Source: Chromobacterium haemolyticum
GTDB taxonomy: Bacteria > Pseudomonadota > Gammaproteobacteria > Burkholderiales > Chromobacteriaceae
Length of the DNA: 60,752 bases
NCBI RefSeq assembly: GCF_002081825.1
Contig: NZ_MUKU01000031.1
Location: 1-60,752 of the forward strand
Direction: 5' to 3'
This document shows positions 1 to 60,752 of the stretch, in pieces; the first letter of the stretch is position 1; each line of letters starts with the position of its first letter. A program made the translations under genes and the position numbers. Under the pieces are notes generated by a model, which worked only from the letters and a program-made list of their open reading frames with translations, was not told the DNA's origin and did not search any database.

Positions 1-211
1 GGTGGGGGGGAGGGCCATGATGAAAGTTTCCAATTGATGTCGGCGCAGCCTGTCCGGTACCGATCGGAAGCGGGCAAGTCCATGGCGGGGCGGCCTGCCG
101 GCCTGCGTGGGCCGCGTTCCCGGCGCCGGGGAACTCCGGCGCGTCGTGGATTGTCGTCCAGCGCCGCGCTTGGGGTCAAGGCCGGAGGGGAGCCGCCGCG
201 CCCAAACCGCT

Positions 212-358
212 TTAGGACCTGTTCAAAGTCTGCTGCGCTTCGGCGATACAGCGTTGAAAACCGTTTCGAAATGCTCATGTACCAACTGTACATTCCGCTT
301 TTTCGCTCATTTTCGCCTCGTCTCGCTCTGGCTCGCGAGCCTTTGAACCAGCACTTAG
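212..358 (+). repeat. R1 palindromic repeat, full-length copy
   Basis: Starts with AGGACCTGTTCAAAG and ends with CTTTGAACCAGCACTTA, so the two ends are inverted copies. The core carries GTACCAACTGTAC followed by a CGCTTTTTCGCTCATTTTCG stretch. The same core recurs near 34.6, 37.8 and 58.2 kb. Positions 1-211 are GC-rich and show no convincing gene; an open frame at 34-453 runs across the repeat and is judged spurious. Confidence 0.8.
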
Positions 359-384
359 TTCGCATCTCACATTTTCCTTTGCGG

Positions 385-400
385 CTGATCTGGCCGGCAG
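385..400. promoter_or_regulatory. Degenerate CviR-like palindrome upstream of the VioB-like operon
   Basis: CTGATCTGGCCGGCAG matches 8 of the 10 fixed positions of the CviR consensus CTGNCCNNNNGGNCAG, with both CTG/CAG ends intact. It lies about 200 bp upstream of the first gene and is followed by weak -10-like sequences (TGTAAT at 418-423). A match this good is expected by chance roughly once in several such intergenic regions, so it is only a candidate. Confidence 0.25.
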
Positions 401-597
401 CTATAACCACACTTGCATGTAATGATAAAAGCATGATTGTTGGCGTGGATTAATACTAAGTGACTATACGTAGTGCGCTGCATCAGGGAGGGCGGGTCCG
501 CCGCCTGCGAAGCGGCGCCGTCCGCAGTCAGCCGGGAAGGCAACGGCCGCCAAGGGGGCGGATGGCACCGGGGTTCCAATATGAAGGAGCACAATCG

Positions 598-1623
598 ATG
601 TCATTGCAACAGTCTGTCTCCGCCAGCGCGCGCTGGGGGTGGCTGGTTCTGGCCTGCGCCGCCGCCGGCGTCCAGGCCGCCGACATGCCGGAGGCTTCCG
701 CCGCCGCCGCGCTCAAGGCCTTGAAGAGCACGCCGGCGGGTCGCCACAGCTACTACACCGGCGGCGTGCATAACACCGTCGGCTGTCTGTTGCCGGGCAG
801 CTGCGTCTATCCGCGCAAGCCCGGCGAACCCAGCGATCCGCTGTTCCCCGAATGGTGGGTCAGCGACTGGACCATGTATCGCATCTTCAATCAGGCGGCG
901 ATCAAGGAATATCCGCCGCCGTACGCCTCGCCGCCAGCCGGGATGAGCGAGGGCCAAGATTACGAAACGTCCTACGGCGCCAGCTATTACGATTCCAGCT
1001 ATGTACCGGCGGACGGCGACGGCCGCGGCGCGATGATGGAACACTATGAAAAACGCTGCCTGCCCATCTTCCCCGGCAGCAATCATTACAGCTGCTCCTT
1101 CGTGTCCTTGGGCAACAAGGCTTATTTCCTGCGCTACGCGGACCGGCCCAAGGGCACGCCGCAGTGTTGCCAGTTTTCCTTGGACAATCACCCGCCGCGC
1201 CGCGACTTCATCAAGCATCTGCCGTACAACGCCGAGCAGAGCACCCACTTGAACGGCAGCGTCCAGGCGTATTCGCGCCTGGTGCAGCCGGGCAGCATCC
1301 TGTTCGGCTACGCCTTCTACAAGCAAGCGACCCGCGACGGCGGCAAGGGCGCGCCGTACCGGCATCCGCAGTCCTTCTTCTTCTCCGGCGATCCCGGCTC
1401 GCCGCCGGACGCGCCCATGGTCAGCCAGAACTACAGCCATTTCCGCGCTCAGAAACCGGACCCCAAACAGACCTGGATGAAGGTGGCCGAGATGTGCCCG
1501 GCCAAGCCGGAATGGTGCTGCCTGTTCGCCACCGATTGCCCGGACAAGGGCAAGGCGGACGCGCCGGCGGCCGACAAGGCCAACGCCCAACCCGACCCGA
1601 GTTGGGCCACTTTGCAGCCGTAA
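598..1623 (+). CDS. Secreted cysteine-rich protein of unknown function
   Basis: 341 aa. The ATG at 598 follows AAGGAG with 8 nt spacing. The N-terminus is a classical signal peptide, with a hydrophobic run from about residue 13 and a likely cut after GVQA (about residue 27). The mature part has about ten cysteines, including two CC pairs (QCCQ, WCCL), and is rich in Tyr and Pro, which suggests a disulfide-bonded periplasmic or extracellular protein. I do not recognise the family. Only 10 bp separate it from the VioB-like gene, so the two are probably cotranscribed. A role as periplasmic partner or receptor of the cluster product is inference from position only. Confidence 0.8.
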   Translation: MSLQQSVSASARWGWLVLACAAAGVQAADMPEASAAAALKALKSTPAGRHSYYTGGVHNTVGCLLPGSCVYPRKPGEPSDPLFPEWWVSDWTMYRIFNQAAIKEYPPPYASPPAGMSEGQDYETSYGASYYDSSYVPADGDGRGAMMEHYEKRCLPIFPGSNHYSCSFVSLGNKAYFLRYADRPKGTPQCCQFSLDNHPPRRDFIKHLPYNAEQSTHLNGSVQAYSRLVQPGSILFGYAFYKQATRDGGKGAPYRHPQSFFFSGDPGSPPDAPMVSQNYSHFRAQKPDPKQTWMKVAEMCPAKPEWCCLFATDCPDKGKADAPAADKANAQPDPSWATLQP

Positions 1624-1633
1624 AGGAACCGCC

Positions 1634-3601
1634 ATGAGTTATCTCGACTCTCCCCGCATTCACTTTTCCGGCTACTTCCAGTCGGACGTGTCCACCGTCA
1701 ACAACAATGTTTGTTATTACGATTCCGACGCCTTCAAGGAGCAATATCAGGAGTATGGCGACGGCGGCTGGAACCCGCAGGGCACCGCCATCTTCCGCTT
1801 CGTCAGCTGCAGCGTCACCGGCGCCAGCCTCAACGGCAAGCCGGTCACCAGCAGCGCGCAGGACCCCATCATCGGCATGGCGATGGAAAACGCCGATTGC
1901 CGCGCCCCGGGCAAGATGGCGGACCTGGACCCGCAGCAGCAAATGGTGTCCCAGATATGGGCCTTGCAAGTGCGGCTGACCGACAATGTCGAGCGCGCGC
2001 TGTTCATCGGCGACATGCTGCCGGTGGGCTTCATGAATTTATGGAAGCGTCAGCAAATCGAGGCGTTCAACGACCAAACGCTGGGTGCCAACTACCAGTC
2101 CATCCTGGAAAACGTGCAATGGCACGGGCATAGCCACTCGCCGGTGCTGGAGGCGCTGCGCAAGGCCAGCCAGCACGGCCTGCTGGCCATCGAGTTCAAT
2201 CTGTTCGGCTACGGCCGCGATCCCTCGATCCCGCGCTACACCCAGGGCCACATCGTCGGCACCATCGGTCCTTACCATGAGCGGGAGCCCAAGCATTTCA
2301 TCATGGGCCGGCAAATGACGGCGCAGGTGGACAGCAACAATACGACGAAGCCGACGGAAGGGGTTTACAGCTTCCAGTGCAAGAATCATCCGGACCGACA
2401 GACCCTGACCGCGGACTTCGGCAACGCGCTGCCCATCATTGACGCCAGCGGCGCCTTCGTCGATCTGGGGCCGTTGACCTTGGCGGTGCTGAAACAGCCG
2501 GCGCACGCGCCGATCAGCGGCAGTCTGAGCCAGGACCAGGTCATCGTGCTGGGCCAGGTGGCCTACGACCCGCCGCCGCCGGGCGCGGCGGCCAGCGACG
2601 AGCCGTCCGAGTGGTTTCGTCAGACCGCGGCGATCCAGGACTTCGACTACGCCGCCATTCCCGGCGCCAGGCAGGCGCTGGAAGCCTGTCCGCTACTGTT
2701 GCTGAGCCCCGCTGACGACGGCTACCAAGTGCGGGTGCAAGAATCCATCGACGGCCTCTACGTGCGTTCCGACGATCATGTGCTGCGGCTGAACGCCGGT
2801 CAGCAACTGCCGGTCAGCTTTTTCGCCAGCCGTTATGGCCAGCCGCTGTCTGCCGAAGTCGACGTAGGCTTGTTGCCCAAGAGCAAGAACCCAATGGGCG
2901 GCGGCCAGCCGCTGCCGCCTTCGCCGCCGGACAACAAGCCGGTGCTGCCGCCCAGGATCAGCGTGCCGACGGACGCGGTGCACTACCCGGCCAGCTTCCA
3001 CACCAACGACAGCGGTCATGGCCGAGCGGTGGTCAGCGCGATTCCGGCCGGGCCGGGCAATCCGCGCGGCTATATCGACGGCCAGCTCTACGGCATCGGC
3101 TACCAGTTGCGGCAGCAACCTCAAGACTACATCAGCAACCCGTGGAATTTCGTCAGCGTGCTGGCCTTCGACCGCGTGCCGGTGCCGGATCATCCCACTT
3201 GGTATGACGACATCCGGCCCATCTTCGTCCAGTACGGCAACCTCTATCCCATCATGAGCAAATACGTGGTGGACCTGAGCGATTACGACTCCGTGGTGCG
3301 CCATGTCGACATCCTCAAACTGGCGTTCGCCCTGCCGATGAGCGATCCCAACCACATGCCGGTGACTCGCGACCTGTCCGACGACAAGCGCGCCATCATC
3401 CTCAAGTGGCTGAACCAGACCGACGCTCAGGGCAAGCCGCTCAAGGGCGCGCCGCCGCTCAAGGCCGCCGTCGTGCCCGCGCCGCGTGAGGTGGACACCG
3501 ATGCGGTGGCGGTGCCATTGGACGATCTGCAAATCGCCGGCAAGAGCGCGGTGGTGTTGCAACTCCAGGCGCGACGCAAAGCCGCGCCGTCGCAGGATTG
3601 A
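1634..3601 (+). CDS. VioB/RebD N-terminal-domain-like protein (stand-alone)
   Basis: 655 aa. It opens with SYLDSPRIHFSGYF, closely resembling the VioB start SILDFPRIHFRGW. Near residues 540-610 it has a block (YPIMSKY, then MPVTRDLSDDKRAIILKWL) that aligns with the VioB segment YPFMSDK...MPSTRELSAPKARLFLKYL just before its ferritin-like domain. In VioB/RebD/StaD, both parts form one polypeptide of about 1000 aa that couples imines of aromatic 2-oxo acids. Here the protein stops where the ferritin-like domain would begin, and that domain is the next gene, 13 bp downstream. AAAGGA precedes the ATG. The exact substrate is unknown, and no amino-acid oxidase (VioA/RebO) lies alongside. Confidence 0.8.
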   Translation: MSYLDSPRIHFSGYFQSDVSTVNNNVCYYDSDAFKEQYQEYGDGGWNPQGTAIFRFVSCSVTGASLNGKPVTSSAQDPIIGMAMENADCRAPGKMADLDPQQQMVSQIWALQVRLTDNVERALFIGDMLPVGFMNLWKRQQIEAFNDQTLGANYQSILENVQWHGHSHSPVLEALRKASQHGLLAIEFNLFGYGRDPSIPRYTQGHIVGTIGPYHEREPKHFIMGRQMTAQVDSNNTTKPTEGVYSFQCKNHPDRQTLTADFGNALPIIDASGAFVDLGPLTLAVLKQPAHAPISGSLSQDQVIVLGQVAYDPPPPGAAASDEPSEWFRQTAAIQDFDYAAIPGARQALEACPLLLLSPADDGYQVRVQESIDGLYVRSDDHVLRLNAGQQLPVSFFASRYGQPLSAEVDVGLLPKSKNPMGGGQPLPPSPPDNKPVLPPRISVPTDAVHYPASFHTNDSGHGRAVVSAIPAGPGNPRGYIDGQLYGIGYQLRQQPQDYISNPWNFVSVLAFDRVPVPDHPTWYDDIRPIFVQYGNLYPIMSKYVVDLSDYDSVVRHVDILKLAFALPMSDPNHMPVTRDLSDDKRAIILKWLNQTDAQGKPLKGAPPLKAAVVPAPREVDTDAVAVPLDDLQIAGKSAVVLQLQARRKAAPSQD

Positions 3602-3614
3602 GGGAGAACAGGCC

Positions 3615-4676
3615 ATGATTCGCTTGCAACGCAGCATCATCCACGGCATCCGCGCCGCCAAGACCGCGGCCGAACTGCATTACTACCTGCAAAACGCGGT
3701 GGAACTGGAGCATGCCACCATTCCGCCCTATCTGACCGCGATGTTTTCGCTGAAGCCGGGCTACAACGTGGAAATCCGCCAGTTGATCCATAGCATCGTG
3801 ATGCAGGAAATGCTGCACATGTGCATCGCGGGCAATATTCTGATCTCCATCGGCGGCCACCCGCAGATCAACAAGCCGCCGTTCATCCCCAAGTATCCGG
3901 GGCCGCTGCCAATGTCCATCGGCGGCGATGACTTCATCGTGGGCATCGAGCCTTTTTCCAAGGAGTTGGTGTTCAACACCTTCATGGTGATCGAGGAGCC
4001 GGAAGACCCGGTGCCGGTGGAAACGCCCAAGCTCGCCGCCGAGGACGAGCCGGACTACGCCACCATCGGCGAGTTCTACGACGCGATCAAAAAGAAGATC
4101 AAGGAACTGGGCGACGGCATCTTCATTCCGGCCACGGTGCCCAAGCAGGTGCTGGGCTGGTTCTCGCCGGAGCGCTTGTTTCCCATCAAGGACATCGCCA
4201 GCGCCCTGCACGCCATCAACATCATCATTGTTGAAGGCGAGGGCACCAGCACCAACCCGAACCAATCTCCGGGCAACCCGGCGCACTACTACAAGTTCGG
4301 CGAAATCTACTACGGCCGCCGCATCGTCAGCACCCCGGACGGCGGCTACGCCTACGCCGGCGCGGAAGTGCCCTACGACCCGGCCGGGGTCTACCCGATG
4401 GTGTCCAACCCGCAGGACTACGACTATCAGGACAACACCCAGGCCAAGGTGAGGGTGGAAGCCTTCGCCTACAGCTACAGCAGCCTGCTCAACGCCTTGC
4501 ACCAGGCTTTCAACGGCGATCCCAAGCGCATCGACACCGCCATCGGCCTGATGTACGACCTCAAGGTGCAAGCGGTGAGCCTGATGGAAACGCCGGTGGC
4601 GCCGGGTAGCGAGAAGACGGCTGGACCCAGCTATCGCTACGTGAATACGCAAGGAGGGATGGACACCAGCGATTAA
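3615..4676 (+). CDS. Ferritin-like protein, VioB C-terminal-domain type (iminophenyl-pyruvate dimer synthase family)
   Basis: 353 aa, starting at the ATG behind GGGAGAACAGGCC. The N-terminal helical bundle has VELEHATIPPYL (Glu32) and QEMLHM (Glu65, His68), the EExxH-type metal-ligand pattern of ferritin-like domains. It corresponds to VioB AVDLELSVMLQYL and EIAHEEMIHY. A second part near residues 210-320 (HYYKFGEIYYGRR, AFAYSYSSLLNALHQAFNG) fits the family pattern. With the preceding gene it reconstitutes a VioB-like architecture as two proteins. The next gene is 292 bp away, behind an R2 repeat, so the ebo genes may have their own promoter. Confidence 0.82.
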   Translation: MIRLQRSIIHGIRAAKTAAELHYYLQNAVELEHATIPPYLTAMFSLKPGYNVEIRQLIHSIVMQEMLHMCIAGNILISIGGHPQINKPPFIPKYPGPLPMSIGGDDFIVGIEPFSKELVFNTFMVIEEPEDPVPVETPKLAAEDEPDYATIGEFYDAIKKKIKELGDGIFIPATVPKQVLGWFSPERLFPIKDIASALHAINIIIVEGEGTSTNPNQSPGNPAHYYKFGEIYYGRRIVSTPDGGYAYAGAEVPYDPAGVYPMVSNPQDYDYQDNTQAKVRVEAFAYSYSSLLNALHQAFNGDPKRIDTAIGLMYDLKVQAVSLMETPVAPGSEKTAGPSYRYVNTQGGMDTSD

Positions 4677-4828
4677 ACGCCGTCCGCCATTGCGCAAGGC
4701 CAAAGCGGTCCGGCGGATGCCGGGCCGCGTTTGCCGTCTCATCGGCGCCAGCGCACTGGCCGCGGGATACGAAAGCCAGCCTTGACGGGCCGCAGCGCCG
4801 GACCGTCAACGCGCAGCAGATTTAAGAA

Positions 4829-4935
4829 CCGCTAACAAAACCTCGCAGAAAACCTGAGCCAAGGCGCGCCGACGCAGGCAGTACAAAGTGGTACGACAAG
4901 GAGGCGCAACGCGGGACCAGGGGTTTTGTTAGCGG
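4829..4935. repeat. R2 palindromic repeat, copy 1
   Basis: Perfect 14-bp terminal inverted repeats (CCGCTAACAAAACC and GGTTTTGTTAGCGG) enclose a GTACAAAGTGGTAC core. It is nearly identical, with a 2-bp length difference, to the copy at 15332-15437. It fills much of the 292-bp gap between the ferritin-like gene and eboD; the rest of that gap holds a GC-rich imperfect inverted repeat (about 4682-4720) and no gene. Confidence 0.88.
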
Positions 4936-4968
4936 GTCGTAAGAGCCGGTTTTTTTAGGAGCAGAGCC

Positions 4969-6201
4969 ATGCCACTGCCAGTCAGCAAGCCAGACCTCGG
5001 AGACGCCGCAAGCGGCCGCAGCGCCGGGGCCATGACCATGCAGCGCTTCAGCGTGCCGTTCGAATACCCGGTGTATTTCGGCCGCGGCCTGCTGAGCGAC
5101 CCTGGCAACCCGCTGTTGCGGCAAGCCATCTGCCGGCGCGAGCCGGAAAGGCGCCATCGATTCGTGGTTCTGATTGACCAAGACGTGGCCGCCGCCCACC
5201 CGTGGCTGCCCGCCGCCTTCGAGCGCTACGCCCGGCGTCACCGCGACGCGCTGGAACTGGCCGCGCCGCCTCGGCTGGCGCCGGGCGGTGAAGCTTGCAA
5301 GAACGATCCGGAACAACTATTCGCGCTGCAAAGCTGGTTGCAGCAATGCCATGTGGACCGTCACAGCTGCGTGGTCATCGTCGGCGGCGGCGCGCTGCTG
5401 GACATGGCCGGCTTCGCCGCGGCCACCACCCACCGCGGCGTGCGCGTGGTGCGCATGCCCACCACCGTGCTGGCGCAGAACGATTCCGGCGTGGGCGTCA
5501 AAACCGCGATCAACGCCTTCGGCGCCAAGAACTTCCTCGGCGCCTTCGCGCCGCCGTTCGCCGTGCTCAACGACTACGACTTCATCGCCAGCCTGCCGCG
5601 CCGAGACCGCATCGCCGGCATCGCCGAGGCGGTGAAAGTGGCGGCGATACGCGACCGCGCCTTCTTCGACTGGCTGGACGCCAACGCCGAAGCGCTGGCC
5701 GACGGCGACGACGAAGCGATGCAATGGATGATACGGCGCTGCGCCGAACTGCATCTGAACCACATCGGCCAGGGCGGCGACCCCTTCGAGTTCGGCAGCG
5801 CCCGGCCGCTGGATTTCGGCCATTGGGCCGCGCACAAGCTGGAAGCGCTGAGCGCTTACGCCTTGCGCCACGGCGAGGCGGTGGCGATAGGGCTGGCGCT
5901 GGACTGCCGCTACGCGGTGTTGGCCGGCCTGTTGCGCGAACCGGCGCAACTGAGTTTGCACCGGCTGCTGCTGCGGCTGGGCTTTTCGTTATGGCACCCG
6001 GCGTTGGACTGGCGCGACGGCGAGCGTCGCCAGGTGCTGGCCGGGCTGGATGAGTTCCGCGAACACCTAGGCGGCGAACTGACCATCACCCTGCTGCAGC
6101 GTTTGGGGCAGGGGGTGGAAGTGCACGCCATCGATGCGGATCGGATGAACGCGGCCATAGACTGGCTGCGCGACAGGAGCGATGACCATGTTGCTGCTTG
6201 A
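4969..6201 (+). CDS. eboD: EboD: 3-dehydroquinate synthase-like sugar-phosphate cyclase
   Basis: 410 aa. AGGAG lies 8 nt before the ATG. It has the dehydroquinate synthase fold signature: an NAD-binding VIVGGGALLDMAGFAAATTHRG segment (about residues 133-155), then TTVLAQNDSGVGVKTAINAFG, the Glu of GIAEAVKVAAIRD, and the His of LRHGEAVAIG as metal ligands. In ebo clusters this member belongs to the DHQS/EEVS-like branch and its substrate is not established. It is the first gene of a six-gene coupled set; its 3' end overlaps the next gene. A housekeeping aroB is unlikely, because the context is the full ebo set. Confidence 0.88.
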   Translation: MPLPVSKPDLGDAASGRSAGAMTMQRFSVPFEYPVYFGRGLLSDPGNPLLRQAICRREPERRHRFVVLIDQDVAAAHPWLPAAFERYARRHRDALELAAPPRLAPGGEACKNDPEQLFALQSWLQQCHVDRHSCVVIVGGGALLDMAGFAAATTHRGVRVVRMPTTVLAQNDSGVGVKTAINAFGAKNFLGAFAPPFAVLNDYDFIASLPRRDRIAGIAEAVKVAAIRDRAFFDWLDANAEALADGDDEAMQWMIRRCAELHLNHIGQGGDPFEFGSARPLDFGHWAAHKLEALSAYALRHGEAVAIGLALDCRYAVLAGLLREPAQLSLHRLLLRLGFSLWHPALDWRDGERRQVLAGLDEFREHLGGELTITLLQRLGQGVEVHAIDADRMNAAIDWLRDRSDDHVAA

Positions 6202-7423
6202 CCCCCAACAACGGCCGGACAGTCTGCCCGCCGCCACTCTGCCCGCGGTCCACATGAGCTACTGCACCAATATCCACCCCGGCGAAAGCTGGCAGGAAAT
6301 GCGCGCTCAGCTGGGCTTCCACCTGCCGCGCATCAAGGCTCGCGTGGCGCCGGACCGGCCGTTCGGCATTGGGCTGCGGCTGTCCGCGCTGGCCGCGCGC
6401 CAGCTGGAGGAAGAACCGGCGCAGGCGGAATTCCGCGATTTTCTGGCCGAACACCAATGCTATGTGTTCACCCTCAACGGCTTTCCCTTCGGCGCCTTCC
6501 ATCGGCAAGCGGTGAAGGACGCGGTTTACCTGCCGGACTGGCGGGACCCGCAGCGGCTGATCTACAGCAACCGGCTGGCCCAGTTGCTGGCCGCGCTGCT
6601 GCCGCCGGAACTGGAATACGGCAGCGTCAGCACCGTGCCCGGCGGTTATCGCCAACACCTGAGCGGCGACGGCAGCGGCGCGCTGTGGATCGCCACCCAT
6701 CTGCTGGAGCACGCCGCCTTCCTGCATCGGCTGCGACAGGACAGCGGCCGCCGCATCATGCTGGCGCTGGAACCGGAGCCGGACTGCCTGCTGGCCACCA
6801 GCGAAGACGCGGTTGCCTTCTTCGAGCTGCACCTATTGAGCCGAGCCGCGCTCAATCAAGTGGCCAAATGGTGCAATGTCAAACGCGAAGAAGCCGAAGC
6901 CATCGTGAGGCGGCACCTGGGCGTGTGCCTGGACGCCTGCCACGCCGCGGTGGAGTACGAACAGCCGGAAGACGCGGTGGCGCGGCTGGATCAGGCCGGC
7001 ATCGCCATCGCCAAGCTGCAGCTCAGTGCCGGCCTGCGCGTGACCCGGCCGGACCGGATGGCGGCGGAAGCGCTGCGCGCCTTCGCCGAAGACACCTATC
7101 TGCACCAAGTGGTGGCGCGGCGCGGCGACGACCTGTGGCGCTACCCGGACCTGCCGGCGGCGCTGACGGCCCTGCCGCGGCAGCCGGCCGACGAATGGCG
7201 CATCCACTTCCACGTGCCCATCTGCCACGCCGCGCTGGGGCCGTTCGCCAGCACCCAGGACTTCCTGTCGCGGCTGCTGGTCCTGCAACGCCAGCGGCCG
7301 CTGAGCAGCCATCTGGAGGTGGAAACCTATAGCTGGGGCGTGCTGCCCCCGGCCCACCGTCAGGGCGATCTGGGCGAAGCCATCTGCCGGGAGCTGCAAT
7401 GGGCGGAGGGCCAGCTGCGATGA
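6188..7423 (+). CDS. eboE: EboE: metabolite-traffic protein, xylose-isomerase-like TIM barrel
   Basis: 411 aa. Of two in-frame ATGs (6182, 6188), the second is 8 nt from AGGAG and is preferred; both overlap the end of eboD. Sequence features fit the AP-endonuclease/sugar isomerase TIM-barrel family as seen in EboE: MSYCTNIHPGESW near the N-terminus, FTLNGFPFGAFH, LALEPEPDCLL (Glu ligand), VCLDACHAAVEYE and IHFHVPI. Those Glu/Asp/His residues are the likely metal site. The function is known only at the cluster level (export of a precursor to the periplasm in cyanobacteria). The stop codon overlaps the start of eboC. Confidence 0.87.
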   Translation: MLLLDPQQRPDSLPAATLPAVHMSYCTNIHPGESWQEMRAQLGFHLPRIKARVAPDRPFGIGLRLSALAARQLEEEPAQAEFRDFLAEHQCYVFTLNGFPFGAFHRQAVKDAVYLPDWRDPQRLIYSNRLAQLLAALLPPELEYGSVSTVPGGYRQHLSGDGSGALWIATHLLEHAAFLHRLRQDSGRRIMLALEPEPDCLLATSEDAVAFFELHLLSRAALNQVAKWCNVKREEAEAIVRRHLGVCLDACHAAVEYEQPEDAVARLDQAGIAIAKLQLSAGLRVTRPDRMAAEALRAFAEDTYLHQVVARRGDDLWRYPDLPAALTALPRQPADEWRIHFHVPICHAALGPFASTQDFLSRLLVLQRQRPLSSHLEVETYSWGVLPPAHRQGDLGEAICRELQWAEGQLR

Positions 7424-8361
7424 GCGGCCAGCGCGCCCTGCCCATTCCCAAGACCTGCGCCCGGCGGCGGCTGTCGCGGCGGCACGCGCGCCAGACCCGC
7501 CGGCGCGTGGCCGGGGTCTGGTCGCTGGCGCTGAGGCTGGGCCGGGTGTCCAACCTGCCCACGGTGTGGAGCAACGTCCTCGCCGGCGCGGTGCTGTCCG
7601 GCCACGCCGTGGCCGGCGGCCCGCTCGCCTTGCTGCTGTTGTCGCTGTCCTTGATCTACGTGGCCGGCATGTATCTGAACGATGTCTGCGACCGCCACAT
7701 CGACGCGCGCGAACGGCCGGAGCGCCCCATTCCCGCCGGGCTGGCGTCGGCGCGGCTGGTGTTGCTGGCCGGCGCCGCCCAGCTTGCCGTCGGCGTCGCC
7801 CTGCTGGCGGCGCTGGGCCTGCCTGTCTTGCTGGCCGGTCTGTGCCTGGCCGCCACCGTGGTGCTCTACGACCTTTGGCACAAACACAATCCGCTCAGCC
7901 CGCTGCTGATGGGCCTGTGCCGGATGCAGGTTTATCTGATCAGCGGCCTGGCGCTGGGCGCCGGCGCCTTGTCCGGCCCGCTGCTGCTGGCGGCGCTGGC
8001 GCTGCTGGCTTATCTGATCGCGCTGACTTACGTGGCCAAGCAGGAAGGCCGCGCCGGACTGGGGCGGCTGGCCCCGTTGTTGGGTCTGGCCGCGCCGCCG
8101 CTCTACCTGCTCAGCCAACCGTTCCAACCCTGGGCGCTGCCCTTTTTGCTGCTCAGCCTGAGTTGGAGCGCGCATTGCCTGCGGCTGGCCTGGCCCGGAC
8201 CCGGCCGTGACACGCCGCGCGCCGTCGGCGGCCTGATCGCCGGCATCGCGCTGGCGGACGCTTTGTTCATCGCCGCCGCGGGCCAGCCGCAGTGGGCGGC
8301 GTTGGCGGTTTTGGCCGCCTGGCTGACCCGGACATGGCAACGCCGGGTGCCGGGCACTTGA
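7420..8361 (+). CDS. eboC: EboC: UbiA-like membrane prenyltransferase
   Basis: 313 aa. It starts in an ATGA overlap with eboE, with GGAGGG 9 nt upstream, in preference to the earlier ATG at 7399. A basic N-terminus (about 30 residues, many Arg) precedes about eight hydrophobic helices. The UbiA Asp-rich motif is present as NDVCDRHIDARE (about residues 87-98), and the second conserved loop reads YDLWHKHNPLSP. UbiA enzymes transfer isoprenoid or polyol groups at the membrane. In an ebo cluster the acceptor is unknown, but membrane location fits a carrier-based export step. Confidence 0.88.
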   Translation: MSGQRALPIPKTCARRRLSRRHARQTRRRVAGVWSLALRLGRVSNLPTVWSNVLAGAVLSGHAVAGGPLALLLLSLSLIYVAGMYLNDVCDRHIDARERPERPIPAGLASARLVLLAGAAQLAVGVALLAALGLPVLLAGLCLAATVVLYDLWHKHNPLSPLLMGLCRMQVYLISGLALGAGALSGPLLLAALALLAYLIALTYVAKQEGRAGLGRLAPLLGLAAPPLYLLSQPFQPWALPFLLLSLSWSAHCLRLAWPGPGRDTPRAVGGLIAGIALADALFIAAAGQPQWAALAVLAAWLTRTWQRRVPGT

Positions 8362-8377
8362 ACGGAGAATCTGCGCG

Positions 8378-9076
8378 ATGGAAACGCAAACCATGCTGGC
8401 GGATCAATTGCACGCCAGCCTGCTGGACGCGGCGGACCGCCACAACGCCGCCCAGGCGCTGGTGTGGTTGGAAGCCTGTCGCCGGCTGACCGCCGAGGCG
8501 CCGGAGCCCGCCGCCTGTCGCCGCTTGTTCAGCGTGGCCAACCGGCAACTGGCGGCGCTGACCCTGCTGCCCAAGGCCGCGATCAAGGCCTTGCAAGCCC
8601 AACGCGTGCTGGCGGCGGAAGCCTGGTCCCCCGGCGACGCCGGCCGCGCCTTGCTGCTGCTGAGGGCCTTGGCCGCCGGCGCTGGCCCGGCGTTGGCGTT
8701 CGATCTGTATCGTGGCGGCGACAGCCTGGAACAGCAGGCGGTGGTCAAGGCGCTGATCCTGCTGCCCAAGCCGGAAGACTGGCTGGCGCTGGCCACCGAC
8801 GCCAGCCGCAGCCACGTGGCCGGCGTGTTTCAGGCGCTGGCCTGCGACAACGCCTACCCGGCGCAACAGTTTCCCGAACTCAATTTCAACCAGCTGGTGC
8901 TCAAGGCCTTGTTCACCGGCGCGCCGGCGCGGCATATCGCCGGCCTAGAGCAGCGCTGGAGCCCGGAGCTGGAACACATGGTGGCCGCCTACGCCAGCGA
9001 GCGACGCGCCGCCGGCCGCAGCGTGTCCGACGACGTCGTTTTCCTACTGCAAGGACTGCATCATGAAAATGTTTGA
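8378..9076 (+). CDS. eboA: EboA domain protein
   Basis: 232 aa, almost entirely helical and Ala/Leu-rich, without signal peptide or membrane span. ACGGAGA precedes the ATG. Segments such as LPKAAIKALQAQRVLAAEAWSPGDAGRA, VVKALILLPKPEDWLALATDA and QFPELNFNQLVLKALF are what I recognise as the EboA domain. Biochemical function is unknown. The 3' end overlaps eboB by 14 bp, implying translational coupling. Confidence 0.8.
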   Translation: METQTMLADQLHASLLDAADRHNAAQALVWLEACRRLTAEAPEPAACRRLFSVANRQLAALTLLPKAAIKALQAQRVLAAEAWSPGDAGRALLLLRALAAGAGPALAFDLYRGGDSLEQQAVVKALILLPKPEDWLALATDASRSHVAGVFQALACDNAYPAQQFPELNFNQLVLKALFTGAPARHIAGLEQRWSPELEHMVAAYASERRAAGRSVSDDVVFLLQGLHHENV

Positions 9077-9953
9077 CCCGCACATCCACATGACTTCCCG
9101 CACCACCGACGACTACCAGGCGATGAGCCGGGCCGGCATCAGCGTGGTGGTGGAGCCGGCGTTCTGGATGGGCCAGCCGCGCCGGCACGTCGGCAGCTTC
9201 GACGACTACTTCCTGTCGCTGCTGGGCTGGGAACGCTTCCGCGCCGCGCAATTCGGCATCCGCCACTTCTGCACCCTGGGCCTCAACCCCAAGGAGACCA
9301 ACAACCCGGACGTGGCCGACGGCGTGATGGCGCTGCTGGAACGCTATCTGGACAAGGACGGCGTGGTGGCGGTGGGGGAAATCGGCTTCGACGACGAAAC
9401 CCCGGCCGAGGAGCGCTACTTCGCCCGCCAGCTGGAACTGGCGATGGAGTTCGACCTGCCGGCGCTGGTCCACACCCCGCACCGCGACAAAAAGGCCGGC
9501 ACCCTGCGCAGCCTGGCGCTGGTGCGCGACAGCGGCATTGCGCCGGAGCGGGTGCTGATAGACCACAACACCGAAGAAACCTTGCCGCTGGTGCTGGACT
9601 CCGGCTGCTGGGCCGGCCACTCCATCTACCCCAACACCAAGATGGACGAACCGCGGATGGTGGCGTTGGTGCGCCAGTACGGCAGCGAACGCATCATCAT
9701 CAACAGCGCCGCCGACTGGGGCGTCAGCGATCCGCTGAAAGTGCCCAAAACCGTGGAGGCGATGCGCGCCGCCGGCATTGCCGAGCGCGACATCGAAACC
9801 ATCGTCTGGCGCAACCCGCTGGACTTCTTCGCCCAGAGCGGCCGTCTGGACATCGAAGAAGCCAACAGCCCGCTGGCGGTGGACCAGCGCCGGCTGTATC
9901 AGGGCAATTCCGTGCTGCGCGGCCAAAATCCGCAGGTGGACATCGTGGAGTGA
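9063..9953 (+). CDS. eboB: EboB: TatD-family metal-dependent hydrolase
   Basis: 296 aa. Metal ligands of the TatD/amidohydrolase barrel are visible: FDPHIHM (His7, His9), GEIGFDD (Glu), LVHTPH (His), IDHN (His) and SAADWG (Asp). TatD proteins are typically nucleases or hydrolases; in ebo clusters the substrate is unknown. It begins 14 bp inside the end of eboA and ends 4 bp before eboF. Confidence 0.87.
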   Translation: MKMFDPHIHMTSRTTDDYQAMSRAGISVVVEPAFWMGQPRRHVGSFDDYFLSLLGWERFRAAQFGIRHFCTLGLNPKETNNPDVADGVMALLERYLDKDGVVAVGEIGFDDETPAEERYFARQLELAMEFDLPALVHTPHRDKKAGTLRSLALVRDSGIAPERVLIDHNTEETLPLVLDSGCWAGHSIYPNTKMDEPRMVALVRQYGSERIIINSAADWGVSDPLKVPKTVEAMRAAGIAERDIETIVWRNPLDFFAQSGRLDIEEANSPLAVDQRRLYQGNSVLRGQNPQVDIVE

Positions 9954-9957
9954 CATC

Positions 9958-11373
9958 ATGCAACGCACACTCGTTCTGAATGTGGTGGGCCTGACGCCGC
10001 AACTGCTGCGGCATGCGCCGCACCTGAGCCGGCTGGCGGAGCGCGGCGCGCAGCGCCCGCTCATGGCGGTGACGCCGGCGCTGACCTGCCCGGCGCAAGC
10101 CACCTATCTGACCGGCCAACTGCCGCAGGCGCACGGCTGCGTCGCCAACGGCTGGTATTCGCGAGAGCTGGCCGAGCCGCTGTTCTGGAGACAGAACAAC
10201 GCCTTGATTCAGGGCGAGAAACTCTGGCACGAAGCCCGGCGCCTGCACGCCGGCTTCAGCTGCGCGCAGTTGTTCTGGTGGTACAACATGTACGCCGACG
10301 TGGACTGGAGCGTGACGCCGCGCCCGATCTACAAGGCCGACGGCTGCAAGATTCCCGACTTCTACTGCAACCCGCCGGAGCTGCACGCGGAATTGCGTCA
10401 AAAGCTGGGCGATTTTCCTCTGTTTCACTTTTGGGGGCCGGCGGCGGATATCCGCTCCAGCCGCTGGATCGCGGACTGCGCCTTGCATCTGTACCGCTCG
10501 CGCCAGCCCACGCTGACCCTGGTCTACCTGCCGCATCTGGATTACTGCCTGCAGCGCTTGGGGCCGGATCATCCGGACGTGGCGGCGGAGGTGGCGGCGG
10601 TGGATCAGTTGTGCGGGGAGTTGATCGAGGAGGCGGACCGGGACGGCTGCCGCGTGATCGTCTTGTCCGAGTACGGCGTCACGCCGGTCAGCAACGACAT
10701 CGCCATCAACCGCATTCTGCGCATGGCCGGTTGGCTCAAGGTGAGGGAGGAGGCGGGCGAGGACAAGCTGGATTGCGGCGCGTCGGCGGCCTTCGCGCTG
10801 GTGGATCACCAGATTGCTCACATCTATGTGCGTCAGCCGGCATTGGTGCCGGAGGTGAAGGCTTTGTTGCTGGAGCTGGAGGGGGTGGAAATGGTGTTGG
10901 ACCAGGCCGGCAAGCGTTTGCTGGGGCTGGATCATCCGCGTTCCGGCGAGCTGGTGGCGGTGAGCCGGCCGGATCGTTGGTTCAGTTATTACTATTGGCT
11001 GGACGATGCGCGCGCGCCGGATTTCGCCCGCACGGTGGATATTCACCGCAAGCCGGGTTACGACCCGGTGGAGTTGTTTTTGGACCCGGCTTTAAGTTGG
11101 CCGAAGTTGGACATTGCCTGGACTTTGTTGAAGCGCAAGTTGGGGATGCGGAGTTTGTTGGAGGTGATTCCGCTGGATCCGTCCTTGGTGCGGGGTTCGC
11201 ATGGCCGTCCCACGCTGAATCCGGAGCATGGTCCGTTGATGATTAGTTCTTTGCCGGACAGCTTGCCGCCGGGGTCGGTGCCGGCGACGGCGGTGCGGGA
11301 CATCATCATGGATCATATGTTTGGGGAGGTGGAGACGCGGCTGGCGTATGGGGAGCATGGGGTGATGGAGTAG
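9958..11373 (+). CDS. eboF: EboF: alkaline-phosphatase-superfamily phosphodiesterase/pyrophosphatase-like protein
   Basis: 471 aa. GGAG lies 8 nt before the ATG. The N-terminal part has VTPALTCPAQATYLTGQLPQAHG, the catalytic Thr/Ser region of nucleotide pyrophosphatase/phosphodiesterase proteins. Downstream are YLPHLDYCLQRLGPDHP and VIVLSEYGVTPV, the distal metal-ligand motifs. The family hydrolyses phosphodiesters, so it could release a phospho-linked carrier from the ebo product; this is inference. From about 10.7 kb on, codon use drifts towards TTG/GTG/TTT compared with the upstream genes. It is the last gene of the unit. Confidence 0.83.
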   Translation: MQRTLVLNVVGLTPQLLRHAPHLSRLAERGAQRPLMAVTPALTCPAQATYLTGQLPQAHGCVANGWYSRELAEPLFWRQNNALIQGEKLWHEARRLHAGFSCAQLFWWYNMYADVDWSVTPRPIYKADGCKIPDFYCNPPELHAELRQKLGDFPLFHFWGPAADIRSSRWIADCALHLYRSRQPTLTLVYLPHLDYCLQRLGPDHPDVAAEVAAVDQLCGELIEEADRDGCRVIVLSEYGVTPVSNDIAINRILRMAGWLKVREEAGEDKLDCGASAAFALVDHQIAHIYVRQPALVPEVKALLLELEGVEMVLDQAGKRLLGLDHPRSGELVAVSRPDRWFSYYYWLDDARAPDFARTVDIHRKPGYDPVELFLDPALSWPKLDIAWTLLKRKLGMRSLLEVIPLDPSLVRGSHGRPTLNPEHGPLMISSLPDSLPPGSVPATAVRDIIMDHMFGEVETRLAYGEHGVME

Positions 11374-11380
11374 GGCGGAG

Positions 11381-11399
11381 GCCCCGCGTGGGCTTTTTT
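11381..11399 (+). terminator. Weak Rho-independent terminator after eboF
   Basis: GCCC-CGCGT-GGGC followed by TTTTTT, 8 bp after the eboF stop. The stem is only 4 bp, so efficiency is uncertain. Confidence 0.45.
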
Positions 11400-11611
11400 A
11401 TGGGGTTTGAGTCTGTTGGGTGGATGATGATTTGGGATTGGCTTTGCGGGGTGCCTTTCCTCTTATTGATCACGTTGTGTTGAGTGGAGACTGTTCAGTT
11501 GTATCCACTGCGCGGATGATGTTTTGGGTGCCGCTTTCCGCGCGGCGAACGGGGAGGGGGCGGGCCGCCGCCCCCTTCCAGCCCCCCTCGTCCCCCAGGA
11601 CGCGAAACCCC

Positions 11612-11714
11612 GAAGAAAAAGAGGCCTGCAAGGCGCGGCTGAACTCGCGATTTGCTAGCGTCAAATCGCTCAAACAAAGCAGCCGCTTAAAACCTTGCAG
11701 ACCCCTTTTTCTCC
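11612..11714 (+). other. Multi-stem structured element A
   Basis: A long imperfect hairpin. The outer arm is GGCCTGCAAGG (11623-11633) with CCTTGCAGACC (11693-11703), extended by AGAAAAAG/CTTTTTCT. The middle stem is GCGGCTG (11635-11641) with CAGCCGC (11680-11686). The inner stem is GCGATTTG (11647-11654) with CAAATCGC (11662-11669), closing a CTAGCGT loop. Unpaired parts (AACTC, CTARCGT, TTAAAA) are shared with element B while the stems differ. It lies in the 1.07-kb gap between eboF and the next gene, where no convincing protein gene is seen. Confidence 0.7.
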
Positions 11715-11906
11715 GGCGCGCCCCGAGGGGACACCTGGGCGCTACACGAAGTGGTCTTTTTTTGAAAAGAAAGAGTGATTTAGCTTTGCTGGCTAGTTCT
11801 GTGGATAACTATCCAGTTTGACCCTGCCTGTGGATATCTAAGACAAATCAAGAATAAACCACGTATCCGACGCACCCTGGGTCCCTTCAAGCCTGCCGTC
11901 GGGTGG

Positions 11907-11986
11907 CAGGCCCGAGGTTTTAAGCGGCTGCCTGTTCGAGCAGCGCGACGTTAGCGCGCTGCGAGTTCAGCCGCGCCTCGGGCCTG
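11907..11986 (-). other. Multi-stem structured element B, inverted relative of A
   Basis: Read on the minus strand, an outer stem CAGGCCCGAGG/CCTCGGGCCTG (perfect, 11 bp) encloses a middle stem GCGGCTG/CAGCCGC. The inner stem GCAGCGCG/CGCGCTGC closes a CTAACGT loop. Layout and single-stranded segments match element A, but the outer and inner stems have different, still complementary sequences. An extra hairpin GCCTGCC/GGCAGGC (11891-11911) abuts it. Confidence 0.7.
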
Positions 11987-12040
11987 ACGGGTCCCGGCGG
12001 GAAGCCGTAGGCCAGGCTTGCAGGGTGGCCTTTAGGAGTG

Positions 12041-12072
12041 GAGAGGATATTTGGCCAAGCAAATATCCTCTC
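12041..12072. other. 13-bp perfect hairpin in the eboF downstream gap
   Basis: GAGAGGATATTTG pairs with CAAATATCCTCTC around a 6-nt GCCAAG loop. No T-tract follows on either strand, so a simple intrinsic terminator is unlikely. Around 12252-12275 there is a further CTACGCAG/CTGCGTGG hairpin. Confidence 0.6.
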
Positions 12073-12439
12073 CCTGCTCGCCGGGCAGCCCCGGCAATGA
12101 AAATCATTATCCGCGTAGCGGATACAAAACCCACACACCTAGCCACACCAACCACCCCACCTTGACCCCAACCGCCTCCTCGGCAACAATCCCCCCGTTG
12201 CCGCCCACACGCGGCACACGGGATTGGCGTCCCGTCGCTAGCATTATCCCCAGGCCTACGCAGCGTGCTGCGTGGGCTGCTTTGCCATGGCAGTGCCATT
12301 CGGCAGGCGTGTGGGAGGAGAGTGCCATGCACTCGCCGGTTTAATGCTAGCCCGGTACGCCAATCCGCTCACGCGCCTGCCTCATACCTCAGCTTCTCTC
12401 GGCAGGTGGTTTATCTTGTGTCACAGCAGGAGAAACACC

Positions 12440-12889
12440 ATGCATCACGCTCAAAACTTCCCCCGTCGTCGTCGCTACAAACTGCACTCGCTGGAGCAGC
12501 AGGAAGCCTTGCTCCCCTTTGTTCGTTTCTGCCCCGGCCGCACCTATCGGCATTACTGGCAAATGCCCACGCCCAGCAAGGACCACCCCTCCAATGTCAG
12601 CTACGGCCGCGAATGCGCGGCCCACCTGCTGCAATGGATGAAGGACAACCGCGAATACGTCGGCAAGGGCCTGCTCAGCCGCGTGGCGCGCGACATCGAT
12701 TTTGACGACCGCGACGGACGTGGTCAGTGGATGGGCTTCTTCAACTATCTGGAAATCATGATGCTGTTGGGCGCCGACCGGGTCCGGGTCTATCGCCATG
12801 TGGATAGCCAACATCAGCTCTATCTGGCGCTGGGACAAAGGCTCAAGCTGGAAGCGCGTTTCCGTCGCATCCGCCTGCGCAATCGCTAA
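12440..12889 (+). CDS. Small basic protein of unknown function
   Basis: 149 aa, starting at the ATG behind CAGGAG (about 8 nt). It has a basic N-terminus (FPRRRRYKLH), a central aromatic segment (CPGRTYRHYWQMP) and a basic tail (RFRRIRLRNR). No signal peptide, membrane span or recognised domain. It reads as a real gene because the ribosome site, codon bias and length are coherent, but I cannot name a function. It is convergent with katB. Confidence 0.6.
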   Translation: MHHAQNFPRRRRYKLHSLEQQEALLPFVRFCPGRTYRHYWQMPTPSKDHPSNVSYGRECAAHLLQWMKDNREYVGKGLLSRVARDIDFDDRDGRGQWMGFFNYLEIMMLLGADRVRVYRHVDSQHQLYLALGQRLKLEARFRRIRLRNR

Positions 12890-12966
12890 CCTAAGCAGGT
12901 GGGTGGAGCCGTAGGCGATACCCACCAAACCCCGCCGACACCGCTGCCACAGCGCGGCGCGCGCGC

Positions 12967-12996
12967 AAAAAAACGGGGCGGCCTTGGGCCGCCCCG
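12967..12996 (-). terminator. Rho-independent terminator of katB
   Basis: On the minus strand, CGGGGCGGCC pairs with GGCCGCCCCG around a 3-nt loop and is followed by a T-run. It lies about 20 bp beyond the katB stop. Confidence 0.85.
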
Positions 12997-13016
12997 CTTC
13001 ACTCAAGCGGCTACGC

Positions 13017-14549
13017 TTATTCCTGCAACAGCGCCGCCCTGCGCTCAATCCCCTTCGCGTCCACCTTCAAGGCCTTGGCCAGACGCTCGCCGTACTGGCG
13101 GTCCGCCTTGTAGAAGTGCGACAACATCACATCGCGGGTCTCGGCATTGCGCACCTTGGCCAAGTCGCCGGACAGATTGCGAATCAGGTCCGCCTGGTCC
13201 TGCGCGCTCAGCGAGCGGTAGAACTCGCCGGCCTGCTGGAAGTTCAGCGTTTTGGCGATGGCCTCTTGCTGGGTGTTGCCCTGCAAGGGCAGGCGGCTGT
13301 GCTTGAACTGCGGGTCTTGCGGCTTGGGAGCCAGCCGGCTGGGCTCGTAATTGACGCTGCCCTGACGGCCGGAGGCGTTTTGCGCGCCGTCCTGATTGTT
13401 GTTCACCACCTCAACCCGCGGGCGGTTGACCGGCAGCGCCTGGAAATTGGTGCCGACGCGGTGCATCTGGGTGTCCAGATAGGAGAACAGTCGGCCTTGC
13501 AGCAGGCGGTCTTCCGAGGCCTCGATGCCCGGCACCAAGTTGGCCGGCGACATCGCCACTTGCTCGGTGGCTTCGAAGAAGTTGGCCGGAATCCGGTTCA
13601 GCGTCATGGTGCCCACCTTGCGCTCCGCCACGCCGGTCCACACCTTGGTGGGGTCCAGCGGGTTGAAGGCGAAGCGGTTCATGTCCTCTGGCTGGATCAG
13701 CTGCACGTACAAATCCCAGGACGGGTAGCGTTTCTGTTCGATGCTTTGCAGCAGGTCCGCGGTGGCGTGGCCAACCGATTGGCCCTGCACCTTGGGCAGT
13801 TCGTCCGGGCGCAGATTGCGCTCGCCCTGGCGCGATTTCCAGGTGAACTTGGCGTATTGGTAGCGGCCGTCGGCGGCCACTAGTTTCAGCGCGTGCACGC
13901 TGCTGCCGTTCATTTCACGGTAATTGGCCGGGGTGCCGTAGTTGGAGTACACCCGGGTCAGCATGTGGGTGGATTCCGGCTGGTGGGAGAAGAAGTCGAA
14001 GACGCGGTTGGGGTCTTGCTCATTGCTCACCGGGTCCGGCTTCAGCGAGTGCACCATGTCCGGAAACTTGATCGCGTCGCGGATGAAGAACACCGGCAGG
14101 TTGTTGCCCACTAGATCCCAGTTGCCTTGCGCGGTGTAGAACTTGGTGGCGAAGCCGCGCGGGTCGCGGTCGGTTTCCGGCGCGCCGCGGCTGCCTATCA
14201 CGGTGGAGAAACGCACGAACACCGGGGTTTGCTCGCCCTTGCGGAATACCAGGGCGCGGCTGACGTCTTGCAGCCCCTCGCTGGCGACGAAGACGCCGCC
14301 GGCGCCCACGCCGCGCGCATGCACCACGCGTTCCGGGATGCGCTCGCGGTCAAAGCGCTGCAGCTTTTGCAGCAGTTGAATGTCTTGCAGCAGGGTGGGG
14401 CCGTTGGGGCCGGCGGTTTGGCTGTTCTGGTTGTCGCCCACCGGCGCGCCGTTGTCCTGGGTCAGGACTGCGGCTTGGGTCAGAGCGGCGCTACAAGCCA
14501 GCGCCACGGTGAAAAGCTTGCGGTTCACGGAAAAGGTCAGAGCAGACAT
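13017..14549 (-). CDS. katB: Periplasmic monofunctional catalase
   Basis: 510 aa. The second ATG (14549) is preferred, because GGGAG lies 5 nt before it and overlaps the earlier ATG at 14561. A signal peptide (VALACSAALTQA) indicates export. The haem-catalase signature FDRERIPERVVHARG contains the catalytic His, VGNNLPVFFIRD the distal Asn, and RLFSYLDTQMHR the proximal Tyr haem ligand. It converts hydrogen peroxide to water and oxygen in the periplasm, in the manner of Pseudomonas KatB. Length is usual for small-subunit catalases. It is a monocistronic unit with its own terminator. Confidence 0.93.
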   Translation of the reverse strand: MSALTFSVNRKLFTVALACSAALTQAAVLTQDNGAPVGDNQNSQTAGPNGPTLLQDIQLLQKLQRFDRERIPERVVHARGVGAGGVFVASEGLQDVSRALVFRKGEQTPVFVRFSTVIGSRGAPETDRDPRGFATKFYTAQGNWDLVGNNLPVFFIRDAIKFPDMVHSLKPDPVSNEQDPNRVFDFFSHQPESTHMLTRVYSNYGTPANYREMNGSSVHALKLVAADGRYQYAKFTWKSRQGERNLRPDELPKVQGQSVGHATADLLQSIEQKRYPSWDLYVQLIQPEDMNRFAFNPLDPTKVWTGVAERKVGTMTLNRIPANFFEATEQVAMSPANLVPGIEASEDRLLQGRLFSYLDTQMHRVGTNFQALPVNRPRVEVVNNNQDGAQNASGRQGSVNYEPSRLAPKPQDPQFKHSRLPLQGNTQQEAIAKTLNFQQAGEFYRSLSAQDQADLIRNLSGDLAKVRNAETRDVMLSHFYKADRQYGERLAKALKVDAKGIERRAALLQE

Positions 14550-14676
14550 TGGCACTCCCATAAATTATTAGAACATTTACTAAGGGAGTGGCCATTATCG
14601 GAACTGGCAATAGTTTTGTTAAATCTTAAATTACAATTTGTTTGATAGTGTTTATTAATGGGCGACGACGACGGCG

Positions 14677-15255
14677 TTACTTTTCCGCCAACAGCCGCTC
14701 AATGCGCCGGTCTGGCACCAGCCAGATCAGGGCCATCAGCACGTACATCGCCGCGGACAGCCATTCCCAGTAAAAGGCGGCGGCGATGCCGATCAGGTAG
14801 CACAGCGGGGAGATCTTGCCCTTGATGTCCTTGCCCAGCGCCTCGGACAGCCGGGTGCGGTTGCCGGGCAGACACAGCAGGGATTGCTGCATCAGCCACC
14901 AGGCCAGCGCGCACATCAGCAGCACCACGCCGTACAGGGCCAGCGGCAGCGGGGCGAAGTGGTTTTCCCCCATCCAGCCGGTGACGAAGGGGATGAGGGA
15001 CAGCCAGAACAGCAGGTGCAGATTGGCCCATAGCACGCGGCCGTCCACGCGCTGGATGGCGTGATAGAAATGGTGGTGGTTGTTCCAGTACAGGCCCACG
15101 TAAATGAAGCTGAGCACGTAGCTGAGGAAGACCGGCCAGCGGTCCTGTAACGCCGTCCAAGTGGTGTCGTGCGGCACTTTCAGCTCCAGCACCATGATGG
15201 TGATGATGATGGCGAGCACGCCGTCGCTGAAGGCTTCCAGCCGGTTCTTTCCCAT
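14677..15255 (-). CDS. TMEM175-family (DUF1211) potassium channel protein
   Basis: 192 aa. It begins KNRLEAFSDGVLAIIITIMVLEL, the family hallmark (RxxxFSD) in helix 1. About six hydrophobic helices follow, with a WNNHHHF motif after helix 2. Bacterial members form tetrameric, potassium-permeable channels. AGGGA precedes the ATG. The 5' side (15256-15440) holds an R1 fragment and an R2 copy. Confidence 0.88.
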   Translation of the reverse strand: MGKNRLEAFSDGVLAIIITIMVLELKVPHDTTWTALQDRWPVFLSYVLSFIYVGLYWNNHHHFYHAIQRVDGRVLWANLHLLFWLSLIPFVTGWMGENHFAPLPLALYGVVLLMCALAWWLMQQSLLCLPGNRTRLSEALGKDIKGKISPLCYLIGIAAAFYWEWLSAAMYVLMALIWLVPDRRIERLLAEK

Positions 15256-15308
15256 GATATCCCTATCAGCTGTTTCAAGTAGATGATAGGGCAGTATAGA
15301 CGGCTTTC

Positions 15309-15437
15309 AGATCGTAAACAGGCTCTTAGAGCCGCTAACAAAACCTCGCAGAGAACCTGAGCCAAGGCGCGCCGACGCAGGCAGTACAAGTCGTACGACA
15401 AGGAGGCGCAACGCGGGATCAGGGGTTTTGTTAGAGG
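15309..15437. repeat. R1 end fragment followed by R2 copy 2
   Basis: 15309-15330 is AGATCGTAAACAGGCTCTTAG, an R1 terminus. It abuts an R2 element (15332-15437) whose ends CCGCTAACAAAACC and GGTTTTGTTAGAGG are inverted repeats. The R2 body matches 4829-4935 at about 95 percent. The R2 end supplies or abuts the stop codon of the kinase gene that follows. Confidence 0.85.
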
Positions 15438-15440
15438 GTC

Positions 15441-16472
15441 TCAGCCCGGCTGCTGGGTTGGCGCCGGGCGGTAAGGCAGGCGGATGCGGGTGACGAAGCG
15501 CTCGCCGTCCAGGCGCGCGTTGAGCGAGGCCTCGGCGTCGAAATACAGCTCCAGCCGCTCGGCCAGGTTGTCCAGCGCCATGTGGTGTCCGAATGTGGCC
15601 GCCGCCGGTTCCGGGTTGACCGGATTGCTCAGCGTCAGCTCCAGCACTTGCTCATGCTGGCGCGCCTGGATGCGGATCTCGCCGCCGTCGGCCAGCCGTT
15701 CTATGCCGTGAAACACCGCGTTTTCCGCCAGCGGCTGCAGGATCAGCGGCGGCAGCGCGGCGTCCAGCGGCGCTTGCACGTCCCAGCTCACTTGCAGGCG
15801 CGCGCCCAGCCGCTCGGCCTCGATCGCCAGATACATGGCCGCCAGTTCGATTTCGCGGCCCAGCGTGGATTGTCGCGCCGGGTCGCCCAGTTGGGCGCGG
15901 AACAAGTCGGCCAGGTTTTCCAGCACCATTTCCGCCTTGTCCGGCTGCTTGCCGATCAGGGCGATGGCGGCGTTGAGGCTGTTGAACAGGAAATGGGGGC
16001 GGATGCGGGCCTGCAACGCGATCAGCCGCGCTTCGGACAAGGCCGGGGACAGGGCGCGCGCGCGCAGATTGAGGTAGTGCTGCATCAGCCCGCCCACCGC
16101 GCCGGCCAGCAGCACCTGGCCCCAGGGCATGGGCGCCAGCGGGTTGAGCAGGCGGCCGCAGAAGGCGAAGGACAATAGGCAGATGGCGGCGGCGGCCAGC
16201 GCGGCGCGGCGCCCGTGGTGGAGGCGGCGGCCCAGCAAGGCCAGCAAGCCCAGGCTCAGCAAGGCGCCGGGCACGAGCAGGCTGGACAGGCGCAGCAAGC
16301 GCCAGGGCAGCGGTTCTCCGCCCTCGTCCAGCAGCAGGCCGCCCAGCAGGAACAGGCCCAGCAGCAGCAGCGCGCGCAGCAGCACGCCCAGGTTGCGGTA
16401 GTCGGGCAGGTCGGGCGAGGGCGGTAGCGGCATGGCGGCGCGGGGAGGGGTGAAATAGGATAGCAGCATCAT
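15441..16472 (-). CDS. algZ: AlgZ/LytS-type sensor histidine kinase
   Basis: About 343 aa from the start chosen here (ATG at 16472; 16469 and 16433 are alternatives). The N-terminal part has about four membrane helices. The C-terminal part has the His_kinase family motif ALQARIRPHFLFNSLNAAIALI, with the phospho-accepting His in RPHFLFNSLN, then PPLILQPLAENAVFHGI, the ATP-binding N-box. This matches the AlgZ/FimS group, which usually pairs with the LytTR regulator AlgR; no algR lies next to it. It is divergent from argH. The TGA stop is the first triplet of the adjoining R2 repeat flank. Confidence 0.85.
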   Translation of the reverse strand: MMLLSYFTPPRAAMPLPPSPDLPDYRNLGVLLRALLLLGLFLLGGLLLDEGGEPLPWRLLRLSSLLVPGALLSLGLLALLGRRLHHGRRAALAAAAICLLSFAFCGRLLNPLAPMPWGQVLLAGAVGGLMQHYLNLRARALSPALSEARLIALQARIRPHFLFNSLNAAIALIGKQPDKAEMVLENLADLFRAQLGDPARQSTLGREIELAAMYLAIEAERLGARLQVSWDVQAPLDAALPPLILQPLAENAVFHGIERLADGGEIRIQARQHEQVLELTLSNPVNPEPAAATFGHHMALDNLAERLELYFDAEASLNARLDGERFVTRIRLPYRPAPTQQPG

Positions 16473-16597
16473 AGCAAGGAAAACCCGCACTGGCCGAAGG
16501 CGCTCGCCGCTGGCATAGTAAGAGATTCCCGGCAGCGTTGCGCGTGTCCGGGGTTTCGCCAAGTTTTTCGTCCGCAGCCATCGTAGAAAGCATTGCC

Positions 16598-17986
<1,389 letters not shown>

Positions 17987-18002
17987 GCGCCCCGCATGGC
18001 CG

Positions 18003-18052
18003 TCAGGCCGCGCCCCGCCCACCCCGGCGGCGCGCGGCCTGATTGCGTTTTG
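18003..18052 (+). terminator. Rho-independent terminator of argH
   Basis: TCAGGCCGCGC pairs with GCGCGGCCTGA (11 bp), followed by TTGCGTTTT. The rest of the gap (18053-18354) is AT-rich to about 18165 and likely holds the promoter of the next gene; no other gene is seen. Confidence 0.75.
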
Positions 18053-18354
18053 GGCTGCGTTGATTGCGGCAATTTATATCAAATACAAGTCAATCAAAGA
18101 CATTTTATTAAATAAATCTTTCTAATTAGCTTTTCTGTCTTCGGCTAAACCGTTATCTTTAGCGCCAGACTTGCGGGCGCTTTGAAAAATCGCGACGGCG
18201 GCCGGGCACGCGCCGAGCGGCCATGCCCGCCTATCCCTCATCCTGGCAGTCCCCGTCCATCCATGCTGTTCTCGCCAGCGTCCGCGGATTGGCGCGCGTC
18301 GTCATGGCCGGACGCCGGGCTGCTTCTTGTCATTCAGTCACGCCGGGGAACCAT

Positions 18355-19950
18355 GTGTTTTGTCGCCATCGCTTCCGTCACCTGATCAGCCGAGGCAATC
18401 AGTTCCGCGGCAGCCTCAACGCCGCGGAATGGGCCTTGGTCTTGCTGGTGGCCGTGTTGCCGGCGGCGATAGGCCTGCCCCTGACCTGGAACCGCTACCA
18501 GCTGGATGTGCAGGCGCAGCTGCAAAGCGCCGCGGGGCGCGCGGTCAATTCCGTGGACCGGGTGTTTGGTCAGGTGGATCGCTCGCTGCGCGAAGCTGCG
18601 CCGCTGGCCGGCCTGCCCTGCGCGCAGGCGCGCGGCAAACTGGTGTCGCTGGCGGCTTTCGATCCCTATATCCGTTCGCTGGGGCTGATGGACGGCCGCC
18701 GCCTGTACTGCACCTCGGTGCTGGGCGCGCAGGACACGGTGCTGCCCTTCACTCCGTCGGCGCCGCAACAGCTGATCCATCGCCAGGGTTCCGGGCCTCT
18801 GTATCCCAAGCGGCCCTTCCTGATGCGTTCTTTGCTGGGAGAGCGGGGACAGGGCATTGTCGCTAGCGTGGAGCTGGCCTATTTCAGCCCCTTGCTGCCC
18901 TGGCAGGCCGACGATGGTCACAGCGGCTCGTTGCTGGTGTTGAACCACAAGGAAGCGGTGCAATCCACCTTGCCGGGCGTCGCCGAGGTGCCGGGCAGCG
19001 CGGTGCTGCGCGTGATCGCGGCGTCTCAGCACTATCCGCTGGCGGTGCACAGCTGGGTGGACGCCGAGTACCTGTGGCGCGGCGCGTCGGCGCGTCTGCT
19101 GCGCGCCTTATTGTTGTTGATGCCGGTGGGCGTGGTGGGTGCGGCCCTGCTGCTGGGCTATCTGCGCAAGCGCGGCTCGGTCAGCGGGGAGATACTGCTG
19201 GCCTTGCGCAATCAGGAGTTCCTGCCTTACTACCAGCCGGTGTTCGACGCTTGCGGCCACCGCTGCATGGGGGTGGAAGTGTTGCTGCGCTGGCAGCATC
19301 CGCGCCAGGGCCTGGCGCCGCCGGATTTGTTCATCCCGGTGGCGGAAGCCTCCGGCATGATCATCCAGATCACCCGCTACCTGATGCGGCGGGTAGCCGC
19401 GGACATGGAGTCGCTGTCCTTGCCCGAGTGCTTCTTTGTGGCGCTCAATCTGTCGCCCAGCCATTTGCAAGATGCGCAGCTGGTGGAGGACTGCCAGGCG
19501 TTTTTGCAACACTTCTCAAAGACGCCGCCGCGCTTGGTGTTGGAAGTGACCGAGCGCGAGCCTATCCAGGTGACGCCGCAAAGCCAGCAGGTGATGGCCG
19601 AGCTGCGACGGATGCGGGTGCAGATCGCCATCGACGACTTCGGCACCGGCCACAGCAGCCTGGCCGAACTCAACCGCATTCACGCCGACCATCTGAAGAT
19701 AGACCGCGTGTTCGTGGCGGCGATAGGCAGCGATTCCATTGCCAACCGCATTCTGGAAATGATCATCGACCTGGCCAAGCAACTGCGCATCTCCATGGTG
19801 GCCGAGGGCGTGGAAACCGAACAACAGCGCGCCTATCTGCAGCAAAGCGGCGTGCATTACCTGCAGGGCTATCTGCTGGCGCGGCCGATGCCGCTGGAGC
19901 AGTTGCGCGATTTCCTGTGGGGGCGGCGGAAGGGCCAGCCGGCTTCCTGA
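18355..19950 (+). CDS. Membrane EAL-domain c-di-GMP phosphodiesterase with CSS-type sensor
   Basis: About 531 aa from a GTG preceded by GGGGAA; a longer frame opens at 18223, but its extra residues precede the first membrane helix and look non-coding. TM1 is AEWALVLLVAVLPAAIGL. A periplasmic region with two Cys (GLPCAQ, LYCTS) resembles CSS-motif sensors regulated by disulfides. TM2 is LLRALLLLMPVGVVGAALLLGYL. The C-terminal EAL domain has EVLLRW (EVL variant), NLSPSHL, EVTERE, IDDFGTGHSS, DHLKID, VAEGVETEQQ and QGYLLARP. All metal and catalytic residues appear kept, so it should hydrolyse c-di-GMP. Confidence 0.87.
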   Translation: MFCRHRFRHLISRGNQFRGSLNAAEWALVLLVAVLPAAIGLPLTWNRYQLDVQAQLQSAAGRAVNSVDRVFGQVDRSLREAAPLAGLPCAQARGKLVSLAAFDPYIRSLGLMDGRRLYCTSVLGAQDTVLPFTPSAPQQLIHRQGSGPLYPKRPFLMRSLLGERGQGIVASVELAYFSPLLPWQADDGHSGSLLVLNHKEAVQSTLPGVAEVPGSAVLRVIAASQHYPLAVHSWVDAEYLWRGASARLLRALLLLMPVGVVGAALLLGYLRKRGSVSGEILLALRNQEFLPYYQPVFDACGHRCMGVEVLLRWQHPRQGLAPPDLFIPVAEASGMIIQITRYLMRRVAADMESLSLPECFFVALNLSPSHLQDAQLVEDCQAFLQHFSKTPPRLVLEVTEREPIQVTPQSQQVMAELRRMRVQIAIDDFGTGHSSLAELNRIHADHLKIDRVFVAAIGSDSIANRILEMIIDLAKQLRISMVAEGVETEQQRAYLQQSGVHYLQGYLLARPMPLEQLRDFLWGRRKGQPAS

Positions 19951-20070
19951 GTAAAAAATGCGCAATAAACGAACACTATTGGCCGATATCAAGTCAGAAT
20001 AGTGGTTCTGTTTGCCGCTGACCCGCAAAATATGTTACTAAAGTGACGTGATTTTCGATTCCGAATAGTT

Positions 20071-20838
20071 ATGAGCCGCTCACCCCGTCACGACAAGATT
20101 CTGCAGCTGGTCCGCGAAAACGGCTTCATGCCGATCGAAGAGCTGGCCAGACTGCTCGATGTCACCCCGCAAACCATTCGCCGCGATATCAACCAGCTGT
20201 GCGAGGCCAATTTGTTGCGCCGTTACCACGGCGGCGCCGCCTTGGGCAGCAGCGTGGAGAATGAGGACTATTTCGCGCGCAAAGGAAAATTCCAGAGCGA
20301 AAAAGCGCATATCGCGGACATGATCGCCAGCAGCATTCCCGATCATGCCTCGCTGTTCATGAGCATAGGCACCACCATAGAGGCTGTGGCCCAGGCGCTG
20401 ACCAGCACGCACAAAGGCTTGCGGGTGATCACCAACAACATTCACGTTGCCTCCATCATGTCCACCAATCCGGATTTCACGGTGATGATCACCTCCGGCA
20501 CGGTGCGCGCGTCCGATGGCGGCATCACCGGCGTGGCCACGCTGGACTTCATCAATCAGTTCAAGGTGGACTACGCCATCATCGGCGTATCCGGCATTGA
20601 ACCGGATGGCTCGCTGCTGGACTTCGATTACCGCGAAGTGCGGGTGGCGCAGGCGATGATGTCCAACGCCCGTCACCGCTATCTGGCGGCGGACCACAGC
20701 AAGTTCGGCCGCAACGCCTTGGTGCGCATGGGCCACATCAGCGAATTCCACACCGTGTTCACCGACGCGCTGCCGCCGGAGCCGGTGACCAAGCTGCTGG
20801 AAGAACAGGGCGTGCGCCTGGTGCTGACCGAGGCCTGA
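20071..20838 (+). CDS. DeoR-family transcriptional regulator (GlpR-like)
   Basis: 255 aa. The N-terminal winged HTH has the DeoR signature: RHDKILQLVRENGFMPIEELARLLDVTPQTIRRDINQL then LLRRYHGGA. The C-terminal DeoRC sugar-phosphate sensor has MSIGTTIEAVAQAL and GVSGIEPDGSLLDFD. It most resembles GlpR, the glycerol-3-phosphate repressor, but no glp genes are next to it, so the regulon is not shown here. A short R1 palindrome and a shared bidirectional terminator follow. Confidence 0.88.
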   Translation: MSRSPRHDKILQLVRENGFMPIEELARLLDVTPQTIRRDINQLCEANLLRRYHGGAALGSSVENEDYFARKGKFQSEKAHIADMIASSIPDHASLFMSIGTTIEAVAQALTSTHKGLRVITNNIHVASIMSTNPDFTVMITSGTVRASDGGITGVATLDFINQFKVDYAIIGVSGIEPDGSLLDFDYREVRVAQAMMSNARHRYLAADHSKFGRNALVRMGHISEFHTVFTDALPPEPVTKLLEEQGVRLVLTEA

Positions 20839-20848
20839 TGACCCGCGT

Positions 20849-20903
20849 GTAAGAGCCTGTTTACGATCTCGCTCTTGCTCGCGAGATCGTGAACAGGCTC
20901 TAA
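20849..20903. repeat. R1 short form (ends only)
   Basis: AAGAGCCTGTTTACGATCTCG and its inverted partner CGAGATCGTGAACAGGCTCTAA enclose only a few bases, so the element is the two R1 ends without the GTAC core. It forms a near-perfect hairpin 11 bp after the DeoR stop. Confidence 0.8.
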
Positions 20904-20912
20904 GCGTGCGCG

Positions 20913-20946
20913 AAAAAGCCGGGGCGTCAAGGACGCTCCGGCTTTT
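20913..20946. terminator. Bidirectional terminator between the deoR-type gene and the cyclase gene
   Basis: AAAAAGCCGGGGCGTC pairs with GACGCTCCGGCTTTTT, a 16-bp stem with one G-T pair and a 3-nt loop. A/T runs on both sides make it work in both directions for the convergent genes. Confidence 0.85.
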
Positions 20947-20964
20947 TCATTGCCCGCGCCAGGT

Positions 20965-22554
20965 TCAGCTAGGCATGGTTTCCACCCGGTTGCGGCCGTT
21001 GGCCTTGGCCCGGTACAGCATTTCGTCGGCCTGCTGCACCAGCTCCGTGCTGTTGCCGGCTGTGTCCAGCGAGCTGATGCCCACGCTGAAGGTCTGACGG
21101 AAATCGCCGTCCGGCGCGCGCTGCTGAATCTGGCTGAAGTCCTGACGCAGCTGGTCCATCAGTTCACGCGCTTGCGTCTGATTCGTGCCCGGCAGCACGA
21201 TGGCGAACTCCTCGCCGCCGTAGCGGCCCACCAGGTCGCTGCTGCGCAGCCGTTCCTTGAGAAAGCGCGCCAGATTGATCAGCAACTCGTCGCCGGCCGG
21301 GTGACCGTGGCTGTCGTTGATGGTTTTGAAAAAATCCAGATCCAGCATGGCCAGCGACAGCGGCCGTTGATCGCGGCGCGCGCGCTGGATGCCGTACTCC
21401 AGTTGGCCGTGCAGATGGGAGTGGTTGAGCAGGCCGGTGAGGCTGTCGTTGATGATGTAGGAGCGCAGCTTGCGGTAACGGCGCGCGCGGTTGATCACGG
21501 TGACGATGAGCTCCTCAGGCGCCACCGGCTTGGTCAGGAAACCGTCTATGCCCAGGGTCAGCGCGTCCAGCTGCACCGCTTGGCGTTTTTCCACCGACAG
21601 GAACACCACGGGGATGCCGTCCAGCAGCCGTTGCTGGCGGATCACCTTGGCCAGCTCCATGCCGCTGCATTGCGGCATGTACATGTCCATCAGGATCAGG
21701 TCCGGGCGGAACTGCTCTATCATGTCCAGCACCCGTTCCGGCTGGGTCTCCTCTCGGGTTTCCACCCCCTGGGCGTTGAGCACGCTGGAGTAGAGCCCGG
21801 CCAGCGACTCCATGTCTTCCACGATCAGCACGCGCAGGGGCTCGCGTTTCTCGCCCAAATCTCCGAAGCTCAGTTGATCTATCAGCTGATGCGCTTGCAG
21901 CGGCCAGTCCAGCAGGCTGCCGGCGCCGGCGCGCACCGCCGCCAGCCTAGCCTGGAAATCGTGCAGCGGCGAGGTCAGGATCAGCGGACAGATGCTGCTG
22001 ATGGTGGGCGCCAGCAAGAGGATGGGGTCGTTGGCGGCGAATTCGGTGAAGGCCACCACGGCTTCCGGCGCCATGTCCTGCAAGGCTTGGGCCAGTTTGG
22101 CCGCCTGCTGGATCACTTTGGCGTGGATGCCGTAGCAAGACAGCTGCTGGATCAGCGGCGTGGCGTCCACGTCTTGCGGCAGCCATAAATAGAGAGTGAC
22201 CAGATCGCCGCTCAGCAGCTTCTCGTAGTCGATCTCCGGCAGGCCGTCCTTGCGCTCCATCATGCCCAACTGGCTGACTAGGCCCAGGTGGTGGCGCAGG
22301 CGGTTGTATCGTTCGCTTTCCGACGGCGCGGTCTGCGGTTGTTGGATCCAGCCCTGCAGCAAGCGCGACAGGGTTTGGATTTCTCCCGTGATTTCGTTGA
22401 GGTCCTGCTCGCGCACCATATCTTCCAGCCGCAGGATCAGCGACAGCAGGTGGGCGGCCAGCGGTCGTTCCCAGCGAGTGACCAGCAGGTGGCCGATGCG
22501 ATCGATTTCCTGCGCCAGATGCACGCGTTGTTTGAAAGCCTGATGTTGCGACAT
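20965..22554 (-). CDS. REC-GGDEF response regulator, diguanylate cyclase
   Basis: About 529 aa from the ATG at 22554; a TTG two codons upstream (22560) is also possible, since GGGGAA lies close to it. An N-terminal helical part (1-115) is followed by a degenerate receiver-like part (120-235). A true receiver follows (LRVLIVEDMESL, LILMDMYMP with the phospho-accepting Asp, and FLTKPV). The C-terminal domain has RYGGEEFAIVLPG as active site and RSSD five residues before it as inhibitory site. It makes c-di-GMP on phosphorylation. The layout is like the PleD/WspR group. Confidence 0.9.
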   Translation of the reverse strand: MSQHQAFKQRVHLAQEIDRIGHLLVTRWERPLAAHLLSLILRLEDMVREQDLNEITGEIQTLSRLLQGWIQQPQTAPSESERYNRLRHHLGLVSQLGMMERKDGLPEIDYEKLLSGDLVTLYLWLPQDVDATPLIQQLSCYGIHAKVIQQAAKLAQALQDMAPEAVVAFTEFAANDPILLLAPTISSICPLILTSPLHDFQARLAAVRAGAGSLLDWPLQAHQLIDQLSFGDLGEKREPLRVLIVEDMESLAGLYSSVLNAQGVETREETQPERVLDMIEQFRPDLILMDMYMPQCSGMELAKVIRQQRLLDGIPVVFLSVEKRQAVQLDALTLGIDGFLTKPVAPEELIVTVINRARRYRKLRSYIINDSLTGLLNHSHLHGQLEYGIQRARRDQRPLSLAMLDLDFFKTINDSHGHPAGDELLINLARFLKERLRSSDLVGRYGGEEFAIVLPGTNQTQARELMDQLRQDFSQIQQRAPDGDFRQTFSVGISSLDTAGNSTELVQQADEMLYRAKANGRNRVETMPS

Positions 22555-22667
22555 GATCAAGTGTTCCCCGGTGGACCCGGTTGTCCGATATTCAAGTTCT
22601 GAAGCCGCGCCTTGGGCGCGCTGTTATAATTCGCCGTTGGATTGCAACGGCCTGGCAAAAATTTTTA

Positions 22668-24578
22668 ATGAACGTTTTTTACGAAGAGAGCGGCGGCTTT
22701 AAGGTCGGCAGCATCGTTTCGCGCAATGACGCTAGTCTGCAAGTGGATACCCAGCATGGCAAGCGCGCCAAGATCAAGGCCGCGAATGTTTTTCTGGAGT
22801 TTAGTTCCGCATTGGGCGATTTTCTGCCCATAGTAGAGCAACTTGCCGCGGATATTGACCTGGATTTCCTGTGGGAATGCTGCCCGGACGACGAGTTCGG
22901 CTATGAGGCGTTGGCGGCCGATTACTGGGGCCGCGCGCCGTCGGCGGCGGAGGCCGCCGCTATCGTGTCGCGCCTGTACGGCGCGCCGATGTATTTCTAC
23001 AAAAAGGGCAAGGGCCGCTACAAGAAGGCGCCGGAAGACGCGCTGAAGGCGGCGCTGGCCGGGCTGGAACGCAAAAAGCGCGAGCAGGAGCAGATCGACC
23101 AATGGGTGGCGGAGCTGAAAGCCGGCCAACTGCCGGAGGCGATCCGCGGCCAGCTGATGACGCTGTTGTGGAAACCCGACAAGAACACGCTGGAGTTCAA
23201 GGCCTTCGACCAGGCCTCGCGCGAGCTGAGCCTGCCGCCGCTGCGGCTGGCGGACAAGGTGGGTGGCATCTCTTCGGTGCCGGATTACCTGATGGCCGGC
23301 TTCATGCTGGAGTTCTTCCCCAAGGGCCGCGGCTTCGGCAAGTACGAACTGCCTACGCTGCCGGAAGAGCTGCCGCTGTCGCCGGTGCGCGCCTTCTCCA
23401 TCGACGACGCCAACACCACCGAGATCGACGATGCCTTGTCGGTGCAGGACCTGCCCAACGGCAATAAGCGCGTGGGCATTCATATCGCCGCGCCGTCGTT
23501 GGGAATAGAGATAGGCTCTCCGCTGGAGAAGCTGGTGCTGTCCCGTCTGTCCACCGTGTATTTCCCCGGCGACAAGATCACCATGCTGCCGGACGATCTG
23601 GTGGACATGTTCACCCTCAAGGAAGGGCACGACTGCCCGGCGCTCAGCCTCTATGTGGAGGTGACGCCGGAGTTCGAGCCGGTCGCCTACGAAAACCGCA
23701 TCGAAAAAGTGCATATCGCCGCCAACCTGCGCCACGCCGCGCTGGAGCAGTTCTTCAACGAAGAGACGCTGGCTTGCGATCCGGGCGTGGACTATCCGTT
23801 CAAGCAGGAGCTGATCTGGTTCTGGCAGTTCGCCGAGGCCTTGGAGAAGCGCCGCGGCAAATACGACCCGACCCGGCCGGTGCAGATGGATTACAACTTC
23901 GACGTGGTCGACGGCAAGGTGTTGATCACCTTGCGCAAACGCGGCGCGCCGATGGACAAGCTGGTGTCCGAGCTGATGATCCTGGCCAACAGCGAGTGGG
24001 GCCGGATGCTGGCCGAGGCCGACATCCCCGGCATGTACCGCGCGCAGAGCATGGGCAAGGTGAGGATGACCACGCGGCCCGAGCCGCACACCGGCTTGGG
24101 CGTGGCTCAATACGCGTGGGCCACATCGCCGTTGCGCCGCGCCACCGACTTCATCAACCAGCGCCAGCTGATGTCGATGATCCGCGAGGAGAAGCCGCAG
24201 TTCGAGCAAGGCGACGCGATGTTGTTCGCCATCCTGCGCGATTTCGACACCACTTACTCCGCCTACCTGGGCTTTCAGGACCGGATGGAGCATTTCTGGT
24301 GCCTGCGCTGGTTCAGCCAGGAAGGGGTGTCCAATCCCACCGCCGCCTTCATCAAGGAGGACTTGGTGCGCATCGACGGCTTGCCGATGCGGGTGCGCAT
24401 CCCGGGCCTGCCGGAACTGGCGCGCGGCGACCGCATCCAGCTGTCGGTGATTCGCATCGACGAGCTGATGCAGGAGATCGAGCTGCGCTGCGTCGGAGTG
24501 CTAGGCCATGTCGATGCCGCCGAGGACGAGGAGACCGAAGCGGAGACGACGGGCGAGGCGAGCGGCCAGGCTGGTTGA
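22668..24578 (+). CDS. RNase II/R-family exoribonuclease
   Basis: 636 aa from the ATG at 22668; a TATAAT lies at 22625-22630. The RNB catalytic domain shows FSIDDANTTEIDDALSV (the Asp cluster that holds magnesium) at about residues 243-259, and TSPLRRATDFINQRQL near residue 488. The N-terminal part is shorter than in RNase R and lacks obvious cold-shock domains, so it resembles the short RNase II-like group of Neisseriaceae. An acidic tail (EDEETEAETTGEA) ends the protein. It degrades RNA 3' to 5'. Confidence 0.88.
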   Translation: MNVFYEESGGFKVGSIVSRNDASLQVDTQHGKRAKIKAANVFLEFSSALGDFLPIVEQLAADIDLDFLWECCPDDEFGYEALAADYWGRAPSAAEAAAIVSRLYGAPMYFYKKGKGRYKKAPEDALKAALAGLERKKREQEQIDQWVAELKAGQLPEAIRGQLMTLLWKPDKNTLEFKAFDQASRELSLPPLRLADKVGGISSVPDYLMAGFMLEFFPKGRGFGKYELPTLPEELPLSPVRAFSIDDANTTEIDDALSVQDLPNGNKRVGIHIAAPSLGIEIGSPLEKLVLSRLSTVYFPGDKITMLPDDLVDMFTLKEGHDCPALSLYVEVTPEFEPVAYENRIEKVHIAANLRHAALEQFFNEETLACDPGVDYPFKQELIWFWQFAEALEKRRGKYDPTRPVQMDYNFDVVDGKVLITLRKRGAPMDKLVSELMILANSEWGRMLAEADIPGMYRAQSMGKVRMTTRPEPHTGLGVAQYAWATSPLRRATDFINQRQLMSMIREEKPQFEQGDAMLFAILRDFDTTYSAYLGFQDRMEHFWCLRWFSQEGVSNPTAAFIKEDLVRIDGLPMRVRIPGLPELARGDRIQLSVIRIDELMQEIELRCVGVLGHVDAAEDEETEAETTGEASGQAG

Positions 24579-24600
24579 GTCCGCAATGCGAGACGTGCGA

Positions 24601-24625
24601 AAGGCGGCCTAGGCCGCCTTTTTTG
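24601..24625 (+). terminator. Terminator of the RNase gene
   Basis: AAGGCGGCC pairs with GGCCGCCTT around 2 nt and is followed by TTTTG. It lies 22 bp after the stop. Confidence 0.88.
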
Positions 24626-24643
24626 CGTCCGGCTGGACGGTTC

Positions 24644-24702
24644 CTAGAGCAGTTTCAACGCCGTATCGCCGATGTGCAGTAGATCGTAAACAGCTTCTTA
24701 GA
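24644..24702. repeat. R1 fragment at the 3' end of the HDOD gene
   Basis: GAGCAGTTTCAACGCCGTATCG...AGATCGTAAACAGCTTCTTAG is a half-length R1. Its terminal TTA, read on the minus strand, is the TAA stop codon of the HDOD gene. Confidence 0.7.
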
Positions 24703-25519
24703 ACATCTCGTCCAGCGAGGTGCAGGCCTCGCGCAACTCCGGCAGCGCTTCCGCCAGCGCCTCGCGGTGCAGGCCGGCGCGTTCCATCACGCTGGCCGGC
24801 AAGGTGGCCAGCATGTCTTCCTCGCTCATCTCGTGGCAGAAGCCGGAAATCATGAAGGACGCCAAGCCGATCAACAGCGCGTACGGCGACACCTCCTCAT
24901 TCAGCAGGTCGTGCTGGTTGAAGATGGCCTCCTGGATTTCGTCCGGAAAATTCCAGCGCCGTGCCAGCTCGGCCCCCACCTCGGTCAAATCCATGCCCAG
25001 CAGCATGCGTTCGGTGGCCACCCGGTCGGCGCCGCCGGCGACGATGCGGTCTATCTGCAGCGCCTGTTCCGGCACCGCCACATAGAGCACCAGTTCGCCG
25101 ATATTGGACAGCAGGCCGCAGGTATAGCCCAGTTGCGGGTCCAGCTTGGCCAGCCTGGCCAGCCGCTTGGCGGCGTTGGCCATCGCGAAGCTGCGCTGCC
25201 AGAACGCTTTCATGTCGAAGCCCTGGATGCCCAGCGTGGCGCCGGTGACGCCGGAGGCGATCACCAGCACCCTGAGATTGTCGAAGCCGAGCAGAATGAT
25301 GGCGTCGTCTAGAGAGCCCACGCGCCGGCTGCCGCCGAAGCGCGCGGTATTGGCCAAGCGCAGCACGCGCGCGGTCAACACCTGATCATGTCCCACCTTG
25401 TCGGTAATTTCATCGATGTTCACGTCGGTGCGGTGAAAACTGGCCACCAGCTCCTGGACCACCTTAGGCACCATGGGCAGCTTGCCCGACGCTTTTTCAA
25501 ATATTTCCGCCACTTGCAT
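24698..25519 (-). CDS. HDOD-domain signalling protein
   Basis: 273 aa. The ATG at 25519 has GGAGA 5 nt upstream. The HDOD pattern is visible: SGKLPMVPKVVQELVAS, VGHDQVLTARVLRLANTARFG, SLDDAIILLGFDNLRVLVIA and YTCGLLSNIGELVL. HDOD proteins act as non-catalytic scaffolds in c-di-GMP and regulatory circuits. No catalytic HD pair is present. A long inverted repeat lies in the leader. The stop codon is the end of an R1 element. Confidence 0.85.
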   Translation of the reverse strand: MQVAEIFEKASGKLPMVPKVVQELVASFHRTDVNIDEITDKVGHDQVLTARVLRLANTARFGGSRRVGSLDDAIILLGFDNLRVLVIASGVTGATLGIQGFDMKAFWQRSFAMANAAKRLARLAKLDPQLGYTCGLLSNIGELVLYVAVPEQALQIDRIVAGGADRVATERMLLGMDLTEVGAELARRWNFPDEIQEAIFNQHDLLNEEVSPYALLIGLASFMISGFCHEMSEEDMLATLPASVMERAGLHREALAEALPELREACTSLDEMF

Positions 25520-25539
25520 ATGGGTCTCCAATATGAGGA

Positions 25540-25583
25540 TCTGTTGACGCCTGTTTTCCAGCGGAAAAACAGGCGTCAACAGA
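25540..25583 (-). other. 20-bp inverted repeat in the leader of the HDOD gene
   Basis: TCTGTTGACGCCTGTTTTCC and GGAAAAACAGGCGTCAACAGA are complementary with one bulged A and a 3-nt loop. It ends 21 bp before the HDOD start codon, so as RNA it would form a strong hairpin beside the ribosome site. It has no T-tract. 25584-25704 holds nothing else recognisable. Confidence 0.75.
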
Positions 25584-25704
25584 CCCAACGGTGCCGGCGC
25601 GGGCGTGGGCCGGCGGCGATGAAGTCCTGCTCCTTGAGCTTAGGCAATTGGCGGGGGAAAGGAAGGACAAAACCGGACAGGGGCGCGCCAGCGACGGACT
25701 GCCC

Positions 25705-25733
25705 CAAAAAAAAACAGGGCCGGGAGGCCCTGT
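25705..25733 (-). terminator. Terminator of edd-eda
   Basis: On the minus strand, ACAGGGCC pairs with GGCCCTGT around a 4-nt loop, followed by nine T. It lies 17 bp after the eda stop. Confidence 0.92.
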
Positions 25734-25749
25734 AAAGAAGCAACGTCGT

Positions 25750-26382
25750 TTAATTCCTCTGCAGCTGGCTGGCTTCCCGCGCCAGCTGGGTGATGCGGTC
25801 CCAATCCCGGTTGGCGATGGCGTCGTCCGGCGTTAGCCAGCTGCCGCCCACGGCCAGCACATTGGGCAGCGCCAGGTATTCCGGCGCTTTCTTGATGTCG
25901 ATGCCGCCGGTGGGGCAGAAACGCAGATCGGAAAACGGGCTGGCCAGCGATTTGAGCAGCTTGACGCCGCCCACGGCCTCGGCCGGGAACAATTTCTGGA
26001 TGGTGAAGCCTTCGTCTTGGGCGCGCATCGCCTCGGACGGGGTGGCCACGCCGGGAATCAAGGTCAGATTGGCGGCGCGGGCGGCGGCGCCCAGCTCCGG
26101 GGTGAAGCCGGGGCTGACGCCGAACTGCGCGCCGGCGTCGATGGCGGCTTCCACATGGGCGCGGGTGCGCAGGGTGCCGGCGCCCACGATGGCGCCCGGC
26201 ACTTCGTCGCGCATGCGGCGCATCGCCGCCAGCGCGGCCTTGGTGCGCAGCGTCACTTCCAGCACGCGCACGCCGCCGGCCACCAGCGCCTGGGCCAGCT
26301 CCACGGCCACGGCCGCGTCGTTGACGATGATCACCGGAACAACCGGGCCTTGGCGCAGCAGGGTCAATGCGTCCATATTCAT
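25750..26382 (-). CDS. eda: 2-keto-3-deoxy-6-phosphogluconate aldolase
   Basis: 210 aa. It starts with ATG in an ATGA overlap with the edd stop; TTGGAG lies just upstream. Family marks: [28 protein letters not shown] (catalytic Glu), GAGTL, and the Schiff-base Lys in [26 protein letters not shown] follows. It splits KDPG into pyruvate and glyceraldehyde-3-phosphate, the last step of the Entner-Doudoroff route. It is translationally coupled to edd. Confidence 0.96.
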
Positions 26383-28229
26383 TTTCTCCAAGAAGCGGGG
26401 TGGAAGTCGGGATGGCGGAAGCTGGTGGCGCCGGCTTCGGCGTGGTCTGCCACCGAGCGGAACACCGCGAACAAGTCCCGGCCCATGCCAAAATCATTAT
26501 GCGTCAGGTCGGCCTGCGCCTGTTCGCGCGCGGCCCATTCGGCGTCGTCTACCAGCACGGTCAACTCGCCGCTATTGGCGTCCAGCCGCATCGGGTCGCC
26601 GTCGCGCACTTTGCCGATCGGCCCGCCGGACAAGGCTTCCGGCGAGACGTGGATGGCGGCCGGCACCTTGCCGGAAGCGCCGGACATGCGGCCGTCGGTG
26701 ACCAGGGCCACCTTGAAGCCGCGCTCCTGCAAAATGCTCAGCGCCGGGGTCAGCTTGTGCAGTTCCGGCATGCCGTTGGCGCGCGGGCCCTGGAAGCGGA
26801 TCACCGCGATAAAGTCTTTTTCCAGCTCGCCGCGCTTGAAGGCGGCCAGCATGTCGTTTTGGTCGTGGAAGATCAGCGCCGGCGCTTCCACCAAGCGGTG
26901 TTCCGGTTTGACCGCGGACACCTTGATCACCGCGCGGCCCAGTTTGCCGGACAGCAGCTTGAGGCCGCCGTCTGCGGAGAAGGGGTCGGCGGCGGTGCGC
27001 AGCACGCTGTCGTCTCCGCTGTCGGTGGGCGCGTCGCGCCATTTGAGCTCGCCGTTGTCCAGCCACGGCTCTTGAGCGTAGCGCGACAGGCCGCGGCCCG
27101 CCACGGTGCCCACGTCTTCGTGCAGCAGGCCGGCGGACAGCAGTTCGCGGATCACGAAGCCCATGCCGCCGGCGGCGTGGAAGTGGTTCACGTCGGCCTT
27201 GCCGTTGGGGTAGGCGCGGACCAAGAGCGGCACCACGGCGGAGAGTTCGTCGAAATCGTCCCAGTTCACGGCGATGCCGGCGGCGCGGGCAATGGCGACG
27301 ATGTGCATGGTGTGGTTGGTGGAGCCGCCGGTGGCCAGCAGGCCGACGATGGCGTTGACGATGGACTTCTCATCTATCATCTCGCCCACTGGAGTGAAGG
27401 CCTTGCCCTGGGCGGCGATCCGGGCCGCTTGATGGGCGGCGGCGCGGGTCAGCGCCTCGCGCAGCGGGGTGCCCGGATTGACGAAGGCGGCGCCGGGCAG
27501 GTGCAGGCCCATGATCTCCATCAGCATCTGATTGGAGTTGGCGGTGCCGTAGAAAGTACAGGTGCCGGGGCCGTGGTAGGACTGGCACTCGGATTCCAGC
27601 AACGCGTCGCGGCCCACCTTGCCTTCGGCGTACAACTGGCGCACCTTGGCTTTTTCATCGTTGGCGATGCCGGTGGTCATCGGGCCGGCGGGAACGAACA
27701 CCGCCGGCAAGTGGCCGAAGGACAGCGCGCCTATCAGCAGGCCGGGCACGATCTTGTCGCACACGCCCAGATAAAGCGCGGCGTCGAACATCTGGTGGGA
27801 CAGCGCCACCGCGGTGCTCATCGCGATGATGTCGCGCGAAAACAAGGACAGCTCCATGCCCGGCTGGCCCTGGGTCACGCCATCGCACATCGCCGGCACG
27901 CCGCCGGCGAACTGAGCGGTGGCGCCGGCCGCCAGCGCCGCTTCCTTCAGCTGCGCCGGATAGGTTTCCAGCGGCTGGTGGGCGGACAGCATGTCGTTGT
28001 AGGAAGAGACGATGGCCAGATTGGGGCGGTGTTCTTCCTTAAGATGTATCTTGATGCCGTCGGGCATGGCGGCAAAGGCGTGAGCCAAGTTGGTGCACGA
28101 CAATTGCGAGCGCTCCACCCTTCCCTGATGGGCTGCTGCGCGCAAGCGGTCCAGGTAGGCGGCGCGCGTTGCCTGGCTCCGGGTGACGATGCGCTCGGTA
28201 ACGGCGGACAGGGTGGAATGCAAGGCCAT
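26379..28229 (-). CDS. edd: 6-phosphogluconate dehydratase
   Basis: 616 aa, standard length. Iron-sulfur and substrate-binding signatures of the IlvD/Edd family are present: [38 protein letters not shown] and [14 protein letters not shown] supply the cluster cysteines. [18 protein letters not shown] is the second signature. It turns 6-phosphogluconate into KDPG. It is first in the edd-eda operon, divergent from zwf, with a HexR-type operator 30 bp upstream. Confidence 0.97.
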
Positions 28230-28258
28230 GATGACGTTCCGTGTTGAAGTGGGTTGAT

Positions 28259-28273
28259 AGTAGTTTTACTACA
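28259..28273. promoter_or_regulatory. HexR operator upstream of edd
   Basis: Read on the minus strand, TGTAGTAAAACTACT matches the HexR consensus TGTARTWWWAYTACA in 14 of 15 positions. The regulator gene itself (hexR) lies in the divergent operon. HexR represses in the absence of KDPG. Confidence 0.85.
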
Positions 28274-28438
28274 CTCAAAATGCAAGACGCGCTCCAGCGC
28301 CGTCTGGCCATGATACGCCCGGCGCCGCTGGGCAACACCCGCCGTTGCTGCGATTGAGAGAATTGTTTGCTTTGAGGCAAAAGGTGTTGCAAAAGCGGCC
28401 TGCGTCAGCGTGATGACATGGACAAGGCAAAAGCTGGT

Positions 28439-28453
28439 GGTAATATAACTACA
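28439..28453. promoter_or_regulatory. HexR operator upstream of zwf
   Basis: GGTAATATAACTACA matches TGTARTWWWAYTACA in 14 of 15 positions. It lies 31 bp before the zwf start, so bound repressor should block that promoter. Together with the site at 28259 it gives each divergent operon its own operator. Confidence 0.85.
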
Positions 28454-28483
28454 TCTACAAACATCTCGAGATGGAAGATCAGG

Positions 28484-29962
28484 ATGGATACCCGTACTAC
28501 GCCAACCCCGGCCTTCGATATGGTGTTGTTCGGCGGCGCCGGCGATCTGGTGATGCGCAAGCTGCTGCCCTCCTTGTATCAGGCGCATGCGGCCGGCCTG
28601 CTCAATCAGCAGGGCCGCATCCTGGCGCTGGGCCGCAAGGAACTGAGCCGCGACGACTACCTGGCCTTTGTCGAGAAGAACTCGCGCCAGCACGTCAAAG
28701 CCCATTTCGACGCCGCCGCCTGGGACAGCTTCTGTGCGCGGATCGAATACCTGAAAGTGGACGCCTCGCAGCCGCGGGATTTCCCGGCGCTGGCGGACAA
28801 GCTCAAGGGCGACGACGGCCGCGTGGTGGTCTGTTATCTGGCCACCGCGCCCAATCTGTTCGCCGGCATCTGCGAGAACCTGGCGGCGGTGGGCCTCAAT
28901 AGTGGCAATGTGCGCGTGGTGCTGGAAAAGCCGCTGGGCACCGACCTGGATTCCTCCAACGAGATCAACGACGACGTGGCGCGCTTCTTCAAGGAAGAGC
29001 AGCTGTACCGGATCGACCACTACCTGGGCAAGGAGTCGGTGCAGAACCTGATGGCGATCCGCTTCGCCAACGCGCTGTTCGAGCCGCTGTGGCGGCGTGA
29101 ATGGATACACGACGTGCAGATCACCATCTCCGAAGACTTGGGCGTGGGCAGCCGCGGCGATTTCTACGACGGCACCGGCGCGCTGCGCGACATGGTACAG
29201 AACCACCTGCTGCAACTGCTGTGCATCGTGGCGATGGAGCCGCCGGCCAATATGGAAGCCGACGCGGTGCGCGACGAAAAGCTCAAGGTGCTGAAGGCGC
29301 TGCGCCCGTTCAGCGAGCAGGACGTGGCGGCCAAGACCGTGCGCGGCCAATATAAGGCCGGCGCCGTGGGCGGCCAGCCGGTGGTGGGCTATCTGAACGA
29401 GCAAGGCATCCCCGCCGACAGCCAGACCGAAACCTTCGTCGCGCTCAAGGCCGAGATCGACAACTGGCGCTGGGCCGGCGTGCCCTTCTTCCTGCGCACC
29501 GGCAAACGGATGCAGGAGCGGGTAGCCGAGATCGTCATCAACTTCCGCGACGTGCCGCACCAGCTGTTCAACGGCCCGATGAGCGGCAGCCACACCGCCA
29601 ACCGGCTGGTAATCCGCCTGCAGCCGGAAGAAAGCATCCGCCTGTACTTCCTGGCCAAGGAACCGGGCGACAATATGCGCTTGCAGCCGGCCTATCTCGA
29701 CCTGGACTTCTACAAAGCCTTCAAAGTGCGTCGCGCCGACGCCTACGAGCGCCTGCTGCTCGACGTGATCCGCGGCAAGCTGGCGCTGTTCATGCGCCGC
29801 GATGAATTGATCGAAGCCTGGCGCTGGGTAGAACCCATCATGGACAGCTGGAGCCGCAGCAGCAATCTGCCGCCCAAGCAGTACACCGCCGGCACCTGGG
29901 GGCCGGCGGCGTCTAGCGCTTTGCTATCGCGCGATGGGATAGGCTGGCACGAGGAATGCTGA
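28484..29962 (+). CDS. zwf: Glucose-6-phosphate 1-dehydrogenase
   Basis: 492 aa from the ATG preceded by GGAAGA; an upstream in-frame ATG at 28418 would place the start across the operator. The NADP-binding start is MVLFGGAGDLVMRKLLPSLY, and the active-site signature is YRIDHYLGKESVQNL (catalytic His and Lys). It oxidises glucose-6-phosphate to 6-phosphogluconolactone and feeds the ED route. It is the first gene of zwf-pgl-glk-hexR-pgi. Confidence 0.97.
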   Translation: MDTRTTPTPAFDMVLFGGAGDLVMRKLLPSLYQAHAAGLLNQQGRILALGRKELSRDDYLAFVEKNSRQHVKAHFDAAAWDSFCARIEYLKVDASQPRDFPALADKLKGDDGRVVVCYLATAPNLFAGICENLAAVGLNSGNVRVVLEKPLGTDLDSSNEINDDVARFFKEEQLYRIDHYLGKESVQNLMAIRFANALFEPLWRREWIHDVQITISEDLGVGSRGDFYDGTGALRDMVQNHLLQLLCIVAMEPPANMEADAVRDEKLKVLKALRPFSEQDVAAKTVRGQYKAGAVGGQPVVGYLNEQGIPADSQTETFVALKAEIDNWRWAGVPFFLRTGKRMQERVAEIVINFRDVPHQLFNGPMSGSHTANRLVIRLQPEESIRLYFLAKEPGDNMRLQPAYLDLDFYKAFKVRRADAYERLLLDVIRGKLALFMRRDELIEAWRWVEPIMDSWSRSSNLPPKQYTAGTWGPAASSALLSRDGIGWHEEC

Positions 29963-29964
29963 TC

Positions 29965-30232
29965 CATCTGCTGCGCGTCCCGATCTCGAATGCTGCGGTG
30001 CTCGCCGTACCATTGTACGGCTGCGCGTCTCGCTTCGACCTCGAGGCGCTCGCGACGATGGCTGTCCTATGCTGACCGTTTGCCGCGCGTCCCGATCTCG
30101 AATGCTGCGATGCTCGCCGTACTACCGTACGGCTGCGCGTCTCGCTTCGACCTTGGGCCGCTCGCGACGATGGCTGCTCCATGCTGACCGTTTGCCGCGC
30201 GTCTCGATCTCGGGGCTGCGATGCTTGACCTT
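29965..30232. repeat. 112-bp tandem repeat between zwf and pgl
   Basis: GCGCGTCCCGATCTCGAATG begins at 29973 and again at 30085, and GCGCGTCTCGATCTCG at 30197: two full units plus a partial third, each 112 bp apart. Each full unit contains a GTAC palindrome (CGTACCATTGTACG, CGTACTACCGTACG) then GGCTGCGCGTCTCGCTTCGACCT. Unit layout recalls R1. No gene is supported in the 296-bp spacer. Confidence 0.9.
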
Positions 30233-30258
30233 AACTTCTTACCCGCGGAGCGCCGCTG

Positions 30259-30936
30259 ATGAACTGCGTAGAATTTTCCGATAGCGAGCAACAGTCCACC
30301 GCGCTGGCCAATAGCGTGGCCTCGCGGCTATCCGCCGCCATCGCCAGCCAGGGCGCCGCCGTGCTGGCGGTGTCCGGCGGCAAATCGCCGATTCCCTTCT
30401 TCCACATGCTCAGCACCATGGCGATAGACTGGTCCAAGGTGACCGTCACCCTGGTGGATGAGCGTTTCGTGCCGGACAGCCATCCGGACAGCAACGCCGC
30501 GCTGGTGCGCGCCCACTTGCTGCGCGACCGCGCCGTGGAGGCGCGCTTTCTGCCTTTGGTCGGCGACGCCGCGGACATCGACGCCGAGGTGGCGCGCGCC
30601 AACGCCGGCTTCGTTCCGCCCACCGTCGCCATCCTGGGCATGGGCGAGGACGGTCACACCGCCTCGCTGTTCCCCGGCGCCGACGAGCTGACGGCCGGGC
30701 TGGACCCGGCGTCCGCTGCGGCCTTCCTGGCGGTGACGCCCAAGACCGCGCCGCACCGCCGGGTGTCGATGAGCTACGCCGCGCTCTTGCGCGCCGGCTG
30801 TCTGATTCTGTCCATCCAGGGCGACAAGAAGCGCCAGGTGCTGGACGCCGCCGCCAAGGGCGTCAGCGACGCGCTGCCCATCAGCCATTTCCTGGCCCAG
30901 AACAAGGTGGAGCTGGATGTCTACTGGTCTGCCTGA
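30259..30936 (+). CDS. pgl: 6-phosphogluconolactonase
   Basis: 225 aa. Signatures of the SugarP_isomerase/lactonase family: VLAVSGGKSPIPFFHML, VTLVDERFVPDSHPDSN and AILGMGEDGHTASLFPG. It hydrolyses 6-phosphogluconolactone. Its end overlaps glk by 20 bp, implying coupled translation. Confidence 0.95.
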   Translation: MNCVEFSDSEQQSTALANSVASRLSAAIASQGAAVLAVSGGKSPIPFFHMLSTMAIDWSKVTVTLVDERFVPDSHPDSNAALVRAHLLRDRAVEARFLPLVGDAADIDAEVARANAGFVPPTVAILGMGEDGHTASLFPGADELTAGLDPASAAAFLAVTPKTAPHRRVSMSYAALLRAGCLILSIQGDKKRQVLDAAAKGVSDALPISHFLAQNKVELDVYWSA

Positions 30937-31942
30937 GCAATGGCCGCGGCTGCTGGCCGACATCGGCGGCAGCAACGCCCGCTTCGCGCTGGAAACCGCG
31001 CCTGGCGTGATAGAGGACATCGAGGTGCTGCCCTGCGCCGGCCATCCCACGCTGCTGGACGCGGTGCGCGCCTATCTGGACCTGGCCGGCGCGCGCGCGG
31101 TCGCCCACGCGGCTTTCGGCATCGCCAACCCGGTGCTGGGCGACTGGGTGCAGATGACCAATCACCATTGGGCCTTCTCCATCGAGGCCACGCGCCGGGC
31201 GCTGGGCCTGACCACGCTGCTGGTGATCAACGATTTCACCGCGCTGGCGCTGGCCCTGCCGCATCTGCCGGCCAGCGAACTGCTGCAAATCGGCGGCGGC
31301 GAGGCGGAGGCCGGCGCGCCGCTGGCGCTGATCGGCCCCGGCACCGGCCTGGGCGTGTCGGCGCTGATTCCCTATCCGGGCGGCCATGCGCCCTTGTCCG
31401 GCGAGGGCGGCCACGTCGGCTTCGCTCCGTTTGACGAGCGCGAGGCCGATATCTGGCGTCACGCGATGCGGCGCTTTGGCCACGTGTCCGCCGAACGGCT
31501 GCTATCCGGCTCCGGCATCCCCTTGATTTACCAAGCCTTGTGCGAGCGCGCAGGCGAAACGGCCGCGGAATTGGACCCGGCCGAGGTCACCGCGCGCGGC
31601 TTGTCCGGCGCCTGTCCGCGCTGCCGCGAAACCCTGGAAGTGTTCTGCGGCATGCTGGGCGGCGCGGCGGCGAATCTGGCCCTGAATCTCGGCGCCCGTG
31701 GCGGCGTGTATCTAGGTGGTGGTATCGTGCCGCGTCTACGCGGTTTTTTTGAACAATCACCATTCCGCCGCCGCTTCGAGGATAAGGGACGGATGTCCGG
31801 CTATCTGGCCGCGATTCCGGTCTATCTGATCGTCAGCTCCTACCCGGCCTTGCCGGGCGTGGCCGCCCATCTGGCGGCCGAACTGGCGAGCGCCCGCGCC
31901 CGACCCCGGGCGCATCCTGACGACGGCGCGGCAGGAGAGTAA
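30917..31942 (+). CDS. glk: Glucokinase
   Basis: 341 aa. It has the bacterial glucokinase ATP-binding start LLADIGGSNARFAL, LLVINDFTALAL, LIGPGTGLGVSALIP, and the active-site GEGGHVGFAP. It phosphorylates glucose with ATP. The final part (YLGGGIVPRL) is standard. It begins 20 bp inside pgl and ends 4 bp before hexR. Confidence 0.95.
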   Translation: MSTGLPEQWPRLLADIGGSNARFALETAPGVIEDIEVLPCAGHPTLLDAVRAYLDLAGARAVAHAAFGIANPVLGDWVQMTNHHWAFSIEATRRALGLTTLLVINDFTALALALPHLPASELLQIGGGEAEAGAPLALIGPGTGLGVSALIPYPGGHAPLSGEGGHVGFAPFDEREADIWRHAMRRFGHVSAERLLSGSGIPLIYQALCERAGETAAELDPAEVTARGLSGACPRCRETLEVFCGMLGGAAANLALNLGARGGVYLGGGIVPRLRGFFEQSPFRRRFEDKGRMSGYLAAIPVYLIVSSYPALPGVAAHLAAELASARARPRAHPDDGAAGE

Positions 31943-31946
31943 ATAC

Positions 31947-32798
31947 ATGCTTGAACGTATCAGGAGCCAATTGGAGATCCTGTCCTCGGCCGAGCGCAAA
32001 GTGGCCGAGCTGGTGCTGGAACAGCCTTACACCGTGATCCAGGCGGCGGTGGCCGACATCGCCAAGAACGCCGGCGTCAGCCAGCCCACCGTGATCCGCT
32101 TTTGCCGTACCGTGGGCTGTTCCGGCCTGCCGGATTTCAAACTGAAACTGGCCGGCAGCCTGGTCACCGGCGTGCCCTATGTGCACTCCAGCGTGCGCCC
32201 TGAAGATCCCACCTCGGAAATCGTCGCCAAGGTATTCGACAACACCGTGTCCGCGCTGCTCAAGTGCCGCAACGATGTCAATCCGCAGTCGATAGAGTCC
32301 GCGGTGAGGTTGCTGACCGACGCGCGCCGCATCGAATTCTACGGCCTGGGAAACTCCGGCATCATCGCCGCGGACGCCCAGCACAAATTCTTCCGCTTCG
32401 GCATCCCCACCGTCGCCTATTCCGACACCCACATTCAGATGATGGCGGCGTCGGTGCTGGGCCCGGGCGACGTGCTGGTGGCGATTTCCAGCTCCGGCCG
32501 CACGATGGAGTTGCTGGAAGCCGTGGACGTGGCCTTGGCCGCCGGCGCCAGCGTGGTGGCGCTGACCACCAGCGGCTCGCCGCTGGCGCGCCGCGCCACC
32601 GTGGCCTTGATCGCCGACACATTGGAAGACAATGAAACCTACAGCCCGATGATTTCGCGCATCGTGCACCTGGTGCAGATCGACATCCTGGCGGTGAGCG
32701 TGGCGCTCAAGCGCGGGCCGGGCCTGATCAGCCAGCTGGAAAAAACCAAGCACAGTCTGAAGAACCGAAGGCTGGACAACAAAACCGAAGAGGATTGA
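31947..32798 (+). CDS. hexR: HexR, RpiR-family repressor of sugar catabolism
   Basis: 283 aa. The N-terminal HTH_6 domain has [20 protein letters not shown] and [18 protein letters not shown]. The C-terminal SIS sugar-phosphate domain has [20 protein letters not shown] and [15 protein letters not shown]. Position inside the zwf operon and the two HexR-type operators at 28.3-28.45 kb support the name. It is autoregulated through the zwf promoter, by inference. Confidence 0.95.
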
Positions 32799-32803
32799 CC
32801 ATC

Positions 32804-34462
32804 ATGAGCGAACTGACCGAACTGCCGGCCTGGCAGGCACTATGGGACCATTTTGCCGAGGCCAAGCACCAGCACATGCGCGATTTGTTCGTCTCCGATC
32901 CGGAGCGGGCGGAGCGCTATGCGCTGGAGGTGGGCGGCCTGTTCCTCGACTATTCCAAAAACCGCATTACCGACGACACCCTTAAGGGCTTGATGCAGCT
33001 GGCGCGCGAGTCCGGGCTGCCCGCCAAGATCAAGGCCATGTTCAAGGGCGAGAAGCTCAACAGCACCGAAAACCGCGCGGTGTTGCACGTGGCCCTGCGC
33101 AACCGCACCAACTCGCCCATCCATGTGGATGGCGAGGACGTGATGCCCAAGGTCAACTCGGTGCTGGAGCGCATGGGCAAGTTCGCCCACGCGGTGCGCT
33201 CCGGCGAGTGGCTGGGCTACACCAACCAGCCCATCACCGACATCGTCAACATCGGCATCGGCGGCTCGGACCTGGGTCCGTTGATGGTCTGTAGCGCGCT
33301 CAAGCCCTTCGGCCACCCGCGGCTGAACATGCACTTCGTCTCCAATGTGGACGGCGCCCAGCTCAAGGAAACGCTGAAGAAGGTGCATTCCGAGACCACC
33401 CTGTTCGTGGTGGAGTCCAAGACCTTCACCACGCAAGAGACGCTGACCAACGCGCTGACCGCGCGCGACTGGTTCCTGCAGCGCTCGCGCGATGAAAGCG
33501 CGGTGGCCAAGCACTTCGTCGCGGTGTCCACCAACCAGAAGGCGGTGGCGGATTTCGGCATCGACCCGTCGAACATGTTCGAATTCTGGGACTGGGTGGG
33601 CGGCCGCTACAGCCTGTGGTCGGCCATCGGCCTGCCCATCATGCTCTATCTGGGCGAGGAGAACTTCACCGAACTCCTCAACGGCGCCCACATCATGGAC
33701 CAGCATTTCAGAAACGCGCCGTTCGAACAGAACATGCCGGTGCTGCTGGCCATGATTGGCGTCTGGTACATCAATTACTACGGCGGCGGCAGCCATGTGA
33801 TCGCGCCTTACGATCAATACCTGCACCGCCTGCCGGCCTTCATCCAGCAGCTGGACATGGAGTCCAACGGCAAGCAGGTGATGCTGGACGGACAGCCGGT
33901 GAACTTCGAAACCGCGCCCATCATCTGGGGCGAGACCGGCATCAACGGCCAGCACGCCTTCTTCCAGCTCTTGCATCAAGGCACCCACATTTCGCCGATC
34001 GACCTGATCGCCTCGGTGCAGAACTGTTCCAGCCTGCCCGGCCACCATGAAATCCTGCTGGCCAACGTGTTCGCGCAGGCCGAGGCCTTCATGCGCGGCA
34101 AGACCGCGGACGAGGTGCGCGCGGAGCTGGCGGAGCAAGGCCTTAAGGGCGAGGCGCTGGAAGCGCTGGTGCCGCACAAGGTGTTCGGCGGCAACCGGCC
34201 CACCAACACCCTGCTGATGAGCCGCTTGAACCCGCGCAATCTGGGTTCCTTGGTCGCGCTGTACGAGCACAAGATCTTCGTTCAGGGCGTGATCTGGCAC
34301 ATCAACAGCTTCGATCAGTGGGGCGTGGAGCTGGGCAAGCAGCTGGCCAAGACCATACACGCCGAGCTGACCGGCAAGCTCAAGCACGCCGAGCACGACA
34401 GCTCCACCCGGCGGTTGATCGAGCTGTACCGTCAGGTCAACGCCGACGACTGCAAGTGCTGA
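32804..34462 (+). CDS. pgi: Glucose-6-phosphate isomerase
   Basis: 552 aa from the ATG at 32804 behind GAGGA. PGI signatures: [29 protein letters not shown], and [14 protein letters not shown] with the catalytic His. It interconverts glucose-6-phosphate and fructose-6-phosphate, so with zwf/edd/eda it allows a cyclic ED route. It is the last gene of the operon. Confidence 0.97.
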
Positions 34463-34481
34463 GCCGGACGGCGGACCATTG

Positions 34482-34509
34482 AAAACGCGAGGCCTTGGCC
34501 TCGCGTTTT
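34482..34509 (+). terminator. Terminator of the zwf-pgi operon
   Basis: AAAACGCGAGGCC and GGCCTCGCGTTTT form a perfect 13-bp stem with a 2-nt loop, 20 bp after pgi, followed by a further T-rich stretch. Confidence 0.92.
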
Positions 34510-34533
34510 GTTTGGGTCACGCGCATCGCTGCG

Positions 34534-34671
34534 CACGATCTGCTGCGCTTCGTGGGATGCCCCACGGTGAGTACGGCTTCAGAATGCTCATGTACCGCTT
34601 GTACATTCCGCTTCTCCAGCCGCAACGCCTTGTCTCGCTCTTGCTCGCGAGATCGTGAACAGGCTTTAAGA
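34534..34671. repeat. R1 repeat, diverged copy
   Basis: CACGATCTGCTGCGCTTCG, then AATGCTCATGTACCGCTTGTAC, CATTCCGCTT and CTTGCTCGCGAGATCGTGAAC match the R1 layout, with differences in the middle. 34672-34843 holds the likely gltS promoter and no other gene. Confidence 0.78.
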
Positions 34672-34843
34672 CTGCGGCGACGGACAAGCTGGGAGGGGGG
34701 GAGGCGGCATCGCCTCCCCCGACCGTTTGGGCTGGCGTTTGGCGTGGATATCGTTAAACTATTCATCAAATGCCGGCTTAGCCGGCATTGGCTTGTCCGC
34801 TCTCAGCCCGCGTCGGCGCGGCGCATCAACCCGGAATCCCGTC

Positions 34844-36061
34844 ATGGAAAAGATGGTGCAGTACGAAGTCCACTCCTTTATCAGCTTCACTCTGGCGATC
34901 ATGCTGTTGTTCATCGGCAAGGCCCTGACCCTGCGCTACGAGATCCTGCGTCGCTACAGTATTCCCGAACCGGTGATAGGCGGTTTCGCCTGCGCGGCGG
35001 CGGTCACCTTGCTGTACTTTGCGTTTGGGGTGCAACTGAGTTTCGACTTGCAGATCCGCGACTACTTGCTGCTGTATTTCTTCGCCGCGCTGGGCTTGAA
35101 GTCGGACCTGGCTTCCTTGAGGCGGGGTGGCAAGCCCTTGGCCATCCTGCTGGCGTTGGCCAGCGTCTTCATCGTGTTGCAGAACCTGCTGGGCATGGGG
35201 ATGGCCGCCGGCTTCGGCCTGAATCCCAAGGCCGGCCTGATGGTGGGCTCGGTGGCGCTGACCGGCGGCGTCGGCACCACGCTGGCGTGGGCGCCGATTT
35301 TCAGTCAGACGCTGGGCATAGGCAATGCGTTGGAATTGGGCATCGCCAGCAATACGGTGGGCCTGATCGCCGCTTGCGTGATCGGCGGCCCGCTGGCTCA
35401 TTACCTGATCCGGCGCCACCGGCTGACCCCGTCCGCCGACACCGCGCTGGAGGTGGGCACCGTCTATGCGCAGAAGCACGCGACGCTGTCCTACTACGAT
35501 GTGCTGTGGGTGTGGATGTGGTTGAACCTGGCGCTGATGCTGGGCTACGGCTTTAATCTGGGTTTTGTCGCCGCCAAGCTGACGCTGCCGCCTTTTGTCA
35601 GCTGCCTGATCGCCGGCATCCTGATCCGCAACCTGGGCATGTGGCTGCTGGCGAGACGCGGCCTGCGCGCGGAGCCGGCTTCCGGGCTCAGCCTGGCGCT
35701 GATTTCCGATATCTGCCTGGGCATGTTCCTGACCATGGCGCTGATGGGGATGCAGTTGTGGGAACTGCACGGCTCGGTGCTGTTCATCTTGAGCACGCTA
35801 TGCCTGCAGGTGCTGTTGACCATAGGCTTCGCGTTGTGGGTAGTATTCCGCTGCATGGGCGGCGATTACGAGGCCAGCGTGATTGCCGCCGGCTTCGGCG
35901 GCATCGGCCTGGGCTCCACCGCCACCGCCATTGTCAATATGAGCGCGGTGACGCAGCGTTATGGCGCCGCGCATCTCGCGTTTCTGATCGTGCCGCTGGT
36001 GTGCGGCTTCTTCATCGACATTGTCAACGCGCTGATCATCGGGGCGATGGCCGGGGTGTGA
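34844..36061 (+). CDS. gltS: Sodium/glutamate symporter
   Basis: 405 aa from the ATG at 34844 (GGAA upstream); a longer frame from 34727 is less likely. About ten to twelve membrane helices. Marks of the GltS family: EPVIGGFACAAAV, MVGSVALTGGVGTTLAWAP and the second inverted-repeat pore motif GFGGIGLGSTATAIVNMSA. It imports glutamate with sodium. Confidence 0.93.
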   Translation: MEKMVQYEVHSFISFTLAIMLLFIGKALTLRYEILRRYSIPEPVIGGFACAAAVTLLYFAFGVQLSFDLQIRDYLLLYFFAALGLKSDLASLRRGGKPLAILLALASVFIVLQNLLGMGMAAGFGLNPKAGLMVGSVALTGGVGTTLAWAPIFSQTLGIGNALELGIASNTVGLIAACVIGGPLAHYLIRRHRLTPSADTALEVGTVYAQKHATLSYYDVLWVWMWLNLALMLGYGFNLGFVAAKLTLPPFVSCLIAGILIRNLGMWLLARRGLRAEPASGLSLALISDICLGMFLTMALMGMQLWELHGSVLFILSTLCLQVLLTIGFALWVVFRCMGGDYEASVIAAGFGGIGLGSTATAIVNMSAVTQRYGAAHLAFLIVPLVCGFFIDIVNALIIGAMAGV

Positions 36062-36113
36062 GCCGGCGCCGCGCGGCCATGGGCACAGGACCGGCCGCGT
36101 GGCGGCAAGGCGC

Positions 36114-36791
36114 TTACTTGCCTACGACTTCCTGCTCCACCACCATGTCCAGCACCCAGCGGAGGGACGAGGCGTCGGCCGGCGGATTCTCCACCTTGAA
36201 TTCCTTCAGGCGCAAACGGTAGGCGATGCCCGGCTCCGGCTTGAAGCCCTCGATCTCGCCGTAGTGCAGCTGCCATGGCTGGTCCTTGCTTTCGCGGATC
36301 TGCAGGCATTGCATCGGCACCACGCCGGTGCAGGGCTTGCGCTCGGCCGCCACGTAGACGAAGCGGGTGACGCCGCCTTCCAGCGAAGGCTGGCGCTCAA
36401 AGCTCAGCGTCTTGTCGCCGGCTTGCAGGGTCAGTTTGTCGCCGTCCAGCTTGACCGCGGGCTTGGCGCCCAGGAAGGCGGCCAGCGCGCGGTCGCGCTC
36501 CATCGCCTCCGGCGGACACATCATCAGGGTGCTGGCCAGCTGCTTGCTGACCAGTTGGCCGCCTTCCAGCGACACCGGGCCGAACATGCCGTTGCAGCCG
36601 GCGCGGGCGGACACGCCGCCGTCCTTGAAGCTCAGGGTGATCGGGTGCTCGGCGGCGGCTTGTTTCCATTGGCCGGCCAGCGCGTCCAGTTTGATATCCG
36701 CTTGAGCGTCCATTTTGGTTCCGGTTTGCGGGGTGGCACAGGCGCTCAGGGCGGCTGCGGTCAGTGCGGCGAGCAAAAGCGATTTTTTCAT
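36114..36791 (-). CDS. Lipoprotein with META (HslJ) and DUF4377 domains
   Basis: 225 aa from the ATG at 36791. The lipobox is LSAC (Cys about residue 18). The first half is a META/HslJ domain (GQWKQAAAEHP, GCNGMFGP, MMCPPEAMERDRALAAFL). The second half carries VYVAAERKPCTG...CLQIRESKDQPWQLHYGEIEGF, the DUF4377 pattern. HslJ-type proteins are outer-membrane or periplasmic stress proteins of unclear role. The next gene upstream on this strand is a paralogue of the same design, suggesting an old tandem duplication. Confidence 0.85.
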   Translation of the reverse strand: MKKSLLLAALTAAALSACATPQTGTKMDAQADIKLDALAGQWKQAAAEHPITLSFKDGGVSARAGCNGMFGPVSLEGGQLVSKQLASTLMMCPPEAMERDRALAAFLGAKPAVKLDGDKLTLQAGDKTLSFERQPSLEGGVTRFVYVAAERKPCTGVVPMQCLQIRESKDQPWQLHYGEIEGFKPEPGIAYRLRLKEFKVENPPADASSLRWVLDMVVEQEVVGK

Positions 36792-36856
36792 TATCGATGT
36801 TCCGTGGTTAAGGGCAGGGACGGGACGCACTAGGAGCGCCCGTCGTTCTCAAGAGT

Positions 36857-37528
36857 TCAGCGTAGCTTGCTGACTTCCTCGCTGTAGACGATGCGTTCCA
36901 ACGTCCAGCGCGAGCCGGCGTCGGCCTGCGCCGCCGGTTTCAGCTTGATGTAGTAGCTGACGCCGGGCTTGGGGTGGAAGCCGGCGATTTCGCCTTGCAG
37001 CGGCCGCCAGCTCTGCTCGGCGCGTTCGCGCACTTGCAGGCAGTCGCGGGAGGCTTCGCCGTTGTGGCAGGCCTGGCGTTCGGGCGCCACGTACAGGTAT
37101 TGCAGCTTGGCCGGCTGGGCCGCCGGGTCGGCGTTGGGCGACAAGCGCACGAAGCGGTACTCGGCGCGTTCCGATTTCAGCACCAGCTTCTGCGCGCGGC
37201 CGTCCGGCAGCACGCGGAAGGGGCTGGAGAGGAAGGCGATGAAGTGTTGCTCCATCTCCATCAGCGGCGGCCGGCAGGCCATGCGGGTGGTGGCCACCTG
37301 CGCTTTGCCCTTGGCGTCAACGGTGCGGATGAAGCGGTTGCAGCCGGCGAAGCCGGTCATCTTGCCCGGCTGGAAGGCCACGGTGGGCGGCTGGCCCGCG
37401 GGCGCAGGTTCCACCATCCGCCATTCGGTTCCCTGCAGATTGGGCATGGCCAGCGCCGGCAGCGGCAAGGCCAGCGCGCCCAGCCACAGCGCCGCCAGGC
37501 GACGGGCGGAGAAGCCTGTATTTTGCAT
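36857..37528 (-). CDS. Secreted META/DUF4377 protein, paralogue of the neighbouring lipoprotein
   Basis: 223 aa from the ATG at 37528, with GGAG 8 nt upstream. Instead of a lipobox it has a signal peptide (LAALWLGALALPLPALA) with a predicted signal peptidase I cut. Shared motifs: GTEWRMVEP, GFAGCNRFIRT, RMACRPPLMEMEQHFIAFL, YLYVAPERQACHN, CLQVRERAEQSWRPLQGEIAGFHPKPG. Probably soluble in the periplasm, in contrast to its paralogue. Function unknown. Confidence 0.82.
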   Translation of the reverse strand: MQNTGFSARRLAALWLGALALPLPALAMPNLQGTEWRMVEPAPAGQPPTVAFQPGKMTGFAGCNRFIRTVDAKGKAQVATTRMACRPPLMEMEQHFIAFLSSPFRVLPDGRAQKLVLKSERAEYRFVRLSPNADPAAQPAKLQYLYVAPERQACHNGEASRDCLQVRERAEQSWRPLQGEIAGFHPKPGVSYYIKLKPAAQADAGSRWTLERIVYSEEVSKLR

Positions 37529-37641
37529 TGCCATACTCCATGTATAAACAAAAACTAATATTTGTTTACAATACACCTGATAACCGCCGCTTGTGAAGCG
37601 CGGCGGCATGGAAAAGCAGGGCTCGAAATAGACGGAAACAA

Positions 37642-37675
37642 AAAACCGCCCAAGCTTAAAACATTGGGCGGTTTT
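37642..37675 (-). terminator. Terminator downstream of the pnt operon
   Basis: AAAACCGCCCAA and TTGGGCGGTTTT (12 bp, perfect) around a 10-nt loop, with a T-run on the minus strand. It lies beyond the R1 copy that follows pntB. Confidence 0.85.
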
Positions 37676-37703
37676 GATATGCCTAAGGCATGAGGCGGCG
37701 CCT

Positions 37704-37848
37704 TAGAGCCTGTTCAAAGTCTCGTGAGCAAGAGCGAGACAAGGCGAAAACGAGCGAAAAAGCGGAATGTACAAGTGGTACATGAGCATTTTGAGCTTGT
37801 TTTCAACGCCGTATCGCTGAAGCGCAGCAGACATTGAACAGGTTCTTA
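37704..37848. repeat. R1 repeat, full-length copy at the end of pntB
   Basis: TAGAGCCTGTTCAAAG...TTGAACAGGTTCTTA with inverted ends and core GTACAAGTGGTAC. Orientation is opposite to the first copy. Its last three bases are the pntB stop codon on the minus strand. Confidence 0.9.
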
Positions 37849-39222
37849 CAGCTGCTCCACTCCCCTGAGCAACTCCTCCACCACCTTCTTGGCGTCGCCG
37901 AACACCATCATGGTCTTGTCCATATAGAACAGCTCGTTGTCCAGACCGGCGTAGCCGGCGTTCATCGAGCGTTTGACCACGATCACGCTGCGCGACTTAT
38001 GAGCGTCCAGGATGGGCATGCCGTAGATCGGGCTGGTTTTGTCCTTCTGCGCGGCCGGGTTGACCACGTCGTTGGCGCCTATCACCAGCACCACGTCGGT
38101 GTTGGAGAAGTCGGAGTTGATTTCCTCCATCTCCTGCACCTGCTCGTAGGGCACCTCGGCCTCGGCCAGCAGCACGTTCATATGGCCCGGCATCCGGCCC
38201 GCCACCGGGTGGATGGCGTAGCGCACGTTGACGCCTTTCTGATGCAGGATTTCGGCAAACTCCTGCAAGGCGTGCTGAGCGCGCGACACCGCCAGGCCGT
38301 AGCCGGGGACGATGATCACGCTGTCGGCGTTGGCCATCAGGAAGGCGGCGTCCTCGGCGGAGCCGGACTTGTGGTTCTTGGGCCCGCCGTCGCCGGCGCC
38401 GCCCCCCGAGGCCGTCTCGGCGCCGAAGCCGCCCAGCAGCACCGCGACGATGGAGCGGTTCATCGCCTTGCACATGATGTAGGACAGAATCGCGCCGGAA
38501 GCGCCGACGCAGGCGCCGGCGATGATCAGCACCGGGTTGTTCAGCGTGAAGCCGATGCCGGCGGCCGCCCAACCGGAGTAGGAGTTGAGCATGGACACCA
38601 CCACCGGCATGTCGGCGCCGCCGATCGGAATGATCAGCGTCACCCCCAGCGCCAGCGCGATAGCCAGCATGGTCAGGAAGGCGGCCTGGCTGTCGCTGAG
38701 GAAATACACCACGCCAAAGCCAACCATGGCGACGGCCAGCAGCAGATTAAGCAGATGCTGGCCCTTGAAGTTCACGGCCTTGGAGCCGAAGCGCCCGGAC
38801 AGCTTGCCGTAGGCGATCACCGAGGCGGTGAAGGTGATCGCGCCGATGAAGGCGCCGATGAACAGCTCCACCTTTTGCACCTGGGTGTGCTCTACCCCGC
38901 TGTGGAAGATGGCCGCCACCGCGATCAGCACCGCGGACAAGCCCACCAGCGAGTGCATCGCCGCCACCAGTTCCGGCATGCCGGTCATCTGCACGGTCTT
39001 GGCTTTCCACGCACCGATGGCGCCGCCGGCGACAATGGCGGACGCGATCAGCGCCAGCACCGGTTTGTCCATGATCAGCAAGGTGGTGGCCACGGCGATG
39101 AGCATGCCTATCATGCCGTAGAGGTTGCCGCGCAAGGCGGAGGCCGGACTGGACAGCCCCTTGAGCGCCAGGATGAACAACACCGCGGCGATGAGATAAA
39201 GAATTGCGGACAGGTTTTCCAT
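37846..39222 (-). CDS. pntB: NAD(P) transhydrogenase subunit beta
   Basis: 458 aa. The N-terminal two-thirds is a multi-helix membrane domain that moves protons (ILYLIAAVLFILALKGLSSP at the start). The C-terminal domain binds NADP: SVIIVPGYGLAVSRAQHAL, then RYAIHPVAGRMPGHMNVLLAEA and LVIGANDVVNPAA. It makes NADPH from NADH at the cost of the proton gradient, which links to the NADPH-yielding ED route encoded upstream. Confidence 0.96.
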   Translation of the reverse strand: MENLSAILYLIAAVLFILALKGLSSPASALRGNLYGMIGMLIAVATTLLIMDKPVLALIASAIVAGGAIGAWKAKTVQMTGMPELVAAMHSLVGLSAVLIAVAAIFHSGVEHTQVQKVELFIGAFIGAITFTASVIAYGKLSGRFGSKAVNFKGQHLLNLLLAVAMVGFGVVYFLSDSQAAFLTMLAIALALGVTLIIPIGGADMPVVVSMLNSYSGWAAAGIGFTLNNPVLIIAGACVGASGAILSYIMCKAMNRSIVAVLLGGFGAETASGGGAGDGGPKNHKSGSAEDAAFLMANADSVIIVPGYGLAVSRAQHALQEFAEILHQKGVNVRYAIHPVAGRMPGHMNVLLAEAEVPYEQVQEMEEINSDFSNTDVVLVIGANDVVNPAAQKDKTSPIYGMPILDAHKSRSVIVVKRSMNAGYAGLDNELFYMDKTMMVFGDAKKVVEELLRGVEQL

Positions 39223-39231
39223 CTTGGTCCC

Positions 39232-39528
39232 TTATTTCTTCTTTTTCTTGAACATGTCCAGCATCCTCTGAGTGACCAGGAAGCCACCGAAGATGTTGAT
39301 GCTGGCGAGGAAGATGCCGATGGTGCCCAACACCGAGGTGAGGGTGATTTCGGAACCGTTGATGTCCACCACCTGCAGCATGGCGCCGACGATGATGATG
39401 CCGGAAATGGCGTTGGTCACCGCCATCAGCGGGGTGTGCAGCGCGGGGGTGACGTTCCAGACCACGTGGTAGCCGACGAAGACGGCCAGCACGAAGACGG
39501 TGAGGCTGGTGATGAAGGGATCTACCAT
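39232..39528 (-). CDS. pntAB: Transhydrogenase small membrane subunit (PntA2-type)
   Basis: 98 aa, three to four hydrophobic helices and a lysine tail. It corresponds to the C-terminal membrane part of E. coli PntA, here a separate protein as in Rhodospirillum-type three-subunit enzymes. [25 protein letters not shown] is the recognisable block. It sits between pntAA and pntB with about 10-bp gaps. Confidence 0.94.
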
Positions 39529-39538
39529 CTTGTTCTCC

Positions 39539-40660
39539 TTAGTCGGCGGCGGGGAAGCGGACCTGGCCGGCGTGGGTCACCAGCGTGGCGGACAGGATCT
39601 CGTCTTCCAGATTGAGGTTCAGGCCTTCCGGCGTCAGCAGCAGGCCGAGGAAGGTCAGCAGGTTCTTGGCGTACAGGCTGGAGGCGTCCGCCGCCAGCAG
39701 GCCGGGCAGATTGGTCTGGCCGACGACGGTGACGCCGTTGTCCAGGCGCACGGTTTCGCCGGGGCGGGTCAGCGCGCAGTTGCCGCCGGTTTCCGCCGCC
39801 AGGTCCACGATCACCGAGCCCGGCTTCATCGCCGCCACCACCTCGGCCGACAGCAGCTTGGGCGCCGGTTTGCCCGGGATCAGCGCGGTGGTGATCACGA
39901 TGTCCGCCGCCTTGGCGTGCTTGGCCACCAGCTCGCCCTGACGCTGGCGATAGCTCTCGGACATTTCCTTGGCGTAAACGCCGCTATTGGCCATTTTCTC
40001 TTCCTCGCTCATCGGCACTTCGATGAACTTGGCGCCCAGCGATTCCACCTGCTCCTTGGTGGCCGGCCGCACGTCGAAGGCCTCCACCACCGCGCCCAGG
40101 CGCTTGCCGGTGGCGATGGCCTGCAGGCCGGCCACGCCCACGCCCAGGATCAGCAGCCGCGCCGGCTTCACCGTGCCGGCCGCGGTCATCAGCATGGGCA
40201 TGAAGCGCGGATAGTGCTGAGTGGCCAGCAGTACCGCGCGGTAGCCGGCGATGTTGTTCTGGCTGGAGAGCACGTCCATGCTCTGCGCGCGGGTGCTGCG
40301 CGGCAGCAATTCCAGCGCGAAGGCGGAGACGCGTTTGGCGGCCAGCGCCGGCAGATTGTGGTTGTGGTAGGGGTTGAGCTGGCCGATCAGCGCCGCGCCG
40401 TCCTTCAGCGCGGCGATGCCGTCTTCGTCCAGCGGGCGCACCGTCAGCACGATGTCGGCCTGGGCCAGCGCCGCGGCGCGGTCCGCCGCGATGACGGCTC
40501 CGGCTTCCTGATAGGCCGCGTCCGGCTGCGCGGCCGCGAGGCCGGCGCCGCGTTCCACCGTGACGGCGTGGCCGCCGGCCACGAGCTTCTTCACCGTGTC
40601 CGGCGTAGCGGCCACGCGGTGTTCACCGGCCAGCCTCTCGGCTGGGATAGCGATATGCAT
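39539..40660 (-). CDS. pntAA: NAD(P) transhydrogenase subunit alpha, NAD-binding part
   Basis: 373 aa. It begins [21 protein letters not shown], the AlaDH/PNT N-terminal domain. The Rossmann motif is [22 protein letters not shown], followed by [31 protein letters not shown] is also typical. It lacks the membrane part, which is the next gene. AGGAAG lies before the ATG. First gene of a three-gene operon. Confidence 0.95.
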
Positions 40661-41123
40661 GGTCTTCCTTTCCTGCGATTAGATAACAAAGATTCCAGAT
40701 AGCGAACGCCCGTGCGGCGCAAAATCGAACGAGCGTTTGAATTCAATTAAAGGCATGCGGGATTTTTCCGCGCAACACTTATATTGCCGACCGTATACCG
40801 TCGGACAATTTCGACGGAGAAAGGGCCGGATGCTAGCAAAACCCTACAGCAGCGATGTGACGTGAATCAGACAGAGGCCAGTCAACGGCTGTTGGAGCGT
40901 AAATGCGGAAGAAAGACGGCGAAGCGGCCGCGGGCGGGCAGGCGGAACAAGGCGCGGAGGCAAGTACGGCCGGTCGACGCGCATATGCTGCCGGCAAGGC
41001 TTATGCAGGACACTAGCGTTGATGGCGCGGCTTGTAAAGCTGCGACAAGCGCCAGTTGCCAGCCCGGGCGAGCGCCCGCGGCGGGCGGCGTCGGCTGTTG
41101 CGTGCGCGCGACGGCGGGGCCGG
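40661..41123. promoter_or_regulatory. Intergenic region with the pnt promoter side
   Basis: No gene is supported in this 463-bp gap. It contains the 5' side of pntAA and, at 40787-40804, an inverted repeat CCGAC-(8 nt)-GTCGG around GTATAC that could be an operator. The part near 40900-41120 is GC-rich and featureless. Confidence 0.35.
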
Positions 41124-41867
41124 CTAGAAAGCCGGACGAGGCGTTTCCGCCAACAACCGTCCCACGGTGCCGTCCTGCAGCATGGAGCGCACCGCCAGCG
41201 CGATGCGGCGCTTGTGCGGGGAGCGCGGGGACAGGCCGATGCGGCGCGGCTCCGGGGAGTACAGCAGCAGTGGCGCGCGCCTTACGTATTGGCGGAATTC
41301 GGGGTCGGCGGCCAGCTCGGCGGTTTGGCGTTCGTCGGCGATCAAGGCGTCGATGCGGCCGGCCTTGAGCTTGCGGAAGTTGGAGTCCAGCGACGGGGCC
41401 GGCTCGCGCCGCACGCGCAGGTCGCTGTCGAATTCGTCCTGGTAGCGCACGCCCTCCACCACGCCGATCAGAAAGGGGTAGAGCTGACGATAGCTGCGCA
41501 GCGGCCGCGGGTCGTCGGCGCGCTGATACAAGGCCAACCGGCTGCCGGAGGCGAAGGCGGGTTCGATGAAGTCGATGAACTCGCGGCGGGCTGCGGTGTT
41601 CTTCACCCCGATCACCACATCGGCCTTGCCCTGGCGCAGGTATTGGAGACAGCGAGTCAGCGGGCAGGGGAGAAAGACCAACCGCAGCTTGGCGCGCCTG
41701 GCCATCTCCCGCATCAGCTCGGTGTACGGGCCTTGCGGCGCGCCGTGCGCGTCCATGGTCTTCCAGGGCGGGAACAGATTGTAGGCGAAGACCAGCGCCG
41801 GCTCCGCCACCGCGCACTGCATGCCTGCCAGCAGGCAGACCAGGGCCAAAAGGGACTTGAGTTTCAC
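41124..41867 (-). CDS. Periplasmic amino-acid-type solute-binding protein
   Basis: 247 aa from a GTG start. The signal peptide is LKSLLALVCLLAGMQCAVA. The rest has the SBP_bac_3 layout: LVFAYNLFPPWKTMDAHG, GPYTELMREMARRAKL, VVIGVKNTAARREFIDFIEP and the hinge region GRIDALIADERQT. No permease or ATPase gene is adjacent, so it may be an orphan receptor. Ligand unknown. Confidence 0.82.
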   Translation of the reverse strand: MKLKSLLALVCLLAGMQCAVAEPALVFAYNLFPPWKTMDAHGAPQGPYTELMREMARRAKLRLVFLPCPLTRCLQYLRQGKADVVIGVKNTAARREFIDFIEPAFASGSRLALYQRADDPRPLRSYRQLYPFLIGVVEGVRYQDEFDSDLRVRREPAPSLDSNFRKLKAGRIDALIADERQTAELAADPEFRQYVRRAPLLLYSPEPRRIGLSPRSPHKRRIALAVRSMLQDGTVGRLLAETPRPAF

Positions 41868-42117
41868 AATGATGAACAGGTGCGAACGGGCGTCGGCGGC
41901 CCCACGCCGCCGACTGCAGCCAGAGAGCCATTATCGGACGGCTGGGCGCGGCGCGGGCGGAAAAATTCACCGTTCCGAAAAAAAACCATGAAAACAATAT
42001 GGTATTGGAAATGTCCGCATCGGCAACCTGTCCCATTGGCTGGCGCGGCGCGGATCGGCGTGGATTGCCGCGCGTCGGCTTGCCGTTTGCAGTGGATGAA
42101 CGGTAGGCTATTGATTG

Positions 42118-42129
42118 TAAACATGTTTA
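42118..42129. promoter_or_regulatory. Perfect 12-bp palindrome upstream of cdhR
   Basis: TAAACATGTTTA lies 48 bp before the cdhR start, in the 310-bp gap between divergent genes. A second inverted repeat ACCAT-(9 nt)-ATGGT is at 41985-42003. Either could be a regulator site; no assignment is possible from sequence alone. Confidence 0.4.
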
Positions 42130-42142
42130 ACGAAGGCGCGCC

Positions 42143-42175
42143 ATGGGTTTCATCATCGCCGCGGACAAGGGCTGA
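42143..42175 (+). CDS. Possible 10-codon leader peptide ahead of cdhR
   Basis: ATG preceded by AAGG at 9 nt spacing, encoding MGFIIAADKG and a TGA stop that ends 2 nt before the cdhR ATG. Ribosomes ending here could re-start on cdhR. It may equally be chance, since such short frames are common. Confidence 0.25.
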   Translation: MGFIIAADKG

Positions 42176-42177
42176 GC

Positions 42178-43113
42178 ATGCGGGATTTCAGCTTTGTGCT
42201 GCTGCCCGAGTTTTCCATGCTGGGCCTGCTGGCGGCCACCGAGCCCTTGCGCGTGGCCAACCGCTTTCACGGCGGGGCCTATCGCTGGCGGCTGTTAAGC
42301 GCCGATGGCCGGCCGATTGTTGCCAGCAACGGCATGTCCTTGGCGGCGAATGGCGCCTGGGGCGAGTCGGAGGCGGCCGACGCGGTGCTGGTGGTGGCCG
42401 GCTTTCATCCGCTGCGCCACGGCGGCGCCGGCCTGCTGGCCTGGCTGCGCGGACAGGACGCCGCTGGCCGGGTGCTGGGCGGCATCGACACCGGCTGTTT
42501 CATCCTGGCCGAGGCCGGACTGTTCCGGCAGCAGCGGCTGACCCTGCACTGGGAGGCGCTGCCGGCGTTCCGCGAGCGCTATCCCTTGCTCAACGCCACG
42601 CAGGAGCTTTACGAACTGGGGCCGCGGCGCATCAGTTCCGCCGGCGGCACCGCCTCCATCGACATGATGCTGGCCTTGATGGCGCGCAGCCATGGCCATG
42701 ATCTGGCGGTGCAGGTTTCGGAGCAATTCGTGCTGGGGCGCATCCGCGCTCAGAGCGATCATCAACGACTGGAACTGGGCGCGCGTTACGGCGTGCACAG
42801 CCGCAAGCTGATCCAGGCCCTGGCCCTGATGGAAAAACATATGGACGCGCCGCTGGACAGCGCGGCCTTGGCGGCCGGGGTGGGCGTGACGGCGCGTCAG
42901 CTGCAACGCTTGTTTCGCGCCCAGCTGGGCGCGGCGCCCAATGTCTTTTACCTGGGGCTGCGTCTGGAACACGGGCGGCGCTTGCTGCGCCAGAGCGGGC
43001 TCAACGTCACCCAGGTCAGCGCGGCGTGCGGCTTCGAATCCGCCAGCTACTTCGCGCGCGCTTATCGCCGCCGCTTCGGCTGTGCGCCTGGGGTAGAGCG
43101 GCGCGAGGCGTGA
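42178..43113 (+). CDS. cdhR: CdhR-like GlxA/AraC-family activator of carnitine catabolism
   Basis: 311 aa. The N-terminal DJ-1/PfpI-like domain (FSFVLLPEFSMLGLLAATEPLRVAN; GGIDTGCFILAEAGL) precedes two AraC helix-turn-helix motifs (DSAALAAGVGVTARQLQRLFR; NVTQVSAACGFESASYFARAYRRRFG). It belongs to the CdhR/GbdR group. It is convergent with the cdh operon, whose enzymes fit carnitine, hence the name. The N-terminal domain should sense carnitine or a product. Confidence 0.87.
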   Translation: MRDFSFVLLPEFSMLGLLAATEPLRVANRFHGGAYRWRLLSADGRPIVASNGMSLAANGAWGESEAADAVLVVAGFHPLRHGGAGLLAWLRGQDAAGRVLGGIDTGCFILAEAGLFRQQRLTLHWEALPAFRERYPLLNATQELYELGPRRISSAGGTASIDMMLALMARSHGHDLAVQVSEQFVLGRIRAQSDHQRLELGARYGVHSRKLIQALALMEKHMDAPLDSAALAAGVGVTARQLQRLFRAQLGAAPNVFYLGLRLEHGRRLLRQSGLNVTQVSAACGFESASYFARAYRRRFGCAPGVERREA

Positions 43114-43120
43114 GGCGCTC

Positions 43121-43164
43121 TCAGAGTCTGTTCAAAAGCGCGGTAGGCACTGAACAGGTTCTCA
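43121..43164. repeat. R1 short form between cdhR and cdhB
   Basis: AGAGTCTGTTCA...TGAACAGGTTCTCA are the two R1 ends around 16 bp. The final TCA is the TGA stop codon of the thioesterase gene on the minus strand. It sits in the convergent gap and could act as a terminator. Confidence 0.7.
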
Positions 43165-43632
43165 GCGCATCTCGATGCGGCGGCCGCAATCCTCGGGCCA
43201 GGGCTGGCCGGCTTGTCGCCGCGCCAGCGCGTCCAGGCTTTGTCGTACCGGCGCGGAGAACGGCGCGCTCCGGCCCAGCCGGGGGTCCACATTGAGCAGC
43301 ATCAGTTCACAGCCGGCCGCGGCGTGGGCCTCCTCATCGCGATGCAGGCTCAGGTAGAGCCGCAGCCGCTTGGCGTCGTGGTCCAGCAGCTGCCCCTCCA
43401 CCCGCAGCTCGGCCTGTTGGCGGATTTCGCGCAGATAGCGCAGATGCAGCTCCGCCGTGTACAGGGTGTGGCCGCCGCGCTCGCGCGCCGCGGCGTCCAT
43501 GCCGATGCGCTCCATCAGCGCGTCCACCGCGTGGCTGAACACCAGCAGGTAATAGGCGTCGCGAACGTGACCGTTGTAGTCCAGCCATTCCGGCCGCGTT
43601 TGCGCGCGGAGCAGGACGAGGCGCTTATTCAT
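43162..43632 (-). CDS. cdhB: Hotdog thioesterase, carnitine pathway
   Basis: 156 aa. The ATG at 43632 overlaps the end of cdhA by 8 bp (ATGAATAA). [20 protein letters not shown] is the 4-hydroxybenzoyl-CoA thioesterase active-site segment, and [16 protein letters not shown] follows. In Pseudomonas the equivalent protein releases betaine from betainyl-CoA made in carnitine breakdown. The stop codon lies in an R1 element. Confidence 0.85.
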
Positions 43633-44587
43633 GCGCGGCCAGCCCATGCTTGCGCTTGACGGCCGCCACCGCTTCCATGATTCCAATCAGGCAGTCGTCG
43701 CGATAGCGCTCCATATCCGCGATGGAGCGTTGGCCCAACTGGCGCGCGCAACCGTCCACCACCCGGTCTATCAGCGCTTCGCTCAAGTCCGGGGCCGGCA
43801 GCCGGGTCCAGGGCAGTTGCAGCGCCGGGCCGAACTGGCTCAGAAAGTGGCGCATGCCGGCTTCGCCGCCGGCCAGGGCGTAAGTCTGGAAGGTGCCCAT
43901 GAAGGCCCAGCGCAGGCCGGCGCCGAAGCGGATGGCGTCGTCGATTTCGCCGGTGGTGGCCACGCCGTCGTTGACCAAGTGCAGCGCTTCCCGCCACAGG
44001 GCCTCCAGCAGCCGGTCGGCGATGAAGCCGGGCACCTCGTGGCGCACGCGCAGCGGCCGCATGCCCAGCGCCGTATAGACGTGTTCCGCGGCGTCCAGCG
44101 CCTGCGGCGCGGTGTCGTGTCCGCCCAGCACCTCGACCAGCGGCAGCAGATAGACCGGGTTGAATGGGTGGCCCACCAAGCAGCGCGCGGGCCGGCGGAC
44201 GTCCTGGTAAAACTCGGAAGGCAGCAGGCCGGAGGTGGAGGAGGCGATGATGACCGTCTCCGGCGCGGCCGCGTCGGCGCGGCGATGCAGCTCCCGTTTC
44301 AGCGCCAGCGTTTCCGGCGCGCTTTCCTGGATGAAGTCGGCGGCGGCGGCGCAGTCTTCCAGCCGTGAGACGAAGCGCAGCCGCTCGGGCGCGGCGCCGG
44401 CGGACAGGCCGCGGCGTTCCAGCGCCGGCCAGGCGCGCTCCACTTGGGCGCGCAGACGCGCTTCGGCCTGCGGCGCGGGGTCCCAGGCCAGCACGTCGCG
44501 GCCGGCCGCCAGCGCGCGGCAGGCCCAGCCGCCGCCGATGACGCCGGCGCCCAGCAGGCCCAAGGTGGCGATGTCGGTACGGTGCAT
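43625..44587 (-). CDS. cdhA: L-carnitine dehydrogenase
   Basis: 320 aa. The NAD-binding start is [19 protein letters not shown]. It has the 3-hydroxyacyl-CoA dehydrogenase layout, with [30 protein letters not shown] (catalytic His) and [19 protein letters not shown]. Its place between the dehydrocarnitine-cleaving enzyme and the thioesterase identifies the substrate as carnitine. It oxidises L-carnitine to 3-dehydrocarnitine. Confidence 0.9.
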
Positions 44588-44588
44588 C

Positions 44589-45491
44589 TCAATCTCCTTT
44601 TTCGCCGCGCGGCGGCAGGCCCAGGTGGATCCGGCCTTCCGCCGGCGTCAGCACCCGCGCGCCCATCAGGTCCAGTAATTGGCGAGCCTGTTCCACCAGC
44701 GCGCCGTTGCTGGCGTACACCCCTTTGGCCAGATACAGATTGTCTTCCAGCCCCACCCGGACGTGGCCGCCCAGCAAGGCCGCTTGCGCCACCATGGGCA
44801 TTTGCAGCCGACCGATGCCAAAGGCCGCCCACTGCGCGCCCGGCGGCAAGCTGTCCACCATGGCCTTCATCGTGGTGGTGTCGGCCGGCGCGCCCCAGGG
44901 AATGCCCAGGCAGAGTTGGAACAGCGGCGGCGCGTCCAGCAGCCCCTCGCTCAATAATTGTTTGGCGAAGCGGAGGTGGCCGGTGTCGAACACTTCCAAC
45001 TCCGGCTTGACGCCCAGTTGCTGAATGCGCCGCGCGCCGTCGCGTAGCTGCCCGGGCGTGGCCACGTAGATGAAGTCGCCATCGCCGAAGTTGAGCGTGC
45101 CGCAGTCCAGGGTGCAGATTTCCGGGCGCAATTCCTCCACATGCAATAGGCGCTCCAGACCGCCGACCAGATCCGTGCCCGGCCCCAGCGGCAGGGGCCG
45201 CTCGCCGGGGCCGATCTCCACGTCGCCGCCCATGCCGGCGGTCAGGTTGAGAATCATGTCCACGCCGGACGCGCGGATGCGCTCCACCAGCTCCCGATAC
45301 AGCGCCGGCTCGCGGCTGCCCTTGCCGGTGAGCGGATCGCGCACATGGCAGTGCACCACGGTAGCGCCGGCGCGGGCCGCCTCCACCGCGGCGGCGGCGA
45401 TCTGCTTGGGCGTGACCGGTATCGCCGGGTGCTTGCCCACGGTGTCGCCCGCGCCGGTGACGGCGCAGCTCAGCACGATATCCCGGTTCAT
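44589..45491 (-). CDS. cdhC: 3-dehydrocarnitine cleavage enzyme (BKACE family)
   Basis: 300 aa. BKACE marks: [49 protein letters not shown] (zinc His residues), [11 protein letters not shown] and [14 protein letters not shown]. It reacts dehydrocarnitine with acetyl-CoA to give acetoacetate and betainyl-CoA. It starts in an ATGA overlap with caiX and ends 1 bp before cdhA. Confidence 0.92.
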
Positions 45492-46444
45492 GGCCCGCTC
45501 CCTTCGCCTTGGCGCAGATAGGCCTGGACCGCGGGCAGGCCGGGTTTGCCGTCAAAGGAGGAGACGCCGTCCAGCCAGCGTTCCAGCGGCTGAGGGTTGG
45601 CTTGCAGCCATTGGCGCGCGGCGCGGGCGGGCGGGACCCGTTTGAGGATGGCGTTCATCACCTGGTTTTCCATGTCCAGGCTGAAGCGCAGCTGGCTGAT
45701 CAGCTTCCCGGCGTTGGGACAGCGCTGCATGAAGCCGTTGGCCACCACGGTATAGACCTTGGAGCCGCCGTATTCGGCGCCAAAGACCTGGTCGCCGCCG
45801 GCCAGATAGCTTAGCCGCATCAGGTAGTTCATCGGATGCGGCTCCCAGGCGAGGAACACCACCATGCGTTTTTGCCGGATGGCGCGGGATACCGCGGCCA
45901 GCATGCCGCTTTCGCTGGACTCCACCAGGGTGAAGCCTTTCAGGCCGAAATCGTTGTTGGCGATCATCCGCTTGATGATGGCGTTGCCCTGGCTGCCGGA
46001 TTCTATGCCGTAGATCTTGCCGTCCAGCTGTTTGCGAAAGCGCGCGATGTCGGCAAAGGTGCGCAGGCCCTGTTCCGCAAGCTGGTTGGGCACTGCCAGC
46101 GTGTATTTGGCGCCGCTCAGATTGGGTTCGGGCAGTACTTGCAGCGCCTTGGCCTGTAGAAAGGGCGTGATGGCCGGCGTTTGCGACGGCACCCAGTAGC
46201 CCAGATACACGTCGATCTGCTGATTCTTGAGCCCGGTGAAGGCGATGGGTTCCGAGGCGAGCTGAGTGCTGGGCTGGTAGCCCAAGCCTTGCAGCACGGC
46301 GGAGGCCAGGCCGGTGGTGGCCGCGATATCGGTCCAGCCGATGTCGGCGAAGCGGATCTTGCGACAGCTTTCCGGCTCCGCGGCCCAGGCCTGGGCCGCC
46401 AGCGCGCCGCACAGCAGCGCCAGCCAGGGGGTAGAGAGTTTCAT
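45488..46444 (-). CDS. caiX: Carnitine/betaine-type periplasmic binding protein
   Basis: 318 aa from the ATG at 46444, with GGGAGA upstream; an earlier ATG at 46522 is less likely. Signal peptide [14 protein letters not shown]. OpuAC-type features: [43 protein letters not shown]. The aromatic residues (Trp/Tyr) in these blocks are the usual cage for a quaternary ammonium. First gene of caiX-cdhC-cdhA-cdhB. No permease genes are present, as in Pseudomonas, where CaiX docks onto a general transporter. Confidence 0.9.
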
Positions 46445-46629
46445 GTCGGCTTCTCCCGCAGGCGGTTCCGTCGCCGGCGGACAGCGCCGGGCCGCTGGGT
46501 TGGAAGGCATGGCCGTGACCATGTTGACGCCGCGGACTCTGAGGGAGCCTGGGCGTAAGGACCAATCTAGGCGGGCGGCGCCGAATGTTAGCGCACGGGA
46601 GCGACCAATGCCGTCACTAGGGCGACCGG

Positions 46630-46654
46630 GCCGGCCTCGATAAACGAGGCCGGC
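46630..46654. terminator. Hairpin after the M60 peptidase gene
   Basis: GCCGGCCTCG and CGAGGCCGGC, a perfect 10-bp stem with a 5-nt loop. There is no T-run on either strand, so it is at most a weak terminator. 46445-46629 holds the caiX promoter side. Confidence 0.5.
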
Positions 46655-46674
46655 GCCGTTTACGGAACCCGAGT

Positions 46675-48747
46675 TTACGGAGTCAGGTACTGGCTGCCGT
46701 CATAAGCGCCGATGAAGGTCCAATTGCCGTTGCTGACGCCGGTGGTGGGAAAGTAGCCGTAGTTCGCGTTCTTCAGCACAAAGTAGTCGCGGGTGGAGCG
46801 ATAGGGATTGTCGTAGACATAGACGTCCCCCACCGTGCCCGTTCGACTCTCGCTCCAGCTGTTCAAACGGCTCTTGCGCTGCGAGGTCAGCATCGCCAGG
46901 TCGTAGGACTGGGTGGCGGACAGCGGGGCGCCGTTGTAGCTGTCCAGGAACTGCCAGCCGGCGTTGCTGCCGCCCTCGGTCGGGAAGTAGCCGTAGCGCG
47001 CGGTTTTCAGCTGGAAGTAGTCGCGGGTGTTGCGGTAGGGGTTGTCGTAAACGTAAACGTCGCCCGGCGTGCCCGTGCGGCTCTCGCTCCATTTTTGCAG
47101 CGATCCCTTGTTGTACGCGGCCAGAATCATCGCGTCGTAGCCTTGCGCGCCGGGGCGGCGCAGCTGGATGGCGCTGCCCAGCGTCATCTGGGTGACGCCA
47201 TCGCTGACGGTGACGCGAATCGGCGCGTACGCGCCTTGCAGCGCTTGCGCGGGCGCGGTCAGCGTCGCCGTCGCGCTGTTGCCGGGCGAACCGCCGAAAC
47301 CGGGCGGCAACTGCCACTGGTAGCGCAGCGTCTTGCCGCCGGCGTTGCTGACCCGCGCCTCCACGCTGAACGTGCCGCCGGCGTTGACAGAGGCCGGCAG
47401 CGACACGCGGCCGGCCAGGCCCTGCTGTTCAAGCGGGTAGCGATAGAGCAGGCTTTCGTCGCGGTTTAGCCAGATCGGCTGCGACAGGGCGGGCAGGCTG
47501 CTCAGGGTTTGCCGGGTGGTCGTGTTGGCCTTCAAGCCCCATTTGTCGAAAAACGGGGCCAGGCTGTGGCCGGCGACGCGGCTGGTTTCGATGATGAAGC
47601 GCTGGCGCTTGTCCTCGTCGCTGGCGGGCAGCTCGGCGAAGGGCATGCTGCGGTAGCGCTGCCCCAGCCGGCTGTAGAAATCCTTGCCAAAAGCCAGGTC
47701 CAGCTGCCAGAACATCGCCGCGCGTACGAACAAGTCCGCTTGCGCGTCGTAAGACGGCTGCGCCTGGTTCAGGTGCTGGCGCACCAGGTCCCATTTGCCG
47801 CCGGTTTCCAGCCGCGAACGCTGGCCCAAGGCCCGCTGCACATAGAGCGAGGTCAGGTTCACCGTTACCTCGGTCTGGTCGTTCCAAGTCATCGCCGGCA
47901 TCTGGTAGTGATGGCCCAGCTCATGCCAGGGGCCCCAACCGTCCTGCTGCAGCAATTTGGAATTGGCCACCGAGCCGGCGCCGCCGACATTGGTGCCCAG
48001 CCAGTAATTGCTGGCCGACATATAGCCGCCGCTGCTGTCCGGTTTGGTGACGAACTGGTACTGGAACGGCGTCGCCGCGTGCGGGTAAGGGTTGCCGGCG
48101 GCCAGGCCGTATTGTTCCTCGGCCAGGGTGACGATGCGGTCCCACAGCGTCATGGTGGCGGTCGGATCGTCCACTTGCTGGCGCAGGATGGACTGCGGCA
48201 TGGTCACGATCATGCGCTTGCCCACCAGCTCCGCGTAGGGCTCGGCCGACAGGCGGTTCAGCATGGCGTTCCAGTCCGCGCTGCTGTGCTGACCCAGCAC
48301 GAAACGCGGTATTTCACGGCCGCCGCTTTGCAGCGTCGCCACGATCTTGCCGCTGCCGGGCTGGCTGCGCGGCGCGAAATAGATCACGCCGTCGTTCTGC
48401 GCGGTGATCTGGTTGAGGCCGGGGCGCAGCTGGACCACCTGATTGGACGGCATCGCGCTGTTGGCGTTGGCGATAGGCTCCAGCCAAAGCTCAGGAGGGA
48501 GATTGGGCGGCGTGCCCTGGTAGGCGATATTGACGCTTAGCGCTTCGCCTTTGCGCGCCCAATAGCCGGTGGACTGGGTGGGATGGGTGAGAAAACCGCG
48601 GCGGTGCGCCAGCAGCCACTCGCTGGGATCGCCGCGTTGTTCCAGCGTCAACTGGCGCGGCGCGTCGGCGACGGCGGGCAGAGAGAACAGACTGGCGGCC
48701 ATAGCGGCGCCGAGCCACAGACAGGAACTGAGCTTAGATGCGTGCAT
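46675..48747 (-). CDS. Secreted M60-family (enhancin-like) metallopeptidase
   Basis: 690 aa with a signal peptide (cut near AVADA). The zinc site is HELGHHYQ (His275, Glu276, His279), with Glu293 13 residues on, matching the M60 pattern HExxH-x(8-28)-E. A domain near 440-535 looks Ig-like. The C-terminus holds two 78-residue repeats (about 535-612 and 613-690), each with WSESRTGT, GDVYVYDNPYR, TRDYF and YGYFPT. M60 enzymes cut mucin-type glycoproteins; the repeats may bind sugar or surface. It is a likely extracellular factor, with its own promoter. Confidence 0.87.
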   Translation of the reverse strand: MHASKLSSCLWLGAAMAASLFSLPAVADAPRQLTLEQRGDPSEWLLAHRRGFLTHPTQSTGYWARKGEALSVNIAYQGTPPNLPPELWLEPIANANSAMPSNQVVQLRPGLNQITAQNDGVIYFAPRSQPGSGKIVATLQSGGREIPRFVLGQHSSADWNAMLNRLSAEPYAELVGKRMIVTMPQSILRQQVDDPTATMTLWDRIVTLAEEQYGLAAGNPYPHAATPFQYQFVTKPDSSGGYMSASNYWLGTNVGGAGSVANSKLLQQDGWGPWHELGHHYQMPAMTWNDQTEVTVNLTSLYVQRALGQRSRLETGGKWDLVRQHLNQAQPSYDAQADLFVRAAMFWQLDLAFGKDFYSRLGQRYRSMPFAELPASDEDKRQRFIIETSRVAGHSLAPFFDKWGLKANTTTRQTLSSLPALSQPIWLNRDESLLYRYPLEQQGLAGRVSLPASVNAGGTFSVEARVSNAGGKTLRYQWQLPPGFGGSPGNSATATLTAPAQALQGAYAPIRVTVSDGVTQMTLGSAIQLRRPGAQGYDAMILAAYNKGSLQKWSESRTGTPGDVYVYDNPYRNTRDYFQLKTARYGYFPTEGGSNAGWQFLDSYNGAPLSATQSYDLAMLTSQRKSRLNSWSESRTGTVGDVYVYDNPYRSTRDYFVLKNANYGYFPTTGVSNGNWTFIGAYDGSQYLTP

Positions 48748-48971
48748 ATTTCTCTTATTCCATCAGGCCATGCCGGACTGCTGCGGGCGCTGGGCACGGC
48801 CTGTCCAGTTGCGGGTTGCGCCCTGGTCCCCGTTGGCTTGATGGGGGGACCTACCCACTGGAGTCCGCTTCTTATTCCAAAGTTCTTGTTTTATTCAGGT
48901 AAATATTTACTTTGGGCTGATTGGCTTTTTCAGTACATGGACATTTCTAGTGGCGAACTCGGCTAACCAGA

Positions 48972-49062
48972 CCCGCAGTTCAAAGCCTCGCGAGCAAGGG
49001 CGAGACAGGGCGTTGCCCCCGGGAAGCGCAGCGGGCTTTGAACCGGTTTTCAGCGCCGCGCC
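48972..49062. repeat. R1 repeat, diverged
   Basis: AGTTCAAAGCCTCGCGAGCAAGGGC...GGGCTTTGAACCGGTTTTCA has R1-like inverted ends and the GCGAGCAAGGGCGAGACAGGGC block, but lacks the GTAC core. 48748-48971 holds the M60 promoter side and no gene. Confidence 0.6.
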
Positions 49063-49066
49063 GCGC

Positions 49067-49552
49067 TCAGCGCACCACCAGCGCTTTCACCCGCCAGGCC
49101 AGCTTGGCGTCGATGTCGGCGGTTTGCAGTTCGCGGAAGTCGTTGAGCGGATACATCATCCATTGGCTGAAGCCCATCTCCTCCAGCGGCCGGCCGTTGA
49201 TGCGCAGCGCCAGGATGGGTTGATAACGGCTTTGGTCACCAGGCGGGATCACCACCTTGTACTGGTCTTCGGTCACTACTTCCACCGGCCGCCCGGCCGC
49301 GCCCACGACGCGCAGGATGGCGGAGAGCGTGGGACCGGTAAAGGCGGACTTGGGCGTCCAGGTAGTCTTGGTCTGGATGGTGCGTTGCTGCAAGCGTTCC
49401 AGCTCGGCCTTGCTGAAGTGGTATTCGCCGGCGCTGGCTTGGTTGGATACCTTGATCTGGCCGGAGACTACCAGGGCCGGAGGCGCGCCGGCCCAGGAAG
49501 GGGCGGCGCAGAACAAAGACAGGAGGGCGGCAAAGGACAGGATGGATCTCAT
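49067..49552 (-). CDS. Secreted small SUOX/molybdopterin-binding-fold-like protein
   Basis: 161 aa from the ATG at 49552 behind CAGGAG. Signal peptide SILSFAALLSLFCAAPSWA. The body (LVVSGQIKV, FSKAELERLQQRTIQTKTTWTPKSAFTGPTLSAILRVVG, ILALRINGRPLEEMGF) matches small proteins annotated as molybdopterin-dependent oxidoreductase-like domain. The Cys that would bind molybdenum is absent, so catalysis is unlikely. It is usually found near signalling genes. Its role here is unknown. Confidence 0.72.
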   Translation of the reverse strand: MRSILSFAALLSLFCAAPSWAGAPPALVVSGQIKVSNQASAGEYHFSKAELERLQQRTIQTKTTWTPKSAFTGPTLSAILRVVGAAGRPVEVVTEDQYKVVIPPGDQSRYQPILALRINGRPLEEMGFSQWMMYPLNDFRELQTADIDAKLAWRVKALVVR

Positions 49553-49849
49553 GGGGATGGACTCCTGAAGGGGGAATGTCGATGAAGATGACATTCTAAC
49601 CTTGAGAATCCATTGTCATGCTTGCCGCTGCGCAATAAAACCAGTCCATCCCGAGTTTGGGGCCTTCATCGCCCAGCGCGATTTAGATGCTAGCTGTGAA
49701 AGTCGTTTCTCAATCAATTAATGGTTTTAATTGAGATTGTTTTGTTGTGCATTAACAAAATTGCCATCTGCATATTATTTTATATTATGGTTTATTTGTA
49801 TAAATATCCGTCGCCAAACTTGGATATTAATATATTTACTCTAGAATAA

Positions 49850-49865
49850 CTGTCCAATAGGGCAG
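49850..49865. promoter_or_regulatory. Perfect CviR-type quorum-sensing box
   Basis: CTGTCCAATAGGGCAG fits CTGNCCNNNNGGNCAG at all ten fixed positions. It sits in the AT-rich 496-bp gap (49553-50048), just upstream of a consensus TATAAT. Its centre (49857.5) is about 43 bp before the expected start site, the spacing of LuxR-type activators that touch RNA polymerase. Confidence 0.8.
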
Positions 49866-49900
49866 TCAATTCAAACAAAAAGCCTGTCTATAATCTCGCC
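49866..49900 (+). promoter_or_regulatory. Predicted promoter of the MFS-LuxE-LuxC operon
   Basis: TATAAT at 49889-49894 is a perfect -10. The -35 region 17 bp upstream (TCAATT at 49866) is poor, as expected for an activator-dependent promoter. The DNA from about 49680 to 49900 is strongly AT-rich, unlike the rest of the window. A leader of about 150 nt precedes the MFS start, and no gene is seen in it. Confidence 0.65.
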
Positions 49901-50048
49901 CCTTCTGAGTAGTTCAATGTCATGTGTTGAGCCTGCTCGATCACCGAAACAAATGCCGCGCCATCCATCTCTCCGCGTTGCTTTTCATTGTCGGTTTTAA
50001 ATTGCCCGTGGTTTTTATAGGGCTGCCATTCAATTACCTTGATATTTT

Positions 50049-51305
50049 ATGAGTCAAAACGTAATTCAATCCTTGCTGCCTATTTCCCGAGGCCGCGCGC
50101 TAGGCTTTTGCCTATTGCTGGCCGCTTTCGAACTATTGACTTATATCGGCAGCGATATGGTGATGCCGGCCATGCTGCAAGTCGTCGCCGACTTGAACGC
50201 CGACGCCCGTCACGTGCCCACGGCGCTCAACGCCTACCTGCTGGGCGGGGTGGCTCTGCAATGGCTGATTGGCCCATTGTCAGACCGTTATGGCCGCAAG
50301 CCGCTGCTGGTGGCCGGCGCCGTTGGCTTCGCCCTGGCTTGTCTCGCCGCCGTCGGCAGCCGCGATATCGAGCTGTTCAATCTGCTGCGCTTCATCCAGG
50401 GCCTGTCTCTGGGCTTCGTGATGGTGGTCAGCTACCCGGCGCTGCAAGAAGCGTTTCCGGAAAAAGACGCGGTGCGGCTGATGGCCTTGCTGGCCAATAT
50501 CGCGCTGCTGTCGCCGCTGATCGGCCCGCTGCTGGGCAGCTTGTTGCTGGGCCTGTTGCCGTGGCGCGGCTTGTTCGCGCTGATCGGCGTATTGGCGGCC
50601 TTGGTGGCAGTCGGCCTGTGGCGCTGGATGCCGGAAACCCTGGGCGTGGAGCGGCGCGACGGCAGCCGGCTGGCGGCGAGCCCGCTGCGTCTGGGCCGCA
50701 GCGCGCGTCAGTACGCGGCGCTGCTGCGCAACGTCCCCTTCATGCACGGCAGCGTGGCGTTGGGCCTGCTGTCCATTCCACTGGTGGGCTGGATCGGTCT
50801 GTCGCCGCTGCTGCTGATGCGCGGCCTGGGCTTGTCCGGCATCGAATATGGCCTGTGGCAGCTGCCGGTGTTCGGCGGCTTGATCGCCGGCAATCTGACC
50901 TTGAACCGGCTGGCGGTCAGCCTGGAGCTGGAGCGGGTGCTGCGGCTGGCGCTGTGGCCCTTGTTCGGCGGCCTGGCGGCGATGCTGGCGCTGACTTGGT
51001 CCAGCGGCGCGCTGCCGGCGCTGGCGGCGGGCCTGACGCTGTACGCCTTCGGCCTGGGCCTGGGCCACGCCACCCTGTACCGCTTCACCCTCTACGCCAG
51101 CGACAGCGGCAAGGGCGCGGTGGCGGCGATGCTGGGCATGATCTCCACCGCCTTGCTCGGCCTGGGGTGCAGCGCGCTGGCCTGGCTGGGCGCAGGCGCC
51201 GGCCTGCAAGCCTTCGCCGGCTGGGCCGCGCTGGGCGCCGGCCTGGCGGCCTGGCCGCTGTGGCGCTTGCTCAAGCAGCGCGCTTACGCGCTGCAAGCGG
51301 CTTGA
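50049..51305 (+). CDS. MFS exporter, Bcr/CflA-MdfA type
   Basis: 418 aa, about twelve membrane helices. Helix 1 has ELLTYIGSDMVMPAML, close to the MdfA motif with an acidic residue in TM1. The loop 2-3 motif GPLSDRYGRKPLL is the DHA12 MFS signature. It exports small molecules by proton antiport. As first gene of the operon, it probably exports the product or gives self-protection. Confidence 0.9.
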   Translation: MSQNVIQSLLPISRGRALGFCLLLAAFELLTYIGSDMVMPAMLQVVADLNADARHVPTALNAYLLGGVALQWLIGPLSDRYGRKPLLVAGAVGFALACLAAVGSRDIELFNLLRFIQGLSLGFVMVVSYPALQEAFPEKDAVRLMALLANIALLSPLIGPLLGSLLLGLLPWRGLFALIGVLAALVAVGLWRWMPETLGVERRDGSRLAASPLRLGRSARQYAALLRNVPFMHGSVALGLLSIPLVGWIGLSPLLLMRGLGLSGIEYGLWQLPVFGGLIAGNLTLNRLAVSLELERVLRLALWPLFGGLAAMLALTWSSGALPALAAGLTLYAFGLGLGHATLYRFTLYASDSGKGAVAAMLGMISTALLGLGCSALAWLGAGAGLQAFAGWAALGAGLAAWPLWRLLKQRAYALQAA

Positions 51306-51334
51306 ATCCCCATTCTCACTCCCGGAGCTCCACC

Positions 51335-52459
51335 ATGCTGAACCATGTCGACGCGCTGTGCGCGCTGGAACACCCTTATCGCGCCGATGCCGACGGCGAC
51401 CGTCTGTTCGACGCCGCCATGCGCGAGCTGAGTCATTACCACTGCGAACACACGCCCGGCTATCGCCATTGGCTGCAGGCCAACGGCCTGAACGCCGCCG
51501 CGCTGGAGACGCTGGACGATTGGTCGCGGCTGCCGCCGCTGTTCGCCAACTACTTCAAACGCCAACTGGTGGTAAGCGCCGCCGGTCAGGACGCGCTGGA
51601 GCTGACCTCCTCCGGCACCACCGGCCAGAAAAGCCGAATGCGTTACGACGCGCGCAGCCTGGGCGCGGCGCAAAGCATGGTGGACCGCATCTTCCGGCAT
51701 TACGGCTGGGACACGCCGCAACAGCCGTGCAACTACCTGCTGCTCAGCTACGAACCGGCCGGCGCCATCACCCTGGGCACCGCCTACACCGACCAATTCC
51801 TGTGCAAGTACGCGCCGGTGAACCAGGCCTGTTACGCCTTGCGCCACAACGGCCACGGCAACGAGTTCGACCCCTTCGGCGTGATCCGCGCCTTGCAGGA
51901 CTTCGCCGAACAAGGCCTGCCGGTGCGCATGCTGGGCTTCCCCGCCTTCCTGTGGTTCGCACTGGAACGCATGCGGGAACTGGGCCTGCCGCCGCTGCAA
52001 CTGCACCCGGAATCGCTGGTGTTCCTGGGCGGCGGCTGGAAAACCCACGCGGACCGCGCCATTCCCAAGGCCGAGCTGTACCGGCGGCTGGGCGAGCAAC
52101 TAGGCATCCCGGACGCTCGTTGCCGCGACGGCTACGGCGCGGTGGAGCATCCGGTGCCTTACGTGGAGTGCGAACGCCATCGCTTCCACCTGCCCAGCTA
52201 CGCCCGCGCGGTGATCCGCGACACCGCCAGCCTGCGGCCGCAACCCTACGGCGCAGCCGGCTTCCTCAACCTGCTGTCGCCCTACATCACCTCCAGCCCG
52301 GCCCACAGCATCGTGATGGGCGATCTGGCCGTGCTGCATCCGGCCGAGAGCTGCGGCTGCGGCCTGGCCACCGACTGGTTCGAACTGCTGGGCCGCGCCG
52401 GCACCAGCAAGAGCCGCAGCTGCGCGGTGGCCGCCTCTGAATTGATCAAGGAATCCTGA
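51335..52459 (+). CDS. LuxE-like acyl-protein synthetase
   Basis: 374 aa from the ATG at 51335 (GGAG 7 nt upstream). It has the LuxE/PaaK adenylate-forming P-loop LTSSGTTGQKSR (residues 90-101), FLGGGWKTHADRAIPKAELYRRL, DGYGAVEHPVPYVECERHRFH and the C-terminal CGCG...LLGRAGTSKSR block. In luminous bacteria LuxE activates a fatty acid and passes it to LuxC. Residues around GAVEHP are those of LuxE rather than CoA ligases. There are no luxA/luxB genes, so the aldehyde serves another purpose. It ends 1 bp before the LuxC fusion. Confidence 0.88.
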   Translation: MLNHVDALCALEHPYRADADGDRLFDAAMRELSHYHCEHTPGYRHWLQANGLNAAALETLDDWSRLPPLFANYFKRQLVVSAAGQDALELTSSGTTGQKSRMRYDARSLGAAQSMVDRIFRHYGWDTPQQPCNYLLLSYEPAGAITLGTAYTDQFLCKYAPVNQACYALRHNGHGNEFDPFGVIRALQDFAEQGLPVRMLGFPAFLWFALERMRELGLPPLQLHPESLVFLGGGWKTHADRAIPKAELYRRLGEQLGIPDARCRDGYGAVEHPVPYVECERHRFHLPSYARAVIRDTASLRPQPYGAAGFLNLLSPYITSSPAHSIVMGDLAVLHPAESCGCGLATDWFELLGRAGTSKSRSCAVAASELIKES

Positions 52460-52460
52460 T

Positions 52461-54884
52461 ATGTATCTATTGAACGGAACACTGAACACCGCGGTGGACG
52501 CCGCCGCCGCGCTGGCGCAATTGCAAGCTGGCCTGCCGGCCGCGCTGGCCCGGCCGCCGGCCTTGGACGCGGTGCTGGATTGCGCCGAGCGCTTCGCCGC
52601 CGCGCTGCCGCAACGGGCGGAGGCCCTGGGCCTGGACGCCGCCGCCGTCGACGCGCTGCAAGGCTTTTGCCGGCGCGAGGCGCTGGAAGCCAAGGTCCGC
52701 CGCGAGCTGGGCGAACAGGCCTTCTCGCTGCGCCGCTTCGACTACCGTCAGTCGCGCTTCGAAAGCTGGCGGCCGCTGGGCCTGGTGGCCCACATCACCC
52801 CGGCCAATGCGCCGCTGCTGCCCTTCATGGCGGTGTTGGAAAGCCTGCTGGCCGGCAACGTCAACTGGCTGCGCCCCAGCGGCAGCGACCAAGGTCGCAG
52901 CGCGCGGCTGCTGGCCGATTTTCTGAGCCACGACACCGCCGGCGTCCTGGCCGCCCACGTGGCGGTGCTGCCGCTGGCCACCGACCAACTGGCCGGCCTG
53001 CTGGCCCGCGCCGACGCGGTGTCCGCCTGGGGCGGCGACGCCGCGCTGGAGGCGATCCGCCGCCAAGTGCCGGCCGGCTGCCGCTGGATACCCTGGGGCC
53101 ACCGCATCAGCTTCGCCTACCTGGACCCGGGCGCGGCGACGGCGGCCGATTACGACGCGCTGGCCGACGACGTCTGCCGCTTCGACCAGCAAGCCTGCTC
53201 CAGCCCGCAATGCCTGCTAGTGGACAGCGAGGACGAAGCCGTCTTGCGCGGCGCGGCCCAGGCCATGGCCGCCGCGCTGGCGCGCCGCGCGCCGGCTTGG
53301 CCGGCCTTGCAGCCGGACGTGCAGGAAGCCGCGGAAATCTCCAGCCAGCTGGCCATGTTGCGGCTGGACCAGTCTTTCGCCGGCGTGGCCGGCGCGGTGG
53401 AGCAGGGCGAGGGCTGGCGCGTGGCCTGGGCGCAGCGCCAGGAACTGGCGGCCTCGCCGCTGTTCCGCACCCTGCAACTGCGGCCGGCGCCGCGCGCGCG
53501 GCTGGTGGAACTGCTGCTGCCCTGGCGCACCCATTTGCAAAGCTGCGGCCTGATCGCCGCGCCGGAACAGCTGCCGGCGCTCAGCCGCCTGCTGCTGGAC
53601 GCCGGCGTTGGCCGGCTGTGCCCGGCGGGAGCGATGCACGACGGCTACGCCGGCGAGCCGCACGACGGCGTCTACGCGCTAAGCCGGCTGACGCGGCGGG
53701 TGTCGGTCAGCCTGCGCGACGGCCAACTGCCCGGCCATGCGACGCTGGACGCCTTGCCGCCGCCGCCGGCCGGCCTGGACGCGCTGCCGGTGATGGACAA
53801 GGCGGCCTTCCAACAAGCCGAGATGGGGCCGGCCGCCCAGCTGTTCTTCCGCAGCGGCGGCAGCAGCGGCGAACCCAAACTGGCCGGCTTCAGCTACCGC
53901 GACTACCACCGCCAGATGCAAGCGGCGGCGGACGGCCTGCTCGCCGCCGGCCTGGACCCGGCGCAAGACCGGGTGATGAATCTGCTCTACGGCGGCAATC
54001 TCTACGGCGGCATGCTCAGCTTCTTCACCATCCTGGACAAGCTGGGTGTGCCGCAATACCCGATGGGCGGCCCGGTGGACGACGATTTCAGCCAGATCGC
54101 CCACTTCATCGTGTCCCGCGGCGTCAACACCCTGGTGGGGATGCCGGGCACCTTGCAGCGCCTGTTCGAATGCGAGGAAACCGCGCTGCGTGCCTACGGC
54201 GGCGTGCGCAAGCTGTTCTGCGGCGGCGAACACATCAGCGACGGCCAACGCCAGTTCCTGACCGGCTTCGGCGTGGAACTGATCCGCTCCGCGATGTACG
54301 GATCGGTGGACGCCGGCCCGCTGGGCCACGCCTGCGGCCACGGCTGCGACGGCGAATTCCATCTCTTGGCCGACATCCAGTGGCTGGAAATCCTGGAACA
54401 GGACAGCGACCGCCCCGCAGCGCCCGACGCCGTCGGCCGCCTGGCCTTCACCTCGCTGGCGCGAGAGGGCCAGCCGGTGCGGCGCTACGATCTGGGCGAT
54501 CTGGGCCGCTGGCTGCCCGGCCACTGCGGCTGCGGCCTGCCGTCGCCGCGCTTCCAGCTCACCGGCCGCCACGGCGCGCTGCTGCGCGCGGGCACCATCT
54601 TTGTCAATCCAACCGAGCTGTCCGCGCCGCTGGGCCTGGCTTTGCAATGGTTGGTGGACCACGCCGCCAACGGCTGCGACCGCATTCGGGTGCTGGCCGA
54701 CGGCGACGCCGAGCAGGTGCGCACCCGTCTGCTGCAACACCCGATGCTGAACGAGGTCGTCAGCGGCGGCCTGCTGCAACTGGAAGTCATCGCCGCCCCG
54801 GCCAGCCAGTTCCAGCGCCATCCGCAAAGCGGCAAGACCCCGCTGGTGTTGGACCTGCGCCGCAAGACGGAGCCGGCGCGATGA
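52461..54884 (+). CDS. LuxC acyl reductase fused to a PaaK-like adenylate-forming domain
   Basis: 807 aa. Residues 1 to about 440 are LuxC-like: PLGLVAHITPANAPLLPFMAVLESLLAGN is the NAD(P)-site region, and FDQQACSSPQ holds the acyl-accepting Cys246. Residues from about 444 are a second enzyme: FFRSGGSSGEPK (462-473) is an adenylate-forming P-loop, followed by YGSVDAGPLGHACGH and RYDLGDLGRWL. The layout predicts reduction of an activated acid to an aldehyde and, in the same chain, activation of another acid. LuxC is normally about 480 aa and free-standing. Both halves lie in one uninterrupted frame. The end overlaps the next gene by ATGA. Confidence 0.87.
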   Translation: MYLLNGTLNTAVDAAAALAQLQAGLPAALARPPALDAVLDCAERFAAALPQRAEALGLDAAAVDALQGFCRREALEAKVRRELGEQAFSLRRFDYRQSRFESWRPLGLVAHITPANAPLLPFMAVLESLLAGNVNWLRPSGSDQGRSARLLADFLSHDTAGVLAAHVAVLPLATDQLAGLLARADAVSAWGGDAALEAIRRQVPAGCRWIPWGHRISFAYLDPGAATAADYDALADDVCRFDQQACSSPQCLLVDSEDEAVLRGAAQAMAAALARRAPAWPALQPDVQEAAEISSQLAMLRLDQSFAGVAGAVEQGEGWRVAWAQRQELAASPLFRTLQLRPAPRARLVELLLPWRTHLQSCGLIAAPEQLPALSRLLLDAGVGRLCPAGAMHDGYAGEPHDGVYALSRLTRRVSVSLRDGQLPGHATLDALPPPPAGLDALPVMDKAAFQQAEMGPAAQLFFRSGGSSGEPKLAGFSYRDYHRQMQAAADGLLAAGLDPAQDRVMNLLYGGNLYGGMLSFFTILDKLGVPQYPMGGPVDDDFSQIAHFIVSRGVNTLVGMPGTLQRLFECEETALRAYGGVRKLFCGGEHISDGQRQFLTGFGVELIRSAMYGSVDAGPLGHACGHGCDGEFHLLADIQWLEILEQDSDRPAAPDAVGRLAFTSLAREGQPVRRYDLGDLGRWLPGHCGCGLPSPRFQLTGRHGALLRAGTIFVNPTELSAPLGLALQWLVDHAANGCDRIRVLADGDAEQVRTRLLQHPMLNEVVSGGLLQLEVIAAPASQFQRHPQSGKTPLVLDLRRKTEPAR

Positions 54885-56155
54885 AGGCCGCCACGGAGGC
54901 CGGGCTGCGCCGGCTGGTGGAACACGCCCGCGCTCATTCGCCGTTTTTCGCTGAGCTGTACCGCGAGCTGCCGGCGGACTGGACGCTGAGCGATCTGCCG
55001 CTGATCGAGCCGGCGGACTACTGGCGCCAATGCCAGCCATTGGAAAACTGGCCGGTGCTGAGCGGCCCGCTGGCGGACGGCCATGTGTTCAAGACCGGCG
55101 GCTCCACCAGCGAGGGCAAGCTGTCGGTGTTCCGCCGCGACGAATGGCAGGCCTTTGTGCGCGCCTTCGGCCAGGGCCTGGGCCGGCAACTGCTGCCCGG
55201 CGACCGCGTCGCCAACTTGTTCTTCGCCGGCGATCTCTACACCAGCCTGCTGTTCATCCACGGCGCGCTGTCGCACTCGCCGGCGCCGGTGGTGGAGTTT
55301 CCCTTCACCTGCAATGTCGAGGACGCCGCGCTGGCCGACGCCATCGACACGCTGGACATCAATGTGCTGGCCGGCGTGCCGGTGCAACTGGTGCGCTTCG
55401 CCAGCTGGCTGCAACAGGCCGGCCGCGCGCTGCCCGGCGTGCGCTGCCTGCTTTACGGCGGCGAAAGCCTGTTCGCCGAGCAACTGGCCCTGCTGGGCCG
55501 GGTGTTTCCCAATGCCCGTATCGGTTCCATAGGCTGCGCCAGTGTGGACGCCGGCCTGATCGGCGCCGCCGGGCCGGATTGCGCCCAGGGCGAACACCGC
55601 GTGTTCGACGCCGACACCATCGTCGAAATCATCGACGAGGCCAGCGGCCTGCCGATCACGGAGCCGGACCGCAAAGGCCTGCTGGTGGTCAGCAATCTGC
55701 AACGGCGGCTGATGCCGGTGATCCGCTACCCCACCGGTGATCTGGCCTGCTGGCGCGAGCCGGCCGGACGGCCGGAACGCAAGTTCGCGCTGCAAGGGCG
55801 CGCCAGCCGCGGCCACCGCGTGCGCGTCTGCACGCTGTCCTTGTTCCCGGACGAGCTGGACCCGCTGCTGCGGGGGCAGGACGGTGTGTTGGCCTGGCAG
55901 CTGCTGGTGGGCCGCCGCGACGGCGTCGACACCCTCAGCTTGCGAGTGGCCAGCGAATACGCGCCGGCCCCGGCGGCGGAGCCGCTGCGCGAACGGCTGC
56001 TGACGGCGCAACCGGCCTTGGCCGAACTCTGCCGGCAGGGCCTGCTGCGGCTGGACGTCGCTTATTGCGCGCCGGAGGCCATGCTCACCCATCCGCGTTC
56101 CGGCAAGCTGATGCGGGTGGTGGACCAGCGCCGCTACGACGAGGTGGCGGCATGA
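54881..56155 (+). CDS. Second PaaK/LuxE-like adenylate-forming enzyme
   Basis: 424 aa, start in an ATGA overlap with the LuxC fusion. The P-loop is FKTGGSTSEGKLSVFRRDEW (residues 70-89), with IGCASVDAGLIGAAGPDC as the A5-type motif and IRYPTGDLACW as the Asp that contacts ribose. A C-terminal subdomain (ERKFALQGRASRGHRVRVCTL) follows. Together with the fused domain and LuxE it is the third acid-activating unit in this operon. Substrate unknown; the family favours aryl or acyl acids. Confidence 0.85.
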   Translation: MKAATEAGLRRLVEHARAHSPFFAELYRELPADWTLSDLPLIEPADYWRQCQPLENWPVLSGPLADGHVFKTGGSTSEGKLSVFRRDEWQAFVRAFGQGLGRQLLPGDRVANLFFAGDLYTSLLFIHGALSHSPAPVVEFPFTCNVEDAALADAIDTLDINVLAGVPVQLVRFASWLQQAGRALPGVRCLLYGGESLFAEQLALLGRVFPNARIGSIGCASVDAGLIGAAGPDCAQGEHRVFDADTIVEIIDEASGLPITEPDRKGLLVVSNLQRRLMPVIRYPTGDLACWREPAGRPERKFALQGRASRGHRVRVCTLSLFPDELDPLLRGQDGVLAWQLLVGRRDGVDTLSLRVASEYAPAPAAEPLRERLLTAQPALAELCRQGLLRLDVAYCAPEAMLTHPRSGKLMRVVDQRRYDEVAA

Positions 56156-57063
56156 GCATCGCCATCCGCGATTTCCAGCCGGACGACGCCGCCGGCGTCA
56201 GCGGCTTGTTCCGCGCCATCTACGGCGAACACTACGTCTATCCGGACGTCTATCTGCCGTCTATGATCCGCCGCCACAACGCCGCCGGCCGCTGGCATTC
56301 CGCCGTCGCCGTGAGCGGCGGCCGCGTGCTGGGCCACGCCGCGCTGTGGCGCGACCCGCATTGTCCGGGCAGCGCCGAGCTGGCGCTCAACGTGGTGCAT
56401 CCGGACGCGCGCGGCCAGGGCCTGGCCACCGCGCTGGGCCGCCATCTGCGCGCCCAAGGCGTCGCCCTGGGCCTGAGCATGCTCACCATCAAGCAAGTGT
56501 CGTCCCACGGCCAGAGCCAGCGTCTGGCCAAGACTCTGGGCTTCCACACCACCGGCCTGCTGCTGGACTACGTGGCCTCGCCGTTTGGCCAGCCGCAGCC
56601 GGAAAGCATCGTGTTGGGCTGCCTGCCGCTGCAAAGCCGGCCGATCCCGGCCTTGAACTGGCCGGCGGCGTGGCGGGAATGGCTGACGCCGCTAAGCCGC
56701 GCCTTCGGCAGCGCGCCGCCGCCGGCGCTGGCACCTGCCGGCGGCCTCAGCATCGCTAGCCACGGCCGGCGGCTGGAAGTGGTGCTGGAGGACATCAGCG
56801 GCGGCCGGCTGCGGGAAGTGGCGGCGCTGCCGGCCGGGCGGCTGGTCTACGTCAGGCTGGCGCTGGGGCCGGACGCCCCGCGCGCGGCGGCCGTGCTGCA
56901 ACAGGCCGGCTTCGTCTGCGGCGGCCTGGTGCCCGGCCCGGACGGCAGCTGGCAGGCGTTGCTGCTGCGGGGGCATGGTCAGCAGGAACTGGCGCTGAGC
57001 TGCCCTTTGGCCAATCGTCTGCATCTGTTGAGCCGGCAGGTGGCGGCGGCGGATGCCGCCTGA
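56152..57063 (+). CDS. GNAT acetyltransferase with a C-terminal extension
   Basis: 303 aa, start in an ATGA overlap with the ligase. The GNAT fold covers residues 1-165: IRDFQPDDAAGVSGLFRAIYG and LALNVVHPDARGQGLATALGRHL, where ARGQGLA is the acetyl-CoA loop. Residues from about 190 (LEVVLEDISGGRLREVAAL) form a second part with a weak GNAT-like look. It may acetylate the product or act on the acyl intermediate. Last gene of the operon. Confidence 0.82.
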   Translation: MSIAIRDFQPDDAAGVSGLFRAIYGEHYVYPDVYLPSMIRRHNAAGRWHSAVAVSGGRVLGHAALWRDPHCPGSAELALNVVHPDARGQGLATALGRHLRAQGVALGLSMLTIKQVSSHGQSQRLAKTLGFHTTGLLLDYVASPFGQPQPESIVLGCLPLQSRPIPALNWPAAWREWLTPLSRAFGSAPPPALAPAGGLSIASHGRRLEVVLEDISGGRLREVAALPAGRLVYVRLALGPDAPRAAAVLQQAGFVCGGLVPGPDGSWQALLLRGHGQQELALSCPLANRLHLLSRQVAAADAA

Positions 57064-57359
57064 GGCTTCTGTCCCTCTCCGTTCCTTGACGGCCTCTGCC
57101 AGCCTGTTTAGGCTTGGTCCCGCGTCGTGCTCAATCACACGGCGCCGGGCTGGCAAGCCTATTAATCATTCCTCCGCAGATACATCGGTGCGCTTTGGCA
57201 CCGTTACGTCTGCTGCCACGCCGTACCCATTCGGGGCGGGCCGTGGCAGGGAGTCCTCTGGACTGCCGGTCTTTGTGGAATGAACCGGTCTTGCCACCTT
57301 GTCACGTGCCTGTCCTAGCCTCGCCTGGGCAGGTTTCCAAAGATGACATGGAGACCGTA
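57064..57359. other. Intergenic region with several small hairpins
   Basis: No gene is supported. It contains CGGTGC-GCTTTG-GCACCG (about 57186-57203) and an imperfect CTGCCACGCC/GGCCGTGGCAG stem enclosing GTAC (about 57212-57250). The first may serve as the end of the upstream operon, though the T-run is lacking. Confidence 0.4.
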
Positions 57360-57740
57360 ATGACCTTTTCCACCTTTCCCCCCGCGATTCCCCCTCCCGC
57401 CTGTCCCCATTGCGCAGGCCAACACCCCACGCCCGCCGCTGTGCCGGTGATGGAGCAGCTACACCTTTGTTCCCAGCGCTTGCCCGCCGCCGCCGGCGAT
57501 GTGACGCTGCTGGGCGAATTGGGCCAGCAGCTCAACCATTGCTATGTCGAACTGGACACCGCCCTGCTGCGCGGCGTGATGGACATGCGCGCCGCCCACA
57601 CCGGGCTTTTAGCCTTGCTGACTTTGCTGGAGCGACGCGACGAGCCGCTGCTGTTCAGCAGCGAAGAAGCCTTGGCCTTGCTGGAGCCGATACAGCAGCG
57701 CTTGAAACAAGGCTTGGATCACTTCAACCACCTGCTGTGA
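57360..57740 (+). CDS. Small protein of unknown function, with a CPHC motif
   Basis: 126 aa. The ATG at 57360 has GGAG 6 nt upstream, better than the ATG at 57348. The N-terminus is Pro-rich with ACPHCAGQHP, a possible half zinc-binding site; the rest is helical and Leu-rich (LLGELGQQLNHCYVELDTALL). No known family is recognised. It is 17 bp before another small gene, so they probably form a pair. Confidence 0.62.
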   Translation: MTFSTFPPAIPPPACPHCAGQHPTPAAVPVMEQLHLCSQRLPAAAGDVTLLGELGQQLNHCYVELDTALLRGVMDMRAAHTGLLALLTLLERRDEPLLFSSEEALALLEPIQQRLKQGLDHFNHLL

Positions 57741-57757
57741 TTCCGGGGAGCATTGCC

Positions 57758-58147
57758 ATGATGAAACTGCTGATCCAGCACAATCAGGCTCTCAAGCGCG
57801 CCGCCCGTTTGATCATTGCTTATGAGATGCGGCTGGGGGTGATTTCTCTGGCGGAGAACAACCCAATCCACCCGGCCAACACCGAGGACATTCATCAGGA
57901 AATCAAACAGGCGCTGGCGGATTTCCTCCATTGGCGCAAATGGCAGGGCGAGCACGAACCTGCCCGCGCCGCTTTATTGCAGATGTGGGCGTCCGGGAAA
58001 TGGACCAACCGCGACACCTGTGTGCGGCAGTGCTATCGCCTGGCGGGGTTCAAGAATATGGTCACCGCCCGCCAGGCGCTGGTGGGCGCGCCGCCGCCGG
58101 AACCTTTAGCCATCCAGAGGCAACGCGCCATGTGGGCGGAGCCTTAG
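57758..58147 (+). CDS. Small helical protein of unknown function
   Basis: 129 aa from the ATG at 57758 (GGGGAG upstream; 57761 also possible). It has a helical start (KLLIQHNQALKRAARLIIAYEMRL), and a Trp-rich middle (DFLHWRKWQGEHEPARAALLQMWASGKWTNRDTC). No family is recognised. The TAG stop is the first triplet of an R1 repeat. Confidence 0.62.
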   Translation: MMKLLIQHNQALKRAARLIIAYEMRLGVISLAENNPIHPANTEDIHQEIKQALADFLHWRKWQGEHEPARAALLQMWASGKWTNRDTCVRQCYRLAGFKNMVTARQALVGAPPPEPLAIQRQRAMWAEP

Positions 58148-58402
58148 AGCCTGTTCACGATCTGCTGCGCTTCGGCGATACGGCGTTAAAAACAAGCTCA
58201 AAATGCTCATGTACCACTCGTACATTCCGCTTTTTCGCTCGTTTTCGCCTTGTCTCGCTCTTGCTCACGAGATCGTAAATACGTTCTTTGAACCTGTTCA
58301 AAGGCTGCTGCGCGTGGAAAGTCGTTGCTCGGGGTATGGCATTTTGAAGCGGTTTTGAACGCGGCATAGCCGACGCGCAGCAGATGGTGAACCGGTTGTC
58401 AG
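58145..58402. repeat. Two adjacent R1 repeats
   Basis: 58145-58287 is a full copy (TAGAGCCTGTTCACGATCTGC...AGATCGTAAATACGTTCTT, core GTACCACTCGTAC). 58288-58402 is a diverged copy with ends ACCTGTTCAAAGG and GGTGAACCGGTT and no GTAC core. 58403-58494 holds nothing else. Confidence 0.85.
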
Positions 58403-58494
58403 TCGAGCCTGATGTCGCTGGCTTGGGAGAGCTGTACCCGAGAGATTTCTGCTCCGGGGACAGTCCAAGGCATACAAGCATTCAACAGCCATCG

Positions 58495-60690
58495 TCAATC
58501 GAAACTGAGTCTTGCCTGCTGCACGGTTCTGGGGGGCAATCCTCGGGGCATGAAGTTTTCTTTGCGCAACCAGTCAAGCCACCGGCCTAGCTCGGCGGGA
58601 GTGAAACGCGCTTTGCGCTCGTGCCAGTTTTCGCGAACCTCGGCAATGATCTGTTCATCCGTGGCTTGCACGCCATCAATCAAAAAGTCGTTCCAGACCG
58701 CGAACAGCGTGGCGATGATCTCAACCTCTTCGGTCTTTTTGTCCGCCAGAGTGTAGATCAGACGGTCAAATTCAGCCTTCTGGCTGGGCGACATCAGGGC
58801 CTCGGCTTTCGCCGCGGGCGCTGACAAGGCCGACAAGCAGCGGTACTCGGTCTTTTTCCTGCCGTTGGCCAGAGTCTTTTCATGGACCTCAAACCAGCCT
58901 TGGTCTTGGCCTTGCCGCTCGAAATCATAAATCCAGGTATCCAGCGGCCCGGCGGCTTCACGTTCGGGTTTCAGATCCAGCTTCAGGCCAGCATGCGCTT
59001 GCGCCAGATAGATCACTTTGGCGGCCGCGGTTCGGCCGAAGTATTGGGCGTTGGCGAGTTTGTTGATGGCATAGCAGCCGATGCTGGCTCGGTAGCTTGC
59101 CAGATCTGTGATTGGCACCTCTTTTGAAAGCGATGCGGGCTGTGGTTCTTCCACGGTGTTGCCTTGCGATTGGACGTGAATCAGGGCATTCAGTAATTCG
59201 GACTGCTTGCTGGTTGTGGCATCGATCTGCTGATCTAGTGAGTCACATAGGGCCATCAATTGGTCGACACGAGCGACGATGCGGTGTTGTTCTTGGAATG
59301 GGGGCAGAGGAACTTTCAACTGCGATATTTCTGTACTATTTACATTTTTCACCCCGCTGGTAGTTCTAATTGGCCCCTCAATGGCCTGCCGGGTCATTTC
59401 ACAATCAAACACAAAATATAAATAGCATGGATTTAATAGCTTCCCATTAATCCTAATTCTCATCAAATATCCAGCGTAGCAGAAGCCAGACGATTCTTTC
59501 CCAACGATAGCAGCTCTGCCAACCAAACCCTCACTACCATTTGAGCGTATTACCAATAAATCACTTTCATTCAAACCAAGGTCAGTCCTTTCTTTTTCTG
59601 ATAAATCAGCATATTTCAAATCGCCTATGCTTATTCTTCCCTTGGAAATGTTTGGTATCCTAAGGACTGGAATAGTACCTCCGTCATAATCACACTTCTT
59701 CGAAGTTCCATATTTCAAGCTTAAGAAAACATCCTGCATCCGACACCATTCCCAACCATCTGGCAATTGATAGGGCACTTCCTCCAGATTGATAGGCTGC
59801 AACGGTTTAGATTTTTTGACTTTTCCTTCCTTTACCAGCCACTGTTTTTCAGCTTCGATTTCTTTCAGCAGTTCTCTGGCTGGCTGATCGCTCGGATCTT
59901 GTGGAGCGAGTTTTCCCATCACCGCCAGCTGCAGGATGGCTTTACGCAGTTCGGCGATGTTTTCCTTGACGGTGTAGAGCTCGCCGAAGTGTTCGGAGAG
60001 GAAGGCTTGGGCGCGTTGGTGTTGATCGGGTTCGGCGATGTTCAGCAGTTGCTTGATGGCTGCGGTATTAACGGTCAGGCGCGCTTCCTGCTGTGCAGTA
60101 CGTAGTTTTTCCAGTTCATCGCAGCGCGCCATTAATTCGTCGATTTTGGCGACGATACGTTTTTGCTCTGCCAGAGGTGGAAGTGGAAATAATGTTCCAA
60201 TGATTTTTTCACGGGAAATATTCGGCTGTGCAGCACCTGCACTCTGACTCAAGAAGTACGGTTTTAGTGATGTTATTAGGTAAAACAAGTAAATTTCATC
60301 AAAATTCGTATAGGTTTTACAAGAACACACGGCCTGATTGGTTGCAGCTTCTATTTCCAAAATTCCGACTTCACCAATGTTGGCGCCATACATAGCGACC
60401 AATATAGAACCTTTGCTATTGATATGTAGAGAGCACTTATCTAATGCTGCTTGGGTTACTGTTTCTTCCGTATTTCGAATGCGCCCTTGCTTAACTTCTC
60501 CCGACTTCACCCATGGAATATTTCCACCATAAAAAGTCGAATTTGAGCGGCTTGGTGTTGAACCTGATTTCCATATCCCAATTTCCCCCAACCTCACCCA
60601 CTCCCACCCCTGTGGCAATACATAAGGGGACTTCCAGAAACCTCCCGTTCTGGCATGATCTGACCTGCCCCCTGACCGAGACACACCCAT
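58495..60690 (-). pseudogene. hsdS: Type I restriction specificity subunit HsdS, 5' end disrupted
   Basis: About 730 codons remain open. Two target-recognition domains are visible, each starting LPxGWEWxRLG/RMQD and ending with the conserved LPPLAEQKRIVAKIDELMA and PPFQEQHRIVARVDQLMA blocks. The linker before the second (ELRKAILQLAVMGKLAPQDPSDQPA) shows the usual N-terminal module, which is missing before the first. The frame runs into IS-like DNA near 60634, so the true start has been lost. A C-terminal extension of about 200 aa follows. GC is lower than in the neighbours, as is usual for such loci. hsdM/hsdR would lie beyond the window. Confidence 0.75.
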
Positions 60691-60752
60691 GAAGAGCCTG
60701 TTCGCCGCCGAAGAACGTGAAAGCAAACTGTCCAAGCTAGGAGACCCGCTGA
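60634..60752 (+). mobile_element. Left end of an IS5-like element (partial)
   Basis: From about 60634 the sequence stops matching hsdS and carries CCAGAA/TTCTGG, then a transposase start on the opposite strand. The exact boundary and any target duplication cannot be set from one end. Confidence 0.6.
60689..60752 (+). CDS. IS5-family-type transposase, N-terminal fragment
   Basis: 21 codons are visible before the window ends, starting MKSLFAAEERESKLSKLGDP, a pattern I know from IS5-family DDE transposases (MKSLF...KLxKxGDPL). It has no clear ribosome site. The frame is open at the edge. Confidence 0.6.
   Translation, partial: MKSLFAAEERESKLSKLGDPL

Follow-up and report, generated by a model that had tools for sequence, protein, structure and literature searches.

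The window, by which we mean the whole stretch of 60,752 nucleotides of Chromobacterium haemolyticum DNA that was analysed, contains at 50049-57063 a five-gene operon on the plus strand, encoding an MFS transporter, a LuxE-type enzyme, a fusion of a LuxC-type reductase with a PaaK-type ligase (LuxC::PaaK), a second, stand-alone PaaK-like ligase (PaaK2) and a GNAT acetyltransferase (Table 1). A gap of 29 nt separates the MFS and LuxE genes and a gap of 1 nt the LuxE and LuxC::PaaK genes, followed by two ATGA overlaps, and the G+C content of the operon is 70.4%, against 64.6% for the window. The identities of the proteins are supported jointly by domain searches, conserved residues and an AlphaFold model. 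The coordinates and gene calls of an earlier note, which had described a tightly coupled five-gene operon here, were confirmed, and the domain searches agree with its inventory of three acid-activating units, one acyl reductase, an acetyltransferase and an exporter. They also bear out its statement that luxAB and a carrier protein are missing: neither carrier nor condensation domains of non-ribosomal peptide synthetases (NRPS) were found in the five operon proteins, and no luciferase domain was found in these five or in six neighbouring proteins.

Table 1. Features of the operon and of its putative promoter (positions are those of the window unless given as residues)
Feature	Position	Strand	Basis
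Putative site for a CviR-type activator: CTGTCCAATAGGGCAG, which matches the CviR palindrome CTGNCCNNNNGGNCAG perfectly	49850..49865	.	consensus from PMC12114271 (source available in part)
TATAAT, putative -10 element, separated from the CviR box by 23 nt	49889..49894	+	spacing of 23 in 5/5 group loci
Putative leupeptin exporter: MFS transporter, closest to drug efflux proteins of the MdfA type	50049..51305	+	domain search, homologues upstream of LuxE
LuxE-type acid-activating enzyme, leupA counterpart; acyl-enzyme Cys363 conserved	51335..52459	+	domains, alignment
LuxC::PaaK fusion, leupB counterpart	52461..54884	+	domains, conserved residues, AlphaFold model
LuxC::PaaK, reductase part: Pfam LuxC, Cys246	52554-53699	+	Pfam match
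LuxC::PaaK, ligase part: AMP-forming, Lys792	about residues 420-802	+	domains, conserved residues
Stand-alone PaaK-like AMP-forming ligase (PaaK2), leupC counterpart; Lys409 conserved	54881..56155	+	domains, alignment
GNAT acetyltransferase, leupD counterpart; proposed N-acetyl cap	56152..57063	+	domains, alignment

The operon is real and intact, and of a known kind. Cys363 of LuxE, Cys246 of the LuxC domain and the ligase residues Lys792 and Lys409 are each conserved in at least 98% of the aligned proteins (98, 96, 96 and 96, respectively); Cys363 aligns with a C-terminal Cys of the LuxE chain 7xc6_E. The fusion is not the sequencing artefact that had been considered. A split between LuxC and PaaK in relatives, suggested by a fusion recorded with “1 stop inside”, was rejected, as the stop is the terminal one. 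In comparison with three close relatives, dN/dS of the operon genes is 0.04-0.22, and these genes evolve under purifying selection.

Among 19 genomes of the genus searched at E up to 1e-20, the fusion was found in 15, at full length in 12 and cut by contig ends in 3. Of 477 pattern matches in a scan of public genomes, 376 proved to be relatives, and the comparison of loci used the best 80 of these, which come from Photorhabdus, Xenorhabdus, Pseudomonas, Chromobacterium, Rugamonas, Iodobacter, Parachitinimonas, Klebsiella, Morganella, Erwinia, Pantoea and Cedecea, a Burkholderia record and two enterobacterial assemblies. The same domain order, which the earlier note had proposed to look for in other fusion proteins, is found across these best 80 of the 376 relatives. 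Its further question, whether the order of all five genes is conserved, has a divided answer in the same 80 loci: the core order LuxE - LuxC::PaaK - PaaK2 - GNAT, on a single strand, is present in every one, but in just 49 is LuxE preceded by an MFS homologue at a distance of less than 400 bp; the loci of Photorhabdus and of Xenorhabdus and three others (L065, L070 and L079) lack one there. Six plasmid records carry relatives of the fusion (E up to 1e-40), two from Salmonella enterica, two from Streptomyces and two from Streptantibioticus, and a “distant” mode search of E. coli genomes gave no DNA match to the LuxC::PaaK gene of Klebsiella michiganensis. Literature searches returned no paper combining at least four of the five terms LuxE, LuxC, phenylacetate-CoA ligase, acyl-CoA reductase and gene cluster, and, for Chromobacterium with leupeptin, no title or abstract opening about leupeptin biosynthesis.

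GriC/GriD is an aryl acid reductase acting on substrates such as 3-amino-4-hydroxybenzoate, and an enzyme of this type, the initial guess for the operon, was dropped when the gene neighbourhoods suggested leupeptin, a small peptide inhibitor of proteases, instead. The distribution of the relatives, too, suggested the leupeptin operon, and the connection was then made by sequence. The available text of PMC8283571 places leupABCD of strain CAV1374 at 315353-321183, with an adjoining transporter, and gives the primers leupA_f and leupB_r with a product of 1,235 bp; a corrigendum (PMC10028735) repeats the primer table with both. On the locus of another strain, K. michiganensis DSM 25444 (L084), the two primers match perfectly at 8924 and 10158 and delimit exactly 1,235 bp; one of them lies within the LuxE gene and the other within the LuxC::PaaK gene. 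The published interval maps to 8874-14704, and the LuxE, LuxC::PaaK, PaaK2 and GNAT reading frames of DSM 25444 occupy 8872-14699, so the two agree, across strains, within 2 and 5 nt; the MFS gene lies just upstream of LuxE, at 7576-8835. By this mapping leupA corresponds to LuxE, leupB to LuxC::PaaK, leupC to PaaK2 and leupD to GNAT. With a probability of about 0.88, the cluster in the window is thus read as the leup operon, leupABCD together with an MFS transporter. The operon can no longer be called undescribed, as the earlier note had it, since the same four-gene set and order are those of the published leupABCD with an assigned product, and its remark that no characterised pathway contains a LuxC-PaaK fusion falls with leupB, which is that fusion by primers and coordinates. 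In substance, the operon also has a counterpart among known clusters of assigned product, which the note had named as grounds for giving up its view, and the accessible text of PMC10548850 cites a MIBiG entry for the gammaproteobacterial leupeptin cluster.

The copy in the window is closest to those of the C. haemolyticum group. In the LuxC::PaaK tree (93 rows), four rows of this group join Photorhabdus and Xenorhabdus bovienii T228 in a 13-row clade (SH-aLRT 99), apart from other Chromobacterium, and the tree of the four concatenated proteins (31 genomes) agrees, with a 10-row clade (SH-aLRT 99). A single leup clade of Chromobacterium was rejected, as forcing its 12 rows together cost 101.5 log-likelihood units (AU p 7.2e-6) in a test for which the group was chosen post hoc, after the first tree had been seen, both trees were “quick” ones and composition was uneven. 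The LuxC::PaaK protein of the window shares 70-71% of its residues with most Photorhabdus copies and 69-73% with those of other Chromobacterium, identity to X. bovienii T228 is 60-80% across the four core proteins, and the flanking DNA is shared at high identity with its own group only. Together, the trees, identities and group-limited flanks indicate that Chromobacterium holds two separate leup lineages and that the operon has been exchanged between lineages, in either direction.

Judged by its homology, the product is most likely leupeptin (Ac-Leu-Leu-argininal) or a close analogue. The proteins of the window are 71% (LuxE), 55% (LuxC::PaaK), 56% (PaaK2), 46% (GNAT) and 57% (MFS) identical to those of K. 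michiganensis DSM 25444, and with identities of just 46-71% the residues incorporated could differ. A leup-type operon making another peptide aldehyde, with a different P1 residue, length or N-cap, is therefore a minor but serious alternative, and the known products do vary: in the portions available, PMC11480411 describes leupeptin and a lysine analogue from the leup operon of K. oxytoca/michiganensis ATCC 8724 with sialic acid, and homoarginine pyrazinones from the leup operons of Xenorhabdus and Photorhabdus. Against this alternative stands the position of the window beside Photorhabdus and X. bovienii, with the above identity to the T228 core proteins. Leupeptin of X. bovienii is attributed in the available part of PMC11212599, citing Li et al. 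2020, to separate AMP-dependent ligases and a reductase, a report that concerns strain SS-2004, whereas the strain in our trees is T228. The uncharacterised pathway proposed earlier, leading to a new small molecule from an aldehyde and one or two activated acids, is compatible with the domain content by itself; the correspondence with leupABCD refutes it as the main reading and leaves it very improbable, although the expectation of a product built from activated acids and ending in an aldehyde probably stands. A reductase of aryl or fatty acids like GriC/GriD or LuxCDE, supplemented with ligases, is equally improbable: the homology of LuxE and LuxC to the Photobacterium phosphoreum LuxC-LuxE complex (7xc6) speaks for it, and against it speak the match to leup and the two further ligases and GNAT that stay with LuxE/LuxC in all of the best 80 of the 376 relatives.

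For the leup reading, a biosynthetic scheme can be drawn on the observed homology, gene order and conservation, in which the order of steps and the task of each ligase are conjectural. The GNAT enzyme would acetylate leucine, and the two PaaK-type ligases would convert carboxylates to acyl-AMP and join these to amines, so that Ac-Leu-Leu would form first and Ac-Leu-Leu-Arg second; as a guess, the PaaK domain fused to LuxC would add arginine, which would place the last coupling beside the reduction. LuxE, with ATP, would activate the peptide acid, load it on Cys363 and hand it over to Cys246 of the LuxC domain, an acyl relay whose mechanism is that of bacterial bioluminescence, and the LuxC domain would reduce the Cys246-bound peptide with NAD(P)H to the argininal. 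Such a role of LuxE and LuxC would fit the leupeptin acid reductase of PMC7714073, which, in the text available, reduces the completed peptide acid with the support of ATP. The MFS transporter would export the product, which would trap serine and cysteine proteases, and in the C. haemolyticum group a CviR-type activator would probably turn the operon on at high cell density.

In promoters activated by LuxR-type regulators, the activator box is centred near -43, and the 23-nt spacing to TATAAT puts the centre of the CviR box upstream of the operon near -43 as well. The palindrome consensus CTGNCCNNNNGGNCAG is the one quoted in the accessible part of PMC12114271; PMC11019928 and PMC9430734 yielded nothing on the box. 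Perfect sites, this one included, number 11 in the 5.29-Mb genome, against 6 for a reversed-pattern control, and 201 against 94 over 19 genomes, two of which are without an excess (11:11 and 14:15); with one mismatch allowed, the window contains 4 CviR-like sites against 4.98 expected, that is, no excess. A perfect site also precedes each of the two luxI-type genes of the genome, 134 bases ahead of the domain match in one case and 428 in the other, and next to one of these genes lies a luxR-type gene. The box and its spacing are kept in all five loci of the C. haemolyticum group, where invariant columns comprise 16/16 of the box, 6/6 of the -10 element and 241/434 of the rest, the nearest flank being conserved too. 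In nine other Chromobacterium loci the best site is degenerate, with 1-4 mismatches, and the combination of box and -10 element reaches p <0.05 against a Markov-resampled background in 2/9. In the main text of a C. subtsugae quorum-sensing RNA-seq paper, which has an abridged table, neither “acyl-CoA reductase” nor “phenylacetate” occurs, so that the paper lends no support to quorum-sensing control of any such operon in that strain. For the C. haemolyticum group, the perfect box and spacing kept throughout, set against the mixed background statistics, make the predicted CviR-type control likely.

Taken as a whole, a tentative picture, which we hold somewhat less probable than not, is that the C. 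haemolyticum group and the Photorhabdus/X. bovienii lineage have exchanged the leup operon across class boundaries, that in the former it has come under the direct quorum-sensing control of a CviR-type activator, and that the leupeptin-type aldehyde it yields is secreted, may have a residue preference of its own and would shield a dense population from its own or host proteases. The pathway is already known and in itself ordinary; what looks new is the Chromobacterium copy and a promoter seemingly wired to quorum sensing, and the moderate interest of the locus lies in the host lineage, the exchange and this possible control. A false lead is removed, in that a cluster seemingly unprecedented in its domain content is a known protease-inhibitor operon; the leupeptin pathway is placed in opportunistic and environmental bacteria outside Gammaproteobacteria, and quorum sensing is suggested as a regulatory input.

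Leupeptin was first found in Streptomyces, and a plasmid of Streptomyces sp. NBC_00158 (L027) carries a row of PaaK2, MFS, GNAT, LuxE and LuxC::PaaK genes; homologues of PaaK2, LuxE and LuxC::PaaK are spaced in the same way in two further loci (L028 and L029). Identities of the proteins of these loci to those of the window are 38-41% for PaaK2, 54-58% for LuxE and 39-43% for LuxC::PaaK. The plasmid operon may represent a non-NRPS route to leupeptin in that genus, and such loci could account for the classical leupeptin acid reductase, which depends on ATP.

Compared with known systems, the operon shares with leupABCD of K. michiganensis/oxytoca, as documented in the available parts of PMC8283571 and PMC11480411, the four core genes, their order and the MFS gene upstream; the Klebsiella proteins have diverged in sequence, and the induction via sialic acid metabolism reported for Klebsiella (PMC11480411, in part) contrasts with the CviR box found here. 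The leup operons of Photorhabdus and X. bovienii, the nearest relatives outside the C. haemolyticum group, have an identical core order but, unlike the window, no homologous MFS gene directly upstream. With the Lux fatty acid reductase LuxC-LuxE of P. phosphoreum (PDB 7xc6), the LuxE and LuxC folds are shared and the acyl-relay cysteines align, whereas in the window LuxC is fused to a PaaK ligase, no luciferase is encoded among the five genes and the expected substrate would be a peptide acid. NRPS-made peptide aldehydes of the antipain and chymostatin type (PMC10548850 and PMC11212599, as far as available) belong to the same presumed product class, the peptide aldehyde protease inhibitors, which the five genes of the window would furnish without an NRPS or a carrier protein.

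Several repeated or mobile-looking sequences lie around the leupeptin (leup) operon (Table). The stretch with the DUF1484-like gene has four more near-full copies in the same genome, at 79-92% identity, together with shorter pieces, and the repeat of about 35 bases has more than 20 additional matches there, with comparable match numbers in near relatives of this genome. For the MITE-like element, eight matches to the end motif were found versus 0.29 expected, and in the leup promoter of genome G004 an element of about 147 bp resembling it is located between the -10 box and the start of the MFS gene. Ends of the MITE-like element also occur near window positions 58147-58305, and locus L121 is likewise listed for this element.

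Features around the leup operon and leup-like gene sets on plasmids
Feature	Location	Strand	Remark
MITE-like element, ~140 bp	window 37706-37845		inverted ends
Glycine-betaine-type binding protein gene	window 45488-46522	-	neighbour of leup operon
Enhancin-like M60 peptidase gene	window 46675-48747	-	neighbour of leup operon
Repeat, ~35 bases	window 48978-49012
DUF1484-like gene and small ORF	window 57140-58150		1-kb stretch
Leup-like set (L027)	L027:7994-15435		five functions: PaaK2, MFS, GNAT, LuxE, LuxC::PaaK
Leup-like sets (L028, L029)	each ~7.8-15.5 kb		three of five functions shown

In the tree of 93 LuxC::PaaK rows, the leup operon from the record that bears the name Burkholderia multivorans WS-FJ9 (L041) falls within the C. 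violaceum-type clade, where its branch is long (0.28).

The genes are also found on plasmids. The conjugative IncF plasmid CP053580.1 of Salmonella enterica (L026:9398-15560) encodes full-length LuxE, LuxC::PaaK and PaaK2, with the MFS gene reduced to a remnant and the GNAT match divided between two frames. Leup-like gene sets are present on Streptomyces/Streptantibioticus plasmids (L027, L028 and L029) and may account for the classical ATP-dependent leupeptin acid reductase.
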